Assembly: GCF_000305785.2 (NCBI RefSeq)
Contig: NC_018868.3
Location: 2,896,269-2,960,268 of the forward strand
Direction: 5' to 3'
Length of the DNA: 64,000 nt
Source of the DNA: Simiduia agarivorans SA1 = DSM 21679
Lineage (GTDB): Bacteria; Pseudomonadota; Gammaproteobacteria; Pseudomonadales; Cellvibrionaceae
The notes under the pieces: model-generated
The model's input: the letters and a program-made list of their open reading frames with translations, nothing else
Told to the model about the DNA's origin: nothing
Databases searched by the model: none
Program-made: the position numbers and the translations under genes
Shown: positions 1 to 64,000 of the stretch, piece after piece
Numbering within the stretch: the stretch's first letter is position 1
How the letters are laid out: every line of letters begins with the position of its first letter

Positions 1-89
1 CGCTCGCTGCCATAGGGTACCTGAAAATGCTGGCCTGATTTGTGCAGGCAGGTTGAAAACCATTTCAGTGTAGTTCAAGGAGCTTGTGT

Positions 90-887
90 ATGAGGGGGCT
101 GGTCCTGAGTTTTGTGGCGGGTGGTTATCATTGGCGCTACGCCCGTGAGCTGGAAAGCCAGCGCGTGTATGCCGCGCGCATGGGCTATGACTTCCGTCTG
201 GCGGTCTTGCCGGTGTTGCACCGGTTGGGACCTGAATTGGTCTGGTTCAAAATCCATCTGATCCGGGCGGCGTTGCAGCGGGGTTATGATTGGGTCTTGT
301 TTGTGGACGCCGATGCGCGGATACAATCGGAATGCCCACCAGTGGAGCCCTCGCTCCACAAGGATAAATCCATCTACCTGACACGGGGTTATTCCGGTCG
401 GTTCAACTCGGGCGTGATGTTGTTCAGGCGCACCAATGCCAGCTTTGAATTTCTCATCACGCTGCTGCGTCACCGTACCGATGTTGTGCCCGCTGAGGAC
501 GATGTTGGGTGGGGTGAAAATGGTCATGTGATTCATTTCGCCAAGGCCAACCCGTCCGTTCAGGCACTGGACGAACGCTGGAATAACAACGGCCGGCCAC
601 TGGCGGCGGACTATATCCGGCATTTCAGCGCGGGCCCAATGCGCGCCTGTCATAAAGCGGGCGTTATTCCCATGGTCAAGGCGCAGCTAACGGCAATCAT
701 CAATCGCCTACTGGTACGGCTGGCACCGCAGACCGATCCTTTTGCACAGGCACTGTTGTTTGAACGTTGGGCGCAGGCGTGTTTCCAATCGCCGTCGCAA
801 AATGCAAATGATCGGGTACCTGTTTATCAAATTGAAAAAAAAGAGCGCCTTATCGCGCAAAAACACGCTGAAATACTGGCACGCTAA
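90..887 (+). CDS. DXD-type glycosyltransferase-like protein
   Basis: 265-residue cytoplasmic protein, first complete gene of the exopolysaccharide cluster. An N-terminal stretch rich in Tyr and Arg leads to the hydrophobic-acidic segment VLFVDADARI, a DXD-like metal and nucleotide-sugar site, followed by FNSGVMLFR and a region with paired acidic residues (PAEDDVGWGENG), the layout of GT34/GMA12-type galactosyl- or mannosyltransferases. The ATG at 90 follows an AAGGAG-like site about 8 nt upstream; an in-frame TTG at 84 is less likely. Donor and acceptor cannot be read from sequence. The preceding 89 bases probably hold the end of another cluster gene. Confidence 0.65.
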   Translation: MRGLVLSFVAGGYHWRYARELESQRVYAARMGYDFRLAVLPVLHRLGPELVWFKIHLIRAALQRGYDWVLFVDADARIQSECPPVEPSLHKDKSIYLTRGYSGRFNSGVMLFRRTNASFEFLITLLRHRTDVVPAEDDVGWGENGHVIHFAKANPSVQALDERWNNNGRPLAADYIRHFSAGPMRACHKAGVIPMVKAQLTAIINRLLVRLAPQTDPFAQALLFERWAQACFQSPSQNANDRVPVYQIEKKERLIAQKHAEILAR

Positions 888-928
888 CTGCAACACCTCT
901 GCGCAACTATTTTTCGGGAGTGCGGACA

Positions 929-2170
929 ATGATTTCAGTAGGCAGTCATTCAGAGGGTGTTGTGTCGGCAAATGCGATGTTTGACCGGTGCGTCGCCCTG
1001 CTTTGTGTGGTGCTCGTTGTGCCTGTGTGGCTGGTCAATGGCGCATTGGCATTGGCAACGCGACAACCGTTGCTGGAGTGGCATCTCAAACGGGATGATC
1101 TTGGCCGGGCGTTGGTGTTGCCGGTATTCAGTTGTGGACTGTTGCGTGAGTCCGCGTATCTTTTAGCCATCTTCAAAGGCCAGCTGGCGTTGGTCGGCAT
1201 TGAGCTGGAATGCCATAGCCTCGCGGGCTTTGGCATCAGTGATCGCTGGCGCGAACAGCCGGCGGGATTGTTTTCCAGCTATGGGACTTTATTGCGCGTA
1301 GGCTACGTGGGCCAGTCACCTGCCGAAGCATTGGATCAACAATGCGAGAATCAGTCACTTCGCGCCTATATTGCCATCCTGGTGAAAGCGGTTGTGAACC
1401 GATTGCTGTTTGCCGAATGCGGTTTGCGTTGCACAAATGAATTTGATTTGTTGGGTCTCAGGATTCACAACCGCAAGCTGCATGAGGCTGTGACATTTGT
1501 CACTGAGGCGCCAAAAAACTCCTGTAAAAAATTGTTTTTCGTCAATGTGAATTCGGTCAATCTCGCGCACAACGATGCGCGTCTGACCGATGATATCAAC
1601 TGCGCTGACCTGGCGCTGGTTGATGGCAGCGGCGTGCGTATGGCGGCACGGATGCAAGGAATCAAGCTGTTGGACAATATCAACGGCACAGACTTTCTTC
1701 CGCATTTATGCGCCGCGATGGCGGAAAAAGGGCAGCGGCTGTTCCTGTTGGGATCCGCACCGGGCATTGCCGAGCAGGCCGCTTACAATCTCAAAACCCA
1801 GTTTCCCTCACTGCAGATTGCCGGGCATTACCACGGATTTTTCTCTGCCGATCAGACCGATGATGTGATCGAAATGATCAATGCATCCAAAGCCGATGTG
1901 TTATTGGTTGCGCAGGGTTCCCCCAGGCAGGAGCGCTGGATAAACGCACACAGTGACTGGCTGAAGGTAAATTGTGCCTTGGCAGTGGGTGGGCTTTTGG
2001 ATTTCACCTCTGGCCGCATTCCACGCGCACCGCAATGGATGTGCGAAATTGGTATGGAATGGGTATATCGGTTATGGCAAGAGCCGTATAAAAAATTCAA
2101 TCGCTATGTGATTGGTAACCCGGTTTTTATTGCCCGATGTGTTGCGCAAAAATTTTTCCGATCCCGCTGA
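929..2170 (+). CDS. WecG/TagA/CpsF (GT26) glycosyltransferase with degenerate PGT-like N-terminal region
   Basis: 413 residues in two parts. The C-terminal half (roughly 180-400) is a GT26 domain: FVNVNSVNLAH, DGSGVRMAA, LFLLGSAPG and VAQGSPRQERW are typical of WecG/TagA enzymes, which add the second sugar to a lipid-linked precursor. The N-terminal half has a hydrophobic segment near residues 17-40 and then resembles the tail of a bacterial sugar transferase (ALVGI..., PAGLFSSYGTLLRVG), but lacks the KFRSM and DELPQ motifs and so is probably not catalytic. The ATG at 929 is preceded by GGGAG; a GTG at 920 is also in frame. A strong terminator follows. Confidence 0.8.
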   Translation: MISVGSHSEGVVSANAMFDRCVALLCVVLVVPVWLVNGALALATRQPLLEWHLKRDDLGRALVLPVFSCGLLRESAYLLAIFKGQLALVGIELECHSLAGFGISDRWREQPAGLFSSYGTLLRVGYVGQSPAEALDQQCENQSLRAYIAILVKAVVNRLLFAECGLRCTNEFDLLGLRIHNRKLHEAVTFVTEAPKNSCKKLFFVNVNSVNLAHNDARLTDDINCADLALVDGSGVRMAARMQGIKLLDNINGTDFLPHLCAAMAEKGQRLFLLGSAPGIAEQAAYNLKTQFPSLQIAGHYHGFFSADQTDDVIEMINASKADVLLVAQGSPRQERWINAHSDWLKVNCALAVGGLLDFTSGRIPRAPQWMCEIGMEWVYRLWQEPYKKFNRYVIGNPVFIARCVAQKFFRSR

Positions 2171-2225
2171 TTTTTGCAAACCGAATAATTTGCGTTGCAA
2201 TCTGCAAATTTTCGGATGTTTTCGT

Positions 2226-2257
2226 AAAAATACCGCCACTTCTGGCGGTATTTTTTT
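2226..2257 (+). terminator. Rho-independent terminator after the GT26 gene
   Basis: An 8-bp perfect stem (TACCGCCA/TGGCGGTA) with a CTTC loop, flanked by an A run on the left and a T run on the right. It separates the first two glycosyltransferase genes from the initiating sugar transferase gene, and the flanking A and T tracts could let it act in both directions. Confidence 0.9.
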
Positions 2258-2337
2258 GGCATGTGGATTGCAATACCTGATACAGATAAAAAATTTTCAG
2301 TTGATCGAGTGTCGGTCCGTGTTCAGGAGTAATCACC

Positions 2338-3003
2338 ATGGCTATTTCAGTTCTGCACATTAATGCGCTTTTTGTTCGTCTGCTTCCCAAGCTGGAATTG
2401 GGTAAGTTGCGATTTCCCCTTTGGTTGCAGCGTGGTCTGGCAACCCTAGGATTGTTGGCCATTTCGCCGCTGCTGTTGCTCACCGCGCTGGCCATCCGGA
2501 TAGAGAGCCCGGGTGCCGTCATTTACACGCAAATCCGCGTGGGTGTTAACGGCCGTCGCTTCCGGATTTATAAATTCCGTTCTATGCGTTGCCCGAACGA
2601 TCCGAAGTACCCGCCGGCGGAAGCGTTGCAAAGTGATCGCGAGGGCATTTGCCAGAAAATGTACCGCGACCCGCGCATCACCCGCGTGGGTGCGATTATC
2701 CGCAAGCTATCAATCGATGAATTGCCCCAGCTGTTCAATGTGGTGCTGGGTGATATGGCGCTGATCGGGCCGCGCCCGGCGCTGGAAAGGGAAGTGGCGC
2801 AGTACCAGATGCGCGCAATGGAGCGTCTGGATGCAATGCCGGGTTTGACGGGTTTGTGGCAGGTTTCCGGCCGAGCCGATACCACCTTTGATGAGCAGAT
2901 CGATCTGGATTTGCGTTACGTGCGGGGTCAAAGCCTGTGGTTGGACATGAAAATCCTGTGCCTCACCGTGCCCGCAGTTCTGTTTGGTAAAGGCGCCTAT
3001 TGA
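2338..3003 (+). CDS. Initiating sugar transferase (phosphoglycosyl transferase, WcaJ/WbaP type)
   Basis: 221 residues. It would transfer a sugar phosphate to undecaprenyl phosphate, the first membrane step in exopolysaccharide repeat-unit synthesis. A hydrophobic re-entrant segment lies near residues 35-55, followed by the family motifs KFRSM, the catalytic-type pair in SIDELPQL, IGPRPALE and PGLTGLWQVSGR. This is the short monotopic form without the four-helix N-terminal region of WcaJ. The ATG at 2338 has AGGAG upstream. Terminators lie on both sides (2226-2257 and 3027-3048), so it looks like a single transcription unit. The acceptor sugar is unknown. Confidence 0.93.
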   Translation: MAISVLHINALFVRLLPKLELGKLRFPLWLQRGLATLGLLAISPLLLLTALAIRIESPGAVIYTQIRVGVNGRRFRIYKFRSMRCPNDPKYPPAEALQSDREGICQKMYRDPRITRVGAIIRKLSIDELPQLFNVVLGDMALIGPRPALEREVAQYQMRAMERLDAMPGLTGLWQVSGRADTTFDEQIDLDLRYVRGQSLWLDMKILCLTVPAVLFGKGAY

Positions 3004-3026
3004 TCAATAGGCCAACTAAAAACTGA

Positions 3027-3048
3027 AGCCGCGCATCGCGCGGCTTTG
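3027..3048. terminator. Terminator between convergent genes
   Basis: An 8-bp perfect GC-rich stem (AGCCGCGC/GCGCGGCT) with a 3-nt loop, followed by TTTG. It lies between the sugar transferase gene and the convergent small membrane protein gene. Confidence 0.75.
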
Positions 3049-3059
3049 TGTGCTTGAGC

Positions 3060-3461
3060 TCAACTGCCCAACAGCCATTCCCACGCATGTTGATCCGGTA
3101 ACAGGTCTATGCCGGCGAAACTTTTCAACAGGTAGAGCAACACCAACGCGAGCGGAATGGCGATCACCAACAGTAAATACAGCATTACCGCCAGGCTCAT
3201 GCCACTCATGTGACGAAGGCGGGCATCTTCACGGTTGCGGGTACTGGAGCGGCGGTCCCGTCCCATCAGCAACACAACATAAAATCGCGCGAAGTAGAGT
3301 GAGGGCGTGAGCCGGATATCAACCGGATGCTGCTTGCCCGGCGCAGAAGCGCTGATAGCGACCCGCAGCGCTTCCAGCTGGACCAGGTTCAGACTGGCGA
3401 AAACCTTGGGGTCCAATTGGGAAAACACATGCTGGGTAAATGGATCGACCGGTTCACTCAT
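3060..3461 (-). CDS. Small membrane protein of unknown function in the EPS cluster
   Basis: 133 residues, starting at the ATG read as MSEPVDPFTQHVF. The N-terminal 60 residues are soluble (KVFASLNLVQLEALRVAI, then HPVDIRLTPSLYFARFY), followed by a basic GRDRRSS segment and one strong membrane helix near residues 85-110. The pattern HPVDIR...FARFY.VLL.GRDRR resembles a conserved small protein seen beside polysaccharide and membrane genes in other proteobacteria; no function is established. It is encoded opposite to the rest of the cluster and diverges from the export lipoprotein gene. Confidence 0.65.
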   Translation of the reverse strand: MSEPVDPFTQHVFSQLDPKVFASLNLVQLEALRVAISASAPGKQHPVDIRLTPSLYFARFYVVLLMGRDRRSSTRNREDARLRHMSGMSLAVMLYLLLVIAIPLALVLLYLLKSFAGIDLLPDQHAWEWLLGS

Positions 3462-3671
3462 AACGTTTACTTTTAAAGGAAAATATTCAATCGCATTTTG
3501 GTTATATGCAATCTGCAAAGGGCGCGTTTTCATATTGGTAATAATTTGTGGAAAACGCCAATTGGAAATATTTTTCTCAATAAAAACAATAAGTTATGTT
3601 TTGGCACGGCTTCTGCATTATCAAGGATAACCGGCGTTTATCGCCCTGAATCAAATCCCCAAGGATGCACT

Positions 3672-4940
3672 ATGCTGACTCAACGCTTACCACTGGCCAC
3701 TGCTTTGCTGATCGCGGCAATGTCGGGTCTGGTGGCCTGTACCCAGCATCATTCGCTGCCTTCACCGGATAACCCCAGTGACAAGTTCTATGGCACGCGC
3801 CATGAGACGGGTGAGCACGTCAGTCATGCCGTTGAGTCGCCGCGCGTCTATGCCTCCAATCTGGATTGCAGCGCCGCCGACAGTCGTTATCAGACTGCCC
3901 ATTTCCGCGCTGATCGTGCGTTGATTGCCTATGAAGCGGCCAGCGGCCAGACCCAGGTGCAGCAGATTTTCAATCGCGAATTACCCTTGAGTCCGGGCGA
4001 TCTGATCGATGTCCAGATTGAAGACGGTGAAGGCTTTGCCGGTCACTACATTGTGAACCCCGATGGCAGTCTGAAATTACCGCACCTGTCGGCCCTGGAC
4101 TTACAGGGTGCCAGCGAAGCGGAGGCTTCACGTCGGGTTGAAATGGCGCTGGTGCGCGCTGGCCTGTTTCTGCCAGCCACCGCACGCGTGAGTGTGCGCG
4201 TGCTGCAGTGGGCACCGGTAGAAGTCACGGTGACGGGTGCGGTGTTTGAACCGGGCCGCGTGCGCATCAATGAAAACAATCAGGAAAGTGTGATCGCAGA
4301 TCGCGTGGCGGCGTTTGGCGACTATGCCGAGCGCCGTTCGCTGGTAGAAGCGTTACGTGCCGCATCGGGCATTCGCCCGGATGCCAAATTGGATCAGGTG
4401 GTATTGGTACGCAACGGCTGGCAGCTGGAACTGGACATGAGCGGTGTGTTCACCGGCGAACCAGTGCGCGATGTGGCACTGGTGGCGGGCGATCAGATCG
4501 TGGTGCCCACCACCGGCTGTTTCCAGCCGCAGTTGGTGCGGCCCTCGCAAATTACACCCAAGGGTTTCCGGGTTTTTATGTCTAATCTGATTGCACCGGC
4601 GCTGGATAACGCGAGTGCGGCAGTGGGTCGCTACAGTTCCAGCCTGCCCTATGGCACGCGCCTGTTACAGGCTGCCGTTTCGGCTAACTGTGTGGGTGGT
4701 ACTCAGCTGACGAATGCGCCGCGCAAAGTGGTGTTGGCCAGCCTGAACCCTTTGACCGGTCAGATGCAGGTGGTGGAGCGCAGTGTGGAGCAATTGATGC
4801 GTAATGCGCATCGCGAGGATATCAATCCTTACCTGATGCCGAACGATGCACTGGCATGTTACGACTCGGACGTCACTAACCTGCGAGACTTTGCCCGCAG
4901 TCTCACCGACCTGATTGCGCCTGTGCGCCTGCTGATGTGA
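3672..4940 (+). CDS. Polysaccharide export outer-membrane lipoprotein (Wza/OtnA family)
   Basis: 422 residues. The ATG at 3672 is preceded by AAGGA and gives a lipoprotein signal peptide ending LVAC (lipidated Cys near residue 20). Around residue 100 begins a polysaccharide export domain (LSPGDLIDVQIEDGEGFAGHY, then VNPDGSLKLPHL), followed by SLBB-like beta-grasp segments (VEVTVTGAVFEPG, LVEALRAASGI). It would form the outer-membrane channel for the polymer. Only 7 nt separate it from the Wzz-like gene, so the two are probably co-transcribed and would form a trans-envelope complex. Confidence 0.88.
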   Translation: MLTQRLPLATALLIAAMSGLVACTQHHSLPSPDNPSDKFYGTRHETGEHVSHAVESPRVYASNLDCSAADSRYQTAHFRADRALIAYEAASGQTQVQQIFNRELPLSPGDLIDVQIEDGEGFAGHYIVNPDGSLKLPHLSALDLQGASEAEASRRVEMALVRAGLFLPATARVSVRVLQWAPVEVTVTGAVFEPGRVRINENNQESVIADRVAAFGDYAERRSLVEALRAASGIRPDAKLDQVVLVRNGWQLELDMSGVFTGEPVRDVALVAGDQIVVPTTGCFQPQLVRPSQITPKGFRVFMSNLIAPALDNASAAVGRYSSSLPYGTRLLQAAVSANCVGGTQLTNAPRKVVLASLNPLTGQMQVVERSVEQLMRNAHREDINPYLMPNDALACYDSDVTNLRDFARSLTDLIAPVRLLM

Positions 4941-4947
4941 GACGGTT

Positions 4948-6336
4948 ATGAATAATTTTCCTGTCATTTATGAACCAAAGCCGGAGCGGGTGCCGTTCTG
5001 GCGCCGGCGTCCGCACCGCTACGTGTGGGTCGCGCTGGTCGGTTACGGTGCGTTGATTGCTATCCTGATGCTGTATATGAGCCGCACCCCGATTTACGAC
5101 AGCGCCCATGCGCTGGTATTGCCCGGCAGCGGCTCGTCCAGCAATTTCAATATCGATGAAGTGGGTACCGCTAATCAGGACACCCGCACGCCGTTCGGCA
5201 GCGTGGAAGTCAGTCCTTTGGCGAACTACCGCGAAATCATTAAGAGTCGCAATGTGCTGTTGCGCGCGGCGGACCTGTTGCGCGTGCACCCCACCTTACT
5301 GGACATGCCGCGGGTGGAATTGCGCGAGCGCACCTCGATCATGATGGTGCACACCGAAGGCCTGAGCGGCGAGCGCGCGCAGGAAATCGGTTGGGCGTTT
5401 TATGAGGCGTTTCAGGCCGAACTGGAACGCTTGCGCAAAGACGAAGTCGCGCGCCGCGACGATGGTGTTCAGCAGGCTTTGGCGGGATATCGCGCAGAAT
5501 TGGAGCGCACGCGCCAGGCCATTGTGGAATTTCAACAGCGCTCCTTGTTGGTGTCGGAAGACCAGATGACCCAACTCATGGTGACCCTGTCCAGCGTCAA
5601 AGAGCAGCAACTGACGTTGGCTTCAAGCGCACGCAATACCGAAGATTTCGTTCGCCAGTTGAGTCTGGACCTGGGCATTTCACCCTCGTTGGCCGGCCAG
5701 GCATTTGCGTTGCAAAGTGACGCCGCATTCCGCGGCTACCTGAAAGAACTCGATGCCAGTGCCATGCTGTTGGCCGAATATTCTTCGCGCTGGGGTGAGC
5801 AGCATCCGAAAGTGGTGGCGCAGTCGCGTCGTTACGACAAGGCGCTGTCTTCATTAAAAGTGCGCTCGGTAGCGCTGGTGGGCGCGCAGGTGTCGGATGC
5901 GCTGCAAACCACCGACCTGCAGGCGTCACCCGAGCGCGCACAATTGTTCGCCACGCTGGTGGACAGCTTTGCCAAACTCCAGGGCATTGAAGCCGAGCGT
6001 CAGGAAATGGTGCGGGCCGAAATGACGCTGACCGACCGATTGAAAATTTATTCGCGCGAAGCGGCCGAGCTCGAGCGCCTGCAGCGCGATCATTCGCTGG
6101 CAGAAGCCGTGTACACCTCAGCGGCGGCGCGCTTGCAAGCGGGCAAGGCGGACATTTTTGCGTCTTACCCGGCGGTACAACTGTTGTCTGTGCCCAGCAT
6201 GCCGGAAAAACCCAAAAACCCCAGCGTGAAAATTGCCGCCGCAATCGGCGTGCTGGGATTCCTGTTCATTACCTTTGCGTTGTTGACCCTATGGCACCGT
6301 TCTCGCTTGATCGCGCTAATCTTGAAGAACAGCTGA
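4948..6336 (+). CDS. Wzz/PCP-type chain-length determinant protein (no kinase domain)
   Basis: 462 residues. An N-terminal membrane helix (about 27-46) is followed by a large periplasmic region with long heptad-rich helices (about 160-400), then a conserved Pro-rich segment (VPSMPEKPKNPS) and a second membrane helix (about 430-450). This is the layout of polysaccharide co-polymerases that set polymer length and contact the Wza channel. There is no C-terminal Walker-type tyrosine-kinase domain. Its 3' end overlaps the next gene by 46 bp in another frame, which suggests translational coupling. Confidence 0.85.
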   Translation: MNNFPVIYEPKPERVPFWRRRPHRYVWVALVGYGALIAILMLYMSRTPIYDSAHALVLPGSGSSSNFNIDEVGTANQDTRTPFGSVEVSPLANYREIIKSRNVLLRAADLLRVHPTLLDMPRVELRERTSIMMVHTEGLSGERAQEIGWAFYEAFQAELERLRKDEVARRDDGVQQALAGYRAELERTRQAIVEFQQRSLLVSEDQMTQLMVTLSSVKEQQLTLASSARNTEDFVRQLSLDLGISPSLAGQAFALQSDAAFRGYLKELDASAMLLAEYSSRWGEQHPKVVAQSRRYDKALSSLKVRSVALVGAQVSDALQTTDLQASPERAQLFATLVDSFAKLQGIEAERQEMVRAEMTLTDRLKIYSREAAELERLQRDHSLAEAVYTSAAARLQAGKADIFASYPAVQLLSVPSMPEKPKNPSVKIAAAIGVLGFLFITFALLTLWHRSRLIALILKNS

Positions 6337-7568
6337 TCTTCTGGGCTTTGGCACTGCATTACCCGGTATATGTGTTCGGGGGCTTGTATGTGTTGGGTTC
6401 GGTGTTGGGTTGGTTGTTGCTGGCGGTATTTTTGCTGCGCGGTTTTCTTACCGACGGCGCCAGCAGCCGCGGCGCGTTACGTCGCATCTCGCCACTGGTG
6501 TGGTTCTGGGTGCTCGGTATGCTGGCCATGCTGGTCGCCCTGTGGGTTGCCCATATCGATCGCCAATTGGGTACCGGCATGGCGATCAAATCCACCATTG
6601 GTTGGGCCAAGGGTTGGGCGTTGCTGGCGTTGTTTCCGTTGTTGGGCGTTATTCTGCGCGTGCGCCCGGCGGTGTTGGTGCGGGGTGTCAGCATCGCCGC
6701 TGCCAGCGCACTGCCCTTTGCCGCCTTGGGTATCCTCGCTTACGGCGCGGGGATGAGTGGCGATTTATACCATTCACCGTTAAAAGCGGTGGGTGGTCCC
6801 GGCGAGGTGTTTCACATCCGTCTGTTCGGTATTAACCCGGAAACCGGTCGGCCCCGCTGGCAGTTCATCGGGCCCTGGGCGCCTGCCGCCGGTCTGATGG
6901 CGTGTTTTTATCTGGCCATCATCCTGCGTGAACAAAACGCTTTCTGGCGCCGTGCCGGCATCGCGGGTGCTTTGTTCATGGTGTTGTTGAGCCAATCGCG
7001 TGCGGGGCTGGCAATCTTTGCCATTATCCCGGTGTTGTCCTGGGGTATCGGTCGCTTGCGCGAGCCCTGGGTGCTGCTGTTACTTGGCCTGGGATTACCG
7101 GCCCTGGTGCTGTTGGGCGAGCCCGTTTACCAGGCCGGTATGGATGCCTATACCCAAGTGAAGGAAAGCCGCCCGGGCTCCACCCGGGTGCGCGCGGCGC
7201 TGGCCCGCATTGCATTGCAACGCTGGGAATATGAAGCGCCCATCTGGGGCCACGGTATCGTGGAGCGGGGCCCGAAAATTGTGGAATACATGCCCATTGG
7301 TACTCACCACAGCTGGTATGGCCTGCTGTTCGTCAAGGGCATCGTCGGCTTGTTGGCACTGGCACTGCCCATGGCGCTGACCTGCGTGTACTTGCTGTAC
7401 CTGGCACAAAAATCGCGGCTGGCACAAACCGGTATGGTGCTGTGCATCATCATGGTGGCCTACAGCTTTTTTGAAAATCTCGAAATCCTTTCTTATCTCT
7501 ACTGGCCTGCACTTTTCTGGTTGGGCGTATCGCTTCAACCCGGGCAGCCAAGCGCTAAAGGAGCGTGA
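6291..7568 (+). CDS. O-antigen ligase/polymerase-like membrane protein (Wzy/WaaL)
   Basis: 425 residues with about ten hydrophobic helices. The large periplasmic loop typical of the Wzy_C family is visible around residues 280-340 (STRVRAALARIALQRWE, WGHGIVERG, GTHHSWYGLLFVKG), and an SQSRAGLAI motif sits before it. In this cluster it would polymerise or ligate repeat units at the outer face of the inner membrane. It starts inside the end of the Wzz-like gene. The next gene begins after only 2 nt. Polymerase and ligase roles cannot be told apart from sequence alone. Confidence 0.82.
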   Translation: MAPFSLDRANLEEQLIFWALALHYPVYVFGGLYVLGSVLGWLLLAVFLLRGFLTDGASSRGALRRISPLVWFWVLGMLAMLVALWVAHIDRQLGTGMAIKSTIGWAKGWALLALFPLLGVILRVRPAVLVRGVSIAAASALPFAALGILAYGAGMSGDLYHSPLKAVGGPGEVFHIRLFGINPETGRPRWQFIGPWAPAAGLMACFYLAIILREQNAFWRRAGIAGALFMVLLSQSRAGLAIFAIIPVLSWGIGRLREPWVLLLLGLGLPALVLLGEPVYQAGMDAYTQVKESRPGSTRVRAALARIALQRWEYEAPIWGHGIVERGPKIVEYMPIGTHHSWYGLLFVKGIVGLLALALPMALTCVYLLYLAQKSRLAQTGMVLCIIMVAYSFFENLEILSYLYWPALFWLGVSLQPGQPSAKGA

Positions 7569-7570
7569 CA

Positions 7571-8671
7571 ATGCAAAGTCTTTACCTGAGTGGTTACTAC
7601 GGCATGAAAAACAGCGGCGATGATGCACTCATGCTGGCGGCAGCCATGGGCGCGCGTCAATTCCTGAATGTGCAGGACCTGGTGGTGGGCAGCTTTTCAC
7701 CCGTCCTGTTACCGGAAATTGACTACCGGCCGGCGGCGTTGCGGGAACCACAGCGCATCCGAGGCGAAAACCGCATCCGCAATTATTTTCATGCAGTGGG
7801 TTGCGATGCCGTGCTGTTTGGCGGCGGTTCGGTGTTCCACACGGCCCAGGACATCAATGTGAAGCGCCACATGGCGCGTTTATCGGGTGTGGCGTTTGCG
7901 CTGGGCGTCGGTGTGGGACCGTTCAGGGATACGGCGGCCGAGCGCGCCTGTCAGGCGTATCTGCGCGCGGGTCATCGGATCCGCGTGCGCGATCAGGTGA
8001 GTTATGAGATTGCCACCGCGTTGGCGCCGGAGGCCGACATAGGTTTGTCATTTGACCTGGCACCGCTGTTGTTGACTCACCCTGCGGCCAATCTGATCGA
8101 GCCGGCCAAGCGCCAGGGCATTTGTGTGTGTTTGTGCCCGCGCGAGCGGTTGCAGGGCAATGCCATGGCCGAGGCCAAGCGCATCCGCGCGCTCGCCACG
8201 GCGTTAAACCGGGTGGCCGCAGAAACCGGCGAAAAGGTGACTCTGCTCGATTTCAACGGTCACCCCGAGCTGGGAGACCACGCGGTTCACCGGGAACTGG
8301 CGGCGCTGTTGTCGCCCGGTGTACTGGCATCGCATATTGCCTACAACGGCGACCCGCTTCGCGTTTTGCAAAGCCTTTCGCATTTCAAGGTGATCATCGG
8401 CATGCGCTTGCACGCCGCCATTCTGGGATTCATGGCCCAAACCCCGGTATTGGCGCTGAACTACCACAGTAAATCGGAAGGCTGGTGCGAGCAGATAGGG
8501 TTGGCACGCAACCTGCAATTCTCTTGTGGCAAGGCCTCTGAAGCACAACACAGTGCGGAGGATATTCAGGCCATGACCACAGCGCTGATTGACGGATTGT
8601 CACAAGGTTTTCAGCCACCGGTCATGAACAGAGATGAGGCATTGCAAAAATCTTTATTGAACTGGAGATAA
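7571..8671 (+). CDS. Polysaccharide pyruvyl transferase family protein
   Basis: 366 residues. Family hallmarks are the N-terminal SGYYGMKNSGDDALMLA, the Gly-rich segment LFGGGSVFH, and the C-terminal GMRLHAAILGF followed by LNYHSKSEG. These proteins add pyruvate ketals to exopolysaccharide sugars using phosphoenolpyruvate, and pyruvylation gives the polymer negative charge. The ATG at 7571 lies just after the polymerase stop, and the GT2 gene follows after 4 nt, so this is a tight operon. A GTG at 7565 is in frame but less likely. Confidence 0.9.
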   Translation: MQSLYLSGYYGMKNSGDDALMLAAAMGARQFLNVQDLVVGSFSPVLLPEIDYRPAALREPQRIRGENRIRNYFHAVGCDAVLFGGGSVFHTAQDINVKRHMARLSGVAFALGVGVGPFRDTAAERACQAYLRAGHRIRVRDQVSYEIATALAPEADIGLSFDLAPLLLTHPAANLIEPAKRQGICVCLCPRERLQGNAMAEAKRIRALATALNRVAAETGEKVTLLDFNGHPELGDHAVHRELAALLSPGVLASHIAYNGDPLRVLQSLSHFKVIIGMRLHAAILGFMAQTPVLALNYHSKSEGWCEQIGLARNLQFSCGKASEAQHSAEDIQAMTTALIDGLSQGFQPPVMNRDEALQKSLLNWR

Positions 8672-8675
8672 CACA

Positions 8676-9611
8676 ATGCGAACGCCTGTTGAATTTTCTG
8701 TCGTGATTCCTTTGTACAACAAACGCGACAACATTATTGAAACGCTTTCCTCTGTCGTGCAGCAAACTTACGCGCCACTGGAAGTGCTGGTGATTGATGA
8801 TGGCTCTACCGATGGCAGTGCTGAAATCGTCATGCACGCCATGGAGACCAACGCCGAGATGGCCTGTGTCCGTTTGGTGGGCAAAGCCAATGGCGGTGTA
8901 TCGAGCGCCCGCAATCTGGGTATCCAATTGGCTTCAGGTAATATGGTCGCGTTCATGGACGCAGACGACAGCTGGGAAGCCCATTTTCTTGAAGAGGTTG
9001 CCATGTTGGCGCAGCGTTATCCGAACGCAGTGGCCTATGCCACCAACTACCAAAAGCGCCTTAACGCGAGCCATTACGTCGATCCGAAAATCCGTGGGCT
9101 CGAGTGCAAAACCAAGCCCCATTTGATGAACAATTATTTTGAAATCTGTGCCCAGGGTGACCTGCCGTTTATGACCTCTTCCATTGCGGTACCCAAGGCG
9201 GTGTTGGCGGCGGTGGGTGGTTTTCCCGAAGGCGAGCCCATGGGTGAAGATCAGGATATGTGGTCGCGTCTGGCCATGCAGGGTCAGATTGCTTACAGCC
9301 CGCGGGTGTTGGCGTTCTATCATCTGGACGCATTTGACCGCGCCTGCGTGCGCAATGTGCCCAAGCAGGAATGCCCGTTCAGCCTGCGTTTGATGGAGCA
9401 GGTCAATAACGGGCGCATTCCGTCAGAGCGAGCCGAGCGGGTGTTGCGTTATACCGCCACACACTTGCTGCACCTGGCGCGTGAAAATATCCGCGCCGGC
9501 GATTTCGACGTAGCGCAGCAATTTCTCAATAATGAGCGCACCCGGTTGCTGCCGGCCAAACGCTGGCGGTGCCTGTTCGATCTTACCGTTGCCCGGCGCG
9601 CGGCCGCGTGA
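8676..9611 (+). CDS. GT2 family glycosyltransferase
   Basis: 311 residues with a GT-A fold: FSVVIPLYNKRDNI at the N-terminus, VLVIDDGSTDGS for the nucleotide site, GVSSARNLGI, the metal-binding MDADDSWE, and the acceptor-side EDQDMWSR. It would add a sugar to the lipid-linked repeat unit in the cytoplasm. It is the last gene of the operon-like run 3672-9611, and a convergent gene follows 9 nt after its stop. Confidence 0.92.
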   Translation: MRTPVEFSVVIPLYNKRDNIIETLSSVVQQTYAPLEVLVIDDGSTDGSAEIVMHAMETNAEMACVRLVGKANGGVSSARNLGIQLASGNMVAFMDADDSWEAHFLEEVAMLAQRYPNAVAYATNYQKRLNASHYVDPKIRGLECKTKPHLMNNYFEICAQGDLPFMTSSIAVPKAVLAAVGGFPEGEPMGEDQDMWSRLAMQGQIAYSPRVLAFYHLDAFDRACVRNVPKQECPFSLRLMEQVNNGRIPSERAERVLRYTATHLLHLARENIRAGDFDVAQQFLNNERTRLLPAKRWRCLFDLTVARRAAA

Positions 9612-9620
9612 TTGCAAAGG

Positions 9621-10331
9621 CTAAAACGAAAAATCCTTGTGCTCCTGGTACAGGGATTTTTTAATGGGTAACGGAATAAGTTTGTCATCCACAAGCACCG
9701 GCAGCGTTTCGCCTGCCGACAATTGTGGCCCGGCGGGCAATGCAATGGTCAGGTCACACGGCGCCTTGGCGCAGGGCAACAGCGCATCGGTTTGCAGTAT
9801 CCAGTCCTGGTCCGGTTTCGGGCCGATCCGGTACACCAGAAAGTCGCCGTGTTTACCCGGTAGCTGCCAGAAACGCGCGCGCGGGTCGCGCTCGCCGTCA
9901 GCCTGCAGGTGCCGATAGATCAATGGCTGATCCAATAGCAGCGTGACATCGGAAAATTGCTGCTCACCGCCGCGTTCAAAATGGCCGGCGTAGATGTCCA
10001 CCACAATGGCAAAGGGAAAACGACCGGCAGGATTCAGGTCGGCCAATGCAAAGGGCTTGGGTGCGAGTGTGATCAACCCATCGAATTGTTCGCGCCATTG
10101 TCTGAACGCTTGCGCCTCGGCGGGCACGTCAAATCGCACCGGCATGACAATCTGCCGGTCGTGCGGGTGGTGATAAAGACCCAGGTGAGACGCGTACAAA
10201 GGTTCGTCGCCAAACAGCACCATGCCGTGCACCGCGGTGGTGTTGTGGTCTGTGTGTGCGGGTGTTTCCGCCCGGGCGATCAGGGCCACCAGCAGCAGGC
10301 TGCACATCAGTAAACGGAACAATCTTTTCAC
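9621..10331 (-). CDS. Secreted protein of unknown function
   Basis: 236 residues with a clear cleavable signal peptide (hydrophobic core then ARAE, about residue 21). The mature part has several His-rich turns (HTDHNTTAVHG, HLGLYHHPHD) and a Cys pair (PCAKAPC) near the C-terminus. I do not recognise the family. It is periplasmic by inference. Its gene is convergent with the EPS operon and divergent from the DUF3080 gene, whose upstream region it abuts. Confidence 0.6.
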   Translation of the reverse strand: MKRLFRLLMCSLLLVALIARAETPAHTDHNTTAVHGMVLFGDEPLYASHLGLYHHPHDRQIVMPVRFDVPAEAQAFRQWREQFDGLITLAPKPFALADLNPAGRFPFAIVVDIYAGHFERGGEQQFSDVTLLLDQPLIYRHLQADGERDPRARFWQLPGKHGDFLVYRIGPKPDQDWILQTDALLPCAKAPCDLTIALPAGPQLSAGETLPVLVDDKLIPLPIKKSLYQEHKDFSF

Positions 10332-10404
10332 CTATTCATTGCGTAAGTCGGTATTGTTACGTATTTCCCGGATAAACGCAGTGGCGAACACCGCAAACGC
10401 AATA

Positions 10405-11406
10405 TTGAAGATCACATGGGTGGCGCTTTGCCTGACCAGTGCAGCCTGTTCGCGCGATCCGTTGAAAAATGACCTGGACGATTACCATTACCGCCTGGGT
10501 AACACGCTCAACCAGAGCCTGACTGCGCCGGCACCGCCGCCGCTTTTGCCCTTGCCGGGCCGGCGCGACGTGCGGATACCGGCGCCCGAACAGCACATCG
10601 ACCTGATTGATTTCCTGAAGCTTTCCCAGTGTGACCTGCAGCGTCTGGTGGGCCAGCGCAACGGTGCGCTCGGCCGGGTGATGACTGACAGCCAGCAATG
10701 GCTCTACGACCGCGCATTCGTGCGCCTGGGCTTGCAGTGTCTGCCTGCCATCGACGACCCGGAACTCAAGGCGGCGGTGGCGGCGGCCATTGAGGCCAAG
10801 CGTGCGTTCCGCCCTGCCCTTACCCACAACCTGTTGTGGGCGGGGCCGGAGTTACGGGCGTTCTTGTCCTATGGTGGGCAAGGCGTGGCGACGGATGTGG
10901 CCAGTGCGCGCTTGCAGGCGTCGGCACTGGACCAGTTGTATCAACTGCTGAGTCAACCGGCGCCGGATGGCGCCGCGCTGGAAACCACGCTCGCGCAATT
11001 GCTGGCGCCCAATGGCGGCGGCCAGTTGCTGGTGCAGTTGCAGTTGGCAGAGGCTTATCTGATCCCGGCGACCCGGGCTCTGGTGGAGGCACCGTCACTG
11101 TGTCCGCAGGGCAAACTCACCCGTCGCGGCGAGGTGCTCGGCAATGTATTCCGGGTCATCTATATCGAGCGTATTCAACCGCATCTGAGCGGCTTGGATC
11201 AGCAGTTGCGCCAGCTCCAGCCGGCGCTCGCACAACATCGCGCATGGGTGTCATCGCCCGCGCTGGCACGCTATTGGTCTGCGCATTGGTCGCTGGCAGG
11301 CCCCGCCGACACCAGCACCGCGGCGCGCTTCCGTCAGGCGGTAGCGGCCCATACCCGGGCCTGGCAATTGCGACTGGGCGAGTGTGGCTTGCGACCGGGC
11401 GCATGA
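10405..11406 (+). CDS. DUF3080-family lipoprotein
   Basis: About 333 residues if translation begins at the TTG at 10405, which gives a compact lipoprotein signal with lipobox SAAC. The reading frame stays open upstream to 10222, but that extension overlaps the divergent gene and has no signal-like character. The body matches DUF3080 of gammaproteobacteria (LIDFLKLSQCDLQRLVGQRN, then LGRVMTDSQQWLYD). The function is unknown; it should be tethered to a membrane on the periplasmic side. No clear ribosome site precedes the TTG, so the start is uncertain. Confidence 0.65.
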   Translation: MKITWVALCLTSAACSRDPLKNDLDDYHYRLGNTLNQSLTAPAPPPLLPLPGRRDVRIPAPEQHIDLIDFLKLSQCDLQRLVGQRNGALGRVMTDSQQWLYDRAFVRLGLQCLPAIDDPELKAAVAAAIEAKRAFRPALTHNLLWAGPELRAFLSYGGQGVATDVASARLQASALDQLYQLLSQPAPDGAALETTLAQLLAPNGGGQLLVQLQLAEAYLIPATRALVEAPSLCPQGKLTRRGEVLGNVFRVIYIERIQPHLSGLDQQLRQLQPALAQHRAWVSSPALARYWSAHWSLAGPADTSTAARFRQAVAAHTRAWQLRLGECGLRPGA

Positions 11407-11467
11407 ATCATTGGTCGCTTTGTTCGTCTACCCTTGGATGCATGAAAAACTCTATAAGGTGATCCCT

Positions 11468-12946
11468 ATGCGCTTGCTGGCCTGTGTGCTACTGCTGGTG
11501 CCTTTGTTTGCGTGGGCAGACGAGGCAGAAAAATCCAACGACCCCTTCCCCGAAGAAATTATCAAGGTCACCAGCCATAAGGTGACCATCAACGGCAAGA
11601 AAGTGGAGTACCAGGCCACCGCCGGCATTTCGTTCGTGTTCAATGACGAGCACGAAAAAATCGGCAACATTTTCTACACCGCCTACACCAAAAAAGGTGA
11701 AAAGCCAGGCTCGCGCCCGATTACCTTTGCTTATAACGGCGGCCCGGGTTCCGCGTCTGTGTGGTTGCACATGGGCACACTCGGCCCCAAGCGCGTCATG
11801 TTCGACAAAGAAGGCTTCCCCCTGCCGCCGCCCTATAAGGTGGTGGATAACGAATACTCCATTCTGGATAAAACCGATCTGGTATTTATCGACCCGGTGG
11901 GCACCGGTTATTCGCGCGCCGGTGGCAAAGGCACCAATGAAAATTTCCACGGCGTGTGGGAAGACGTGGCCACGGTGTCGGAATTCATCCGCCTGTACAT
12001 GACCCGCAACAACCGCTGGAGCTCGCCCAAATACCTGATCGGCGAAAGCTACGGCACCCTGCGCTCTGCCGGTATTGCCCACCACATGAGCGAAAAAATG
12101 GGCGTGTATTTCAATGGCGTGATGCTGATTTCAAGCGTGCTGAACTACGCCATCGAAAATGACCCCAATGATCCCACCCAGATCATGTCGCCCATCAGTA
12201 TCTTCCCGGCCTATACCGCCACTGCCTGGTACCACAACAAGCTGAGCCCCGAGCTGCAGAAAGATCTGGACGCTACACTCGCACAATCGCGCGAATTTGC
12301 CCTGGGTGAATTGGGCAGTGCGCTATTGCAGGGTGACTGGGCAAGCCAGGCACAAAAAGACGCGGCGATCAAAAAGTTTGCCGCGCTGACCGGCCTGTCG
12401 GAAGCCTTTGTACGCGAGCAGCAGCTGCGCGTGAGCCTGAAAGAATTCGTACACGAACTGCGGCGCGATGAAGGCCTCACCGTGGGCCGGCTCGACAGCC
12501 GTTTCGTCACAGAGCAATTAGACGCCATGAACGAACCCGGCTATCGCGACCCCAGCTACATGGCGATTCACGGCCCTTACACGGGCGCGATCATGAGTTA
12601 TCTGAAGTCCGATCTGCAGTTCGACAGCGACCTGCGTTACCACATTCTCGGTGGTGGCGTGAAAAGCTGGAACTACAAGGAATTTGCCGACGACATGTTC
12701 GACATGAGCCACAAGCTCAAGGCCGCCATGTTGCGCAACCCGGACATGAAAGTGTTTGTGGCTAACGGCTATTACGATCTTGCCACGCCTTTCTTTGCCA
12801 CCGAGTTCAATTTTGCCCACATGGGCCTGCCGGATGCGCTGAAGAAAAATGTGACCATGACTTACTATGAATCCGGCCACATGATGTACATCCGTCACCA
12901 CGATCTGGTGAAACTGAAGCAGGACCTGGACGCGTTTATTCAGTAA
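11468..12946 (+). CDS. Secreted S10-family serine carboxypeptidase
   Basis: 492 residues with a signal peptide (ending FAWAD). Family S10 motifs are all visible: the oxyanion-hole region NGGPGSAS, the catalytic serine in GESYG, the aspartate region ANGYYDLATP and the catalytic-type histidine in YESGHMMY near the C-terminus. It would release C-terminal amino acids from peptides in the periplasm or outside the cell. The ATG at 11468 has AGGTG upstream; an in-frame ATG at 11441 is possible. Its end overlaps the convergent PLA2-like gene by 11 bp. Confidence 0.9.
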   Translation: MRLLACVLLLVPLFAWADEAEKSNDPFPEEIIKVTSHKVTINGKKVEYQATAGISFVFNDEHEKIGNIFYTAYTKKGEKPGSRPITFAYNGGPGSASVWLHMGTLGPKRVMFDKEGFPLPPPYKVVDNEYSILDKTDLVFIDPVGTGYSRAGGKGTNENFHGVWEDVATVSEFIRLYMTRNNRWSSPKYLIGESYGTLRSAGIAHHMSEKMGVYFNGVMLISSVLNYAIENDPNDPTQIMSPISIFPAYTATAWYHNKLSPELQKDLDATLAQSREFALGELGSALLQGDWASQAQKDAAIKKFAALTGLSEAFVREQQLRVSLKEFVHELRRDEGLTVGRLDSRFVTEQLDAMNEPGYRDPSYMAIHGPYTGAIMSYLKSDLQFDSDLRYHILGGGVKSWNYKEFADDMFDMSHKLKAAMLRNPDMKVFVANGYYDLATPFFATEFNFAHMGLPDALKKNVTMTYYESGHMMYIRHHDLVKLKQDLDAFIQ

Positions 12947-13379
12947 CGCCGGCGGGCCTGAAAATATACGCCGGGCGCGCCACCCGTGCCGGCCACAGGG
13001 CGTTGACCCGGCGTAGCTCCGCCTCACTCAGGGGTTGATAACCCCGTCCATAGGGCCACCCGTAACCCCAGCGGAAGCGGGTGGGCCAGAAGGGCGAGCC
13101 GCCCACTCTGACCCCCAGAAACATGATATTGCCCACCAGTGCCTGGTTTTTTGCCAGCACGCACTGCTCCAACTGGCGATCGGCCCACACCCGGCTGTGC
13201 CAGTCACCGCCGGCCCAGTAGGCCGCATCGTGGGCCACGCAGCAGTCGCGCCAGAGGCTTGGCTGGTCGTGGGTACCATCGGGAAACTGGCTGCAGCCAT
13301 CGGTGCGGAAGGGCGCCAGTTCGGCCATCGCCGGCAGGGCGACCAGCAGTGTGACCAGCGTCCAGGTGTTCTTGTACAT
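12936..13379 (-). CDS. Secreted PLA2-like protein
   Basis: 147 residues with a signal peptide cleaved near AMAE. The mature N-terminus carries DGCSQFPDG and then CCVAHDAAYW, the Cys-Cys-x3-His-Asp arrangement of phospholipase A2 active-site helices. The protein is shorter and has fewer cysteines than classical PLA2s, so lipase activity is an inference. The ATG at 13379 gives the cleaner signal peptide; a GTG at 13388 is also in frame. It is convergent with the carboxypeptidase gene. Confidence 0.5.
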   Translation of the reverse strand: MYKNTWTLVTLLVALPAMAELAPFRTDGCSQFPDGTHDQPSLWRDCCVAHDAAYWAGGDWHSRVWADRQLEQCVLAKNQALVGNIMFLGVRVGGSPFWPTRFRWGYGWPYGRGYQPLSEAELRRVNALWPARVARPAYIFRPAGVTE

Positions 13380-13539
13380 TCGGGTCACCGGCGTAGAATC
13401 GGGCGCAAAATCATAACAATAAACCGGCGGCTATCCGGCATTTTTACCAGCCGTTTTTGCGCTCAGCATTGGCTAAGCTTAGACGAACAGCGCCTGTCGC
13501 TTCGCATGCCGGGCCGCCACTGACTTTGGAAACCAACCC

Positions 13540-14940
13540 ATGACAGAGCTTTCTCCCCTGTGCCACTACGATGTTGTTGTTGTGGGGGCTGGCTTTTCTG
13601 GTCTCCAGGCCAGTCGCCTGCTGGCGCGAAAATACTCGGTATTGTGCCTGGAGGCGGCCGCGCAGGTGGGTGGCCGGGTGCGCAATCACACCTTTGCCAA
13701 CGGCGATACGGTGGACATCGGCGGGCAATGGCTCGGCCCGGGTCAGGATCGCATGTACCGGTTGGCATCCGACCTCAGGTGCGAGATCTTTCCGCTTTAC
13801 AACCGGGGCGACAACCTGTTTTACGACGGCACCCGGCTGCACCGATACCACGGCACTATTCCCAAGCTCAAACCCCATGTGCTGCTCGATCTGGGGCGCA
13901 TGATCCGCCGGTTTGAACGCATGGCCCACCAGGTGGACCCGGCCAAGCCCTGGGCTCACCCCAGGGCGGCGGAATGGGATGCCATGACCCTGCACAGCTG
14001 GATCAACCGCACCGGCTGGTCGGCGCAGGCGCGCGAGGTGTTCCGCATCGGCATTGGCGCTGTGTTTGCCGCCGAGCCTCACGAAATCAGCCTGTTGCAT
14101 GCCCTGTTTTACGCGGCCAGCGGCGAGAGTCTGGAGCATCTGCTGGCCGTGGCCGGCGGTGCCCAGCAAGACCGCATACACGGTGGGACCTGGGCCATGT
14201 GCAAGGCAATGGCCGATGAACTGGGCGACGCCTGCCAGCTCAACGCCGTGGTGGAGTCCATCAGCTACAAGGCCGACGGTGTCAGCTTGTGTTACCGCCA
14301 GGCCGGCGCGCCGGTGTGCGTGTCGGCGCGTTGCGTGATTCTGGCCATGCCGCCCAACCAGATCAACCGGCTTCAATTCGACCCGCCCCTGCCCGCCTGG
14401 CGCGATCAGCTGTTCCAGCGCATGCCCGGCGCCAGCTGCATCAAATGCGTCGCCCGTTACGAGCAGGCGTTCTGGCGCGACCAGCGACTGTCCGGCCAGG
14501 TGGCCAGCACCCAGGGGCCGGTGCGGGTGGTGTTCGACAATGGCGAAAAAGGTAAGTCTGCCGGCCTGTTGATGGGCTTTGTGGAAGGCGATACGGCGCG
14601 CGCGTGGAGCGATAAGCCCGACGACTGGATCCAACAACAGGTGCTGGAAACCTTTGCCCGTTTCTTTGGTGAAAAAGCCCTGCATCCCACAGAGTTTGTG
14701 CTGAAAAACTGGGCCAGTGAGCCTTTTATCCGCGGATGCTATGCGGCGCTGATGGGCCCGGGCACCTGGACCAGCGCCGGCAAGCGACTGCGCAGCCCGG
14801 AAGGCCCCATCCATTTTGCCGGCACTGAAATGGCCACGGAATGGTTTGGCTATATGGAAGGTGCTCTGCAGGCGGGTGAGCGGGTGGCCAGTGAAGTGCA
14901 TGCGCGGCTCAGCCGGCACCTGGAGCAGGCCATCAAGTAA
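13540..14940 (+). CDS. Flavin amine oxidase family protein
   Basis: 466 residues. The FAD-binding Rossmann motif VVVVGAGFSGLQASRLL is at the N-terminus, followed by VGGRVRN and the monoamine-oxidase-type segment DIGGQWLGPGQDRMY. The C-terminus has the FAD-contact motif HFAGTEMATEWFGYMEGAL. It would oxidise an amine or related substrate in the cytoplasm; the substrate is unknown. The stop codon overlaps the start of the next gene (TAATG), suggesting co-translation with the C69-like hydrolase. Confidence 0.9.
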   Translation: MTELSPLCHYDVVVVGAGFSGLQASRLLARKYSVLCLEAAAQVGGRVRNHTFANGDTVDIGGQWLGPGQDRMYRLASDLRCEIFPLYNRGDNLFYDGTRLHRYHGTIPKLKPHVLLDLGRMIRRFERMAHQVDPAKPWAHPRAAEWDAMTLHSWINRTGWSAQAREVFRIGIGAVFAAEPHEISLLHALFYAASGESLEHLLAVAGGAQQDRIHGGTWAMCKAMADELGDACQLNAVVESISYKADGVSLCYRQAGAPVCVSARCVILAMPPNQINRLQFDPPLPAWRDQLFQRMPGASCIKCVARYEQAFWRDQRLSGQVASTQGPVRVVFDNGEKGKSAGLLMGFVEGDTARAWSDKPDDWIQQQVLETFARFFGEKALHPTEFVLKNWASEPFIRGCYAALMGPGTWTSAGKRLRSPEGPIHFAGTEMATEWFGYMEGALQAGERVASEVHARLSRHLEQAIK

Positions 14941-15968
14941 TGTGCGATACCTTTGCCTTTGCGCACGGCGGCGGCGTTTGGTTTGGCAAAAATTCCGACC
15001 GCGAACCGGATGAGCCGCAACGGGTTGAATATGTGGCGCCGGTTACTGGTGACCCCTCAGCCAGCTTGCCGGTCACCTACATCACCATCGACCAGCAGCC
15101 CGACCGCTTCGGTTACCTGATGGGCCGGCCCGATTGGCTCTGGGGCGCGGAAATGGGGGTAAACGATCAGGGCCTGGCCGTGGGTAATGAAGCGGTGTTT
15201 ACCGCGGGCGCGGGCCAGGCGGAACCGGCACTGCTGGGCATGGACCTGGTGCGTTTGGCGTTGGAGCGGGCAGCCACGGCGCGCGACGGCGTGACGGTGA
15301 TTACCGGATTGCTTGCGCGTTATGGCCAGGGCGGCGCGGCCGGCTATCGCAACAAGCGCTTCCGCTACGACAACAGTTTTCTGCTCGCCGACGCGCGCGA
15401 GATCTGGCAAGTGGAAACCGCGGGTAAGGCCTGGGTTGCCCGGCCTTATTCCCTGGCGGCCATCAGCAACAGCTTTTCCTTGCAACCGCCTTTCAGCCTG
15501 CATTCACCGGATCAGCCGCCGCAACAGCCGTTCCGCTATCGCAATAAGCGCCTGATGACCTGGTTGGCCGGTGCAGAACCGCGCCGGCAATGTGCGCTCA
15601 GGCTCGCCGGCCGGTTACAAAAGCAGGCGGCCGTGGAAGCAGCCGAGGTGATGGCTATTTTACGCACCCACGCAAGGGCTGATCGCCCGACCGGCAATCG
15701 GGATTTGTGCATGCATGCCGGCGGGCCGCACCGTCCGAGTGAAACCACCAACGCCATGGTGGCCTGGTTGGGACCTGCCGGACCCAAGGTGTGGTTTACC
15801 GGATGCCCTCAACCGTGCTGCAGTGAATTTCAGCCTGTGGCATTTGACGCCATACAGGTGGCGCAGACTTTTGGTGAGGGCTTTTGGGAGCAACAGCGTG
15901 GTTTGCTGGATGGCCTTACATCATCGGAACGGCGCGAGCGGCGGGCATGGGCTGGCCGCCCGCGCTGA
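14940..15968 (+). CDS. C69/secernin-like Ntn hydrolase
   Basis: 342 residues. The N-terminus MCDTFAF places a cysteine at position 2, the expected nucleophile after methionine removal in Ntn hydrolases of peptidase family C69. VWFGKNSDREPDEPQ is the conserved NSDR segment, and GVNDQGLAVGNEAVF also fits secernin/dipeptidase members. It is probably a cytoplasmic amidohydrolase or dipeptidase. It overlaps the amine oxidase gene by one base, so the pair may act on related nitrogen compounds (inference). Confidence 0.8.
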   Translation: MCDTFAFAHGGGVWFGKNSDREPDEPQRVEYVAPVTGDPSASLPVTYITIDQQPDRFGYLMGRPDWLWGAEMGVNDQGLAVGNEAVFTAGAGQAEPALLGMDLVRLALERAATARDGVTVITGLLARYGQGGAAGYRNKRFRYDNSFLLADAREIWQVETAGKAWVARPYSLAAISNSFSLQPPFSLHSPDQPPQQPFRYRNKRLMTWLAGAEPRRQCALRLAGRLQKQAAVEAAEVMAILRTHARADRPTGNRDLCMHAGGPHRPSETTNAMVAWLGPAGPKVWFTGCPQPCCSEFQPVAFDAIQVAQTFGEGFWEQQRGLLDGLTSSERRERRAWAGRPR

Positions 15969-15977
15969 CCACCGTGC

Positions 15978-16328
15978 TCACACGTCTTGCTTGTTTTTCC
16001 TGCCCGCGCGTTGCCGGGCGCGCCAGATACGTGCCAGCAAAACCAGCACCAGGCCCAGCACAAACAGGCTGAGTGCCCCGGGCTCTGGTACGTAGACATT
16101 GTCGCTATGGGTGATGAAGGGCGCAGGATAGGTGTTGGCTGGCAAGAACAGTGGGGCCGCCGGAATCTCGGGTTGCGGGGTTTCCGCCAACGCCAGCCAG
16201 GGGTATTCAGGCGCTTCGGTCACCGTTTGCGGCGGTTGCTCCGCGAGCGTGATGGGTTCGCCCCACACCGGCAGCACGACCAAGCCCATTGCCAGCAGCA
16301 ATGCAGCGTTCAGACCTCGTCTGTTCAT
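15978..16328 (-). CDS. Small PEP-CTERM protein
   Basis: 116 residues with an N-terminal signal peptide (core ALLLAMGLVVLPVW) and a C-terminal sorting signal: VPEPGALSL, a hydrophobic helix, then basic residues RIWRARQRAGRK. This tripartite end is the PEP-CTERM signal processed by exosortase in bacteria that make exopolysaccharide. The middle is short and Pro-rich with no known domain. No exosortase gene is in the window, but the EPS cluster continues past the left edge. The gene is convergent with the C69-like gene. Confidence 0.75.
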   Translation of the reverse strand: MNRRGLNAALLLAMGLVVLPVWGEPITLAEQPPQTVTEAPEYPWLALAETPQPEIPAAPLFLPANTYPAPFITHSDNVYVPEPGALSLFVLGLVLVLLARIWRARQRAGRKNKQDV

Positions 16329-16463
16329 GGCCAGTGCGCCCCCAGATCACTTTGTCGCACGATAGTACCACTTGATTTTGTGGGCTGTCATCTGTTGTGT
16401 TTTGTGGGAGTGTTGACGAGGGGAGATCAAGGCAATGCCGTTTTTGTCTGGAGTCAAAAACGG

Positions 16464-16558
16464 TAGATGCTGGTTGCTATTGGTCGAGTCAGGCGGTGCT
16501 TCTCTTTACAGCCTTGGGCATCTTATAGAAAGCCCTGTTCTTTTGGGCGGGGCTTTGA
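16464..16558. repeat. Diverged direct repeat, copy A
   Basis: Imperfect match to 16775-16871. Shared blocks in the same order are ATGCTGG, GTCGA, CAGGCGGTG, TCTCT, a CCT-GGGCA block and a closing AAAGCCC...GGGCTTT hairpin. The region 16329-16875 has no convincing gene; it holds this repeat pair, a second repeat pair and several hairpins. Confidence 0.7.
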
Positions 16559-16660
16559 GGGTGGTGGTATTGGCGGACAAATTTGCCGGGAGCAAATTTG
16601 GGCAGCTTTGCTGGCCGGAGGGCGAGCCGCAGGACGCGGTGAGCCAACTATCGGAATAGC

Positions 16661-16757
16661 CTATGGGCTGTTCTGACCCTGCGGGCTGATGTGAAAGGAG
16701 TCGTCGGGGCGGAAGCATCGTAACAGCCTAAGGGCTGTTACGCCCCTGCGGGCTGCG
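16661..16757. repeat. Second short repeat pair with hairpins
   Basis: Two related units, about 16661-16688 and 16726-16757, share AGCCTA-GGGCTGTT and CCCTGCGGGCTG. The second forms a hairpin AACAGCC/GGGCTGTT. They lie between copies A and B of the larger repeat and are probably structural leftovers of duplications downstream of the tRNA gene. Confidence 0.55.
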
Positions 16758-16774
16758 CGCTATCGCGCTTGTGG

Positions 16775-16871
16775 CTAAATGCTGGTCGCATTTAGTCGAA
16801 CCAGGCGGTGGGTCTCTCTACGCCCCTGGGCACCATACAAAAAAGCCCCGCTCTTTCGAGCGAGGCTTTTG
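16775..16871. repeat. Diverged direct repeat, copy B, including the tRNA-Phe terminator
   Basis: Second copy of the 16464-16558 repeat. Its right part is the terminator of the leftward tRNA-Phe gene: on the minus strand an AAAAGCC...GGCTTTTTT hairpin with a T run (about 16838-16870). Its block at 16820-16838 is the reverse complement of the 3' end of the tRNA, so tRNA end, terminator and block form one long inverted repeat. Confidence 0.7.
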
Positions 16872-16875
16872 TGTA

Positions 16876-16952
<77 letters not shown>

Positions 16953-17103
16953 TTCCCGCTAGCGCGAGAGGCGCGTATTAAACCCGCATGGGCAGGTGGA
17001 GTCAAGGCCCGGTTGGGGCTTTTTGGCAGAAAGTCTTGCTGGTCTGTGGGATTGGATCGTCACAATTACAGGTTGCTCAAAAGCTGTACAGTGGAGGTGT
17101 TTT

Positions 17104-17433
17104 GTGAAGGCAAAAGAACTGTTAACCGAGTGGGAAAATACCACCGAGCGCTGGAAAGGCGAGGTGGAGTATGTGTTGAATCTGCCGGCTAAGGATGCGG
17201 CGCGGTTGGAGGCATTGGCCGCCTTGTACCCGGCGGTGGATAAAACCACGCTTATCAACCAATTGATTCACGCTGCGTTGGAGGAGATCGAGTCTTCCAT
17301 GCCTTATGTGCAGGGTCCCAAAGTGGTCGCCCACGATGAACTGGGCGATCCTATGTATGAGGATGTGGGACTGACGCCGGAATACCTCAAGCTGAGGGCA
17401 AAATTCGCCGAGCAGTTCCGCCAGGCCGGCTGA
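17104..17433 (+). CDS. Small conserved gammaproteobacterial protein (database name 'type 1 pili tip component')
   Basis: 109 residues. The GTG at 17104 is preceded by GGAGGTG at 5-nt spacing, which decides the start over the longer open frame. The core VLNLPAKDAARLEALAALYP followed by TTLINQLIHAALEEIE matches a small helical, Arc/MetJ-like protein found in pseudomonads and relatives. The pilus name attached to this family is unsupported by its sequence: it has no signal peptide and looks cytoplasmic. The helix-rich region might be a dimeric DNA-binding fold (inference). Confidence 0.6.
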   Translation: MKAKELLTEWENTTERWKGEVEYVLNLPAKDAARLEALAALYPAVDKTTLINQLIHAALEEIESSMPYVQGPKVVAHDELGDPMYEDVGLTPEYLKLRAKFAEQFRQAG

Positions 17434-17445
17434 ATTCTTACCTGC

Positions 17446-17733
17446 TTATGCGCCGGGTGACGAGTCGCTCGGCGGCACATAGCCTTCGGCTTGGTCGAAG
17501 TCCTGGCCCGACAGGAATTTATCCATCTGCTCCTGCAAATAGGCGCGTGCGGTGAGATCCATCAGGTTCAGGTGCTTTTCGTTGATCAGCATGGTCTGGT
17601 GCGCCAGCCATTCCGACCAGGCTTTCTTGCTCACATGCTCAAACAGGTCCTGACCTTTGGCACCGGGAAACGGCGGCACGGCCAGGCCTTCGAGTTCCTG
17701 TTGGTATTTGCGGCAAAAAACGGTTCGGCTCAT
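17446..17733 (-). CDS. yggX: YggX-family Fe(2+)-trafficking protein
   Basis: 95 residues, the usual size of YggX. It begins [17 protein letters not shown], with the conserved Cys7 and GLAVPPFPG, and continues [14 protein letters not shown]. YggX proteins protect iron-sulfur proteins from oxidative damage in the cytoplasm. The gene normally follows mutY; here a periplasmic-binding-like gene is interposed, whose stop overlaps the yggX start by 4 bp, so all three are probably co-transcribed leftwards. Confidence 0.93.
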
Positions 17734-18485
17734 GGTGAATTGACTTCGGCTGAGTGGGACGGGGATTCTACCACTGCTGGCCATTCAATGTGGGCGCTGC
17801 CGAGCTTGCGTTTCAAAAAGCCGTTGGCTCGCAGTTCAAGCAACTTTTCACTTGCTGCCACGGCCAGCAGCCGGCCCATCCTGTCATCGGCAAAACTGTA
17901 ACAAAGGGCTTTGTCGATCAGTGGGTGATCCACCGCAAAGGTGGGCATGGCCAGCCCGTCTGACTGTGCTATTTCTGCAATTTCCGCTGGGCTGGCAATA
18001 ATCGCATCAACTCTTTGTCCATTCAGCATACGCAGCGCATTGCGCTGATTGACGGCCATGACTTTCTGAGCAGTAAGCGACTGGGGTAACGCGTAGTGAT
18101 AGCCCCGCACAAGGCCGAGCTTCAGGCCGTTAAGCCCGGACAGCGCGGTGATGGCCGGGCGGTCGGGCGGGGTAAAAATGTAGCGCTTGATCTGCGCAAA
18201 CGGAATGCTTTTGACAGATGTAACCGGGGGGCTCACATCACAAAAGTCGGGCACAAACGCGCGGACCTGACCGGCACGGTACATCTGATCTGCGCGCACC
18301 GGCGGCACCACATGGGTTTTAATTGTCGCATTGAAACGGCGCTCCAAAAAACTGACAACTTCCAGGTGGACCTCATACAAGGGGCCTTTGCCTTCCGCCT
18401 CCATGTAAACCGGCACTTCCATCGCAACAAAATGCCATTCGGGCGTGGCGCCCTGCAAGCTGCCAGCCCAGAAACACAGGAGCAT
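17730..18485 (-). CDS. Periplasmic solute-binding-like protein (SBP family 3 type)
   Basis: 251 residues from the ATG at 18485, with a hydrophobic signal-like N-terminus. An in-frame CTG seven codons upstream would give [10 protein letters not shown], a more typical signal peptide, with GGAG in front, so the true start may be non-standard. The body ([30 protein letters not shown], and a phenylalanine-containing C-terminal lobe) fits the extracellular solute-binding family 3 found with polar amino-acid transporters or alone. No permease or ATPase is adjacent. It sits between mutY and yggX, which are usually neighbours. Confidence 0.7.
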
Positions 18486-18502
18486 CAGAATGGCGGTTGC
18501 TT

Positions 18503-19561
18503 TCAGAATAGTGGATCTCCGTTGGCCATTAAGTCGATGAGTTTTTTTACCGGCGCCGCCAGGCCCAGCGTGCCGGGTTTGGCGGGTGCGACCCAGCGTT
18601 GGGCTTTTTCATTAATTACCGACGGGGTGGATGCTAATTGCAACACCACCGGTTCAATGTCCAAATGGTAATGGCTGAAGGTATGGCGCCAGCCGGCGAT
18701 TGTGTGGTGCTGTTCAACCGGTCCCAGCTGCCTTTCAGTCCAGTGTAGCGCAGATTCCCCTGTGGCCAGTTCCGGCAGGCTCCAGAGTCCGCCCCAGATA
18801 CCGGAGGCCGGCCGTTGTTCCAGCAGCAGTTCACCGGCGGGGTTGCGGATCATGAGCAGCTGCACGCTTTTTTCAGGTAATACTTTTTTCGGCTTTTTAC
18901 CCGGAAAGTCGGCGATGCGGCCGGCACCGGATGCCACGCAACCCATTTGTACCGGGCAGCGTTCGCACGCCGGTTTGGTGCGCGTGCACAGGGTGGCGCC
19001 GAGATCCATCATGGCCTGGGTGTAATGGCCGGTGCGCTCAGTTGGTGTGGCGGCCTCGGCGTGTTGCCAAAGCGTATTGGCCACCTGAGTTTGCCCGGGC
19101 CAGCCTTCTACGCCGTGATAACGCGCCAGCACCCGTTTAACATTGCCATCCAGAATGGCCGCGTGCTGGCCGTAGGCGATTGCAGCGATGGCGCCGGCGG
19201 TTGAGCGGCCGATGCCCGGCAGCGCCGACAGCTGTTCTACGGTTTTCGGAAACCGCCCCTTGTAGTCGGATGCCACCTGCTTTGCCGCTTTGTGCAAATT
19301 GCGCGCGCGGGCGTAGTAGCCAAGGCCGGTCCACAGATGCAGCACGTCATCAATGGGTGCGTCGGCCAATTGTTTTACAGTGGGGAAGCGTTGCATAAAC
19401 CGGGTGAAGTAAGGAATTACCGTGCTCACCTGAGTTTGCTGCAACATGATTTCCGAAACCCACACGCGATAGGCGGTGATATTTTTCTGCCAGGGTAAAT
19501 CCTTGCGGCCGTACTGGTCATACCAGCGCAGTACGGCCGCAGCGTTCAGCACTTGGGTCAT
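18503..19561 (-). CDS. mutY: Adenine DNA glycosylase MutY
   Basis: 352 residues. It removes adenine mispaired with 8-oxoguanine. Visible features are the catalytic glutamate in [10 protein letters not shown], the helix-hairpin-helix [14 protein letters not shown], the catalytic aspartate in [12 protein letters not shown], the iron-sulfur ligands in [17 protein letters not shown] and a C-terminal Nudix-like domain for 8-oxoG recognition. Its start overlaps the stop of the AsmA gene by 4 bp (ATGA), indicating an asmA-mutY operon. Confidence 0.97.
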
Positions 19562-21663
19562 TCTTTCTTTTTGCCACCGAACAGGTTTTTCAACAACTCT
19601 TTGGCTTCCGGATTTTTTTCCAGGTGTTTATCCAGTTGCTTGTCTAACTCTTTATTGACCTTGGACTTCACCTCATCGCGGTACATGTCTTCAATTGCCG
19701 CCATATCCGGTGCGCAAGAGCGCGCATTGAGTTTGGCGAAACTGTCTTTGCAGCGGATGGGGAGTTTTTTATTGAGCAGCTTTTTATTGGCGATAGGGCA
19801 ATTCAATAACGCATTGGCCGCTTCATCGATAGTGAGGTCAAATTTGAAATCGAGTCCGCCTTTGGCGAGATCCACCACGCCCAAACCGCCCATGGCCATG
19901 GATTCCACGCCACCGTTCATGGATTTAACCGTGAGCTTCTGATTGGCCAGTTGGATCTGGCTGGTGAGCGTTTGCAGTTTGGTGAAGTCCGCCCACTCAA
20001 TGGCGGGCATTTCCTTGCGCTGCGCCAGCATAGCCAGTTCGCACAAACTCTTTTCCAGATTCATGCTGTGCAGCAACATCTGTTGGCTTTGCAGGCCGAT
20101 ATCGGCCGTGAGGGCTTCTGCCAGCGCGGTGGATGTAGCGCCGCGGGATTGACCCTTTACCGTAACGGCGCCACTACCCGACACCAGGGGTGCAACTTCG
20201 AAATCCTGCAGCAGTTTTTCCAGCGGCATTTTATTGCCCGTGGCATTAAAGCTGAGTGTCGCTTCATCTTTGCGCGCATCGAATACCCCATTGGCATTGA
20301 GCGGGCCTTCGTGCAGGCGGGCATCAAAACTCTTCAGCTGGATCAAACCGGCTTTGGCGATGACTTTGGTTTTGACTTGCTGGAACGGCAGGCCTTTAAC
20401 GGTCATTTTGTCAAAGCCGGCCAGCAGATCCAGGTTGAGTGCGCGCAATGCCTCCAGTGGCAAGGCATCGCTAGCGGCCGGCTTACTCTGGCGGATGGCT
20501 TTTTTGCCGCCGGCACCGGCGGCGCCAGCTGTATCTGCTTCAGGTGGCGGCAGGTAGTGATCCAGATTGATGGCATCGCCCTGGATGTCCACCAACAACG
20601 CGGTGGTTTCAAAATCGGTAATGCCCGCTTTGCCTTTGATGGTGCTGCTGTCCACCAGAATGGTCAGGGGCTCCAGCATCAGTTGTGTGCTGTCGCCTTT
20701 AAACGGCGAGGCTAACGACACTTCGTGCAGCGCGCGTGCGTCTGCCATTGGCGGCAGCGGGCTGCCGAGTGCAATCATCAGTTTTTGCAGGTTGGTGGGC
20801 GCTAGTGTCAGATCACCCGAGTAGCGCACGCCCTCGCCGCCCAGCAACAAAATAGCATCGGCACTCAGGTCGGCTCGGGCACTGGTGCCGGCGTGGGTCA
20901 GGGTCACAGGGGCTTTAAGGCCTTCAATAATCACCTGATCCAGCGCTTCCGGCAGGCGCAACGTGAGGTTGGCGCGGGTCTCGCCTTTGAGCGTTGAAGC
21001 TTCGGGCCGCACCAGCGTAAAGGCGGTGTTAAGGCTGACGGGAATGGCCGAGCCATCCAGCTTCAGGTCGGTGATTTCTGCGCCCAGATCGGTCAGGCTC
21101 AGGTGGATGCCGTCGGCTTTGGCAAAGCTCAACTGGCTGTCCTGCAGTGTGAGCCGGGCCAATTGCAACTGTTGCGCCGCATTGAAAGGCTGTCGGGCAT
21201 TGACCGCTCGCACGTTGCCCAGCTGGTGCGCCCGTGCTATGGCGGGTACCAGTACGGGTGCGTGTTCCGCCGCGGCCACTTTGCCGAGAGACTGCCAATT
21301 GCCCACGCCGTGCTTGTTCACCTTCAGATCTATTTTGGCGCCAGTCAGGGTGATGCCGTCGATTTTTACTTCCTGGCTGAACAGGGGTATCAACTGGACC
21401 GCAACCGCAAAGCGGTCGATGGCGGCAATGGGGGTGTCTGGCGCTTCGGGTGCGCTTACCGCCACCTGCTCTGCTTTGATGGCAATGCGGGGCCAGAGCT
21501 GCCAGCCCAGGTCGCCATCCATTTTCAGGACCACATTGTTCCTGGCGGCGAGCTCGATGATCTGGGGCTTATATTTGTTGGGGTCGAATGTCAGGACCAG
21601 CGCGATTGCAGCCAGCACCAACAACAGAATCAGAATAAATAGGATTTTCAGGGCGCGTGCCAT
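19558..21663 (-). CDS. AsmA-family protein
   Basis: 701 residues. The ATG at 21663 follows AGGAGGAACT, a very strong ribosome site. One N-terminal membrane helix ([19 protein letters not shown]) anchors a long periplasmic region with the AsmA N-terminal pattern ([14 protein letters not shown]) and a C-terminal AsmA_2-type repeat ([35 protein letters not shown]). AsmA proteins are thought to move or organise phospholipids between the membranes. It is first in an operon with mutY, the binding-protein gene and yggX. Confidence 0.92.
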
Positions 21664-21825
21664 AGTTCCTCCTGAGCGTGGCGATGGGGGCCAGTGTAAA
21701 CCAACCACCGGAGGCTTTTACGCTGGCCGGGCAAATTTTTGCTTTACTTGGTTTTCAGCGGTTCCCCCCTTGGCCCAATACCGTTAGAATGCGCGACTTT
21801 CCACTATAGGAAACAGGTGATCACT

Positions 21826-22911
21826 ATGGGAAACAAGACCCCTTTATATGAAAGCCACAAGGCCATGGGCGGCCGGGTGGTGGATTTCGGCGGCTGGGAC
21901 ATGCCAGTGAACTACGGCTCGCAGGTGGAAGAGCACCATAAGGTGCGCACCGATGCCGGCATGTTTGACGTTTCCCACATGACCATTGTGGATGTGACCG
22001 GCCCCGAGGCCAAAGCCTACCTGCAGAAGCTGCTGGCCAACGACGTGGCCAAGATTGAATCGGCCATCGGCAAAGCCATGTACACCGGCATGCTGAACGA
22101 GCAGGGCGGCGTGATCGACGACCTTATTGTGTACTACCTGGGCGACTGGTATCGCACAGTAGTGAACTGCGCCACCCGCGAAAAAGACCTGTCATGGATG
22201 GGCAAGGTAGCGGCCGATTTCGACGTGACCCTGACCGAGCGCCCGGCGCTGGCTATGGTGGCAGTGCAAGGCCCCAATGCCATTGCCAAGGCCCAGCAAG
22301 TGCTGCCCGCTCACGCCGATACCATTGCCGCACTCAAGGTGTTCCAGGGCGCGGAAGCCGGCGACTGGTTCATTGCCCGCACCGGCTACACCGGCGAGGA
22401 TGGCCTGGAAATCATGGTACCCGAGACGGAAGTGGTCGCCTTCTGGCAGGCACTGGCCGACGCCGGCGTGCAGCCCTGTGGCCTGGGCGCGCGCGATACA
22501 CTGCGCCTGGAAGCCGGCATGAACCTGTACGGCTCCGACATGGATGAGACCATCTCGCCGCTGGAAGCCAACATGGCCTGGACCATTGCCTGGGAACCGG
22601 CCGGGCGCGATTTCATCGGCCGCAAAGCGCTGGAAGCCCAGAAAGCGGCGGGCGTTGCGCGCAAGCTGGTGGGGCTGGTGCTGGAAGAAAAAGGCGTGCT
22701 GCGCGGTCACCAGAAGGTGATTGTGGAAGGCACTGACCAGACCGGTGAAGTCACCAGTGGCACCTTCTCGCCCACCCTCGGCTATTCTATTGCTCTGGCC
22801 CGCGTACCGGCCTCCATCGGCGATTCCTGTCTGGTGGAAATGCGTAACAAACAGGTGCCTGTGAAGGTGGTAAAGCCCAGTTTTGTTCGCAACGGCAAAA
22901 AATTAATTTAG
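21826..22911 (+). CDS. gcvT: Glycine cleavage system T protein (aminomethyltransferase)
   Basis: 361 residues. GcvT releases ammonia from the aminomethyl lipoyl arm of GcvH and makes methylene-tetrahydrofolate. It begins [20 protein letters not shown] and shows [36 protein letters not shown] and [15 protein letters not shown]. The ATG at 21826 was chosen because homologues begin here; an open extension to 21739 lacks support. gcvH follows after 49 bp, but gcvP is not adjacent. I see no clear glycine riboswitch in the 160 bases upstream. Confidence 0.97.
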
Positions 22912-22960
22912 AATCCCCTTTTTATAAGATTGACCGCGACGCCCGCGAGAGGAACCCCCA

Positions 22961-23350
22961 ATGAGCGAAATTCGCAAAGAACTCAAATACCTGTCCAGCC
23001 ACGAGTGGGCGCGTATTGAAGAAGATGGCACCGTTACCATCGGCATTTCAGATCACGCACAGGAAGCGCTGGGCGACGTGGTCTATGTAGAAACGCCGGA
23101 AGTCGGCTCCACTGTGAATGCCGGTGAAGAAGCCGGTGTGGTGGAATCGGTAAAGGCCGCCTCTGACATCTACTCGCCCATTTCCGGTGAAGTGATTGCC
23201 GTCAACGAAGCACTCGAAGACGCGCCAGAAACCGTTAACAGTTCACCCTACGACGACGGTTGGTTCTTCAAAGTGAAGCCCAACGATTTGTCGGAACTGG
23301 ATGACGCCCTCGACGCGGCTGGCTACCAGGCAGCTTGCGAAGACGAGTAA
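22961..23350 (+). CDS. gcvH: Glycine cleavage system H protein
   Basis: 129 residues, standard length. The lipoylated lysine lies in [14 protein letters not shown]. The domain starts with the conserved [15 protein letters not shown] and ends with the expected EYQAAC-like tail. GcvH shuttles the aminomethyl group between GcvP, GcvT and the L protein. The ATG at 22961 has GAGAGGA upstream. A strong terminator follows the gene, ending the gcvTH unit. Confidence 0.97.
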
Positions 23351-23365
23351 GTCGTCAAATAAAAG

Positions 23366-23392
23366 AACCCCGCTAAAACGGGGTTTTTTTTT
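23366..23392 (+). terminator. Rho-independent terminator after gcvH
   Basis: A 7-bp stem AACCCCG/CGGGGTT with a CTAAAA loop is followed by a run of nine T residues. It closes the gcvT-gcvH transcription unit. Confidence 0.93.
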
Positions 23393-23487
23393 GCTCTGGT
23401 TTTCTGATTGTGCTGTTCAGGCGCCATCAACGGGCCCTGAAGCGTCTATAGTGGTATTTACCAAGTGGTAGTACTCAGATAACAGCC

Positions 23488-24168
23488 ATGCCCACCATGA
23501 AAAGCCAGATCCGCTCGTGGATTGCCCCTTGTCTCAGCCTTGTGCTCGCAGTACTACTCCCTTGGGGACAACTGCTGGCGGCCACGCCCGTTGTGATTCT
23601 CGATGCTGCAGGTTTACCGTTACCGGATGCGGTGCTGGTGGTCCCGGGCCAATCCGGTCCGGCGCCGGCGGGGCCGTTTATTGTGGATCAGGTTGATCTG
23701 ACGTTCGTCCCCCATGTGCTGGTAATTCCCGTAGGGGCTGAAGTGGTATTCCCGAACAGCGATCGTACCCGGCACCACGTCTATTCCTTTTCGGCGCCCA
23801 ATCAATTCGAATTAAAACTTTACAGGGCTAAAGATGCCCCGCCGGTCAAATTTGATGAGCCCGGAATCGTAGAGTTGGGCTGCAATATTCATGACGAGAT
23901 GAAAGGGTATCTCTTCGTCACCCGCGAAAACGTCTTTGGTGTCAGCGATGCGCAAGGCAAAGTGGTATTCAACGACCTCGCGGCTGGCGCAAGCGAGGTT
24001 ATCGTATGGCACCCGGCAATGGGCACGGCTGCACCACAACATTACGCACTGGCGCCGGAAATACGTACTGATATAAGGCCGGTGAGGCCTGATCCTGCAC
24101 CAAAGAGCGATCTGCGTGACAGGCTCAGGCGGTTTAAAACCCAAGCCACGGAGCCTGCTGGTGACTAG
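23488..24168 (+). CDS. Secreted cupredoxin ('methylamine utilization'-type)
   Basis: 226 residues with a signal peptide (core LSLVLAVLLPWG, cleavage near LLAA). The cupredoxin fold shows likely type-1 copper ligands: His in SDRTRHHVYSF and the Cys, His and Met of LGCNIHDEMKGYL. Members are often annotated as methylamine utilization proteins, but no methylamine dehydrogenase genes are nearby. The gene leads a run of four; its end overlaps the start of the GGDEF/EAL gene. It probably carries electrons or senses copper or redox state in the periplasm (inference). Confidence 0.82.
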   Translation: MPTMKSQIRSWIAPCLSLVLAVLLPWGQLLAATPVVILDAAGLPLPDAVLVVPGQSGPAPAGPFIVDQVDLTFVPHVLVIPVGAEVVFPNSDRTRHHVYSFSAPNQFELKLYRAKDAPPVKFDEPGIVELGCNIHDEMKGYLFVTRENVFGVSDAQGKVVFNDLAAGASEVIVWHPAMGTAAPQHYALAPEIRTDIRPVRPDPAPKSDLRDRLRRFKTQATEPAGD

Positions 24169-26434
24169 CCTTCGCAGCCAACTGGTGTTGGCGTTTTCCG
24201 GTTTGCTGGTGGCGGCGTTGGTCTCTATTACCTGGGTGGTAATCAATACCACGCGTGCAGCGGCGGATAACTTTGCCGAACGGGAATTAGCAATTGCCGA
24301 GAAAGTCTTTATCGAGCAATTGTTAAATAACCAGCGCCAGCTCACTGGTCGCGCCCGCTTGCTCGCAGAGGATTTCGGGTTTAGGAAAGCCATTGCAACC
24401 GGTGAGCAGGAAACATTGATCAGCGTGCTGGCCAATCACGGTGATCGTGTAGGGGCAACACTGGTGATGTTGGCCGAGCCCGATGGAAAGATTGTGCTGG
24501 CTAGCCATAATCTGGATGCATCTGATAGACGATTGCGCGACGTGATGGCCAGTGGCAGCAACGCAACAAGCCAGATACTGGTGGCGGAAGGCAATGCATT
24601 TCAATTGGCATTGGTGCCTGTCATGGCGCCCAACCTGATCGCCTGGGTGGGATTGGGGTTTGCCATTGATCAGGCGGCGCTGGATGCACTGAAAGCAATC
24701 ACAAAAGCCGAGGTTGCGCTTGAAATAGGCGGACGTTTGTCATTGTCTACCACGGCGCAGATACATCGCAAAACCTCCATTGCCGAACTACAGGCGTCTG
24801 CTGATTGGTTGGTGCGCCAGGTCAAACTGGATACATCTGATCCTGCGGACCTCAATGCCTATTTGTTGGCTTCACCGGCTGAATTGTCCGCGCCTTTTGC
24901 CCAGCTCCAACAACAAATGCAGCTAATTGCTGTGTTCGCTTTGGTGATTACTATTGCTGCGGCTGTCATGCTGGCGAAATCCATCGCCCAGCCCATAGGC
25001 TTTCTGGTAAGTGCCGCAGACCGTATCGCCAGCGGTGACTATGACAAACCCGTTGAACAATTCCGTAGTGAAGAATTGGGCCGACTGGCGAAAGCGCTCA
25101 ATGCACTTCAATCTGCTGTCAAACACCGTGAGGCGCACATTCTTCATCAAGCGACACACGATGAAGAATCGGGTTTGCTCAATAGCTATGGATTGCGCGA
25201 GGCACTGGCAGAGCTGTTTAAGGACGACAAAGTGTTTTCATTTAGCCTGGTCTCATTGGAGAACTATAGCCGCATCAGTGACCTTTATGGCTATAGCTTT
25301 GTGCGTAAGCACCTGCCGGTTCTGGCTGAACAGCTGGTGCAGCGGCTGGATGCTGATAGTCTGGTTGCGAGGGTGGCTCGGGATCAATTGGCAGTGGTCG
25401 CTAAACAACCGATAGAATCACTGAATTCAGCCCTGGCTGACGCCATGGCAGCGCCATGGCCGGCAGGCCAGGTGCAAATACAGTGGGATATCAAACAGGG
25501 ATTAATGGCTTGTCCCGAAGCCGCCGCTGATAGCGAGCAATTGTTACGTCGGGCCAATGTGGCACTCAAACAAGCACGATTGCGGAATATCCCCGCGTTT
25601 ACTTATCAATCGGGTTTGGACGAACAGTACCTGAGAAAACTCAATATTACGCAACGTCTGCAACGGGTGACGGAAACCGGTGGGCTTGAATTGCACTATC
25701 AGCCCCAAAGTTGCTTATCGACCAGAAAAATTGTGGGTGTCGAAGCGCTCTTGCGTTGGAATGACCCGGAATTGGGACCGGTATTTCCGGATGAGTTTAT
25801 TCCGCTTGCTGAGGAGACTGGCACGATCAGTTCACTGACCCAATGGGTGTTGAATCAGGCACTGAATGACATAAAAGCGTTGGCATTGGATTATCGGTTG
25901 GCGATGGTTTCGATCAATCTATCCGCTAATGATCTGCTGGATGCAACTATGATTCAAAAGCTGTTGGCTGCGCAATTATCGATAGCTGGTAGCGCAACCC
26001 AGCTGGAATTTGAAATTACGGAAACCGCTTTAGTGCAGGATGCTGATACTGCGGTGCATCACCTGCATCAGATGGAGTCTGCAGGTATCGGGCTTGCAAT
26101 GGACGACTTTGGTACAGGCTATTCATCATTGTCGCAATTGAAGCGGCTTCCGGTGAGCAAACTCAAAATAGACAAATCCTTTGTGCTCAGTCTGGTGGAT
26201 GATGCGGATGACCAAAGTATTGTAAAGGCCACCATTGCGATGGCTAAAGCGCTGTCTTTGAAAGTGATTGCAGAAGGCGTAGAAAACCAAGTCTCTGCCC
26301 AACTTCTACAGCAATGGGGCTGTGATGTGATGCAGGGCTACTACCTTGCGAAACCTATGCCCCTGAACAGACTAATTCAATGGCTGAAAGAATATAATGA
26401 ATCACATTTTCCTCAAGAAACGGTGGGTAACTAG
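24161..26434 (+). CDS. Membrane c-di-GMP phosphodiesterase with degenerate GGDEF and EAL domains
   Basis: 757 residues. An N-terminal membrane helix, a periplasmic Cache-like region (about 30-255), a second helix and a HAMP domain (PIGFLVSAADRIASGDYD) precede a GGDEF-like domain lacking the GG(D/E)EF signature, then an EAL domain. The EAL catalytic set is visible: VEALLRW, SINLSANDL, EFEITETAL, DDFGTGYSSL, KIDKSF and IAEGVEN. It is therefore probably an active phosphodiesterase with an inactive or regulatory GGDEF. The GTG at 24161 has GGAG upstream and overlaps the cupredoxin gene by 8 bp; a GTG at 24116 is an alternative. Confidence 0.88.
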   Translation: MTSLRSQLVLAFSGLLVAALVSITWVVINTTRAAADNFAERELAIAEKVFIEQLLNNQRQLTGRARLLAEDFGFRKAIATGEQETLISVLANHGDRVGATLVMLAEPDGKIVLASHNLDASDRRLRDVMASGSNATSQILVAEGNAFQLALVPVMAPNLIAWVGLGFAIDQAALDALKAITKAEVALEIGGRLSLSTTAQIHRKTSIAELQASADWLVRQVKLDTSDPADLNAYLLASPAELSAPFAQLQQQMQLIAVFALVITIAAAVMLAKSIAQPIGFLVSAADRIASGDYDKPVEQFRSEELGRLAKALNALQSAVKHREAHILHQATHDEESGLLNSYGLREALAELFKDDKVFSFSLVSLENYSRISDLYGYSFVRKHLPVLAEQLVQRLDADSLVARVARDQLAVVAKQPIESLNSALADAMAAPWPAGQVQIQWDIKQGLMACPEAAADSEQLLRRANVALKQARLRNIPAFTYQSGLDEQYLRKLNITQRLQRVTETGGLELHYQPQSCLSTRKIVGVEALLRWNDPELGPVFPDEFIPLAEETGTISSLTQWVLNQALNDIKALALDYRLAMVSINLSANDLLDATMIQKLLAAQLSIAGSATQLEFEITETALVQDADTAVHHLHQMESAGIGLAMDDFGTGYSSLSQLKRLPVSKLKIDKSFVLSLVDDADDQSIVKATIAMAKALSLKVIAEGVENQVSAQLLQQWGCDVMQGYYLAKPMPLNRLIQWLKEYNESHFPQETVGN

Positions 26435-27293
26435 CCTGATTCTGTTTTTATGTGCGCCAATGCTTGCAGCGGCCCAAAGCAAGATATTGGCTACGCCCGG
26501 TGCAATGCAGTTGGAAGGCTCGGCGGGTGGCGGTATTGTTCCCTGGGCCGTGATTGGCAGCTACGGCCACGAAGACGAATGGGGTGCTAGTGCGGCACTC
26601 ACCAAGGTTCAGGTGAATGACCTCTCCATTACCAGCGCCGGCTTTTTGCTGGGCGTTGATAATCGCTGGGAATTCAGTGTGGCATCGCAGCAGCTGCGCT
26701 TGGGTGCGGATGCCAACGCAGAACTGGCGGCCGCCACCGCTGGCGCCTGGACCAAACTCACCGTACAGCAAGATATCTTCGGCGTTAAAGCCCGCCTTGC
26801 CGGTGATCTGATTTATGGTCAAATGCCGCTAATCGCCGTAGGTCTGCAACACAAGGTAAATCGCGATGCAGAGCTCGCCACACAAGTACTGGGCGCGCAT
26901 ACCAGCCGCGACAATGACTATTACGTGAGTGCCACCAAGCTTTATCTGGACGCGCTTGCCGGTGGCAACCTGCTGGTGAATGCCACCGCCCGCTATACCG
27001 CCGCTAATCAGGCTGGCCTGCTCGGCTTTGGCGCCAATGGCAAATTGTCGCCCCGTTGGGTGCCCGAACTGAGCGTGGGCTGGCAATTTGCCAGTCATTG
27101 GCTGGTGGGAATGGAATACAGAAAACTCCCCAATGGCCTCGCCTCGGCGCCCGAATCGCGTTGGGCCGACGCGTTTGTTGCCTGGTTCCCGAATAAGCGT
27201 ATGTCGGTGGTGGCGGCCTATGCGGATTTGGGTGATGTGGCCCTGTGGCCAGAACAGCGTGGATGGTATTTATCGGTACAAATCAATAATTGA
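26397..27293 (+). CDS. DUF3034-family secreted or outer-membrane protein
   Basis: 298 residues with a signal peptide (LILFLCAPMLAAAQS). The segment GGGIVPWAVIGSYGHEDEWGAS and repeated alternating hydrophobic strands, with aromatic residues near strand ends, fit DUF3034 and suggest a small beta-barrel. The start overlaps the EAL gene by 38 bp in another frame. The trio cupredoxin, GGDEF/EAL and DUF3034 appears to be a conserved unit; the function is unknown. Confidence 0.78.
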   Translation: MNHIFLKKRWVTSLILFLCAPMLAAAQSKILATPGAMQLEGSAGGGIVPWAVIGSYGHEDEWGASAALTKVQVNDLSITSAGFLLGVDNRWEFSVASQQLRLGADANAELAAATAGAWTKLTVQQDIFGVKARLAGDLIYGQMPLIAVGLQHKVNRDAELATQVLGAHTSRDNDYYVSATKLYLDALAGGNLLVNATARYTAANQAGLLGFGANGKLSPRWVPELSVGWQFASHWLVGMEYRKLPNGLASAPESRWADAFVAWFPNKRMSVVAAYADLGDVALWPEQRGWYLSVQINN

Positions 27294-27309
27294 AAAAAAG
27301 AGTTAAACC

Positions 27310-27738
27310 ATGCGATTGCTATTTTGTTTTCTGGTATGGATTTTGGCGGGTTGTGCCAGCCAAAATACGGACAATCTCTATGAGCGGCTTGGTGGCGAAC
27401 AAGGTATAATAACCATTGTGGACAACTTGCTTTACGTTATCGCGGAGGATCCGATTATCCGGCCTTTGTTTGAAAAAACCGACCTTGATCGATTTCATGA
27501 AAAGTTGTCAGAGCAATTGTGCGAAGTCGCTGGAGGCCCCTGTATTTATACCGGAGACGACATGGTAGAAGTGCATGCCGGGATGGCTATGAACAACCGG
27601 CATTTTGATGCGATGGTGACGGCGCTGGACCAAGCAATGCAGGATGCCGGTGTAACGTTCAGCGCGCGTAATGCCATGCTCGCCAGGCTTGCCGCTCTGC
27701 ATGAACAAGTGATGCAAGAAACTGTCATTCCAAACTAA
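27310..27738 (+). CDS. Truncated haemoglobin (group I type) with lipoprotein signal
   Basis: 142 residues. The N-terminus is a lipoprotein signal with lipobox LAGC (Cys15), so the globin should be exported and membrane-tethered, which is unusual for this family. The globin part (about 22-142) begins NLYERLGGEQGI, continues PLFEKTDLDRFHEKLSEQL and has the likely proximal haem ligand His89 in MVEVHAGM. Group I truncated haemoglobins bind O2 or NO. The gene follows the DUF3034 gene after 16 bp and is probably co-transcribed with it. Confidence 0.88.
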   Translation: MRLLFCFLVWILAGCASQNTDNLYERLGGEQGIITIVDNLLYVIAEDPIIRPLFEKTDLDRFHEKLSEQLCEVAGGPCIYTGDDMVEVHAGMAMNNRHFDAMVTALDQAMQDAGVTFSARNAMLARLAALHEQVMQETVIPN

Positions 27739-27915
27739 TATGCAGCAAGGAAGAACCCTATTTTCAGAATACTTCTGTACTGAACTTACTGTGGCAAATT
27801 TCTTTTTTATTGAAAGTGGCGTACTTCTATTGAACACTATTAATGCGGATGTTGGTAAAATTCGTTCGGCCACGCGCAATCTAGATCTGCACGTAAAGAA
27901 GCTCAGGTTAATACA

Positions 27916-28245
27916 ATGATTAAGCATATTACTATTGCATTTCTTGTTTCTATTTTTTTGTTTTCCAGTGGTACACTAGCTAAAAATTCCAATTCTGAAG
28001 ATAAAAAGTTGCCGCCTGGATTGGAGAAAAAACTTGAAAAAGGTGAAGCGTTGCCACCAGGTTGGCAAAAAAAGCTCATCGTAGGTCACCGCCTTGATGA
28101 TGGGGTATATCGGCGGGGGCGTGTCATACATCGGGGCGACAATGGTGAAGTCACCATTGAAGTAGAAGATGAGGTTATCCGTGTCATCGAAAATACCCGC
28201 GAAATCCTGGAGATTCTGACGGGCAAGCACCAGTCGCATCGCTGA
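27916..28245 (+). CDS. Secreted RcnB/CigR-like protein
   Basis: 109 residues with a signal peptide (FLVSIFLFSSGTLA). The mature part has the LPPGLEKKLEKG and LPPGWQKKL pattern and a C-terminal RVIENTREILEIL segment, typical of small periplasmic proteins annotated as RcnB or CigR family. RcnB itself affects nickel/cobalt homeostasis in enterobacteria; the role here is unknown. A perfect terminator palindrome follows at 28275-28300. The bases 27739-27915 upstream contain no gene that I can see. Confidence 0.65.
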   Translation: MIKHITIAFLVSIFLFSSGTLAKNSNSEDKKLPPGLEKKLEKGEALPPGWQKKLIVGHRLDDGVYRRGRVIHRGDNGEVTIEVEDEVIRVIENTREILEILTGKHQSHR

Positions 28246-28274
28246 GTTTTAATGAAAAGCGCTGAATAAAACCC

Positions 28275-28300
28275 AAAAAGTCGCCAGCTGGCGACTTTTT
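28275..28300. terminator. Perfect palindromic terminator
   Basis: A 13-bp perfect palindrome: a run of five A, GTCGCCA, its complement, then five T. It marks the end of the ordinary chromosomal genes to the left of the cassette array. The following bases up to about 28474 hold no gene; a second weaker hairpin (ACCCTA/TAGGGT, 28449-28467, then TTTT) lies just before the repeat cluster. Confidence 0.85.
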
Positions 28301-28474
28301 ATATTTAACGTTAAAGAAATATCGGCGGTTCCCTGGCAGCCATTATCAAGAAAGTCACTTTGTGCATTACCCAGAAACCGTTAGTAGGGTCCAAAACGCT
28401 GGTAGCCTTGCCTGCATTGCTAGCTCCTTTGCCGTCCGGATCAAAATAACCCTATTAGAGCTAGGGTCTTTTGG

Positions 28475-28607
28475 GCTGCATATATAGACAACGATGCTAC
28501 ATATAGACATGCTACATATAGACAATGCAGATATAGACAAAATTAATAGAAATTGTCTAAATGTGGCATGCGATTGTCCAGATGTAGCATATTGTCTATA
28601 TGTGGAC
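28475..28607. repeat. Cluster of seven 15-16-bp repeats in inverted arrangement at the left edge of the array
   Basis: Four direct units related to TGCTACATATAGACAA start at about 28475, 28495, 28510 and 28526, then after an AT-rich centre three reverse-complement units start at 28553, 28574 and 28592. The whole can fold into a long hairpin. A core-like GTTATGT follows at 28626, immediately before the first cassette gene. The open frame across it (LHIDMLHID...) is an artefact of the repeats. Function unknown. Confidence 0.75.
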
Positions 28608-28640
28608 GGGTCTGTTAATCACACTGTTATGTTTCGTGAG

Positions 28641-28964
28641 ATGAAAAAGTACCTCTTTGCTTTAGCTGTTTTAGTGGCCCCATTGATAATGTGGGTTGCA
28701 GTAGAGTCTGCCGGAAAAGCCTATTTAAACTGGGCTATGCAGCCACTAGCGCCATTGATTGAAGTTGTCCAAAGTTCAAATGCTAGTGGGCCGATCTCGG
28801 ACTCAGAAATATCGGAAAAATATGGAATAGACGCCAGTGTTCTACGTGCAGAATCTGCAAAGAGAAGCAAATGGAGTCCTTACGTAATAGGCTTCTTATT
28901 GTTTGTATTTGTGATGTTTGTGGCCATTGAGGCTCTATGGTTAAAAAGAAGATTAAAAACATAA
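28641..28964 (+). CDS. Cassette 1: small two-helix membrane protein
   Basis: 107 residues, start chosen at MKKYLF because the longer open frame upstream only translates the repeat cluster; an ATG at 28629 is also possible. An N-terminal helix (LFALAVLVAPLIMWVAV) and a C-terminal helix (VIGFLLFVFVMFVAIEAL) flank a polar region with ISDSEISEKYGIDASVLRAE. No family recognised. The stop codon is part of the attC 5' core. The upstream GTTATGT at 28626 looks like the cassette boundary. Confidence 0.65.
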   Translation: MKKYLFALAVLVAPLIMWVAVESAGKAYLNWAMQPLAPLIEVVQSSNASGPISDSEISEKYGIDASVLRAESAKRSKWSPYVIGFLLFVFVMFVAIEALWLKRRLKT

Positions 28965-29020
28965 CAAATAAAGGCAAACCGACGCGCAAAATGCGCACGC
29001 GGTTGCTTTAGGCGTTATGT
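28959..29020 (+). other. attC1 (62 bp)
   Basis: Outer cores ACATAAC and GTTATGT are perfect complements. Inner arms include AAAGGCAAACC and GGTTGCTTTAGGC around GCGC-rich centres. Nearly identical to attC18. Confidence 0.93.
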
Positions 29021-29034
29021 AAAAATTGATCGAA

Positions 29035-29340
29035 ATGTTTAGTACGCTGAATAAATATGTAGGCTTAATTTGCATTCTTCTTTTGCCTGTAGTTATAGCC
29101 ATCGTCAGCATCAAAGATCCTGAGGAGCATTCAAGAGCTGGAATTGAATGGATATTTGCGCTGTTGGGTATATGGCTGCCTTTCTATTGTTTTAGATGTA
29201 TAGAAAAAGGCCACATATTTTTACCAAGTGTTAATGACATACACTTAGCGAAAGAGCCAATCGTGTTTTGGATATTTATAGCTCTACATATGGCGGTGTC
29301 ATTAGCAATTTTTAGGAATATAGTAAATGTCATTACATAA
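29035..29340 (+). CDS. Cassette 2: small membrane protein
   Basis: 101 residues with three hydrophobic stretches (YVGLICILLLPVVIAIVSI, WIFALLGIWLPFYCF, FWIFIALHMAVSLAIF). The ATG at 29035 is preferred; a TTG at 29026 is in frame. No family recognised. The gene begins 14 nt after the attC1 core and its stop overlaps attC2, as expected for a one-gene cassette. Confidence 0.7.
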   Translation: MFSTLNKYVGLICILLLPVVIAIVSIKDPEEHSRAGIEWIFALLGIWLPFYCFRCIEKGHIFLPSVNDIHLAKEPIVFWIFIALHMAVSLAIFRNIVNVIT

Positions 29341-29409
29341 CAAAGGCGGCCAATTCGCGACTGACGCCGCTGGACTCGCTTTCGCTCGCCCTTGCCGCCG
29401 GCGTTATAA
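29335..29409 (+). other. attC2 (75 bp)
   Basis: Cores ACATAAC and GTTATAA. It belongs to the 75-bp type shared with attC4, attC5, attC15 and decayed attC20 (inner AAGGCGGCCAATTCGCG and CTCGCTTTCGCTCGCCC). Confidence 0.93.
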
Positions 29410-29425
29410 ATTTTAGGACAAATAG

Positions 29426-29683
29426 ATGAGTAATATCGCAAATGCGCTTCTGGGTGTCATGGGTTGGTTAGAAATCCTTGAGGCTGAAGAGTTAGACGAA
29501 GATATGATAGTAAAAATACAAGAAGAGTTGGCATCTGCATTCGCAGAGTTCACTGAACAGGAGCGTGAGATCATGCGAGTTCAAGCTAATTCATGTCTTA
29601 AAGAATCCGTAGAGGTTAATTCTCCCCCTGATTGGATTAACTTTTATAAAAATGTTGTTTCCAACTATGGGTTGGAAGACTAA
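29426..29683 (+). CDS. Cassette 3: small acidic protein of unknown function
   Basis: 85 residues, highly acidic and helical (ILEAEELDEDMIVKIQEEL, FAEFTEQEREIMRVQ), no signal peptide or membrane segment. ATG preceded by a weak AGGACA. No family recognised. An acidic helical protein of this size could be an antitoxin, inhibitor or DNA mimic, but nothing in the sequence decides this. Confidence 0.65.
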   Translation: MSNIANALLGVMGWLEILEAEELDEDMIVKIQEELASAFAEFTEQEREIMRVQANSCLKESVEVNSPPDWINFYKNVVSNYGLED

Positions 29684-29684
29684 T

Positions 29685-29765
29685 TTATAACAAAGGCAGG
29701 CAAAGTAGGCCGCGAAAAGCGCGGCCCGGACTCGCTGTCGCTCGCCTTTGCTGCCGGCGTTAGAT
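29685..29765 (+). other. attC3 (81 bp), followed by IS copy 1
   Basis: Cores TTATAAC and GTTAGAT. Inner arms AAAGGCAGGCAAAG and CTTTGCTGCCGGCG. The first IS copy begins at 29767, 8 nt from the core G at 29759, and its 3-bp target duplication (ATT, 29764-29766) covers the last two core bases. Confidence 0.92.
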
Positions 29766-29831
29766 TTCCAAGTTACCCACGAATAGTAGACACCCTGTAT
29801 AGTTATATTAAGCCTATATGGAGGTGTCCTT

Positions 29832-30140
29832 ATGGCACGCAAAAAGCATCAGCATTACACCGAAGAATTCCGTAAAGAAGCGATAAAGCGCTCTGAACAG
29901 CCGGGTGCTACCCAAGCTTCCGTTGCGAAGGAGCTTGGGATTAGTGCCCAGCAGATCGCCAACTGGAAGCGTCAACTCACCCGCCTATCTGATAAGCAAT
30001 TCAATACCTTGGATGGTGTGGATTACTCGAAGAAAGAAAGTGAGGAGATGCGTGAACTACGGCGAGAGAATAAGCGCCTGAAAGAGGAGATGGAATTCTT
30101 AAAAAAGGTGTCTGCGTACTTCGCGAAAAACCAAGAGTGA
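29832..30140 (+). CDS. IS3-family transposase OrfA (copy 1)
   Basis: 102 residues. The N-terminal helix-turn-helix (YTEEFRKEAIKRSEQ, then ASVAKELGISAQQIANWKRQ) binds the IS ends; a leucine-zipper-like coiled coil (MRELRRENKRLKEEMEFLKK) follows. The AAAAAAG near the end allows a -1 frameshift into orfB, giving the OrfAB transposase in the usual IS3 manner. A GGAGGTGTCCTT ribosome site precedes the ATG. Confidence 0.93.
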   Translation: MARKKHQHYTEEFRKEAIKRSEQPGATQASVAKELGISAQQIANWKRQLTRLSDKQFNTLDGVDYSKKESEEMRELRRENKRLKEEMEFLKKVSAYFAKNQE

Positions 30141-31003
30141 AGTACGCATTGATTTTGGAGTATGTTGGCCAATACAGCATATCCCTGATGTGCGATGTAC
30201 TAGGCGTACATAGATCTGGCTTCTATCGCTGGTGGGATGCTCCTAAAACCAAACGTGAGGCTCGTAAGGAAGAGTTAGGCGAACTGGTGAAAGACACCTT
30301 TGAGGAGTTTGAGGCTGCCTATGGAGCCCCAAGAATCGCTCAGGAGCTGAACGACCTAGGGCATAGGTGCTCAGTCAATTTTGTAGCCAAAATCATGCAG
30401 GAACAGGGTATTTTGGCCAGAAACGGCAAAGCCTTTAACTATGGCGGCCACGCATTAACGATGCACAATGTTGCGGACAACCTCCTTTGGCGCGACTTTT
30501 CGACTGACCGGCCGAATCAAAAATGGGTCACAGATATCACGTATGTTTGGGTGAAGAATCAGTGGCTATATCTGGCAACTGTAATGGATCTGTATTCCCG
30601 TCGGATTATTGGCTGGAGCCTCGATACCGGCATGACTGAGCAGCTCATAACGCGGGCAATGCAGATGGCGATTGATGCCAGAGGTGTGGCACCAGGTCTC
30701 ATCGTCCATTCGGACCGAGGCACACAGTACCGCTCAAATAGCTACGTTGGCTTCTTGGAAAAGCACAAGATCACGCGCAGCATGAGTAGAAAGGGTAATT
30801 GTTGGGACAATGCAGTAATGGAGTCGTTCTATGCACGACTAAAGGTTGAGCTTATCTATGCCAAGAACTATCAGTCGATTGGTGAAGCTCGTTCGGGTAT
30901 ATTTGGGTACATTGAAGTCTTTTATAATCGCAAGAGAAGGCATTCAGCGAACGATGGGCTAAGTCCCGTTGATTTCGAAGAGAACGCAGCAATAGCTGCA
31001 TAA
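30137..31003 (+). CDS. IS3-family transposase OrfB, DDE integrase domain (copy 1)
   Basis: 288 residues from a GTG that overlaps the orfA stop (GTGA). An HTH_21-like region (VLGVHRSGFYRWW) precedes the rve core with the catalytic triad: D in WVTDITYVWV, D in IVHSDRGTQYRS and E in NAVMESFYARLK. The frame is open upstream to the slippery site, so the OrfAB fusion is probably the working enzyme, with OrfB also possible by coupling. Confidence 0.94.
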   Translation: MKYALILEYVGQYSISLMCDVLGVHRSGFYRWWDAPKTKREARKEELGELVKDTFEEFEAAYGAPRIAQELNDLGHRCSVNFVAKIMQEQGILARNGKAFNYGGHALTMHNVADNLLWRDFSTDRPNQKWVTDITYVWVKNQWLYLATVMDLYSRRIIGWSLDTGMTEQLITRAMQMAIDARGVAPGLIVHSDRGTQYRSNSYVGFLEKHKITRSMSRKGNCWDNAVMESFYARLKVELIYAKNYQSIGEARSGIFGYIEVFYNRKRRHSANDGLSPVDFEENAAIAA

Positions 31004-31040
31004 GTAGAGTGTCTACTTTTTGTGGGGAACACCAATTTAT

Positions 31041-31421
31041 ATGGAACTTACATACGCGATAATGTGGGCTATTTCCATGGTTCTTGGGATTTTGATTGTC
31101 CCATTGATTCTCGAGATGGTGATTAAACCTAAGAGTCAAACCAGAAAGTCAGTAATAGCCAGGGTGATTTTTTCTTCAGGGGTAATATTCCTAGTTTCTA
31201 ACGTGGCAACTTTAATATTGCTGTTGTTAGAGGCTGTTTTCGAAAAAGTGTGTAATGTCCCTGTAGCAGATGAGATACCATGTAGTGAGTGGATCTATCA
31301 TTTCGCCAGCTGGGCACAGGAATGGGCCGGTTACCCATTTCTTCTGGTCTTTTTTGGTGTTTATTTGGTTTTGATGTTTAGATTCGGAAAGAATGTTGGG
31401 TATAACAGCAAAAAAATCTAA
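31041..31421 (+). CDS. Cassette 4: membrane protein of unknown function
   Basis: 126 residues from the ATG at 31041; the longer open frame would start within the IS. Three hydrophobic segments (MWAISMVLGILIVPLILEMV, VIFLVSNVATLILLLLEAV, FLLVFFGVYLVLMF). No family recognised. IS copy 1 lies between it and attC3, leaving only a few native bases in front of the ATG, so its expression may now depend on the IS. Confidence 0.65.
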   Translation: MELTYAIMWAISMVLGILIVPLILEMVIKPKSQTRKSVIARVIFSSGVIFLVSNVATLILLLLEAVFEKVCNVPVADEIPCSEWIYHFASWAQEWAGYPFLLVFFGVYLVLMFRFGKNVGYNSKKI

Positions 31422-31490
31422 CAAGGGTGGCCAATTCGCGGCTATCGCCGCGGGACTCGCTTTCGCTCGCCCTTGCCACCGGCGTTATGT
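31416..31490 (+). other. attC4 (75 bp)
   Basis: Cores ATCTAAC and GTTATGT. The inner sequence is identical to attC5 (AAGGGTGGCCAATTCGCGGC ... GCCCTTGCCACCGGC). Confidence 0.95.
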
Positions 31491-31511
31491 GCAAATGGAT
31501 TACGCATTGCA

Positions 31512-31889
31512 ATGAAAAGGATATTGTTGGTACTGCTAGTAGTTTTTTCGCTTTCTGTTAAAGCTGAAGTGCTGTGGAAGCCGGAGGCTATTTCATATCA
31601 GTTGAAGCAAGCTCATAAAATTCTTGGGTATGGGCTTATGCTTGAGCTTAATCAAGCTTTGAATTCAGGAGAGAAAGGCTGGAGGCAGTCAAGAATCGAT
31701 GTTCCAGAAAGCTGGGTGGGTGCTTTGATAGAAATGAAGGGTGGCACGATCTATATTACGGTCGGCACAGACATCTACTACCTTAATTCAACCAATAAAG
31801 GCGAGCTTAGTTTTGCCATACTAGATGGTGGGAAAAAAACAGATGCTAACTTGCTGGAAATTTGGGCCAAATATGCAAAAAGCACATAA
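31512..31889 (+). CDS. Cassette 5: exported protein of unknown function
   Basis: 125 residues. Signal peptide MKRILLVLLVVFSLSVKAE, cleavage after KAE or nearby. The mature part contains amphipathic helices and a short beta-rich region (GGTIYITVGTDIYYL). No family recognised. The ATG at 31512 was chosen for the signal peptide; the upstream open frame crosses attC4. Confidence 0.7.
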   Translation: MKRILLVLLVVFSLSVKAEVLWKPEAISYQLKQAHKILGYGLMLELNQALNSGEKGWRQSRIDVPESWVGALIEMKGGTIYITVGTDIYYLNSTNKGELSFAILDGGKKTDANLLEIWAKYAKST

Positions 31890-31958
31890 CAAGGGTGGCC
31901 AATTCGCGGCTATCGCCGCGGGACTCGCTTTCGCTCGCCCTTGCCACCGGCGTTAGGT
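31884..31958 (+). other. attC5 (75 bp)
   Basis: Cores ACATAAC and GTTAGGT; inner arms as in attC4. The stop codon of cassette 5 lies in the 5' core. Confidence 0.95.
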
Positions 31959-31964
31959 GTTCGA

Positions 31965-32441
31965 ATGGCTAAAGATACGCCTTCGATGGCAAAGAATAAG
32001 ATCAAAAGAAGTTTGGGCGCAATTTGCGATCCCCACCCTTCTAAGAAAGAAGAAGATGCTCTTTGGATGTATTTCAATTTCCAATGTGCCTATTGCGGTA
32101 TTCTGATTGAAAGAGCATCGAGAACCGGCCATCTTGATCATCTTATTCCTGCTTCTGAAGGCGGAACCAATAGCATCTATAACCATGCTCTTTCGTGTGC
32201 AAAGTGCAATGGCGATGAGAAGCGGGAGGGAGAGTGGGATTCCTTTTTAAAAGTAAAGGCATTATCGAACGAGATTTACGAAATAAGGAAGAATAAGATC
32301 GAAGCGTGGTTAAAGAAATCTCCCAAAGTCTTAAACGATCCTGACTTCATTGCAATGCGGGATAGGATCATAAATAAAGCCATCGCTGATTTTGATGTCG
32401 CCGTCTCGAAAATGAGGGAGCTAAGAAATAAATGCACCTAA
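31965..32441 (+). CDS. Cassette 6: HNH endonuclease
   Basis: 158 residues. A treble-clef HNH motif is clear: Cys41-x2-Cys44 (CAYCG), Asp58-His59 (LDHLIPASEGG), Asn73-His74 and Cys78-x2-Cys81 (SCAKCN), then basic residues. Such nucleases occur in phage defence, mobile elements and repair; no recognition domain is visible. A Lys-rich N-terminus may bind DNA. The gene starts 7 nt after the attC5 core and ends in attC6. A defence role is an inference from context. Confidence 0.85.
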   Translation: MAKDTPSMAKNKIKRSLGAICDPHPSKKEEDALWMYFNFQCAYCGILIERASRTGHLDHLIPASEGGTNSIYNHALSCAKCNGDEKREGEWDSFLKVKALSNEIYEIRKNKIEAWLKKSPKVLNDPDFIAMRDRIINKAIADFDVAVSKMRELRNKCT

Positions 32442-32529
32442 CAAGGCCAGCCAACAACGGCAGCGCAAAAGACGCGCTGCCTCGACTCGCTGCGCGTTGC
32501 TTCGCTCGCGGTTGCTGGCGGCGTTATAC
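32436..32529 (+). other. attC6 (94 bp)
   Basis: Cores ACCTAAC and GTTATAC. Inner arms AAGGCCAGCCAACAACGG and TTGCTGGCGGC around GC-rich centres. Same type as attC9. Confidence 0.93.
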
Positions 32530-32558
32530 GATAAAGGAAGAATGAGCTCTGGAGCGTC

Positions 32559-32870
32559 ATGAAGTTTATTAAGGGAAAGGAATTTAAGTCGGATCGGCCT
32601 TGGGGTTCTGAATTAATTGCATCAATGAACGGGATTTCAACCAAAATCCATTGGACTGATGAACCATACAAATGGCACGTCAATGATGGGGAGGAAGTGT
32701 TTGTAGTCCTTCATGGTTCAGTAGAGATGCGCTACAAAAGTGAGTCCGAAGAGCTATCCAAAATCATGGAGTCAGGAGACATATTTTTTGCGTCCATAGG
32801 CACAGAACATGTGGCTCACCCAATAGGCGAGGCCAGAATACTGGTAATAGAAACTGAAGGCAGCGTATAA
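32559..32870 (+). CDS. Cassette 7: cupin-domain protein
   Basis: 103 residues, a single cupin_2 beta-barrel: WHVNDGEEVFVVLHGSVEMR (motif 1 with His and Glu ligands) and GDIFFASIGTEHVAHPIG (motif 2 with His). It is a small cytoplasmic metal-binding fold with enzymatic or ligand-binding roles; the substrate is unknown. No signal peptide. Confidence 0.85.
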   Translation: MKFIKGKEFKSDRPWGSELIASMNGISTKIHWTDEPYKWHVNDGEEVFVVLHGSVEMRYKSESEELSKIMESGDIFFASIGTEHVAHPIGEARILVIETEGSV

Positions 32871-32950
32871 CAAGTGTATTTTGTACGCCGCTAAAAGCGC
32901 GGCGGGACGGCTCCGCTGTCGCTCCGCCGCCCCAAATACAGGTGTTAACT
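32865..32950 (+). other. attC7 (86 bp)
   Basis: Cores GTATAAC and GTTAACT. Inner arms AAGTGTATTTTGTACGCCGC and GCCCCAAATACAGG. Nearly identical to attC19 and related to attC11 and attC16. The 3' half reads GGTGTTA rather than the usual GGCGTTA. Confidence 0.92.
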
Positions 32951-32961
32951 GTCTCGACTGA

Positions 32962-33870
32962 ATGATGAAGATTACTCAGATAACAAGAAGAGATCTCTTT
33001 GATGCGATTATCATCGAGAGAATAGACTGGGCAGGATCACTTGAAGAGCCTGAGTTTTTGGCTCGCTTGTATAATCTTCAAGAGATCGAATCAACGGATC
33101 AGAGGTTTCCAGATGCGGCCGGTGATATTTGGCAGCATAGAGTTAGAAACTATGACTGGGATGAGTATTGGGTTTTTAATGATTCTCGATTCCAACTTAT
33201 GAATGGAGATGACGAAATATTGCTTCGTTTTCTGGCGGAGACCGTTCATCCTATTGTTCGGTCAGATGCAACAGAATCGCAACGTTTGGTTCAGCTATAT
33301 AATAAGTTTTTACGAAATGATGGATTTGAACTGGCAGAAAAAACTCGTATTTCCGGAAAGCCAATTTACATAGGAAGAAATGTAGGTACCGTCTCACTGC
33401 CTGGAATGTCGTCTGCAAAAGAAGTTCTTAGCGGCACAGACTTAGTTTATGTTGCTCAACAGATTACTCGTATGGAAGCGGCGGTTAATAACGATCCTAG
33501 TTTAGCTATTGGAACAGCAAAAGAATTAATAGAAAGCTGTTGTAAAACTATTCTCGCAGAAAGAGGAGTTGCAGTAGGAAGCTCTGATGATGTGCCTAAG
33601 CTTGTAAAGGCAACAGTAAAGGAGCTAAAGCTAACGCCAAGTGACATTCCTGACGAAGCTAAAGCGGCTGATTCGATTAGAAAGCTTTTGAGTAATTTGG
33701 CTTCGGTAGCAAGCGGCATTGCAGAATTGAGAAACAAATACGGTACAGGTCATGGTAAAGAAGGTAGTACCAAAGGATTGAGTTCGCGTCATGCGAAGCT
33801 AGCTGTTGGAGCAGCGTCAACGCTGGCGGTCTTTCTAGTTGAAACTCACCGTGTACAGAATGACAGTTAA
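32962..33870 (+). CDS. Cassette 8: abortive-infection family protein (Abi C-terminal domain)
   Basis: 302 residues. The C-terminal part (about 150-295) fits the Abi C-terminus family: AIGTAKELIESCCKTILAER, VPKLVKATVKELKL, LSNLASVASGIAELRNKYGT and SSRHAKLAVGAASTLAVFL. The N-terminal 130 residues (RRDLFDAIIIERIDWAG..., DIWQHRVRNYDWDEYWVF) resemble AbiJ-type N-terminal regions. Proteins of this class act in phage defence through growth arrest or cell death. ATG at 32962 or 32965. It stands alone in its cassette, without a partner toxin or antitoxin gene. Confidence 0.8.
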   Translation: MMKITQITRRDLFDAIIIERIDWAGSLEEPEFLARLYNLQEIESTDQRFPDAAGDIWQHRVRNYDWDEYWVFNDSRFQLMNGDDEILLRFLAETVHPIVRSDATESQRLVQLYNKFLRNDGFELAEKTRISGKPIYIGRNVGTVSLPGMSSAKEVLSGTDLVYVAQQITRMEAAVNNDPSLAIGTAKELIESCCKTILAERGVAVGSSDDVPKLVKATVKELKLTPSDIPDEAKAADSIRKLLSNLASVASGIAELRNKYGTGHGKEGSTKGLSSRHAKLAVGAASTLAVFLVETHRVQNDS

Positions 33871-33921
33871 CAAACGCAAGCATCCGACTCGCTACGCTCC
33901 CGGCTGTTGCGGGCGTTATGC
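33865..33921 (+). other. attC8 (57 bp)
   Basis: Cores AGTTAAC and GTTATGC. Short form with inner CAAACGCAAGCATCCGACTC and GGCTGTTGCGGGC, identical inside to attC14. Confidence 0.94.
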
Positions 33922-33933
33922 ATAAGGCTGGAT

Positions 33934-34341
33934 ATGCTGAATAAGAAAGTACTTATTGTCGTATTTATTCTATTGCCATGTCTTGGGTTGACGATCTTGC
34001 CTATCTGCGCCATTGCTAGCGGCTACTTTATGCCAAGTCAGGAGCATTTGCTCAGAGCGAGAGACCGTTTGCCTGTTGGGAACATACTGCAAATAGGGTT
34101 TTCCTCTGGAAGTGTGAAATGCGATGGAGAGAAGTGCGATTACAGACAAAGCTTTGATCAAAAACAATACATAAGCACCGGAGATCCGGCTAAAGTTGTT
34201 AGCATTAAGAAAGGATATGATGGTGTTTGGTCCATATCGGAGTCCCGCTTAACTTTAGCTTCCGGCCTTTCTCTCTTGGCTCTTTATATGATTGTATTCG
34301 CAGGGCTCACGTACTCGGTAAGAAGTCTTAAAAATGCATAA
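33934..34341 (+). CDS. Cassette 9: membrane protein of unknown function
   Basis: 135 residues from the ATG at 33934. An N-terminal helix (VLIVVFILLPCLGLTILPICAI, cited in part) and a C-terminal helix (LSLLALYMIVFAGLTYSV) flank a soluble region of about 75 residues with two close cysteines (VKCDGEKCDY), probably periplasmic. No family recognised. Confidence 0.65.
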   Translation: MLNKKVLIVVFILLPCLGLTILPICAIASGYFMPSQEHLLRARDRLPVGNILQIGFSSGSVKCDGEKCDYRQSFDQKQYISTGDPAKVVSIKKGYDGVWSISESRLTLASGLSLLALYMIVFAGLTYSVRSLKNA

Positions 34342-34432
34342 CAAGGCCAGCCAACAACGGCAGCGCAAAAAAAAGCGCGCTGCCTCGACTCACTCCGCGT
34401 TGCTCCGTTCGCGGCTGCTGGCGGCGTTATAC
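34336..34432 (+). other. attC9 (97 bp), followed by IS copy 2
   Basis: Cores GCATAAC and GTTATAC. Same type as attC6, with a longer A-rich centre. IS copy 2 begins at 34434, 8 nt from the core G at 34426. Confidence 0.92.
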
Positions 34433-34498
34433 GTCCAAGTTACCCACGAATAGTAGACACCCTGTATAGTTATATTAAGCCTATATGGAGGTGTCCTT

Positions 34499-34807
34499 AT
34501 GGCACGCAAAAAGCATCAGCATTACACCGAAGAATTCCGTAAAGAAGCGATAAAGCGCTCTGAACAGCCGGGTGCTACCCAAGCTTCCGTTGCGAAGGAG
34601 CTTGGGATTAGTGCCCAGCAGATCGCCAACTGGAAGCGTCAACTCACCCGCCTATCTGATAAGCAATTCAATACCTTGGATGGTGTGGATTACTCGAAGA
34701 AAGAAAGTGAGGAGATGCGTGAACTACGGCGAGAGAATAAGCGCCTGAAAGAGGAGATGGAATTCTTAAAAAAGGTGTCTGCGTACTTCGCGAAAAACCA
34801 AGAGTGA
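34499..34807 (+). CDS. IS3-family transposase OrfA (copy 2)
   Basis: 102 residues, identical to OrfA of copy 1, with the same helix-turn-helix, coiled coil and AAAAAAG frameshift site (34768-34774). Confidence 0.93.
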   Translation: MARKKHQHYTEEFRKEAIKRSEQPGATQASVAKELGISAQQIANWKRQLTRLSDKQFNTLDGVDYSKKESEEMRELRRENKRLKEEMEFLKKVSAYFAKNQE

Positions 34808-35670
34808 AGTACGCATTGATTTTGGAGTATGTTGGCCAATACAGCATATCCCTGATGTGCGATGTACTAGGCGTACATAGATCTGGCTTCTATCGCTGGT
34901 GGGATGCTCCTAAAACCAAACGTGAGGCTCGTAAGGAAGAGTTAGGCGAACTGGTGAAAGACACCTTTGAGGAGTTTGAGGCTGCCTATGGAGCCCCAAG
35001 AATCGCTCAGGAGCTGAACGACCTAGGGCATAGGTGCTCAGTCAATTTTGTAGCCAAAATCATGCAGGAACAGGGTATTTTGGCCAGAAACGGCAAAGCC
35101 TTTAACTATGGCGGCCACGCATTAACGATGCACAATGTTGCGGACAACCTCCTTTGGCGCGACTTTTCGACTGACCGGCCGAATCAAAAATGGGTCACAG
35201 ATATCACGTATGTTTGGGTGAAGAATCAGTGGCTATATCTGGCAACTGTAATGGATCTGTATTCCCGTCGGATTATTGGCTGGAGCCTCGATACCGGCAT
35301 GACTGAGCAGCTCATAACGCGGGCAATGCAGATGGCGATTGATGCCAGAGGTGTGGCACCAGGTCTCATCGTCCATTCGGACCGAGGCACACAGTACCGC
35401 TCAAATAGCTACGTTGGCTTCTTGGAAAAGCACAAGATCACGCGCAGCATGAGTAGAAAGGGTAATTGTTGGGACAATGCAGTAATGGAGTCGTTCTATG
35501 CACGACTAAAGGTTGAGCTTATCTATGCCAAGAACTATCAGTCGATTGGTGAAGCTCGTTCGGGTATATTTGGGTACATTGAAGTCTTTTATAATCGCAA
35601 GAGAAGGCATTCAGCGAACGATGGGCTAAGTCCCGTTGATTTCGAAGAGAACGCAGCAATAGCTGCATAA
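34804..35670 (+). CDS. IS3-family transposase OrfB (copy 2)
   Basis: 288 residues, identical to OrfB of copy 1, with the complete DDE triad. The GTG start overlaps the orfA stop. Confidence 0.94.
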   Translation: MKYALILEYVGQYSISLMCDVLGVHRSGFYRWWDAPKTKREARKEELGELVKDTFEEFEAAYGAPRIAQELNDLGHRCSVNFVAKIMQEQGILARNGKAFNYGGHALTMHNVADNLLWRDFSTDRPNQKWVTDITYVWVKNQWLYLATVMDLYSRRIIGWSLDTGMTEQLITRAMQMAIDARGVAPGLIVHSDRGTQYRSNSYVGFLEKHKITRSMSRKGNCWDNAVMESFYARLKVELIYAKNYQSIGEARSGIFGYIEVFYNRKRRHSANDGLSPVDFEENAAIAA

Positions 35671-35713
35671 GTAGAGTGTCTACTTTTTGTGGGGAACACC
35701 AACGTGAAGTGAA

Positions 35714-36082
35714 ATGAAACATATTTGCCCAAATTGTGGTTCCAAATTTAGTGCTCAAGAAGCGCTCTGCGAAGATTGGAGAAATCCAAAAAGAAGTCTT
35801 GGGTGCCCCAACTGCAAAGTATGGTTAAAGCACGCTGACCATAGAGCAGAGCTAAAAAGGAATTTCTGGTTCTTGTTGGTAATTGCAATCGTGATAACTG
35901 TAAATGCTCTTATAAAAGAGTTGGAAACAGATTGGCTTAGTTATGGATATGCCATTGTGATTGCTATCTCCATTGTTGCTTTCATATTGATTAATTATAG
36001 GCTTAATGGTAACAGCCAATTAGTTAAACCTAAATGGAAGCAGTCTCCTTTAGAGATTGTCGATGATGATGAAAACGTATAA
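35714..36082 (+). CDS. Cassette 10: zinc-ribbon membrane protein
   Basis: 122 residues. An N-terminal zinc ribbon (CPNCGSKFSAQEALC, then GCPNCKVWL) is followed by two membrane helices (FWFLLVIAIVITVNALI and AIVIAISIVAFILINY) and an acidic tail. Family not recognised. It lies 12 nt after the end of IS copy 2. Confidence 0.72.
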   Translation: MKHICPNCGSKFSAQEALCEDWRNPKRSLGCPNCKVWLKHADHRAELKRNFWFLLVIAIVITVNALIKELETDWLSYGYAIVIAISIVAFILINYRLNGNSQLVKPKWKQSPLEIVDDDENV

Positions 36083-36148
36083 CAAACGCAAACAAACTGG
36101 CCTATCGGCCTCGACTCGCTACGCTCGCGTTTGTTGCGGGCGTTATGC
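36077..36148 (+). other. attC10 (72 bp)
   Basis: Cores GTATAAC and GTTATGC. Inner CAAACGCAAACAAACTGGCC and CGCGTTTGTTGCGGGC. Confidence 0.92.
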
Positions 36149-36165
36149 GTAAACAAGAAGGATCT

Positions 36166-36471
36166 ATGTGGAAAACAATCGGGACACTTTTTCTGTTTAT
36201 ATTATTTTTTGTTTCTGGTTACTTAGTCGCATCTTGGAATTTCGTGTACGGAACAACATACGTACTAACTGAATCAATCGTTCTTGAAAGTGGACAGGCC
36301 GTAGGTGAACTCCCGGCCGGCACTGAATTGCATTATCAGTCCATGGCGCATGGTGAAATAGATTATTACGTGTTTGTACGCATGCCCCTGAAGAAATCTA
36401 TGGAAATTAGGAAAAAGGTCGAGGTAGATACCTATAACGGAATAAAGAGGTTAAAAGGTGGCTTTGAGTAA
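36166..36471 (+). CDS. Cassette 11: small protein with one N-terminal membrane helix
   Basis: 101 residues from the ATG at 36166, which has AAGAAGG upstream. An in-frame ATG at 36145 lies inside the attC10 core and is less likely. One helix (IGTLFLFILFFVSGYLVASW) precedes a soluble beta-rich domain (ELPAGTELHYQSMAHGEIDYY). No family recognised. Confidence 0.68.
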   Translation: MWKTIGTLFLFILFFVSGYLVASWNFVYGTTYVLTESIVLESGQAVGELPAGTELHYQSMAHGEIDYYVFVRMPLKKSMEIRKKVEVDTYNGIKRLKGGFE

Positions 36472-36474
36472 TCC

Positions 36475-36564
36475 GCATAACAAGTGGCTATTGGTGGCCG
36501 CACAAAATACGTGCGGCGGGACGGCTACGCTGTCGCTCCGCCGCCCCAAAGCCAGGCGTTACAA
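36475..36564 (+). other. attC11 (90 bp)
   Basis: Cores GCATAAC and GTTACAA. Inner arms share GCGGGACGGCTACGCTGTCG with the attC7/16/19 type. Confidence 0.92.
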
Positions 36565-36581
36565 GTCTTAGGTATTGAGCA

Positions 36582-36998
36582 ATGATCGAAATTGAATTCG
36601 AAGAACCAAAATTAGAAGTATGTGAATGTTGTGGTAATACGACCACTCGATTAACTCGCTTCGTATACCAAGATGGCGATGCTTTCGCTGTTTACTATGT
36701 TTTATTCACTGACGGCCATGAGGATAAAGTTGCATACTCCTTAATAGGTTTGGGTGAGTGGGGTGAAGGTGGTGAGCCAGAAATGCGTACCGCCTTCGCT
36801 GTGAAAATCTGGGACAACAATGACAATTGGGCAGTAACCGTCACAGATAAAGAAGAATCACCTTGGAGTCATGTAGAGTTCCTAGGGAAAATTGTTAACC
36901 GCGAAGAGGCGCTACAGCACCCTTGGATCAAGGACGTTTACCATATTACTGATCATATCGTTGCTGAAGATAAGCCAGTAATAGAGTTCTTCGCATGA
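36582..36998 (+). CDS. Cassette 12: soluble protein with CxCCG motif, unknown function
   Basis: 138 residues, acidic, no signal peptide. The N-terminus has a Cys-rich turn (EVCECCGNTTTRLTRF) that may bind a metal, followed by a beta-rich domain (AFAVYYVLFTDGHEDK, AVKIWDNNDNWAVTVTD). I do not recognise a named family. The gene stops a few bases before attC12. Confidence 0.65.
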   Translation: MIEIEFEEPKLEVCECCGNTTTRLTRFVYQDGDAFAVYYVLFTDGHEDKVAYSLIGLGEWGEGGEPEMRTAFAVKIWDNNDNWAVTVTDKEESPWSHVEFLGKIVNREEALQHPWIKDVYHITDHIVAEDKPVIEFFA

Positions 36999-37004
36999 CC
37001 CAAC

Positions 37005-37104
37005 TTGTAACAAGCGGCTGCACCGGACAAATTTCCGCTGTCACCTTTTTTGCGTGGCAAAAAAGCCGCCATCAAAAATTTGCTCGGTGAGCCGGGCGTT
37101 ATAT
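37005..37104 (+). other. attC12 (100 bp)
   Basis: Cores TTGTAAC and GTTATAT. The longest attC seen here, with a large inner arm (CACCTTTTTTGCGTGGC paired with GCCACGCAAAAAA-like bases). A singleton type in this window. Confidence 0.88.
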
Positions 37105-37127
37105 GCTGATCGTAGATGAGATCTTAA

Positions 37128-37421
37128 ATGATATTTGCAGAACTAGATTATCCTGAAAGTTATGAAAATATTCATGATGAGCTGGTTAATTTTATCAGCT
37201 TAGAGTTTAGCAATGTACAGTCAGGGCTTCAGGGTGATTCATGGATATGGATTTTCAGTGAAAGTGAAAAGGTGGTCATCGACACATTCCTATCTATGAA
37301 GCATGAAATCAAATCTGACCATCTCAATTCAAGGTTGGTGATCGAAGTAATTAACCATTTGAAAAAAAGGTTTGTGGTTAATGTGTATGGCACTCCGGAG
37401 CCAGAGCCTCATGAAGAATAG
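37128..37421 (+). CDS. Cassette 13: small soluble protein of unknown function
   Basis: 97 residues, acidic, with alternating helices and strands (YENIHDELVNFISLEFSNVQ, WIWIFSESEKVVIDTF, RFVVNVYGTPEPEPHEE). No signal peptide or metal motif. Family not recognised. Confidence 0.65.
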   Translation: MIFAELDYPESYENIHDELVNFISLEFSNVQSGLQGDSWIWIFSESEKVVIDTFLSMKHEIKSDHLNSRLVIEVINHLKKRFVVNVYGTPEPEPHEE

Positions 37422-37427
37422 ATGTGC

Positions 37428-37490
37428 ATATAACAAGCAAAAGCAAGCCGACGCGCAGAAACGCGCGCGCGGCTGTTTTGGGCGTTAGGC
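37428..37490 (+). other. attC13 (63 bp)
   Basis: Cores ATATAAC and GTTAGGC. Inner AAAGCAAGCCGACGCGC and GCGCGCGGCTGTTTTGGGC. Confidence 0.92.
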
Positions 37491-37495
37491 AAATC

Positions 37496-37816
37496 ATGAA
37501 ATTTCAAGGTGCAAATATTCATCTACAAAAGATGGCTACTAAGACTTTGTGTCAATTTTGCATTGATCACGGTATGAAGGAATCTCCAAGCGTCATTAGT
37601 ATAAAGGAGTGTCTTGAATGCTTGGAGCGAGGAGATCTTGAGTTGGCGTACTATGCGTATAAGACAGTCCCTCTGGGTGGAAACAATTGCTTCAATGACC
37701 GTTTTGTCAAGGCGTCGTACCCTCATGAAAGTGACAGTTACGCGAATGGTGTGTTTCATGCGTTAATATATTATTGGTGGAATACTATGAATGGATCGGT
37801 AGTAAAAAATGCCTAA
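37496..37816 (+). CDS. Cassette 14: small soluble protein of unknown function
   Basis: 106 residues from the ATG at 37496; the upstream open frame only translates attC13. Helical with several Cys residues (LCQFCIDHGMKE, IKECLECLERGDLELAYYAY) and an aromatic C-terminus (FHALIYYWWNTMNG). No family recognised. Confidence 0.65.
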   Translation: MKFQGANIHLQKMATKTLCQFCIDHGMKESPSVISIKECLECLERGDLELAYYAYKTVPLGGNNCFNDRFVKASYPHESDSYANGVFHALIYYWWNTMNGSVVKNA

Positions 37817-37867
37817 CAAACGCAAGCATCCGACTCGCTACGCTCCCGGCTGTTGCGGGCGTTAAAA
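37811..37867 (+). other. attC14 (57 bp)
   Basis: Cores GCCTAAC and GTTAAAA. The inner sequence is identical to attC8. Confidence 0.94.
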
Positions 37868-37880
37868 CTCAGGAGTATCG

Positions 37881-38465
37881 ATGGAACCGATTACCTTAAC
37901 TGCATCATTTGCAACAGTTGTTAGCTTGCTAGGCACTTATAAAGCTGAAAGTCGTGTGATTGAGGGAGATGAGTTTAAAGATTTCATGCAATGGCTGATT
38001 GAAACAAATCATATTGAAATTAAAAATTTATTAGAAGTTAACACTAAAGCAACTATCGGGATAAAGGCCTTGTTAAACCAAGATAGAGAGCTGTTGTTTC
38101 AAAAGCTTGGGGCCATTGATGAATTGCTCAGTCTTATTGCTAGTCGAGTAGATGGATTTAGCGAAGTAAGTAATGCGATTCACCCTAATAGCGAAATTTC
38201 AGAGCAAGCTGTTTCTATCCTTAGGCAGTTTGTTGAGTCTGAGGGAAGTAAGTTTCTAAAGTCTGAAGCTATGAATCGCGGTCCGGTTTTTCTAATAATA
38301 GGGGGAAAAGGTGGTCAAATTGACTACACCGAACCCCAGTTCATCGATGACGATTTGAACACGCTAGTTGGTATCGGGTTGCTTGCACAAGATTACAATA
38401 GCAAAGGACAGCCCTTATATGGGATTACAAGAGCTGCGGTTAAGTTCCTTGCCACACTGCAATAA
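37881..38465 (+). CDS. Cassette 15: helical protein with possible C-terminal winged helix
   Basis: 194 residues. The N-terminus MEPITLTASFATVVSLLGTY is an amphipathic or weakly hydrophobic helix, followed by long helices (IEIKNLLEVNTKATIGIKAL, FQKLGAIDELLSLIASRVDG). A C-terminal segment (LNTLVGIGLLAQDYNSKGQP, then LYGITRAAVKFLATLQ) looks like a winged-helix or similar small domain. Function unknown. N-termini of this sort occur in bacterial NTPase effectors, but no NTPase domain is present. Confidence 0.65.
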   Translation: MEPITLTASFATVVSLLGTYKAESRVIEGDEFKDFMQWLIETNHIEIKNLLEVNTKATIGIKALLNQDRELLFQKLGAIDELLSLIASRVDGFSEVSNAIHPNSEISEQAVSILRQFVESEGSKFLKSEAMNRGPVFLIIGGKGGQIDYTEPQFIDDDLNTLVGIGLLAQDYNSKGQPLYGITRAAVKFLATLQ

Positions 38466-38567
38466 ATGTTTTAACAAGGGTGGCCAATTCGCGGCTGTCG
38501 CCGCGGGACTCTAGACTTGCACCACTTTGACGGACAGTAAATTACTGTCAGTCAAAAGAGGTGTGTT

Positions 38568-38933
38568 ATGGGAATAACAAAGAAGAAACACTACGACAGC
38601 TACACATTGGCCTTTAAGGTCAAAGCGGTCAGAGAAAGTAAAAAACGAGGCGTTAAGGCCATAGATGTGGCGAACGCGCTTGGTATTCATCCGGTTATGT
38701 TGTATAGATGGCGACAGGAGTATAAGGAAGGTCGCCTATCGGAGAACAAGCATATGAAGGTGCCGGAGCCCCCACCTAAAAAATCTCGCGAAGACAGCGA
38801 CAAGCTTAAAGTGGCCGAGAGGCGCATTAAGGAGCTTGAGAAACGCTTGGCGGCTAAGGAAGAAGAGGTCGTCATTTTAAAAAAGGCAAAGCGGTTCTTC
38901 TTGGAACAGCGCAAGAAAGATATGCGTTCATAG
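38568..38933 (+). CDS. IS3-family transposase OrfA (second element)
   Basis: 121 residues. Helix-turn-helix (YTLAFKVKAVRESKKRGVK, then DVANALGIHPVMLYRWRQEY), a basic linker and a coiled coil (KVAERRIKELEKRLAAKEEE). The AAAAAAG near the end would shift ribosomes into the orfB frame. Confidence 0.93.
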   Translation: MGITKKKHYDSYTLAFKVKAVRESKKRGVKAIDVANALGIHPVMLYRWRQEYKEGRLSENKHMKVPEPPPKKSREDSDKLKVAERRIKELEKRLAAKEEEVVILKKAKRFFLEQRKKDMRS

Positions 38934-38959
38934 AGGAGAACCGCGACGTTCATAAAGTC

Positions 38960-39757
38960 GTGACGATGTGTGAACACCTTGATGTTTCGACCAGTGGTTA
39001 CTATGACTGGCGCGAGAGGAAGCCGAGTGAGCGAGCCCAGTACGACGCTATCCTGGTGAGCCAGATATGTCGCATGCATGTTGGCCACCAAAAAAACTAT
39101 GGCGCGATACGGGTGCACCCTTACTTAAGGGCGCGCGATTACGCCTGTAGTCGGCGCCGGATCAATCGCTTGATGAAGGCACATGGCATACGCTCTATTT
39201 ATCATGCTCAGCGTCCGCGTCGTTACAAAGGAGCAAATGCTCCAGTATCGGATAACATATTGGCTGCTCGACCAAAAGCTGCGCAAGTAGGCGAAAGCTG
39301 GGCTGGAGACATGACCTATCTGAAGACGGCGGAAGGGGAGCTGTATATGGCTGCGGTCTTGGATCTCTACAATCGCAAGGTCGTTGGCTGGGGCTTTTCC
39401 TCAGCCCATAATAGTGATCTGGTTGAGGGCGCACTACAGATGGCGCTGGCGATGGAGGAGCGGCTTCCAGGTTGCATCTTCCACAGCGACCAAGGCTCAG
39501 AATATCGATCGGATGAGTATCGCAGGCTGCTTCAAGATTCAGATATGGTGAGCAGCATGAGCAGGGCTGGAGTGCCTACAGACAATGCGTACGTAGAATC
39601 GTTCTTTAAAACGTTGAAAAATGAGCTGGTTCATCATTGGAAATTCAAAAGCAAGATAGAATGCGTTGCCCGAGTTGTTGATTACGTTGGGTTTTATAAT
39701 AATAACCGCTTACACTCGGGTTTAGATTATGCAACACCAAATTCATATCAAGGGTGA
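38960..39757 (+). CDS. IS3-family transposase OrfB, DDE domain (second element)
   Basis: 265 residues from the first ATG; the frame is open further upstream to the slippery site and encodes the typical ERYAFIEENR segment, so the natural product is an OrfAB fusion. The catalytic triad is seen in SWAGDMTYLKT, IFHSDQGSEYRS and NAYVESFFKTLK. It appears intact, so the element may be active. Confidence 0.94.
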   Translation: MTMCEHLDVSTSGYYDWRERKPSERAQYDAILVSQICRMHVGHQKNYGAIRVHPYLRARDYACSRRRINRLMKAHGIRSIYHAQRPRRYKGANAPVSDNILAARPKAAQVGESWAGDMTYLKTAEGELYMAAVLDLYNRKVVGWGFSSAHNSDLVEGALQMALAMEERLPGCIFHSDQGSEYRSDEYRRLLQDSDMVSSMSRAGVPTDNAYVESFFKTLKNELVHHWKFKSKIECVARVVDYVGFYNNNRLHSGLDYATPNSYQG

Positions 39758-39892
39758 ATCAATAGGTGTCCGTGAAAGTGGTGCAAGTCCACTCGCTTTC
39801 GCTCGCCCTTGCCACCGGCGTTAAATTCCCAAGTTACCCACGAATAGTAGACACCCTGTATAGTTATATTAAGCCTATATGGAGGTGTCCTT

Positions 39893-40201
39893 ATGGCACG
39901 CAAAAAGCATCAGCATTACACCGAAGAATTCCGTAAAGAAGCGATAAAGCGCTCTGAACAGCCGGGTGCTACCCAAGCTTCCGTTGCGAAGGAGCTTGGG
40001 ATTAGTGCCCAGCAGATCGCCAACTGGAAGCGTCAACTCACCCGCCTATCTGATAAGCAATTCAATACCTTGGATGGTGTGGATTACTCGAAGAAAGAAA
40101 GTGAGGAGATGCGTGAACTACGGCGAGAGAATAAGCGCCTGAAAGAGGAGATGGAATTCTTAAAAAAGGTGTCTGCGTACTTCGCGAAAAACCAAGAGTG
40201 A
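39893..40201 (+). CDS. IS3-family transposase OrfA (copy 3)
   Basis: 102 residues, identical to OrfA of copies 1 and 2, including the AAAAAAG frameshift site (40162-40168). Confidence 0.93.
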   Translation: MARKKHQHYTEEFRKEAIKRSEQPGATQASVAKELGISAQQIANWKRQLTRLSDKQFNTLDGVDYSKKESEEMRELRRENKRLKEEMEFLKKVSAYFAKNQE

Positions 40202-41064
40202 AGTACGCATTGATTTTGGAGTATGTTGGCCAATACAGCATATCCCTGATGTGCGATGTACTAGGCGTACATAGATCTGGCTTCTATCGCTGGTGGGATG
40301 CTCCTAAAACCAAACGTGAGGCTCGTAAGGAAGAGTTAGGCGAACTGGTGAAAGACACCTTTGAGGAGTTTGAGGCTGCCTATGGAGCCCCAAGAATCGC
40401 TCAGGAGCTGAACGACCTAGGGCATAGGTGCTCAGTCAATTTTGTAGCCAAAATCATGCAGGAACAGGGTATTTTGGCCAGAAACGGCAAAGCCTTTAAC
40501 TATGGCGGCCACGCATTAACGATGCACAATGTTGCGGACAACCTCCTTTGGCGCGACTTTTCGACTGACCGGCCGAATCAAAAATGGGTCACAGATATCA
40601 CGTATGTTTGGGTGAAGAATCAGTGGCTATATCTGGCAACTGTAATGGATCTGTATTCCCGTCGGATTATTGGCTGGAGCCTCGATACCGGCATGACTGA
40701 GCAGCTCATAACGCGGGCAATGCAGATGGCGATTGATGCCAGAGGTGTGGCACCAGGTCTCATCGTCCATTCGGACCGAGGCACACAGTACCGCTCAAAT
40801 AGCTACGTTGGCTTCTTGGAAAAGCACAAGATCACGCGCAGCATGAGTAGAAAGGGTAATTGTTGGGACAATGCAGTAATGGAGTCGTTCTATGCACGAC
40901 TAAAGGTTGAGCTTATCTATGCCAAGAACTATCAGTCGATTGGTGAAGCTCGTTCGGGTATATTTGGGTACATTGAAGTCTTTTATAATCGCAAGAGAAG
41001 GCATTCAGCGAACGATGGGCTAAGTCCCGTTGATTTCGAAGAGAACGCAGCAATAGCTGCATAA
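40198..41064 (+). CDS. IS3-family transposase OrfB (copy 3)
   Basis: 288 residues, identical to OrfB of copies 1 and 2, with the complete DDE triad; the GTG start overlaps orfA. Confidence 0.94.
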   Translation: MKYALILEYVGQYSISLMCDVLGVHRSGFYRWWDAPKTKREARKEELGELVKDTFEEFEAAYGAPRIAQELNDLGHRCSVNFVAKIMQEQGILARNGKAFNYGGHALTMHNVADNLLWRDFSTDRPNQKWVTDITYVWVKNQWLYLATVMDLYSRRIIGWSLDTGMTEQLITRAMQMAIDARGVAPGLIVHSDRGTQYRSNSYVGFLEKHKITRSMSRKGNCWDNAVMESFYARLKVELIYAKNYQSIGEARSGIFGYIEVFYNRKRRHSANDGLSPVDFEENAAIAA

Positions 41065-41110
41065 GTAGAGTGTCTACTTTTTGTGGGGAACACCAGTTTA
41101 AAGGAGAGCT

Positions 41111-41953
41111 ATGAGTTTACTGATGAATATCTCTTTTGATTGTGAGTGCGGTGAGCATGTAAATGAAATAGTGTACGTACAACCCCCAGACTTCTCTGCT
41201 GAAAAGACCAAAGACAGTCAGACAGATTCTTGGCAAGAAGTGTACTGCCCTTCGTGTGATAAGGAATACACCATACAGGTTACAAATACATTTTATGGAG
41301 CTATGGCATCTACTGACTCCGGTAACATTGATATAAATTATGGAAACCCATATTACCCAGGGGATGATCAGGACGAGCTAAATTGGGTTATAGAAAGCCA
41401 GAATCAGATAGATATTTTCAAAGCTCAGATATCCAGTGTGGAAAGACTTCTATCAATTGAGATTGAGGGTGATGCAAAATTTAGCATGCAGGTCATGCTG
41501 TATGGGCATGTGGTTGCTGCAGTTGAGGCGTATTTATCTTCTACTTTTATTCATAATGTAACCAATTCAGATCGCCTAATACGCAAGCTTGTTGAAACTG
41601 ATCCGACATTTTCAAAGCGCACATTTACGTTAAAAGAAATATTTGAAAAGAGGGAGTCAATTAAGCTTACAGTTGCCAACTACCTCAAAGACATAATCTT
41701 TCATGACTTGAAGAAGATAAAGCCAATGTATCGAGATGTATTCGAATACGATTTTGGTGACATATCTTGGCTGTTTCAGGCTGTGCTAGTCAGACATCAT
41801 TGTGTCCATCGTGCTGGGTACGATAAAGATGGTAATAAAATTGAAGTATCGGATGAGGTTCTTAGGGATTTAGTTTTCAAATCGGTTGAGTTAGTAGAGG
41901 CTTTAGAAGTTCGGGCAAAAGAAATTGAATTTGATAACGAGTTACCGTTTTAA
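41111..41953 (+). CDS. Cassette 16: zinc-ribbon plus HEPN-like protein
   Basis: 280 residues. The N-terminus has two Cys pairs (CECG near residue 11 and CPSC near 47), a probable zinc ribbon. The C-terminal half is all-helical and holds Arg228-x4-His233 (RHHCVH) followed by RAGYDKDG, matching the RX4-6H active-site pattern of HEPN ribonucleases. HEPN proteins are RNases in toxin-antitoxin and phage-defence systems. The ATG follows AAAGGAGAG at good spacing. No antitoxin gene shares the cassette. The HEPN call rests on the motif and local helix context. Confidence 0.6.
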   Translation: MSLLMNISFDCECGEHVNEIVYVQPPDFSAEKTKDSQTDSWQEVYCPSCDKEYTIQVTNTFYGAMASTDSGNIDINYGNPYYPGDDQDELNWVIESQNQIDIFKAQISSVERLLSIEIEGDAKFSMQVMLYGHVVAAVEAYLSSTFIHNVTNSDRLIRKLVETDPTFSKRTFTLKEIFEKRESIKLTVANYLKDIIFHDLKKIKPMYRDVFEYDFGDISWLFQAVLVRHHCVHRAGYDKDGNKIEVSDEVLRDLVFKSVELVEALEVRAKEIEFDNELPF

Positions 41954-42043
41954 ACATAACAAGCGCATCTTGTTCGCAGCACAAAAGTCGTGCTGCGGGA
42001 CGGCTGCGCTGTCGCTTCGCCGCCCCAAATGCGGGCGTTAGCC
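41954..42043 (+). other. attC16 (90 bp)
   Basis: Cores ACATAAC and GTTAGCC. Inner arms share GCGGGACGGCTGCGCTGTCG with the attC7/11/19 type. Confidence 0.93.
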
Positions 42044-42050
42044 AAATACC

Positions 42051-42548
42051 ATGTCCAAGAAACTTAAGACGAAATATAGAGAGTACGTTGATCATCCACG
42101 GTACGGTCGCAAGCCGATATACTCTGGTAGTAAAATGACCGCTGAGATGGCAGCAGATGCCCACTGGAGCTTTGACAAGGAAAATGTGTTTCCTGAAACC
42201 GCTATCCCTGCAAATACAGATAAGCAAAACTACTCCATATTTCCACGTAAGTTTTATGTGGATATAGAGCGGTGTTGTACCCAGTGTAAACGTTGGTTCA
42301 TATTTTTTTCGGTAGAGCAAAGGTTTTGGTTTGAAGAGCTGGGCTTCTATGTAGATGCTGATTGCACCAAATGTATTGACTGTAGAAAAAATGATCAGAA
42401 CTTTAAATTAATGCAGAAGAGGTACCAGGTGCTAAACGTGAAATCAGACCGGAACGCAAAAGAGACGTCAGAGCTTAAAAAGATCGCGTTAGAGTTATTT
42501 CAACTTGGGTATATCAAAGATAAAACCAAGGTGGATCGAATTGGCTAA
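42051..42548 (+). CDS. Cassette 17: zinc-ribbon protein
   Basis: 165 residues. A zinc-ribbon domain with CCTQCKRWFIFFSVEQRFWF and LGFYVDADCTKCIDC (Cys76/79 and Cys108/111) matches a family of probable zinc-ribbon proteins of unknown function. Basic N-terminus (KKLKTKYREYVDHPRYGRKP) and a helical C-terminus. Probably cytoplasmic and possibly nucleic-acid binding (inference). Confidence 0.78.
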   Translation: MSKKLKTKYREYVDHPRYGRKPIYSGSKMTAEMAADAHWSFDKENVFPETAIPANTDKQNYSIFPRKFYVDIERCCTQCKRWFIFFSVEQRFWFEELGFYVDADCTKCIDCRKNDQNFKLMQKRYQVLNVKSDRNAKETSELKKIALELFQLGYIKDKTKVDRIG

Positions 42549-42617
42549 CAAGGCAAACCATCCGACCAAAAACACTCGCTCCGCTCGCGTTTTGGTCGGC
42601 TGTTTGCGGCGTTATGA
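42543..42617 (+). other. attC17 (75 bp)
   Basis: Cores GGCTAAC and GTTATGA. Inner AAGGCAAACCATCCGACC and GGTCGGCTGTTTGCGGC. Differs from the other 75-bp sites. Confidence 0.93.
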
Positions 42618-42627
42618 GCAATAAGAG

Positions 42628-43059
42628 ATGAAGAGTATCGTTCTTACAGCGCTATTGGTATCAAGTTTTGCGACAGCTAGTGGCGGTCCAGAGATCGTAG
42701 AACTAACTCATTCATCGGCAACCGATCTTGGGTTTACTATATCGACTAAGGAAGAAGGATCATCGATACAAGTCGTGCTCAGAGGTCCAGCACAGAGTAA
42801 TGATTCATGCACGGCATCAAGAAGCGGTGTCTTCCTGTTGGATTCCCAGGGGCAAGAGATCATAACTTACATTACTGAACTGCCGGTTTCACCAATGCAA
42901 CCGGAGGCATCGGGTTATTACATTGATAAGGGTCAAACTATGGGTGTATTCATAGATTATCTGTGCTCAAAAGGTGATATTGCTTTGGGTAAGCGGTACA
43001 CAGTGCCATCAATTAGTAATTGGCTCATAACAAGTAAAGGCAAACCGACGCGCAAATAG
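42628..43059 (+). CDS. Cassette 18: exported protein whose 3' end is encoded by attC18
   Basis: 143 residues with a signal peptide (IVLTALLVSSFATASG). The mature part is beta-rich with two Cys (NDSCTAS, DYLCSKG). No family recognised. Unusually, there is no stop codon in the attC 5' core: the frame reads through TCATAAC and ends at a TAG in the centre of attC18, so the last ten or so residues (ITSKGKPTRK) come from the recombination site. Confidence 0.7.
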   Translation: MKSIVLTALLVSSFATASGGPEIVELTHSSATDLGFTISTKEEGSSIQVVLRGPAQSNDSCTASRSGVFLLDSQGQEIITYITELPVSPMQPEASGYYIDKGQTMGVFIDYLCSKGDIALGKRYTVPSISNWLITSKGKPTRK

Positions 43060-43086
43060 CGCGCGCGGTTGCTTTAGGCGTTATAT
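43025..43086 (+). other. attC18 (62 bp)
   Basis: Cores TCATAAC and GTTATAT. Inner AAAGGCAAACCGACGCGC and GCGCGGTTGCTTTAGGC, almost the same as attC1. Confidence 0.93.
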
Positions 43087-43092
43087 TTTTCG

Positions 43093-43539
43093 ATGAAAGA
43101 ACTTAAGGCTTACATTTCGATAGTTGGCGCAAGTGTCGTTTGTGTAGTATTTGTGTATGTATTCTTTGGGATATATCTACAATATGATGCGCAGAAAAAG
43201 TCGCAGGAGGTAGATGCAAGTATTGATCTCTGGCTAAAGAATAAGCCAGAAAGATACTCATATACTATTCGCGAAGGTTGTATGCTCTACGACTCCTATC
43301 AAGTAATACACCTTGGAAACGAAGTTAAGTATTTTGATCTGCAAAAGAAAGAGTATCCGTTTGACTACATGCAGATAATCGATGTTTTCGAGAGGTTAAA
43401 AAAGGCCAAAAGTGAAGCGAACACTCTTGAAGTGGAATATCACCCATTAGGGTTTCCAAAGAGCATAAAAGTGGACTGGGATTACGAAACATACGATGAT
43501 GAGTGTTTCATCATTGTTGAAGATTTTCAGCAAATATAA
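43093..43539 (+). CDS. Cassette 19: DUF6174-like membrane-anchored protein
   Basis: 148 residues. One N-terminal helix (YISIVGASVVCVVFVYVFFG) anchors a soluble domain with the pattern PERYSYTIREGCMLYDSYQV, YMQIIDVFERLKKAKSEA, VEYHPLGFPKSIKVDWD and DDECFIIVEDF, which resembles DUF6174. The function is unknown. It starts 6 nt after the attC18 core. Confidence 0.65.
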   Translation: MKELKAYISIVGASVVCVVFVYVFFGIYLQYDAQKKSQEVDASIDLWLKNKPERYSYTIREGCMLYDSYQVIHLGNEVKYFDLQKKEYPFDYMQIIDVFERLKKAKSEANTLEVEYHPLGFPKSIKVDWDYETYDDECFIIVEDFQQI

Positions 43540-43619
43540 CAAGTGTATTTTGTACGCCGCTAAATGCGCGGCGGGACGGCTCCGCTGTCGCTCCGCCGCC
43601 CCAAATACAGGCGTTAAGT
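43534..43619 (+). other. attC19 (86 bp)
   Basis: Cores ATATAAC and GTTAAGT. Inner arms as in attC7, differing at a few positions. Confidence 0.94.
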
Positions 43620-43621
43620 GA

Positions 43622-44023
43622 ATGAAGAGAATAAATTTCGAGCCTACGATACTTGGGGTTGCAAATTTCGCAATGTATATAGGGGGCGTTATGGCCTTTT
43701 GGGCAATTGCATTTGCAGGTAGCTGCCCGGCAAAGGGTCGGTGTGGCGCCCCAATTGAGCCGATGCTGGTATTTATAGTGTTGCATTGGTTGGTGGTAGG
43801 GTTTGTTATAAAGAAAAATCTTACAGTTGCAAAATGGATGATGGTGTTTACTGGGGTAGTGCCTTTTTTTTCGATGGGGTTTGTCTATTACTATTCGAGC
43901 GAAGATATGTATCAGTATCTAAATATATATAGCGTATATCTGTTCGTGTTCGGGTTAGTGTATACGGCGTACCTATTTTTTAGCCGTGAAGTAAGAGAAT
44001 ATGAAAGAAATAAAAACACCTAG
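43622..44023 (+). CDS. Cassette 20: four-helix membrane protein
   Basis: 133 residues with four hydrophobic segments (FAMYIGGVMAFWAIAFAG, PMLVFIVLHWLVVGFVI, WMMVFTGVVPFFSMGFVYYY, YSVYLFVFGLVYTAYLFF) and a charged C-terminus. No family recognised. The start codon lies 2 nt after the attC19 core, and the TAG stop is inside the decayed attC20. Confidence 0.68.
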   Translation: MKRINFEPTILGVANFAMYIGGVMAFWAIAFAGSCPAKGRCGAPIEPMLVFIVLHWLVVGFVIKKNLTVAKWMMVFTGVVPFFSMGFVYYYSSEDMYQYLNIYSVYLFVFGLVYTAYLFFSREVREYERNKNT

Positions 44024-44097
44024 CAAGGGTGGCTAATTCGGGGCTATCTCCGCGGTACTCCATACACTCGCCCCTGCCACCTGCATTTTGGTTAAAT
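44018..44097 (+). other. attC20, decayed
   Basis: Aligns over its whole length with attC5, but the 5' core reads ACCTAGC instead of RYYYAAC and the 3' core GCATTTTGGT instead of GCGTTAGGT; several inner bases also differ. A GTTAAAT occurs at 44091. Probably no longer a good recombination site. Confidence 0.75.
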
Positions 44098-44107
44098 CAG
44101 GATTAAA

Positions 44108-44386
44108 GTGAAATGCGCTATCGGGGTTATTTCTGTAGTTATTTTAGTGTCGATATTTTTTCTCGCTAAAGAGTGGGATGAGTGTTCTTTTACTGAAGAA
44201 TATGCAACAGAGATAGTTATTCGGTCTTTGTCAAAGTCGCAGAACTCAAAGAATTTGAGTGATCCGAGTTTCATAGAGGGCGATTGCTCTTATAGCTATT
44301 TGTACAAAGACGAAAATAGCGAAATATCTTATGTTTTTACCAGTTGGGGTGAGGTGCATAAATGGGATTATGTGCGTGATAAATAG
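44108..44386 (+). CDS. Cassette 21: small membrane-anchored or exported protein
   Basis: 92 residues from the GTG at 44108, which has AGGA upstream. One N-terminal helix (IGVISVVILVSIFFLA) and a soluble region with two Cys (DECSFTEEY, GDCSYSYLY). No family recognised. The following 200 bases (44387-44586) hold no gene; a TCATAAC at 44393 and a GTTAGGT core at 44576 may be the ends of a decayed or expanded attC. Confidence 0.6.
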   Translation: MKCAIGVISVVILVSIFFLAKEWDECSFTEEYATEIVIRSLSKSQNSKNLSDPSFIEGDCSYSYLYKDENSEISYVFTSWGEVHKWDYVRDK

Positions 44387-44525
44387 CGCAAGTCATAACA
44401 GTCGGATTGGTATGCCTTACTAAACACCTGCGATAGATTTAGTATTTTAAGATGTAGTCAGATATGATGTCGAAAGAGATAACCTCGAAAGCATTTTTGT
44501 TTCTGCGCTTGAGAAAATATGATTT

Positions 44526-44582
44526 CTCTTAACAATGCAATGGTCCGGTTCGCCACCATAGATTCTGTTTAAGGCGTTAGGT
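44526..44582 (+). other. Possible attC21
   Basis: Ends in a good 3' core, AAGGCGTTAGGT, directly before cassette 22, and has a possible 5' core TCTTAAC 57 bp away. The inner arms pair poorly. An alternative 5' core TCATAAC lies at 44393-44399. Probably a degenerate site. Confidence 0.45.
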
Positions 44583-44586
44583 GGTG

Positions 44587-44913
44587 ATGAAGATTATAAT
44601 TTTTTCAATAGCTCTCTTGATTTCATTGACCTCCTGTACGGCAAATAAACTGAATAAGACAGATTCAGAATGTGTATTTAAGCCGCTTACTCAGGAAGAA
44701 TATTATGAACTTAAGGAACTTGCGTTACTTCCAAGAGAGGTACAGGTTTGTGTCAGCCAATATATAGACGAGCATCGAGAGAAGAGATGTCTTATATGTT
44801 CCAAGAAATCGGGAAGCGATGAGTGCCTTGGTCGAGGGTATACGACATATATGCATGTCGAATACAATGTATGGATTCAGGCATATTCAGAGTGCCAGAA
44901 AATGAAAAACTAA
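44587..44913 (+). CDS. Cassette 22: lipoprotein of unknown function
   Basis: 108 residues from the ATG at 44587 (in-frame GTGs at 44581 and 44584). Lipoprotein signal with lipobox LTSC near residue 17. The mature part has several Cys (SECVF, VQVCVSQY, RCLICSKK, DECLGRG, SECQ). No family recognised. Last gene with a clear cassette-type 5' boundary. Confidence 0.65.
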   Translation: MKIIIFSIALLISLTSCTANKLNKTDSECVFKPLTQEEYYELKELALLPREVQVCVSQYIDEHREKRCLICSKKSGSDECLGRGYTTYMHVEYNVWIQAYSECQKMKN

Positions 44914-44937
44914 CAAACGAGTGTGATTTTGTTAGAG
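44908..44937 (+). other. Minimal attC-like hairpin after cassette 22
   Basis: AACTAAC at the stop codon and GTTAGAG 17 nt later; CTAACAAA pairs with TTTTGTTAG. The outer cores are present but the inner arms are missing, as if the middle of an attC had been deleted. It marks the right end of the array. Confidence 0.5.
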
Positions 44938-44994
44938 CTTTTGGCATGAACAACTTTCGTTTCACTTTATATACATATCAATAGGGAAATTCCG

Positions 44995-45270
44995 ATGTTA
45001 AGAGCGCTGCTGTGCGGGTTGTTGGTCGTGTGGGTTTCGGGCTGTGTTACGGTACCTGTCTCAGAAAAGAAGACCTATACCTGTGAATTGTCTACCGACA
45101 AGAAGGTGTTAAAGGTTATTGACGTGGCTGAGGCGACCAATACCTACTATGACGTTGTTGGCTTGGCGCTGTCGCCCATTCTGGTGCCCACCACTGCTAT
45201 CGTTTCCGGTGCTTATGTCCTGATCAATAATACGTATCACTTGGGCGAAGAAGCCATCAAGTGTGGTTGA
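44995..45270 (+). CDS. Small lipoprotein of unknown function
   Basis: 91 residues with a lipoprotein signal (LLCGLLVVWVSGC, Cys about residue 17). The mature part contains a hydrophobic segment (VVGLALSPILVPTTAIVSGA) and ends KCG. Base composition is closer to the chromosome than to the cassettes, and no attC follows, so it is probably a chromosomal gene flanking the array. The ATG is preceded by a weak AGGGAAA. Confidence 0.65.
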   Translation: MLRALLCGLLVVWVSGCVTVPVSEKKTYTCELSTDKKVLKVIDVAEATNTYYDVVGLALSPILVPTTAIVSGAYVLINNTYHLGEEAIKCG

Positions 45271-45319
45271 TTGGTCTTTCCTGATGCCGTGATCGCCCCG
45301 TTCGATGAGTATCACTCAT

Positions 45320-45350
45320 GTCTGCCGCCGCTATTAGAGTGGCGGCAGAC
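45320..45350. terminator. Hairpin between convergent lipoprotein and TetR genes
   Basis: A 10-bp perfect stem GTCTGCCGCC/GGCGGCAGAC with an 11-nt loop. No long T run follows, so it may be a weak or factor-assisted terminator. Confidence 0.6.
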
Positions 45351-45368
45351 ACCATAAATTAACGTCAC

Positions 45369-45908
45369 TCAGTCGCTCACCTTGCGACAAACCTCAAATA
45401 ATTCCTTCACCAGATCTTCATCATCCAACGCGCGGGCGATGGCCATGCCGCCAATCATCAGCACGCTGGCTTTGATGGCGGCCTGGCGTTTCTCTGGCGT
45501 TTTGGAAAATTGCTCGATAAACCCGCGGAATACATGGGTATACGCGGCCCGCACTTCAGGATCGCGTTGACTGACGTCGGTGGTAAGAAAGGCCAGTGGG
45601 CAGCCCAGGGTTTCGCCGCGGCGGTGAGTTTCGCTCAGGTAGCCGTTAATCATGGACTGGCGGTCGGGGCGCTCAGGCAGGCTATCCAGCAGTGCCTGTT
45701 GTGCCCTGCGGGCAGCATGGGGAATGGCTTCGGCGTATAGCGCGGCTTTGGATTTGAAATGGGCGTAGAAGGCCCCGCGCGTGAGCCCCGCTGCCTCCAT
45801 CACCTGGTTGACGCCCACCTGTTCATAACCGTAGCGGGTAAACAGCCCCGCCGCCGCGTCCAGGATGGCGTTGCGCGTGTCTTGTTTATGAGATGCCGAC
45901 CAGCCCAT
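45369..45908 (-). CDS. TetR-family repressor
   Basis: 179 residues. The N-terminal TetR helix-turn-helix is clear (RNAILDAAAGLFTRYGYEQV, then NQVMEAAGLTRGAFYAHFKS), with a C-terminal ligand-binding region (GCPLAFLTTDVSQRDPEVRA). It probably represses itself and the divergent glutathione S-transferase gene through the palindrome at 45923-45942. The ligand is likely an electrophile or xenobiotic (inference). Confidence 0.93.
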   Translation of the reverse strand: MGWSASHKQDTRNAILDAAAGLFTRYGYEQVGVNQVMEAAGLTRGAFYAHFKSKAALYAEAIPHAARRAQQALLDSLPERPDRQSMINGYLSETHRRGETLGCPLAFLTTDVSQRDPEVRAAYTHVFRGFIEQFSKTPEKRQAAIKASVLMIGGMAIARALDDEDLVKELFEVCRKVSD

Positions 45909-45922
45909 GGTGTGATTCCTGA

Positions 45923-45942
45923 AATATGATGTTGATCATATT
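45923..45942. promoter_or_regulatory. Palindromic operator candidate for the TetR protein
   Basis: Perfect inverted repeat AATATGAT-GTTG-ATCATATT in the 85-bp region between the divergent TetR and GST genes, 15 bases upstream of the tetR start codon. This is the usual place and symmetry for a TetR operator. Confidence 0.8.
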
Positions 45943-45993
45943 GTCATTTTGATTAGGCTGTTTCAACACACCCCGATCAAAGGAGACACAGGG

Positions 45994-46635
45994 ATGACCG
46001 TGCATATTTATGGTCCGCAATTCAGTAATTTTGTTCGCAGCGTGCAGTGGGTCTGTGAGGAGAAAGGCATTGATTACCAGATTGGCTTCGAACTCCAGGA
46101 CAGCCCGGTAGAGTTCAAGGGCGAGCAACACCGGGCCTGGCACCCCTATCTTAAATTACCCGTTCTGGTGCACGAAAACCGCGCGTTAGCGGAAACAGCG
46201 CCGATTTGCCGCTATCTGGACAATGCCTTTGACGGCCCGGCGCTACAGCCAGTAGATGCCTGGGCCCGTGCGGAATGCGATAGCTGGTGCCAGCTGGTGA
46301 GTATTTACATCGATAAGGCCATCGTGCGCGATTACCTGCTCGAGCTGTATTTTCCCAAAACGGACGACGGCAAACCCAGAATGGACGTGGTGATGGCAAA
46401 CCTGCCGGCGGCAAAAGCCGCGCTTGCGGTGTTGGCGCAGCAGCTGGGCAATAAGCCCTACCTCATGGGTGAGCACTTTACTCTGGTTGATGCTATCGCG
46501 GGGCCCATTGTCTGCTACGCCGCGGGGCTGGAAGGTAAAGTTGCGCTGGTAGACGCCGCGTCGCCATTGCGTGCTTACGTTGCGCGTTTGCAGGCGCGTA
46601 AAAGTTCAGCCAAGGTATTGCAAGTCACGGGTTGA
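45994..46635 (+). CDS. Glutathione S-transferase family protein
   Basis: 213 residues. An N-terminal thioredoxin-like domain (VHIYGPQFSNFVRSVQWVCE, LKLPVLV, ALAETAPICRYLD) and a C-terminal all-helical domain (LMGEHFTLVDAIAGPIVCY) follow the GST layout. The Ser near residue 10 is a possible catalytic residue. It would detoxify electrophiles in the cytoplasm. The ATG at 45994 follows AAAGGAGA. Divergent from, and probably controlled by, the TetR gene. Confidence 0.9.
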   Translation: MTVHIYGPQFSNFVRSVQWVCEEKGIDYQIGFELQDSPVEFKGEQHRAWHPYLKLPVLVHENRALAETAPICRYLDNAFDGPALQPVDAWARAECDSWCQLVSIYIDKAIVRDYLLELYFPKTDDGKPRMDVVMANLPAAKAALAVLAQQLGNKPYLMGEHFTLVDAIAGPIVCYAAGLEGKVALVDAASPLRAYVARLQARKSSAKVLQVTG

Positions 46636-46690
46636 TTGACGCCGATCACTCGCCCTAACATAGCGCCTCTTATTCACAGGAAGTGGCGCT

Positions 46691-48382
46691 ATGACCATTA
46701 TTGGCATTGATCTCGGAACCACCAACAGTGCCTGTGCCATCTGGCAGGACGGCGAGGTCAGATTTATTCCCAACCGGCTGGGTGAATTGTTGACCCCCAG
46801 CGTGGTCAGTATTGACGACAAAGCCAAGGTGCTGGTGGGTAAAGCCGCCAAAGAGCGCCTGGTGTTCAAAAGCGCTGACACGGTGGCGGCGTTCAAACGC
46901 ATGATGGGCAGTGATCATCGCGCCCAGTTGGCCGGGCGCACTTTCTCGGCCATCGAGTTATCCACGCTGGTACTCAAATCCCTCAAAGAAGATGCCGAAA
47001 CGTTTTTAGGTGAAGCGGTGACCGATGCGGTGATCAGCGTACCGGCCTACTTTAACGACAACCAGCGCCAGGCCACCAAAACCGCCGCCGAACTCGCCGG
47101 CCTGAAAGTGGAGCGACTGATTAACGAACCCACCGCCGCCGCCATGGCTTATGGCCTGCACGAAAAGAAAGAAGGCACCTTCATGATCCTGGATCTGGGC
47201 GGCGGCACCTTCGATGTATCCATTCTTGAATTTTTTGACGGCGTCATGGAAGTACATGCCAGTGCCGGTGACAATTACCTGGGCGGCGAAGATTTTGTCG
47301 AGGCCATGGTGCAGGCTGTGTTGTCTGAATTCAATGTATCTGACGATGCCCTGACGTCTGTCCAGCGCCAGCAATTGTACGTGTTGATGGAATCGGCCAA
47401 GCGACGGGTGAGTGCCGCGCCCAGTCAGACGCTGACGCTGGATCTGCCCGCGGGTAAGACCGAATGGGAACTGACCGCCCAGTGGTTTGCCGATGTGACC
47501 GCACCGTTGCTGCTGCGCGCGCGCCGGCCCATCGAACAAGCGCTGCACGATGCCAAACTCAAGCCCGCCGACATTGATGAAGTGGTTTTGGTGGGCGGTT
47601 CTACCCGCTTGGGTGTATTCCGTTCGGCCGTCGGTCGGTTATTCGGTCGCCTGCCCGCCTGTCATCTGGACCCGGATACCGTCATCGCCGCGGGCGCTGC
47701 CATTCAGGCGGGACTGAAATCGCGCGATGCGGCGCTGGATGACGTGGTGCTCACCGATGTTTGCCCTTATACCCTGGGCACCGGCGTGCTGAATAGCGAC
47801 AGCCCGGAACAGGGCAGCTATTTTATGCCGATTATTGAGCGCAACAGCGTGGTGCCGGTAAGCATTGTGCGCCGCGTTTACACGGCCCATGATGATCAGG
47901 CCGAAGTGTTGATTGATGTTTATCAGGGCGAAAACCGGTTGGTGAGAAAAAATGTTCACCTGGGCGATTTACGGGTACCAGTGCCCAAAGCGCAAGCCGG
48001 CAAAGAAGCCATCGACATTCGCTACAGCTATGACATGAACGGTTTGCTGGACGTGGATGTGACGGTGGTGTCGAACGGAAAAACTTTTTCAACGCTCATT
48101 GAACACACGCCGGGTCACTTGAGCGAGGCCGATAAGGCGGCCGCGCTGGAAGCCCTGGCCACGCTGAAATTTCATCCGCGCGACGATGAAAAGAATCGCG
48201 TGTTGTTGGAAAAGGGCGAGCGGTTGTACGAATCCTCGTTGGGCGAGCGACGGGAATACATTTCGGCATTGCTGGGCCAGTTTGACCGTGCATTGGATAG
48301 CCAGCAACCGCTGGAAATCAGCAAGGCACGCGCACTGCTGAAACAAAAACTGGAAGAGCTTGAAACGGAAGACTGGCTCTGA
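46691..48382 (+). CDS. hscC: HscC-type Hsp70 chaperone
   Basis: 563 residues, the short Hsp70 form. The ATPase domain has GIDLGTTNSACAIW, VISVPAYFNDNQRQATKTAA, LINEPTAAAMAYGL, ILDLGGGTFDVSIL and VVLVGGSTRLG. The substrate-binding domain is followed by a short C-terminal region without the EEVD-like tail of DnaK. In E. coli HscC works with its own J proteins; here the next gene, overlapping by one base, encodes a J-domain protein, supporting a partner pair. Confidence 0.92.
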   Translation: MTIIGIDLGTTNSACAIWQDGEVRFIPNRLGELLTPSVVSIDDKAKVLVGKAAKERLVFKSADTVAAFKRMMGSDHRAQLAGRTFSAIELSTLVLKSLKEDAETFLGEAVTDAVISVPAYFNDNQRQATKTAAELAGLKVERLINEPTAAAMAYGLHEKKEGTFMILDLGGGTFDVSILEFFDGVMEVHASAGDNYLGGEDFVEAMVQAVLSEFNVSDDALTSVQRQQLYVLMESAKRRVSAAPSQTLTLDLPAGKTEWELTAQWFADVTAPLLLRARRPIEQALHDAKLKPADIDEVVLVGGSTRLGVFRSAVGRLFGRLPACHLDPDTVIAAGAAIQAGLKSRDAALDDVVLTDVCPYTLGTGVLNSDSPEQGSYFMPIIERNSVVPVSIVRRVYTAHDDQAEVLIDVYQGENRLVRKNVHLGDLRVPVPKAQAGKEAIDIRYSYDMNGLLDVDVTVVSNGKTFSTLIEHTPGHLSEADKAAALEALATLKFHPRDDEKNRVLLEKGERLYESSLGERREYISALLGQFDRALDSQQPLEISKARALLKQKLEELETEDWL

Positions 48383-49695
48383 TGAACCCCTGGCAACTAC
48401 TTGAGCTCGAACCCACTGATGATGCCAGGGCGATCAAACGCGCTTATGCTAAAAAGTTAAAGCTCACGCGCCCGGATGATGACCCGAAAGGCTTTCAGGC
48501 GCTGAACGAGGCCTATCAGCGCGCCCTGCAATTGGCTAAGCGCCAGGCGGCAATTCAAACCGCAGATGGGCCCGTAGCCGCGCCGCCAAACGAACCGGCA
48601 ACCGATGCCGGTTCTGCAACAAACGGCGAGGCAAGCCCTGATACGGATGCAAAGGAAAACAACGCATCTGCACCGGTAGGCAATACGGATCCGGAGACAC
48701 CACCGCGCGGCGCTTTAACCGCCAGCGAACGGGCCCAGGCGGATGCGGACCGGCGCGCGGCGGAACGTGACGCCCATGCCCGGGCGGAAGCCGCGGTGGC
48801 CGCAGCGCGGGATCAGGCACTGAACGAAACGCTGCAGGCGGCGTTGGCGTTGGTGCAGGGCCCGCATTGTAACGACCGCAAGCGCTGGTCGTTTGTGGGG
48901 CAATCGCAATGGATTCTCGATCCGCAATACAATCAGCGTTTGAGCCGCGGCTTGATTGCCATGGTGGTCGATCGGCTCGACCCGCTCGACCCGAGCGCGA
49001 AACAGGCCGCCATCAGCGATGATGTTCTGCGCTATCTGAATCAATTGTTCGAATGGTCGGACCAGCCACGCGCTCTCGCCCAACTGCTGTCGGAAAAGCA
49101 ATTTGATCAGTTGAAGCAGCGCTTGTCTGTGTTAAGTGATCAACCGCTCCTGAAAGCGGGTCAATGGCAACAAGGCAAAAAGTTCTCTGTGCGTGGCCAG
49201 GCGGTGCCGCGTTTGCCCGAATATGTGTTGGCCGGTATGTGGGTGCGTTTTTGGGCGCTGGCACTGGACCTTTTTCTGGTGTACATGTTCCTCAGTTTTA
49301 CCTATGTGCCCCTTGCCAGGCACGTGTTCACCGAGATGAGCGCATCGCCCGAATTTTACGCGGTGCTGATGGTGATTCCCGGTTACTTCCTGATGGCGTG
49401 GATTATGGAGTCCGGGCCTTTGCAGGCAACGCCGGCCAAACATTTGCTGAATTTGCGAATCACCAATCGCCGGTTTGAACGCATCGGTTTGTTGCATGGG
49501 GTGGCCCGGAGCCTGGCGTTCTTATTCAATTGTTGTCTTTGGAAGTTGGGTTACTTTATCAACCTGTTTCTCAAAGGCGAGTTGATTCACGATCGGCTCA
49601 GTCGCACCTATGTGATCAATCTCGGCAGAAGTCTGGATGAGCAATTCCTGAACGACTGCCGGGATTCCATGCAAGGCTGGTTCAGGCGGCGCTGA
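48382..49695 (+). CDS. J-domain-like protein with RDD membrane domain
   Basis: 437 residues. The first 55 residues form a J-like domain ([20 protein letters not shown], then [19 protein letters not shown]) in which the HPD signature is replaced by RPD. A low-complexity Ala/Glu-rich linker (about 55-150) follows, then an RDD domain with membrane helices near the C-terminus ([36 protein letters not shown]). It probably recruits HscC to the membrane. Start overlaps the hscC stop (TGATG); the end overlaps the convergent metE by 14 bp. Confidence 0.82.
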
Positions 49696-51982
49696 GCGGC
49701 GCCTTCAGCCATTTTTGCCGCAGTGCCTTGGTGGCATTGACCATGATTGCCAGTGCCGCACGGGTCTCATCCCAGGTACGGGTTTTCAAACCACAATCGG
49801 GATTGACCCACAAACGCTGGCGGGGAATTCTGGCGGTGGCTTTTTCAATCAGTGATTCAACCCATGCCTGCGACGGTAAGTTGGGCGAATGGATATCGTA
49901 GACCCCGGGACCTATTTGATTGGGGTAAGCGAAATGTTCAAACGCTGCCAGTAACTCCATGTTCGAGCGCGACGTCTCAATGGTGATCACATCGGCATCC
50001 AGTGCGCTGATGGCTTCGATGATGTCGTTGAATTCCGAATAACACATGTGGGTGTGAATCTGGGTGCTGTCCCCTACTCCGCTGCTGGCAAGCCGGAAGG
50101 CGTGCGCGGCCCAGGCCAGATACGTTGGCCAATCGCTATTGCGCAGCGGCAGACCTTCGCGCAGGGCCGGCTCGTCAATCTGAATGATGCCAATGCCTGC
50201 GGCTTCCAGGTCCTGCACTTCATCGCGGATGGCGAGCGCCAGTTGCTGCGCGGTGTGTTCGCGCGGTTGGTCGTCGCGCACGAAAGACCAGCATAACAGT
50301 GTTATCGGCCCGGTCAGCATGCCTTTCACCGGTTTGTCGCTCAGGCTTTGGGCATAGGTGGCCCATTCAACGGTCATGGGGTGCGGGCGGCTGATGTCGC
50401 CGACAATAATCGGTGGCTTCACGCAACGAGACCCGTAACTTTGCACCCAACCGTGCGCGCTGAAGACATAGCCGTCTAACTGTTCGCCAAAATATTCCAC
50501 CATGTCGTTGCGCTCGGCTTCGCCGTGCACGAGCACATCCAGGCCGAGTTGTTCCTGAATGACGATGGCACGTTTGATTTCTGCGCGCATCAGGCTGTTG
50601 TAGTCGTGTTTGTTCAGTTGCCCGCGCTTGTAAGCGGCACGCGCTTTACGGATTTCCGGTGTTTGCGGAAAGGAGCCTATGGTGGTGGTGGGCAGCAACG
50701 GCAATTGCCAGCGTTGTTGCTGCAAAGGCTCGCGTTCGGAAAACGGCGTGGCGCGCAGGGCGTCGCTGTCTTTGAGTGCGGCCAGACGCTTGCGTAGCGC
50801 CGGGTTGTGGACTCTGGGTGAATCCCGGCGCGCGGTTTGGATGGCGCGTGCGTCAGCGAGTCGAGCTTGGATGTCCGCGTGCCCGGGGCTCAATAAGGCG
50901 TCGCGCAACAGTGTTAGTTCGTCCAGTTTTTGTTGGGCGAAGGCGAGCCAGGGTTTAACGTCGGCCGGCAATGTGGTTTCGCGCTCCACGTCATAGGGCA
51001 GGTGCAGCAAGGAACAGCTGGGCGCCAGCCACAAGCGTTCGCCGAGTTTAGCGTGCAGCGGTTTGAGCGTGGCCAATGCGGCATCCAGATCCGCGCGCCA
51101 GATATTGCGGCCATCGACAATGCCTACTGACAACACTTTATGGGCACTGAGCCGGTCCACCACACGGGTGATTTCCGATGCGCCGCGTACGGCATCGATG
51201 TGCAGGCCGGCCACGGGCAATTGAATGGCGGTGCCAAGATTGTCTTGTAGCGGACCAAAATAACTGGCCAGCAGGGTGTTCAGTCCCTGCACCTGTATCT
51301 GGTGGTAGCTGGGCTCAAAGGCCGCCTGCCAGGGGGCCGGTAAATCGAGCGCGAGGATGGGTTCGTCTATTTGCACCCAGGTGGCGCCGGCGTCTTTCAG
51401 TGCGGCCAACAGCTGGCGGTAAACCGGTAATAGCCGCGGCAGTAAATCCAGTTTGTCCGCGCTGTCGCCCTGGCTGAATTTGCCTAACCACAGGTAACTG
51501 AGTGGCCCGAGAATGACGGGCTTGGGATTAAAACCGGCCGCTTTGGCTTCGGCGGTTCCATCAATGATCTGTCGCCAGGCCAAGCGGAAGCGCTGGTCGG
51601 GTTCGAACTCGGGCACCAGAAAATGGTAGTTGGTATCAAACCATTTGGTCATTTCGCTGGCGGCATGGCAGCAAGCCGCCTGTTGGTCGCGCCCGCGCGC
51701 AACCCGGAACAGCGTATCGAGGTCGGTGTCGCCCTGGCGATGGCGCTCGGGAATCACATCCAGCGTGGCAGACAGGGTCAGCACCTGGTCGTACCAGGCA
51801 AAGTCGCCTACCGGCACAAAATCCAACGCCGCTTGTTGTTGCCAGTGTGTGTGCCGCAGTTGGCGGCCGGTGTGTTCCAATGTGGCCCGGTCGGACTGAC
51901 CGGCCCAGTAGTGCTCGAGCGCAAACTTGAGTTCACGCCCCTGCCCGATACGGGGAAAGCCCAGGTTATGAAGTGTTGGCAT
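49682..51982 (-). CDS. metE: Cobalamin-independent methionine synthase
   Basis: 766 residues, standard size. MetE transfers the methyl group of 5-methyltetrahydropteroyl-triglutamate to homocysteine. It begins [20 protein letters not shown] and has the C-terminal catalytic barrel with [73 protein letters not shown] (zinc ligands His and Cys) and [11 protein letters not shown] (zinc Cys). The ATG at 51982 was chosen; an open extension upstream is not conserved. Divergent from the metR gene. Confidence 0.97.
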
Positions 51983-52080
51983 GGTGGTATCTCGGTCAAT
52001 GGATGATGGCGGCATTGTTCGAATCCTGATAACTTGAATCAAACTGATTGTTCTTGTTTTAAGTATTAGGAAAATTAATA

Positions 52081-53031
52081 GTGTCGCTGAACCTTGATAT
52101 CCGGCAGCTCCGGACCCTGTTGGCGCTGCGCGATACCGGCTCTTTGGTGGAAGCCGCCGACCGCTTGTGCCTGACCCAGTCGGCACTGTCGCACCAGGTG
52201 AAGGATCTGGAGTCCCGCTTGGGGCAGCCGGTATTTATCCGCAAAAGCCGGCCCGTGCGTTTCACTGAACCGGGCCAGCGGCTGTTGTTGTTGGCGGAAG
52301 AAGTGATCGCCGCGCTCGACAACGCCGAGCGCGATATCACCAAATTACTGCACGGCGAGGCCGGCCGGTTGCACATGGCGATTGAATGCCACAGTTGTTT
52401 TAACTGGTTGATGCCAGTGATTGATCAGTTCCGGCCGCACTGGCCGCAGGTGGAATTGGACTTCAGCGCCGGCTTTACGTTTGAACCGTTGCCTGCACTG
52501 GCGCGCGGCGAAGTGGACTTGGTGGTGACCACCGATCCCATGCCGTTAAAGGATGTGGTGTACGAGCCACTGTTTGATTGCGAAATGCAGCTGGCGGTGT
52601 CGCCCCGGCACCGGCTGGCCCAGCGTGAACGTGTGCAGCCCCATGACCTGGCCGATGAATTGCTCATTACCTATCCGGTGGCGCCTTCCCGGCTCGATAT
52701 CATCAACCGGTTTTTGCAGCCGGCACAGATTCAGCCGACCCTGCGCACCACCGAAATGACCTTGATGATGGTGCAGATGGTGGCCTCGGGGCGCGGTGTG
52801 TGTTGTCTGCCCAATTGGGTGTTGGCAGAGTACGCCAATCTGGGGCAGTTGCAGTGTTTGTCGCTGGGCGAAGGCTTGTGGACCCGCGTGCAATTGGGAT
52901 TGCGGCGGGAAACCCGCGCCATGCCCTATGCTGAAGAATTCATCCAGCTGGCGCGCGCGCATTGTGTTAAAACCTTATCCGGCATTGTGCCGTGCCAGAC
53001 ACCCAACGCGGGGGAAACGCTTGATGGCTAA
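52081..53031 (+). CDS. metR: LysR-family regulator, MetR-like
   Basis: 316 residues from a GTG start. The N-terminal winged helix ([38 protein letters not shown]) and effector domain ([19 protein letters not shown]) match MetR, which activates metE and related genes with homocysteine as co-effector. The divergent position next to metE, with a 98-bp shared promoter region, supports the assignment. I could not pick out an unambiguous MetR box by eye. Confidence 0.92.
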
Positions 53032-54739
53032 GAAAACCGGTTCACCCTGGTTGCTGTTTTTATTTGCACTGCCGTTTGCCGGTGTAGGCGTCGGCCTGTT
53101 GTTTTTCAGCGTGCTGCCTTCGCTGTATGAGTGGCAAAGCATGAAAAGCTGGCAGCCAGTAGCCGCCCAATTGACCCATGCAGAACTCAAAACCCATCGC
53201 GGCGACGACAGCGATACCTATCAGGCGCTGGCGCGTTATCAGTATCAAATGCAGGGTGTGCAATACCAGGGTGACCGGGTGGGTATTATGTCTGGCGCGG
53301 ATAATATCGGCCGCTGGCAACAGGATCGCGCGTACGAATTGCAGCGGCAGTTACATCAAACCATTACTGTGTATGTGAATCCGGATGATTACAGTGAGTC
53401 TGTCATCTACCCGGACCTGCGTTGGGGGATGCTGGGTTTTAAACTGGTTTTTGTGGTGGTGTTTGGCGGTGTGGGTGTAGGTTTGATGATTGCTACCCTC
53501 GTTGGCCGTAAAAAAACGCAAGCGCGTCAGGCGCGCAAAGAAGCAGGCCAGGCACTCTGGTTGCAGGAGCCCGACTGGGCCAACCCGGTATCCTCCGGTG
53601 GCCGTTCGGGCTTTTATGGGCTGCTATTTTTTGCAGTAATCTGGAACGCGATTTCCATGCCGCTGCTGTTTGTCATCCCCGACGAAGTGCGCAGCGGCAA
53701 TACGCCGGCGTTGATTGGCCTGCTGTTTCCGTTGGTGGGTGCGGGTCTGATTGTGGCAGCAGTTGTGCAGTTCAGTCGCTGGCGCCGTTTTGGTTCAGCG
53801 CAGCTGACCCTGGACCCCTGGCCTGGCGCCATTGGTGGCCATGTGGGCGGCAGTTTTGTGGTATCACTGCCGCACCACGAGCAGCCGGATATTCTGGTGA
53901 CGCTCGCGTGCTTGCGCAGTTATTACACGGGCTCAGGTAAAGACCGCAAACGCACGGAAAAGGTCATCTGGCAAAAGGAAGGCATTGCCGCGCAAACACC
54001 CGTGCAACATGCCACCCGCGTCAGCTTTCATTTTTCGGTGCCCGACAATCTGCCCGCATCCGAATTGGCTGACAGCGATTACCATTTCTGGCGGGTGAGT
54101 TTCAGTGCGCCGCTCAAGGGCGCGGATCTGGCCCTGGATTTTGAGATGCCGGTGTTTGCCACCGGCGCGACCGCGCAGACTGCAGGGGTTGAATCGGACC
54201 AGCACCCGGCGTTGGTTGCGCGCCATGAACAGCAATTGGATCAATTGTTGAATGCCCGGCAGTTGCCTGATGGGGTGGCGCTCTATTTCGATTACTTCCG
54301 TAATCCGCTTGGCAAGTTTATCGGCATTGTGTTCGGGGCCGTGTTTGCCGGCGCCGGGCTGTTTATGTGGAACAGCGATGCACCCGCGTTTATGGCGTTT
54401 ATTTTCAGCCTGATCGGTGGCGGGATTGTGGTGGGCTGTTTGTATGCTTTGCTGAACAGCTACACGGTAAAAATGGGCAGCCGGGGGATTTATACCGAGC
54501 GTCGCATTCTGGGCGTGCTGGTGCGCAAGCGGCTGGTGCAGCCGGACCAGGTGCGGTATCTGACACTGAAAAAAAACGGCAGTTCGCAAACCGGTGCCAA
54601 AACCACCGAGCATTTTGTCATTGATGCCCAGTTAAAAGACGGTGGCAAAATCCGCGTGGCGGAATCACTTAATGGCCGGGGGCTGGCCGAACAGGCGCTG
54701 GAATCGCTGGCGTTGTTGAGTGGGTTCGCCAAGCAATGA
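53024..54739 (+). CDS. DUF3592-type membrane protein
   Basis: 571 residues from the ATG at 53024, overlapping metR by 8 bp. Five or so membrane helices in three groups (WLLFLFALPFAGVGVGLLFF; LVFVVVFGGVGVGLMIATLV; IGIVFGAVFAGAGLFMW and neighbours). The first soluble region (WQPVAAQLTHAELKTHRG, YQYQMQGVQYQGDRV, VYVNPDDYSESVIYPD) is the DUF3592 pattern. Function unknown. Its place behind metR may be incidental. Confidence 0.78.
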   Translation: MAKKTGSPWLLFLFALPFAGVGVGLLFFSVLPSLYEWQSMKSWQPVAAQLTHAELKTHRGDDSDTYQALARYQYQMQGVQYQGDRVGIMSGADNIGRWQQDRAYELQRQLHQTITVYVNPDDYSESVIYPDLRWGMLGFKLVFVVVFGGVGVGLMIATLVGRKKTQARQARKEAGQALWLQEPDWANPVSSGGRSGFYGLLFFAVIWNAISMPLLFVIPDEVRSGNTPALIGLLFPLVGAGLIVAAVVQFSRWRRFGSAQLTLDPWPGAIGGHVGGSFVVSLPHHEQPDILVTLACLRSYYTGSGKDRKRTEKVIWQKEGIAAQTPVQHATRVSFHFSVPDNLPASELADSDYHFWRVSFSAPLKGADLALDFEMPVFATGATAQTAGVESDQHPALVARHEQQLDQLLNARQLPDGVALYFDYFRNPLGKFIGIVFGAVFAGAGLFMWNSDAPAFMAFIFSLIGGGIVVGCLYALLNSYTVKMGSRGIYTERRILGVLVRKRLVQPDQVRYLTLKKNGSSQTGAKTTEHFVIDAQLKDGGKIRVAESLNGRGLAEQALESLALLSGFAKQ

Positions 54740-54815
54740 GGCGCGATCAAATAGAGCCTGCCGGGTTTCTCCGGTAAGATGGCGGCCTTTTCCTACAGCA
54801 CCTTTGGGGTAATTC

Positions 54816-56009
54816 ATGAGCCTGTCACCATTGCATCTTAAATCCCAGGCCGATCGCCGGCTGCGCAAGGGGCACTTGTGGATCTACTCCAATGAGGTGG
54901 ATGTTCAGGCCACGCCGCTCAAGGCCTTTGCGCTGGGACAGCAGGTGGAAGTGTTGGCGGCCAATGGCAAATCATTGGGCGTGGCCACGGTAAACCCGAA
55001 CAATCTGATTTGTGCCCGCCTGGTCAGTCGCGATGCGCGCTACCCATTGGATAAATCCTTGTTGGTGCACCGCATTAAGCAGGCGTTGAGTCTGCGCGAC
55101 AATTTCTTTCCTGCGCCCTACTACCGGTTGATTTATGGCGACAGTGATTTGCTGCCGGGCCTTGTGGTGGATCGGTTCGGCGATTATCTGGTGGTGCAGA
55201 TTGCCACGGCCGGTATGGAAGCGGTGGTCGATGACATCGTGGCCGCATTGGTGAAGGTGTTACAGCCTGCCGGCGTGCTGCTGGCCAACGAGCACAGTGC
55301 GCGCGAGTTGGAACAGCTGCCGCTCTACACCCGGGTGGCACATGGCGACGTACCCGGTAAGGTGGAGCTGATGGAAAACCACACCCGTTTTCTGGCGCCG
55401 GTATTTGAAGGCCAGAAAACCGGTTGGTTTTACGATCACCGGCTCAATCGCGCCCGCCTGCAGGAATTTTCAGCCGGCAAGCGGGTGCTGGACGTGTTTT
55501 CCTATATTGGCGGCTGGGGTCTTGCGGCCGCGCAGGCCGGTGCACGCGACGTGGTGTGTGTGGATGCCTCGGCACCGGCATTGGAATGCGTCATGGAAAA
55601 TGCCCGGTTGAATGGCTTTGCCGATCGGGTGCGCTGCCAGCAGGGCAAAGCCGTGGCCGTGATGAAAGCCATGATTGAGGCGGGCGAGCAATTTGACATA
55701 GTGGTGCTGGACCCGCCGGCGTTTATCAAAAAACGCAAAGACCATAAATCCGGGCTGGCGGCATACCGGCACATTAACGAACTGGGCATGCGGTTGTTGG
55801 GGCGCGATGGTTTGCTGGTGGCGGGTTCCTGCTCCATGCACCTGGCCACGGCGGAACTGGAACAGTGCATTCAGGGCGCGGCCCGGCACCTGGACCGGCA
55901 GGCACAACTGGTTGCCCGCGGCAGCCAGGGCCCGGATCATCCAGTGCATGCGGCCATTCCGGAAACCGAATACCTGAAAGCGTTGTTTTATCGGGTTTAC
56001 AGCGCGTGA
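54816..56009 (+). CDS. rlmI: 23S rRNA m5C1962-type methyltransferase
   Basis: 397 residues. An N-terminal PUA-like domain (RRLRKGHLWIYSNEVD) and central region (YRLIYGDSDLLPGLVVDRFG) precede the SAM-binding domain (VLDVFSYIGGWGLAAAQAGA, VCVDASAPALE) and the catalytic DPPAFIKKRKD with a downstream GSCSMHL cysteine. RlmI methylates C1962 of 23S rRNA. Its stop overlaps the start of the next gene (GTGA). Confidence 0.93.
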   Translation: MSLSPLHLKSQADRRLRKGHLWIYSNEVDVQATPLKAFALGQQVEVLAANGKSLGVATVNPNNLICARLVSRDARYPLDKSLLVHRIKQALSLRDNFFPAPYYRLIYGDSDLLPGLVVDRFGDYLVVQIATAGMEAVVDDIVAALVKVLQPAGVLLANEHSARELEQLPLYTRVAHGDVPGKVELMENHTRFLAPVFEGQKTGWFYDHRLNRARLQEFSAGKRVLDVFSYIGGWGLAAAQAGARDVVCVDASAPALECVMENARLNGFADRVRCQQGKAVAVMKAMIEAGEQFDIVVLDPPAFIKKRKDHKSGLAAYRHINELGMRLLGRDGLLVAGSCSMHLATAELEQCIQGAARHLDRQAQLVARGSQGPDHPVHAAIPETEYLKALFYRVYSA

Positions 56010-56845
56010 GGTACGCGCTCGGGTGTTTATTGGCGTTGACGGTGGCCGTTAACGCCGGTGCGCAGGATGTCGCCACCCGGTCTATCGAAGAGCTGAACCT
56101 GTCGTACGTTTATGCGCCCATTTTCGGCACCGGTATTTATCACGCCGGTGCCGAACAAACCACCGTGTTGAAAATTCCCGCTAACGGCTATTTGCTCAAC
56201 CAGTCCGAGGATGCCGAAATCTTCTGGTTGCTGCCCGTCACTTTTGGTGTGCGCCGGGCCGCGATTGAAGGTGTTATTGACGACGTGCTGGAGGGTGAGT
56301 TGCATGACATGACGTTCATGCCAGGCGTGGCGCGCAGGTTTGAGCCGGCGGCGCGTTGGCAATTGAGCGCATCCGCGCAATTGGGGGTGGCTCATGATTT
56401 CACGCTCAATACCAGTCGCACCTTGTACACCTCTGCGCTGCGGGCGACCCACTGGTGGTTGCAGGGTGAACGCCGTTGGACCTGGGGCAGCCGCGTGCGG
56501 TTGGCCGGTCAGAATAAATTGGTGGAAGGTAAGCGCCAGGGCTTCGGATTATTGGAAACCGGCATCGAGTGGGATACGCCCACAGATTACCAATTGTTCG
56601 GCGAGCCGCTGCATGTGAGTATTTACGGTATTGCCCAATACTTCATTCAGCACACAGGCATTAAAGGAGTCGAGGGTGAGCCCATCGGTAGCCGCAATCT
56701 CTACAACCTCGGGTTTTCGCTCGGATGGGCCGAGCCGGTTGAGGTGCTTGGGGTGCCGGTGGACCGGGTTGGCATGACGTTTATCGGGGGCGACGATGTA
56801 CGCGCCCTGTCATTCAACCTGGGGTTTCCTTTGGCGTCGGACTGA
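56006..56845 (+). CDS. Secreted or outer-membrane protein of unknown function
   Basis: 279 residues from a GTG overlapping the rlmI stop; the upstream open frame only runs through rlmI. Signal peptide (YALGCLLALTVAVNAGAQD). The mature part shows alternating strands with aromatic belts (WWLQGERRWTWGSRVRLAGQ, YQLFGEPLHVSIYGIAQYF) and ends in a phenylalanine-containing strand, consistent with a beta-barrel. Family not recognised. Translationally coupled to rlmI. Confidence 0.65.
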   Translation: MRYALGCLLALTVAVNAGAQDVATRSIEELNLSYVYAPIFGTGIYHAGAEQTTVLKIPANGYLLNQSEDAEIFWLLPVTFGVRRAAIEGVIDDVLEGELHDMTFMPGVARRFEPAARWQLSASAQLGVAHDFTLNTSRTLYTSALRATHWWLQGERRWTWGSRVRLAGQNKLVEGKRQGFGLLETGIEWDTPTDYQLFGEPLHVSIYGIAQYFIQHTGIKGVEGEPIGSRNLYNLGFSLGWAEPVEVLGVPVDRVGMTFIGGDDVRALSFNLGFPLASD

Positions 56846-57988
56846 TCAGGCGTCCGGGTCTGGCAGCTTTATCATTTGCGCCAATTGTTGCAGGCTGGCA
56901 ATCGCCGCTATCCACTGGGTTTCACTTTGGTTTTCAGCCAGTTTTTGCAGGCTGCGTTCGGCAGCGGCAAGCTGGTCCCGCCAACCGTTCGATTCGTTAC
57001 CGCTCCATTCACGGATCAGCAAACGGGTATCGTCCCGCAACAATTGCTGCAGGCTGGCAAGCTGGTTTTGCAACGCCGGTATTCCGTGGCCCGCGTAGGG
57101 TACGGGTGAGCTGGGCAGCGCGTCGGGAGCCTCGATCTGAGGTTGCAATTGTTGATTAATTAATTGTTGTTCGATCAAGTATATTGCGGCAGCCCTCAGC
57201 AATTCAGAGACCTGCTGACCACTTTGCCGGTTAAACGTTAGTTGTGAGCGGGTATTGGATTGCCACTGCAAGGCCAGCGATTGGAGATCGTCGCGCAGCA
57301 GATTCACCTGCAGGGCCAGCAGGGCGCGGCGCCGGTTGGTGGGCAATTCGTCCGCTTTGGGCGCTTCTTCGGAATGATCTTCAGTGGTGGCCAGGACAAA
57401 ATCGGTGGCCGGCCGCTGGCCGTTTTCGCCCCACAACAGGTAGGCGATGGCATGCAGCCCCAGGGCGCGGTCTTCCGTATCAAATTGTTGGTGGGCAGCG
57501 CGAATGCTCTGGGCATTGATCGGAATGGCGATGTCGTTCACCAGCCCGGATTGACTGTAGACATCGAAGTAATCCAGAAAGCCCGGCTGGATGGGCCAGC
57601 CACCGATGGCGGCGGTGAGCGTGGCCAGATCGTCAAATAATCCCTGGTGCGCATCGATCACGGCCAGCTGATAGCTGAAGGCGAGCCAGCTGTTGTGGCA
57701 TTGGTGCCAGGCTGCGCGGGCGTTTTCCAACTGCTTCGGCCCCGGTTGGTTGAGCAGCGATTGCACCGACTGATCCAGCTGGTCGGTGTGTTGGCTGACC
57801 TGTTCAAGCAGCGCACTGCTACCCGCCCATAAGTCGCGCGCGGCCTGCTTTACCGCTTGTTGACTGGCATTTTCCGGCGTCTCTGTCGCGGCCGGTGTGG
57901 CCGGCTCTCCGCCGGAGGGCGCGGGGCGATCACTGCAGGCGACAACCGTTGTCAGGGCGATGAGCAGGGCGATCGAGGGCGCGCGCAT
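56846..57988 (-). CDS. Imelysin-like (M75) lipoprotein
   Basis: 380 residues. The ATG at 57988 has AAAGGA upstream and gives a lipoprotein signal (IALLIALTTVVACSD). Long helices with RAAWHQCHNSWLAFSYQLAV and the motif GLHAIAYLLWGENG identify an imelysin-type protein. In the family this motif is usually GxHxxE; the Glu is Ala here. Imelysins are periplasmic or surface proteins often linked to iron. No iron-transport gene is adjacent. An alternative start lies at 58003. Confidence 0.82.
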   Translation of the reverse strand: MRAPSIALLIALTTVVACSDRPAPSGGEPATPAATETPENASQQAVKQAARDLWAGSSALLEQVSQHTDQLDQSVQSLLNQPGPKQLENARAAWHQCHNSWLAFSYQLAVIDAHQGLFDDLATLTAAIGGWPIQPGFLDYFDVYSQSGLVNDIAIPINAQSIRAAHQQFDTEDRALGLHAIAYLLWGENGQRPATDFVLATTEDHSEEAPKADELPTNRRRALLALQVNLLRDDLQSLALQWQSNTRSQLTFNRQSGQQVSELLRAAAIYLIEQQLINQQLQPQIEAPDALPSSPVPYAGHGIPALQNQLASLQQLLRDDTRLLIREWSGNESNGWRDQLAAAERSLQKLAENQSETQWIAAIASLQQLAQMIKLPDPDA

Positions 57989-58073
57989 GAAATTCCTTTG
58001 CATTTTTGCTTGAACAGTTAGTTGGCTCGCATAGCACGCTATTCTGCGTGCCCTGCCCGCTTGCTGGCAAGCC

Positions 58074-58727
58074 TCAGCGCAGGCTGATTACCGGCCAATG
58101 GCGCGCTTCAGCGGCGGCCTGCAAGCGCTCACAGGGATCCACCACCACCGGATGGGTGACGGCCTCCAGCAAGGGTAGGTCATTGATGGAGTCGCTGTAA
58201 AAGTAACAAGTCTCATCTGGCGCATCGCGTTCCGCCATAAACGCCTGCCAGCGCAAAACCTTCCCGGCCTGAAAGCAGGGTGGGTCGATGATTTCGCCAG
58301 TGTATTGGCCGTCGATGATTTCGGGCTCGGTGGCGATCAGCTGATCCACGCCCAGCGCGTCGGCAATGGGCCGGGTAATGAATGCATTGGTGGCGGTGAT
58401 GATCAGCAGGTAATGGCCTTTGGCGCGGTGCTCGGCCAGCAGGGCTTCGGCCTTGGGCAGCCACAGCGGGCGAATGCATTCCTGCATAAACTGGTTCAAC
58501 AGTGCCTGTTGCTGGGCGGCCGGGAACTGCGCGACCTGGGTGAGGACAAAGCGCTGATAGGCATGGATGTCCAGCTCGCCGCGCTTGTAATCTTCGTAAA
58601 ACTGGTCGTTGGCTTTCCTATACTGTACTTCGTCAACCAGGCCCTGCCGGACCAGAAACTCGCCCCAGCTGTGGTCGGAGTCCCCTGCAATGAGGGTGTT
58701 GTCGAGGTCAAAGATGGCAACGGTCAT
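58074..58727 (-). CDS. HAD-IB family phosphatase (SerB-like)
   Basis: 217 residues. HAD motif I with the nucleophile is at the N-terminus (AIFDLDNTLIAGDSDH), motif II in LLIITATNAFITRP and motif IV in YFYSDSINDLPLLEAV, with a helical cap (YRKANDQFYEDYKRGELDIH). These are typically phosphomonoesterases of the phosphoserine-phosphatase-like group. Divergent from rppH. The start at 58727 fits the family; the longer frame is not supported. Confidence 0.88.
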   Translation of the reverse strand: MTVAIFDLDNTLIAGDSDHSWGEFLVRQGLVDEVQYRKANDQFYEDYKRGELDIHAYQRFVLTQVAQFPAAQQQALLNQFMQECIRPLWLPKAEALLAEHRAKGHYLLIITATNAFITRPIADALGVDQLIATEPEIIDGQYTGEIIDPPCFQAGKVLRWQAFMAERDAPDETCYFYSDSINDLPLLEAVTHPVVVDPCERLQAAAEARHWPVISLR

Positions 58728-58845
58728 GGGCGGCTCCGGACTGGGGTGGGCAAGAATACCTATCTGGTCGGTGCGAGTAAATTGCTGAAATCTAAAGAGT
58801 TGTGGAACAATAAGCTGCCTGCACCCACATAATAAGGAACACATC

Positions 58846-59343
58846 TTGATAGACAGTGACGGTTTCAGACCCAATGTGGGCATCATTGTGACCAATGACC
58901 GTGGCCAGGTGCTGTGGGCGCGCCGCGTGGGCGGGCAAGACGCCTGGCAATTCCCGCAGGGCGGTATCAATCCCGACGAATCGGTCGAGCAGGCGCTGTA
59001 CCGCGAATTGCATGAGGAAGTGGGTCTGACTGCCGATCAGGTAGAAATACTGGGCTCCACCCGCGGCTGGCTGCGCTACCTGTTGCCGAAAAAGCTGCTA
59101 CGCAAAAACTCCTCGCCGGTATGCATCGGTCAGAAGCAACGCTGGTTTCTGCTGCGTCTGAAGGCAGACGACGGTGCCATCGATCTGCATACCCAGAAAA
59201 AAGATGAATTCGATCATTGGCGTTGGGTGAGTTACTGGTACCCGTTGGGTAAAGTGGTTTCATTCAAGCGCGATGTGTATCGCAAAGCCCTGCGCGAGCT
59301 GGCACCATTGCAAGCGCGTCACCAGCGCTCTCAGGGGGTTTAA
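58846..59343 (+). CDS. rppH: RNA pyrophosphohydrolase
   Basis: 165 residues. The Nudix box [22 protein letters not shown] (shown in part by REL-EE) and the N-terminal [20 protein letters not shown] and WQFPQGG are RppH hallmarks. It removes pyrophosphate from mRNA 5' ends to start decay. The start is a TTG at 58846 with AAGGA upstream. ptsP follows one base later, the usual order in gammaproteobacteria. Confidence 0.95.
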
Positions 59344-59344
59344 T

Positions 59345-61609
59345 TTGGCCGCGGGCATGCTCAATTCGTTGCGAACCATCGTGCAGGAGGTGAATGCTGC
59401 CCGCGATCTGCAATCGGTGCTCGACCTGATTGTGGCCCGCATCAAATCGGCCATGAACACCCAGGTGTGCTCGGTGTACCTGCGCGATGGCAAGGGCGCC
59501 TATGTACTGATGGCGACCGAAGGTCTGCACGCCAGCGCCGTGGGCAAGGTGACCCTGAAGCCCGAGGAAGGCCTGGTGGGACGCGTGGCCACGCGCGAGG
59601 AACCGCTCAATTTAGAGCATGCCGAAACCCACCCCAGCTACCAGTATTTTCCGGAGACCGGCGAAGAGCGGTTCAGCTCCTTTCTGGGCGTTCCCGTCAT
59701 TCACCATCGCGAAGTACTGGGCGTATTGGTGGTGCAACAGGTGGAACAGCGCCGGTTCGATGAGGGCGACGAAGCTTTTCTGGTAACCCTGTCGGCACAA
59801 TTGGCGGGCGTCATTGCCCACGCCGAAGCCACCGGTGTGGTGGCGGTGGGCAAAGGCACCGCCGACGCCAAATTTATGGGCACCGCTGGCTGTGCCGGCG
59901 TTGCCATGGGGGAAGCGGTGGTGATTTCGCCACCGGCGGACCTGCGTTCGGTGCCTTACCAGGTGGTATCGGACATCGATGAAGAAATCGCGTTTTTTTA
60001 CCGCTGCCTGGCCGCCGTGCGCGAAGACATCGGGCGCATGGGCGAAGAGCTGCGCACGCGCCTGTCGCGCGAAGAGCAGGCCTTGTTTGATGCCTATTTA
60101 GCCATGCTGGATGATGCCTCGCTCGGGGGCGAGGTGATCGAGCGGATTGAAAACGGCGTGTGCGCGCCCTTTGCCTGGGCCGAGGTCATTCTCGAGCACG
60201 AACAGACCTTTGCCAGCATGAATGATCCTTACCTGCGGGATCGCGCAGCGGATGTGCGCGACCTCGGTCGGCGAGTACTTGCTTACCTGCAGGAGTCTGC
60301 CCAGTCGTGCCGGGTTTACCCGGACAATGCCATTCTGGTGGGTGAAGAACTGACCGCCTCCATGTTGGGCGAGGTGCCGCCGGACAAACTGGTGGGCATG
60401 ATTTCGGTGGAGGGTTCGCGCAACTCCCACGTGGCGATTCTGGCGCGCGCCATGGACATCCCCACGGTGATGGGGGTGATCGATCTGCCCTATACCCAGC
60501 TCGATAGCCGCACCCTGATTGTCGATGGCTATAACGGCCTGGTGGTGTCGGACCCGAGTACCCAGCTCAAGCGTCAGTACAAGGCCATCATCAAAGAAGA
60601 ACAGGCGCTGGCCAAGGGCCTTGAGAGCCTGCGCGACCAACCCTGTGAAACCACCTGCGGTCACCGCCTGAACCTGTGGGTGAACACCGGCCTGATGGCC
60701 GACGTGATGCGCTCGCTCGATCGCGGCGCCGAAGGCGTGGGTCTCTACCGCACCGAGGTGCCTTTCCTGCTGCGCGACCGTTTTCCCGGCGAAGAAGAAC
60801 AAACCCGCATTTACCGGCAGCAGCTGGAGGCGTTTGCGCCCCGGCCGGTGACCATGCGCACCCTGGATGTGGGCGGCGACAAGGCCCTGCCCTATTTCCC
60901 GATTGAAGAAGCCAACCCGTTTCTGGGCTGGCGTGGCCTGCGGGTGACGTTGGATCACCCGGAAATTTTTCTGGTGCAGGTGCGCGCCATGCTCAAGGCC
61001 AGCGAAGATCTGGATAACCTGCGCATCATGCTGCCCATGGTCACCAACATGGCCGAGCTGGAGGCTGCCAATGGACTGATCATGCGGGCGTTCAACGAAG
61101 TCATGGAGGAAGGTCATCGGCTGGTCTATCCACCGGTCGGGGTGATGATCGAAGTACCGGCGGCGGTGTACCAGGCGCGCGAATTTGCCGCCCGGGCCGA
61201 TTTCCTGTCGGTGGGCTCCAATGACCTGACCCAATACCTGTTGGCGGTGGATCGCAATAACGCGCGCGTGGCCGACCTGTACCAGAGTCTGCACCCGGCC
61301 GTGTTGCGCGCCCTGATGCAGGTGGTGGAAGCGGCCGCCAGCGAAGACTGCGACGTGAGCATCTGCGGCGAAATGGCGGGCGACCCGGGTGCCGCCGTGC
61401 TGCTGATGGCCATGGGTTACGACATCCTGTCCATGAGCGCCACCAACCTGCCCAAGGTGAAGTCGGTGCTGAGGGCCCTGTCGCGTGAACAGGCGGATAC
61501 CTTGTTGCAGGACGTTTTGGCCCTGACGTCTGCCAGCGAAGTGGAAGCGCTCATCAATGAGCGGCTGACGAGCTTGGGTGTGAAACGCCTATATCGGCCC
61601 AACGCTTGA
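59345..61609 (+). CDS. ptsP: PEP-protein phosphotransferase of the nitrogen PTS (EI-Ntr)
   Basis: 754 residues. An N-terminal GAF domain (about 1-165: VCSVYLRDGKGAYVLMATEG) precedes the EI module, with the phospho-histidine site VEGSRNSHVAILARAMDIP and the PEP-binding barrel (GLYRTEVPFLLRDRFP, MRTLDVGGDKALPYFP, FLSVGSNDLTQYLLAVDRNN, ICGEMAGDP). It phosphorylates NPr in nitrogen and carbon regulation. The TTG at 59345 has AGGGGG at good spacing; the ATG at 59357 matches homologue starts. Confidence 0.95.
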   Translation: MAAGMLNSLRTIVQEVNAARDLQSVLDLIVARIKSAMNTQVCSVYLRDGKGAYVLMATEGLHASAVGKVTLKPEEGLVGRVATREEPLNLEHAETHPSYQYFPETGEERFSSFLGVPVIHHREVLGVLVVQQVEQRRFDEGDEAFLVTLSAQLAGVIAHAEATGVVAVGKGTADAKFMGTAGCAGVAMGEAVVISPPADLRSVPYQVVSDIDEEIAFFYRCLAAVREDIGRMGEELRTRLSREEQALFDAYLAMLDDASLGGEVIERIENGVCAPFAWAEVILEHEQTFASMNDPYLRDRAADVRDLGRRVLAYLQESAQSCRVYPDNAILVGEELTASMLGEVPPDKLVGMISVEGSRNSHVAILARAMDIPTVMGVIDLPYTQLDSRTLIVDGYNGLVVSDPSTQLKRQYKAIIKEEQALAKGLESLRDQPCETTCGHRLNLWVNTGLMADVMRSLDRGAEGVGLYRTEVPFLLRDRFPGEEEQTRIYRQQLEAFAPRPVTMRTLDVGGDKALPYFPIEEANPFLGWRGLRVTLDHPEIFLVQVRAMLKASEDLDNLRIMLPMVTNMAELEAANGLIMRAFNEVMEEGHRLVYPPVGVMIEVPAAVYQAREFAARADFLSVGSNDLTQYLLAVDRNNARVADLYQSLHPAVLRALMQVVEAAASEDCDVSICGEMAGDPGAAVLLMAMGYDILSMSATNLPKVKSVLRALSREQADTLLQDVLALTSASEVEALINERLTSLGVKRLYRPNA

Positions 61610-61628
61610 TTAATCGGGCTGATGTTGC

Positions 61629-61723
61629 AGGAGTGGCGGGGCGGCCCATCCGCTTCTCAGCCGCGAATAGAGTTTGTGCCAGTTCCTTCGCGGCCAGGAA
61701 GCGGATGGCCGCCCCGCGCTCCT
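61629..61723. repeat. REPIN-like long inverted repeat after ptsP
   Basis: Left arm 61629-61667 and right arm 61687-61723 are near-complementary over about 37 bases (AGGAG-GCGGGGCGGCC, CATCCGCTTC, GCCGCGAA) around a 19-nt loop. Size, GC content and intergenic position between convergent ptsP and NRDE genes fit a REP doublet (REPIN). It may also act as a transcription stop. Confidence 0.75.
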
Positions 61724-61729
61724 ACACAG

Positions 61730-62503
61730 TCATAATCTCGCATCCCCCAACAACGGCAAACACACCTCATTCTGCATTTCACCGGCGTTATCAAACTGGC
61801 GTTCCCACAACTGGCCCCTGCCCTGGCCGTCCAGCAGTAATAATGAGCTGGCGCGGGTACCGTAGTCCGGGCTGACAATGAACCGGGCCGACAGGCGAGT
61901 TTCCCACTCGAGTCCCACGCCTGTGTCGGGGAGTTCAGCGGTGTCGGCAGTGGCGCGATGCGCCAACAGCGCCCACAGTGCCTGCCGCAAATCGGCGTCC
62001 TCTTCGGTGCCTACTGCATTAACGAAGGCGCTTTTACCCTGTGTTACTTTCGGCCAGGGGCTGTCGAGCCCCGCATTGCTCAAACCATAACAACCCGGTT
62101 TTAGTCGCTGTGATCCGGGTGGGTGAATGCCACCGCCATTGGTGTGATAGTCAATCTGCCAGCCGCCCGGGCTGAGCTCGCCCTTGAGCAGGTTGTAACC
62201 ACCCACGTCGGCGTTGAGGGCGGGTGCCCGGCCGCGCAATGCATCCAATATCAGCGTTCCGCGGCTGCCTTGCGCCACCGGTGCCGCGGGGTTGCGGATA
62301 TTGGTCAGCGCAGCCCAGCGGGCCTGCTCGCTCGCCATCAGCCAGCTGCCGCCGGCCTGCAGATCCTTGCCGCCCAGCCACTGGGGTTGTTCGGGCCAGC
62401 GCTGGGCCGGCCGTGTGAGCCGGTGATGAAATTCGTCGCGGTTGGCGGCTACAATCAGCGGCCAGCGCGGGTGCTGCTGAATTGCCAGAAAAATCAGACA
62501 CAT
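61730..62503 (-). CDS. NRDE-family (TANGO2-like) protein
   Basis: 257 residues. The N-terminus MCLIFLAIQQHP has Cys2, and VAANRDEFHHRLT contains the NRDE motif that names the family; LGGKDLQAGGSWL, ALTNIRNP and GPYGLSNAGLDSPWPK-like segments follow. TANGO2-like proteins have an Ntn-hydrolase-like layout and have been linked to haem or lipid handling; the bacterial role is unclear. It is convergent with ptsP and divergent from lgt. Confidence 0.9.
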   Translation of the reverse strand: MCLIFLAIQQHPRWPLIVAANRDEFHHRLTRPAQRWPEQPQWLGGKDLQAGGSWLMASEQARWAALTNIRNPAAPVAQGSRGTLILDALRGRAPALNADVGGYNLLKGELSPGGWQIDYHTNGGGIHPPGSQRLKPGCYGLSNAGLDSPWPKVTQGKSAFVNAVGTEEDADLRQALWALLAHRATADTAELPDTGVGLEWETRLSARFIVSPDYGTRASSLLLLDGQGRGQLWERQFDNAGEMQNEVCLPLLGDARL

Positions 62504-62578
62504 TGCAAGACTGGTTCTCTGTGGGCTGAGTCCGCATAATGCCCGCTCTCAACCCCCTTTTACAGTGACGGACGCAGG

Positions 62579-63409
62579 ATGAAATACCCCGAAATAGACC
62601 CCATTGCCTTTTCCCTGGGGCCGGTGGACATTGCCGGTTACAGCCTTGGGCCGTTATCGGTGCACTGGTACGGGCTCATGTATCTGGCGGCATTTCTGGC
62701 GGCTGGGTTTATTGCAGCCCGCCGGTCCACCCGCGCCGACAGCCCGGTGACCCGGGCGCAGGTAGAAGACCTGATTATGTATGGCGCCTTCGGGGTGATT
62801 CTCGGCGGCCGCTTCGGCTATGTCCTGTTTTACAACTTCGACCGGTTTCTGGCCGACCCGCTGTGGCTGTTGCGCTTGTGGGAGGGCGGCATGTCCTTTC
62901 ACGGTGGTTTGTTGGGGGTGCTGGTAGCGCTCTGGTTGTATGGCCGGCGCATTGGTCAGCCGTTTTTCGCCATCACCGATTTTGTCGCGCCGCTGGTGCC
63001 GCTCGGGCTTGGCTTCGGCCGGTTGGGCAATTTTATCGGGCAGGAATTATGGGGCCGCGCTACCGATGGCCCTTGGGGCATGGTGTTCCCGCGCGACCCC
63101 GAACAACTGGCCCGGCACCCGTCGCAACTGTATCAGGCGGCGTTGGAAGGCCTGTTGCTATTTATTATCCTGTTCTGGTTTTCCGCCAAACCCCGGCCCC
63201 GCATGGCGGTGAGCGGACTTTTCCTGCTGGGCTACGGCTGTTTCCGCTTTCTGGTGGAATTTGTACGCGAGCCGGACAACCACATCAGCTTTGACCTGTT
63301 CGGCTGGGTCACGCGCGGGCAGGTGTTGTCGGCGCCCATGATCGTACTGGGGCTGGTGTTTATCGGCCTGGCCTACCGCAATCAGGCCAGGACCCAGCAG
63401 CGTGGTTGA
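62579..63409 (+). CDS. lgt: Prolipoprotein diacylglyceryl transferase
   Basis: 276 residues, inner-membrane enzyme with about seven helices that adds diacylglycerol to the lipobox cysteine of prolipoproteins. Conserved motifs: [37 protein letters not shown], and the signature [18 protein letters not shown]. It would modify the several lipoproteins encoded in this window. thyA follows, the common gammaproteobacterial order. Confidence 0.96.
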
Positions 63410-63465
63410 TCCATACGGGTTACGCGCCTTGCGAAACGTAAAGACATTTCTATAAAAGACAGGCT

Positions 63466-64000
63466 ATGAAACAGTACCTCGATCTCATGCGCCACGTGCG
63501 CGATAACGGTGTTTTCAAGGGCGATCGCACCGGCACCGGTACCACCAGTATTTTCGGTTACCAGATGCGCTTTAATCTGGCCGAGGGTTTTCCGTTGGTG
63601 ACCACTAAAAAGTGCCACCTGAAGTCGATCATTCACGAGTTGCTCTGGTTTCTGAATGGCGACACCAACATCGGTTATCTGAAAGACAACGGTGTGAAAA
63701 TCTGGGACGAATGGGCCACCGAAGCGGGTGATCTGGGGCCGGTGTATGGCCATCAATGGCGCAGTTGGGCCGGACCCAATGGCGAAGTGGTGGATCAGAT
63801 CAGCGATCTGGTGCAGATGATCAAAACCAAACCCAATTCCCGCCGGTTAATCATCTCCGCCTGGAACCCCACGGTGCTGCCCGATGAGTCCATCTCGCCC
63901 CAGGCCAATGTGGCGGCCGGTCGCATGGCGCTGGCGCCCTGCCACACCCTGTTCCAGTTTTATGTATCCGAGGGCAAGTTGTCCTGCCAGCTGTACCAGC
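63466..64000 (+). CDS. thyA: Thymidylate synthase, 5' part (cut by the window edge)
   Basis: The first 178 residues of Thy[55 protein letters not shown] and the catalytic cysteine in [12 protein letters not shown] are present. It makes dTMP from dUMP with methylene-tetrahydrofolate. The reading frame is open to the last base of the window. The ATG at 63466 follows GACAGGCT. Confidence 0.96.

What the first reader, a model, noticed from the sequence alone, without database searches (positions are those of the whole stretch)
29759..41095. An IS3-family element inserted three times at the same position beside attC cores
Three identical 1268-bp copies (29767, 34434, 39828) each start exactly 8 nt downstream of the G of the attC 3' core GTTRRRY (G at 29759, 34426 and 39820), in the same orientation. 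The adjacent attC sites are of three different types (81, 97 and 75 bp). Copies 1 and 2 have different 3-bp duplications (ATT, ACG), so they are independent insertions. Site-directed insertion at attC is known for IS1111-attC elements of the IS110 family, which use a different transposase. Precise attC-relative targeting by a DDE IS3-family element would be unusual and perhaps undescribed. The folded attC or a shared local sequence could guide it.
Basis: partly seen in the sequence, partly recalled or inferred. Interest (0 to 1): 0.88.

Follow-up and report, generated by a model that had tools for sequence, protein, structure and literature searches.

The report
Jumping genes that aim at integrons
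A lineage of ordinary-looking bacterial jumping genes (IS3 family) inserts itself at one exact nucleotide position beside the recombination sites of integron gene cassettes, so it spreads through these gene-swapping arrays without breaking the site and may travel with the cassettes.

Summary
The element (1267 bp; 29768-31034 and two identical copies) has 7 near-complete copies and 1 fragment in the host chromosome; all 8 begin 9 nt after the G of an attC 3' core. An element-only end pattern found 133 places in 56 of 144 related genomes; with one plasmid copy, 113 of 134 left ends have GTT at exactly that offset. Of 65 elements with both ends read, 60 face the core with the left end, 3 are clearly reversed, 1 is ambiguous, 1 fits neither; 32 have a 4-bp duplication. 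Relatives in Vibrio, Marinobacter, Rheinheimera and others follow the rule; 37 resolved relatives at 39-47% identity do not. On a quick tree the trait needs one change. Recognition is partly linear: about 13 of 116 sites, by eye, lack an attC, most keeping GGCGTTA, one inside a gene. Yet sites without GGC are mostly attCs, so attC context also seems to count. A second, distant IS3-family element here enters attC, usually 28 nt before the same core. I found no description of IS3-family attC targeting in the papers searched.

The parts
29768..31034 (+). IS-A copy 1 (IS3 family, 1267 bp)
34435..35701 (+). IS-A copy 2
39829..41095 (+). IS-A copy 3
29768..29794 (+). left inverted repeat of copy 1 (CCAAGTTACCCACGAATAGTAGACACC)
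31008..31034 (-). right inverted repeat of copy 1
29764..29767 (+). 4-bp target duplication ATTT, left (right copy 31035-31038)
34431..34434 (+). 4-bp target duplication ACGT, left (right copy 35702-35705)
29832..30140 (+). orfA of copy 1 (HTH_Tnp_1); same in copies 2 (34499-34807) and 3 (39893-40201)
30137..31003 (+). orfB of copy 1 (rve, DD(35)E transposase); same in copies 2 (34804-35670) and 3 (40198-41064)
30101..30107 (+). AAAAAAG heptamer, read A AAA AAG in the orfA frame; predicted -1 frameshift site joining orfA to orfB
29685..29765 (+). attC next to copy 1; 3' core GTTAGAT at 29759-29765
   Evidence: boundaries by my reading
34336..34432 (+). attC next to copy 2; 3' core G at 34426
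   Evidence: boundaries by my reading
38468..39826 (+). attC next to copy 3, split by IS-B; arms about 38468-38511 and 39792-39826; 3' core G at 39820
   Evidence: boundaries by my reading
38512..39791 (+). IS-B, second IS3-family element, inside the attC; 3-bp duplication CTC (38509-38511 and 39792-39794), 28 nt before the core G
38568..38933 (+). IS-B orfA
38960..39757 (+). IS-B orfB (31% identical to IS-A OrfB)
28950..45300 (+). cassette array holding the elements (approximate limits, by my reading)

Best explanation
A clade of IS3-family insertion sequences has a transposase that targets the 3' (R') end of integron attC sites. SHOWN by comparison: insertion with a 4-bp staggered cut that starts 5 nt into the core (product: attC-GTTRR-NNNN-IS-NNNN-next cassette); the left end almost always faces the attC; the rule is shared by the clade and absent from the nearest resolved relatives outside it. 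FOLLOWS from the position: the 7-bp core of the upstream attC is kept, and the IS becomes the first part of the downstream cassette, so IntI recombination at the flanking attCs should carry the IS along. INFERRED: the usual IS3 route (OrfAB by -1 frameshift, circle intermediate, paste-in), with the target read as GGCGTTR in double-stranded DNA helped by a further attC feature, most likely the foldable hairpin.
For: Own genome: 8 of 8 copies at the offset. Family genomes, by an element-only pattern: 56 of 144 hit, 1 hit of the reversed control pattern; GTT at the offset in 108 of 129 distinct left ends (128 of the 133 places plus plasmid copy L011) and in the 5 places first left out: 113 of 134. 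Both ends read: of 65, 60 forward, 3 clearly reverse, 1 ambiguous, 1 neither; all 32 duplications are 4 bp; the 65 hold 51 different OrfB readings, so not all are independent. Other collections: of 30 rows of 50% identity or more entered, 21 had a recognised left end, 20 at offset 9 and 1 (L276) at offset 10 with a 5-bp match; 4 of the 21 repeat loci already counted. Plasmids: 3 of 4 fetched could be read, all 3 fit. Of 37 resolved relatives at 39-47%, 6 have a GTTR within 16 nt, at offsets 2 to 16 but none at 9. Tree: the 54 attC rows lie in one clade with SH-aLRT 100, with 4 unresolved rows, and need one change when unresolved rows are not counted. attC context: GGCGTTAT occurs 270 times in the own genome, against 220 for the reversed control, so only about 50 belong to attCs; of 19 occupied sites without GGC, 12 pass the automatic attC test, and by eye 11 are clear attCs and 2 clearly not, although GTTA occurs 4181 times per Mb against 153 for GGCGTTA.
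Against: 33 of 65 elements have no perfect duplication; recombination between copies and adjacent deletions are known causes (PMC11708052, abstract), but I did not show them here. About 13 of 116 sites have no recognisable attC, so the hairpin is not essential. Occupied and empty attCs do not differ clearly near the core, so no determinant could be isolated. The automatic attC test accepts only 84 of 116 sites; the rest was judged by eye. L120, an element at the offset whose OrfB is only 29% identical over 253 aa and has stops, was left out of the tree and may not belong to the clade.
Confidence: 0.82

Rival explanations
1. Linear-motif model: the transposase reads only double-stranded GGCGTTA and near matches, and selection removes most insertions outside the tolerant cassette arrays, leaving an apparent attC preference.
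For: Non-attC sites exist with the motif and perfect duplications: L085 inside a 246-codon ORF, and L101, L114, L123. One insertion with a perfect duplication (L068) sits on the GCGTTG of an inverted attC's other core (my reading). GGC before GTT is about equally common in occupied sites and empty attCs, 97 of 116 against 67 of 85. If only intergenic copies survived (12% assumed, from memory), 8 of 8 own copies at attCs would still have a chance of about 0.035.
Against: Across the 116 sites about 11% are non-attC, where the same rough reckoning gives about a third. Sites without GGC should lie almost always outside attCs, yet by eye 11 of 19 are clear attCs and 12 of 19 pass the automatic test.
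Confidence: 0.3
2. Tethering model: the integron integrase bound to attC, or another integron-associated protein, recruits the transposition complex.
For: 50 of 56 genomes with the element have intI over the cut-off, against 61 of the other 88 in the family.
Against: G035 and G089, single-contig genomes rated 100% complete, show no intI match at E <= 1e-60 but carry attC insertions with perfect duplications (L019, L098); intI could have been lost later. Non-attC insertions also argue against a strict need.
Confidence: 0.08
3. Safe-harbour model: cassette arrays tolerate insertions, and the shared offset reflects the short gap between attC and the next gene.
For: Many insertions lie between an attC and the next ORF.
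Against: One offset to the base, one predominant orientation, conservation across genera, absence from relatives at 39-47%. Tolerance alone gives no exact distance.
Confidence: 0.02
4. The three copies arose by segmental duplication, or as one cassette copied around.
For: Five own copies are identical or nearly so. In G158 two copies of the other element, IS-B, do share both flanks (L306, L307).
Against: For IS-A: different flanks, different attC types, different 4-bp duplications.
Confidence: 0.01

Closest known systems
IS1111-attC elements (ISKpn4, ISPst6; IS1111/IS110 families)
   Same: [quoted passage not shown] Tetu and Holmes 2008 and Post and Hall 2009 seen only as citations).
   Different: DEDD transposase guided by a seekRNA; here a DD(35)E IS3 transposase with orfA/orfB and a 4-bp duplication. 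Whether an RNA guide exists here was not tested.
IS1397, ISKpn1, ISPsy8 (IS3 family, REP-targeting)
   Same: IS3-family elements inserting into a short palindromic repeat; experiments cited there point to the transposase as the determinant for IS1397 and ISKpn1 (PMC1525189, passages seen).
   Different: Target is REP, not attC. Sequence kinship to this clade was not tested.
Group IIC-attC introns
   Same: Mobile elements that insert at attC, using a hairpin plus a short core motif (PMC7923331, passages seen).
   Different: Retroelement inserting into the bottom strand at the R'' core (TTGT/T), opposite to cassette transcription; here a DNA element at the R' end, mostly co-directional.
IS3-family copies in Vibrio cassette arrays (V. 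cholerae, V. parahaemolyticus)
   Same: IS3-family elements in or near cassette arrays (PMC11023631, PMC1382264, passages seen).
   Different: One V. cholerae copy is described as lying in a cassette coding sequence; no attC targeting is described in the passages seen.

Membership tests
IS3 family | Transposase matches the IS3 model (NF033516) | tested here: met
   orfB 337.9 bits, cut-off 160; orfA alone matches the N-terminal part at 51.5 bits
IS3 family | DD(35)E catalytic triad | tested here: met
   D133, D193, E229 invariant in 16 aligned members, 35 residues between the last two
IS3 family | orfA/orfB with -1 frameshift signal | tested here: met
   4-bp overlap; A AAA AAG heptamer in frame; the joined reading runs into orfB; frameshifting itself not tested
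IS3 family | Imperfect inverted repeats and a short (3-5 bp) duplication | tested here: met
   4 bp in 32 of 65, none in 33
IS3 family | Circle intermediate | not testable with these tools
   needs experiment
IS1111-attC group | DEDD transposase of IS110/IS1111 type | tested here: not met
   rve and HTH_21 domains; no IS110-type match listed
IS1111-attC group | Insertion at a fixed place at one end of attC | tested here: met
   works like it, is not a member
IS1397-type REP-targeting IS3 elements | Insertion into REP/palindromic units | tested here: not met
   sites are mostly attC, otherwise mostly GGCGTTA; no REP search was run
IS1397-type REP-targeting IS3 elements | Sequence kinship of the transposase | not tested
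   no IS1397 sequence was fetched
Group IIC-attC introns | Ribozyme and reverse transcriptase | tested here: not met
   the element codes only for OrfA and OrfB

The most novel reading that the evidence does not exclude
Two separate IS3-family lineages (IS-A and IS-B) have become specialists of integron attC sites and read the folded attC (cruciform or single-stranded hairpin) rather than sequence alone: IS-A cuts just outside the hairpin base, IS-B 28 nt inside on the 3' arm, each at a fixed distance from the same core across attCs of unlike sequence. DDE transposases would thus use DNA secondary structure as a target code, and the elements would travel as passengers of gene cassettes.
Probability: 0.35. 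Interest if true: 0.85.

Novelty: new variant of a known kind. Interest (0 to 1): 0.7.

Why it matters
attC targeting was known for IS1111-type elements and group IIC introns. A DDE transposase clade with base-exact attC targeting is a third, unrelated solution to the same target, and comparing them could show what in attC is recognisable. Because the insertion keeps the attC core and becomes part of the downstream cassette, it predicts IS copies that ride on cassettes and repeated homologous stretches that rearrange arrays. It also offers a natural site-specific DDE system whose specificity can be dissected by comparing the clade with its non-targeting relatives.

Tried and rejected
Hairpin scoring: a first fold test and a stem test separated sites poorly, because attC L stems are 5 bp and the control pool itself contained attCs. 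A stricter rule (YAAC-N3-L5...L5'-N3-GTT: score of 4 or more in 72 of 116 sites against 15 of 406 background CGTTA sites) was used instead, with fold z-scores added (84 of 116). The other 32 I judged by eye, giving about 99 attC-like (some split by IS-B, halved or short), 13 not, 4 unclear (L055, L090, L102, L167); two that pass the rule (L099, and L024 with a weak fold) I class as not attC and probable.

First empty-attC comparison mixed both orientations of the palindrome and was discarded; searches use one orientation. One search shows no strong extra preference in 72 occupied against 99 empty attCs (smallest p 0.005 at -12, 21 positions, uncorrected).

Exceptions among the 134 left ends (21, all): 3 are reverse insertions at the same site (L147, L151, L152); L126 (GTAA) and L103 (GGTA) have a one-base change at the right offset; L062 and L071 have GTT at -10; L035 unclear; L072 is a decayed element; the second end in L099 lies inside another copy; L016, L046, L050, L075, L077, L095, L096, L100, L116, L133, L162 had no right end found, several near contig ends.

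Rows left out. Of 136 left ends, 65 had both ends read; most others lacked an orfB match of 100 aa, and L058 and L070 had no recognised right end. Of 89 loci (one search is a capped list, best 80 of 581) I entered 76; the 13 not entered are L250, L253, L265, L269, L270, L272, L274, L278, L280-L284, of which L272, L274, L283 and L284 are partial relatives above 50%. Of the 30 entered rows of 50% or more, 9 had no recognised left end (one, L208, is the already counted L101). Of 46 below 50%, 9 were not resolved. In the tree, readings with stops or under 230 aa were left out.

TSD loss by recombination between copies: own flanks allow only one weak match (L006 left, L003 right, both GTGT); inconclusive. 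Alteromonas plasmid L012 (50%) has a similar right end but no readable left end and is not counted. Class-wide search with a looser, exact pattern: 5 of 368 other genomes hit (6 of 369 with the own); 2 of those 5 have the offset (L166, L167). Structure prediction was not tried.

Literature: ten searches, passages of nine papers (PMC12444791, PMC11187229, PMC11023631, PMC1525189, PMC1382264, PMC10011109, PMC7923331, PMC11089894, PMC9345347) and the abstract of a tenth (PMC11708052). Tetu and Holmes 2008 (PMC2447020) and PMC169884 are not held; ISfinder was not available. PMC11089894 (passage) reports that IS3-family transposases made up 23% of cassette-associated transposases in the phyllosphere, and names the IS1111 group as attC-targeting.

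Full report
WHAT IS THERE. The window holds a cassette array (about 28.95-45.3 kb) with three identical 1267-bp copies of an IS3-family element, called IS-A here. Each has orfA (102 aa) and orfB (288 aa, rve domain), an A AAA AAG heptamer that would join them by a -1 frameshift, and imperfect terminal repeats. The host is probably a Simiduia species (Cellvibrionaceae): the same-genus genome G002 has a contig of 3964050 bp, the contig length given for Simiduia sp. 21SJ11W-1. The chromosome has two intI genes over the cut-off.

OBSERVATION. The copies start 9 nt after the G of the attC 3' core (G at 29759, 34426, 39820), in one orientation. Copies 1 and 2 have 4-bp duplications, ATTT and ACGT; copy 3 has none. 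In the genome there are 7 near-complete copies (5 practically identical, 2 at 98% that are some 20 bp longer and whose OrfB match is interrupted) and one left-end fragment; all 8 keep the offset.

GENERALITY. A pattern taken only from the element's left end hit 133 places in 56 of 144 genomes of the family, with one hit for the reversed control pattern (133 is my count of its list). With 128 of these places and one plasmid copy, 129 distinct left ends were read; 108 have GTT at exactly the offset, where chance gives about 1 in 64. The remaining five places were read later and all five fit: 113 of 134. With both ends located in 65 elements: 60 have the core before the left end; in 3 (all in G158) the right end faces the core at the same place; L103 has GGTAG at the right place and was scored reverse by the rule; L072 fits neither. 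Duplications are 4 bp in 32 and absent in 33. The 65 contain 51 different OrfB readings, so not all are independent.

OTHER TAXA. A scan of one genome per species kept the best 80 of 581 relatives, and a viral-contig scan gave 9; I entered 76 of these 89. Of 30 rows of at least 50% identity, 21 had a left end that the script recognised: 20 at offset 9 and L276 at offset 10, the latter with a 5-bp rather than 4-bp match between its flanks; 9 were unresolved, although one, L208, is the already counted L101. New taxa include Vibrio aquaticus, V. diabolicus, V. rotiferianus, V. pacinii, Marinobacter salarius, Haliea salexigens, Rheinheimera oceanensis, Reinekea blandensis, Marinobacterium lutimaris, Pseudoalteromonas and two Thiotrichaceae bins. 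Three of four plasmid copies fetched could be read (Vibrio alginolyticus, V. campbellii, Pseudoalteromonas) and fit. Identity alone does not draw the line: family members down to 49% also fit. Of 46 rows below 50%, 37 were resolved (39-47%); 6 have a GTTR within 16 nt of the left end, at offsets from 2 to 16, none at 9.

TREE. A quick maximum-likelihood tree of 96 transposases, without bootstrap, puts all 54 rows labelled attC, with 4 unresolved ones, in one clade (SH-aLRT 100); the trait needs one change when unresolved rows are not counted. The label means the core at the offset: L085, L101 and L114, which lie at non-attC sites, carry it too. L120, at the offset but with an OrfB of 29% identity and stops, was left out and could be a member of another lineage.

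WHAT IS RECOGNISED. Among 116 sites with the core at the offset (112 forward, 4 reverse by rule; the five are not included), 97 have GGC before GTT. The automatic test for attC passes 84; by eye about 99 are attC-like, 13 are not, 4 unclear. The non-attC sites are informative. L085 has a perfect TCAT duplication inside a 246-codon ORF; L101, L114 and L123 also have perfect duplications and no visible attC; all four carry GGCGTTA. So linear sequence can suffice. But GGCGTTA is common: 153 per Mb in 320 kb of sampled DNA away from the known copies, with GTTA at 4181 per Mb. The genome holds 270 GGCGTTAT against 220 for the reversed control, so about 50 belong to arrays. Under the motif alone, about a fifth of insertions should be at attCs. 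Restricting to intergenic DNA (12% assumed, from memory) raises this to about two thirds, still below what is seen, though for the own genome alone the difference is modest (about 0.035 for 8 of 8). More telling, of 19 sites without GGC, 12 pass the automatic test; by eye 11 are clear attCs, one (L024) is probable, one (L068) lies on the other core of an inverted attC, 2 are clearly not attC and 4 are unclear, although non-GGC GTTA sites in ordinary DNA outnumber those in attCs by orders of magnitude. Later mutation of the spacer could account for some; L083 and L104 have perfect duplications and are probably recent. Something else in attC therefore seems to help, and the hairpin is the obvious candidate, but this is inference.

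CONSEQUENCE. With GTTRR before the cut and the 4 bp duplicated, the upstream attC keeps its whole core, and the IS lies at the start of the next cassette. That cassette excision would carry it is expected from how integrons work, not shown. intI is present in 50 of 56 genomes with the element and 61 of the other 88. G035 and G089, rated complete, lack a match but carry insertions with perfect duplications, so a need for IntI is unlikely, though later loss is possible.

SECOND ELEMENT. IS-B (38512-39791) is another IS3-family element, OrfB 31% identical to IS-A. Its 4 own copies lie in the attC interior by the flanks that could be read; one is truncated. Among copies of it and of its 58-69% relatives, the distance from the insertion to the core G is 28 in L041, L043, L289, L293, L297, L298 and L308, 29 in L302 and 40 in L042, where the arm seems to hold a short repeat. 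Duplications where seen are 3 bp; L298 has none. L306 and L307 in G158, 121 kb apart, have the same flanks as each other and as L289 (the same copy as L306), so one may have moved with its cassette or by duplication. L299 is decayed; L291, L294 and L044 lack one end; the more distant L309 (48%) sits in an inverted repeat that I could not class, and L300 (49%) could not be resolved.

LIMITS. The attC classification is partly by eye; half the elements lack duplications; orientation bias could be biochemical or selected. No experiment was possible. Absence from print rests on ten searches of an open-access library; subscription papers and ISfinder were not searched.

Noticed in passing
window 38512-39791; L041-L044, L289, L293, L297, L298, L302, L308: A second IS3-family element (IS-B) inserts inside attC sites, usually exactly 28 nt before the core G, mostly with 3-bp duplications; two own attCs carry both IS-A and IS-B.
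   Followed up: partly
L147, L151, L152 (G158): Three IS-A relatives are inserted at the same attC position in reverse orientation; 7 other copies in that genome are forward.
   Followed up: partly
65 elements: About half the elements have no matching target duplication although their left flank is exactly placed; cause not established.
   Followed up: partly
L068: One insertion with a perfect GCGT duplication sits, by my reading, at the other core (R'') of an inverted attC.
   Followed up: no
L306 and L307 (G158, 121 kb apart): Two IS-B copies share both flanks, as if an attC already carrying the IS had moved or been duplicated with its surroundings.
   Followed up: no
window 44020-44095: A decayed attC-like stretch near the end of the array, resembling the type at about 31420-31490 but with a changed core.
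   Followed up: no
L309 (Candidatus Tenderia electrophaga plasmid): A distant IS-B relative sits in the middle of an inverted repeat that might be a degenerate attC or another palindrome.
   Followed up: no
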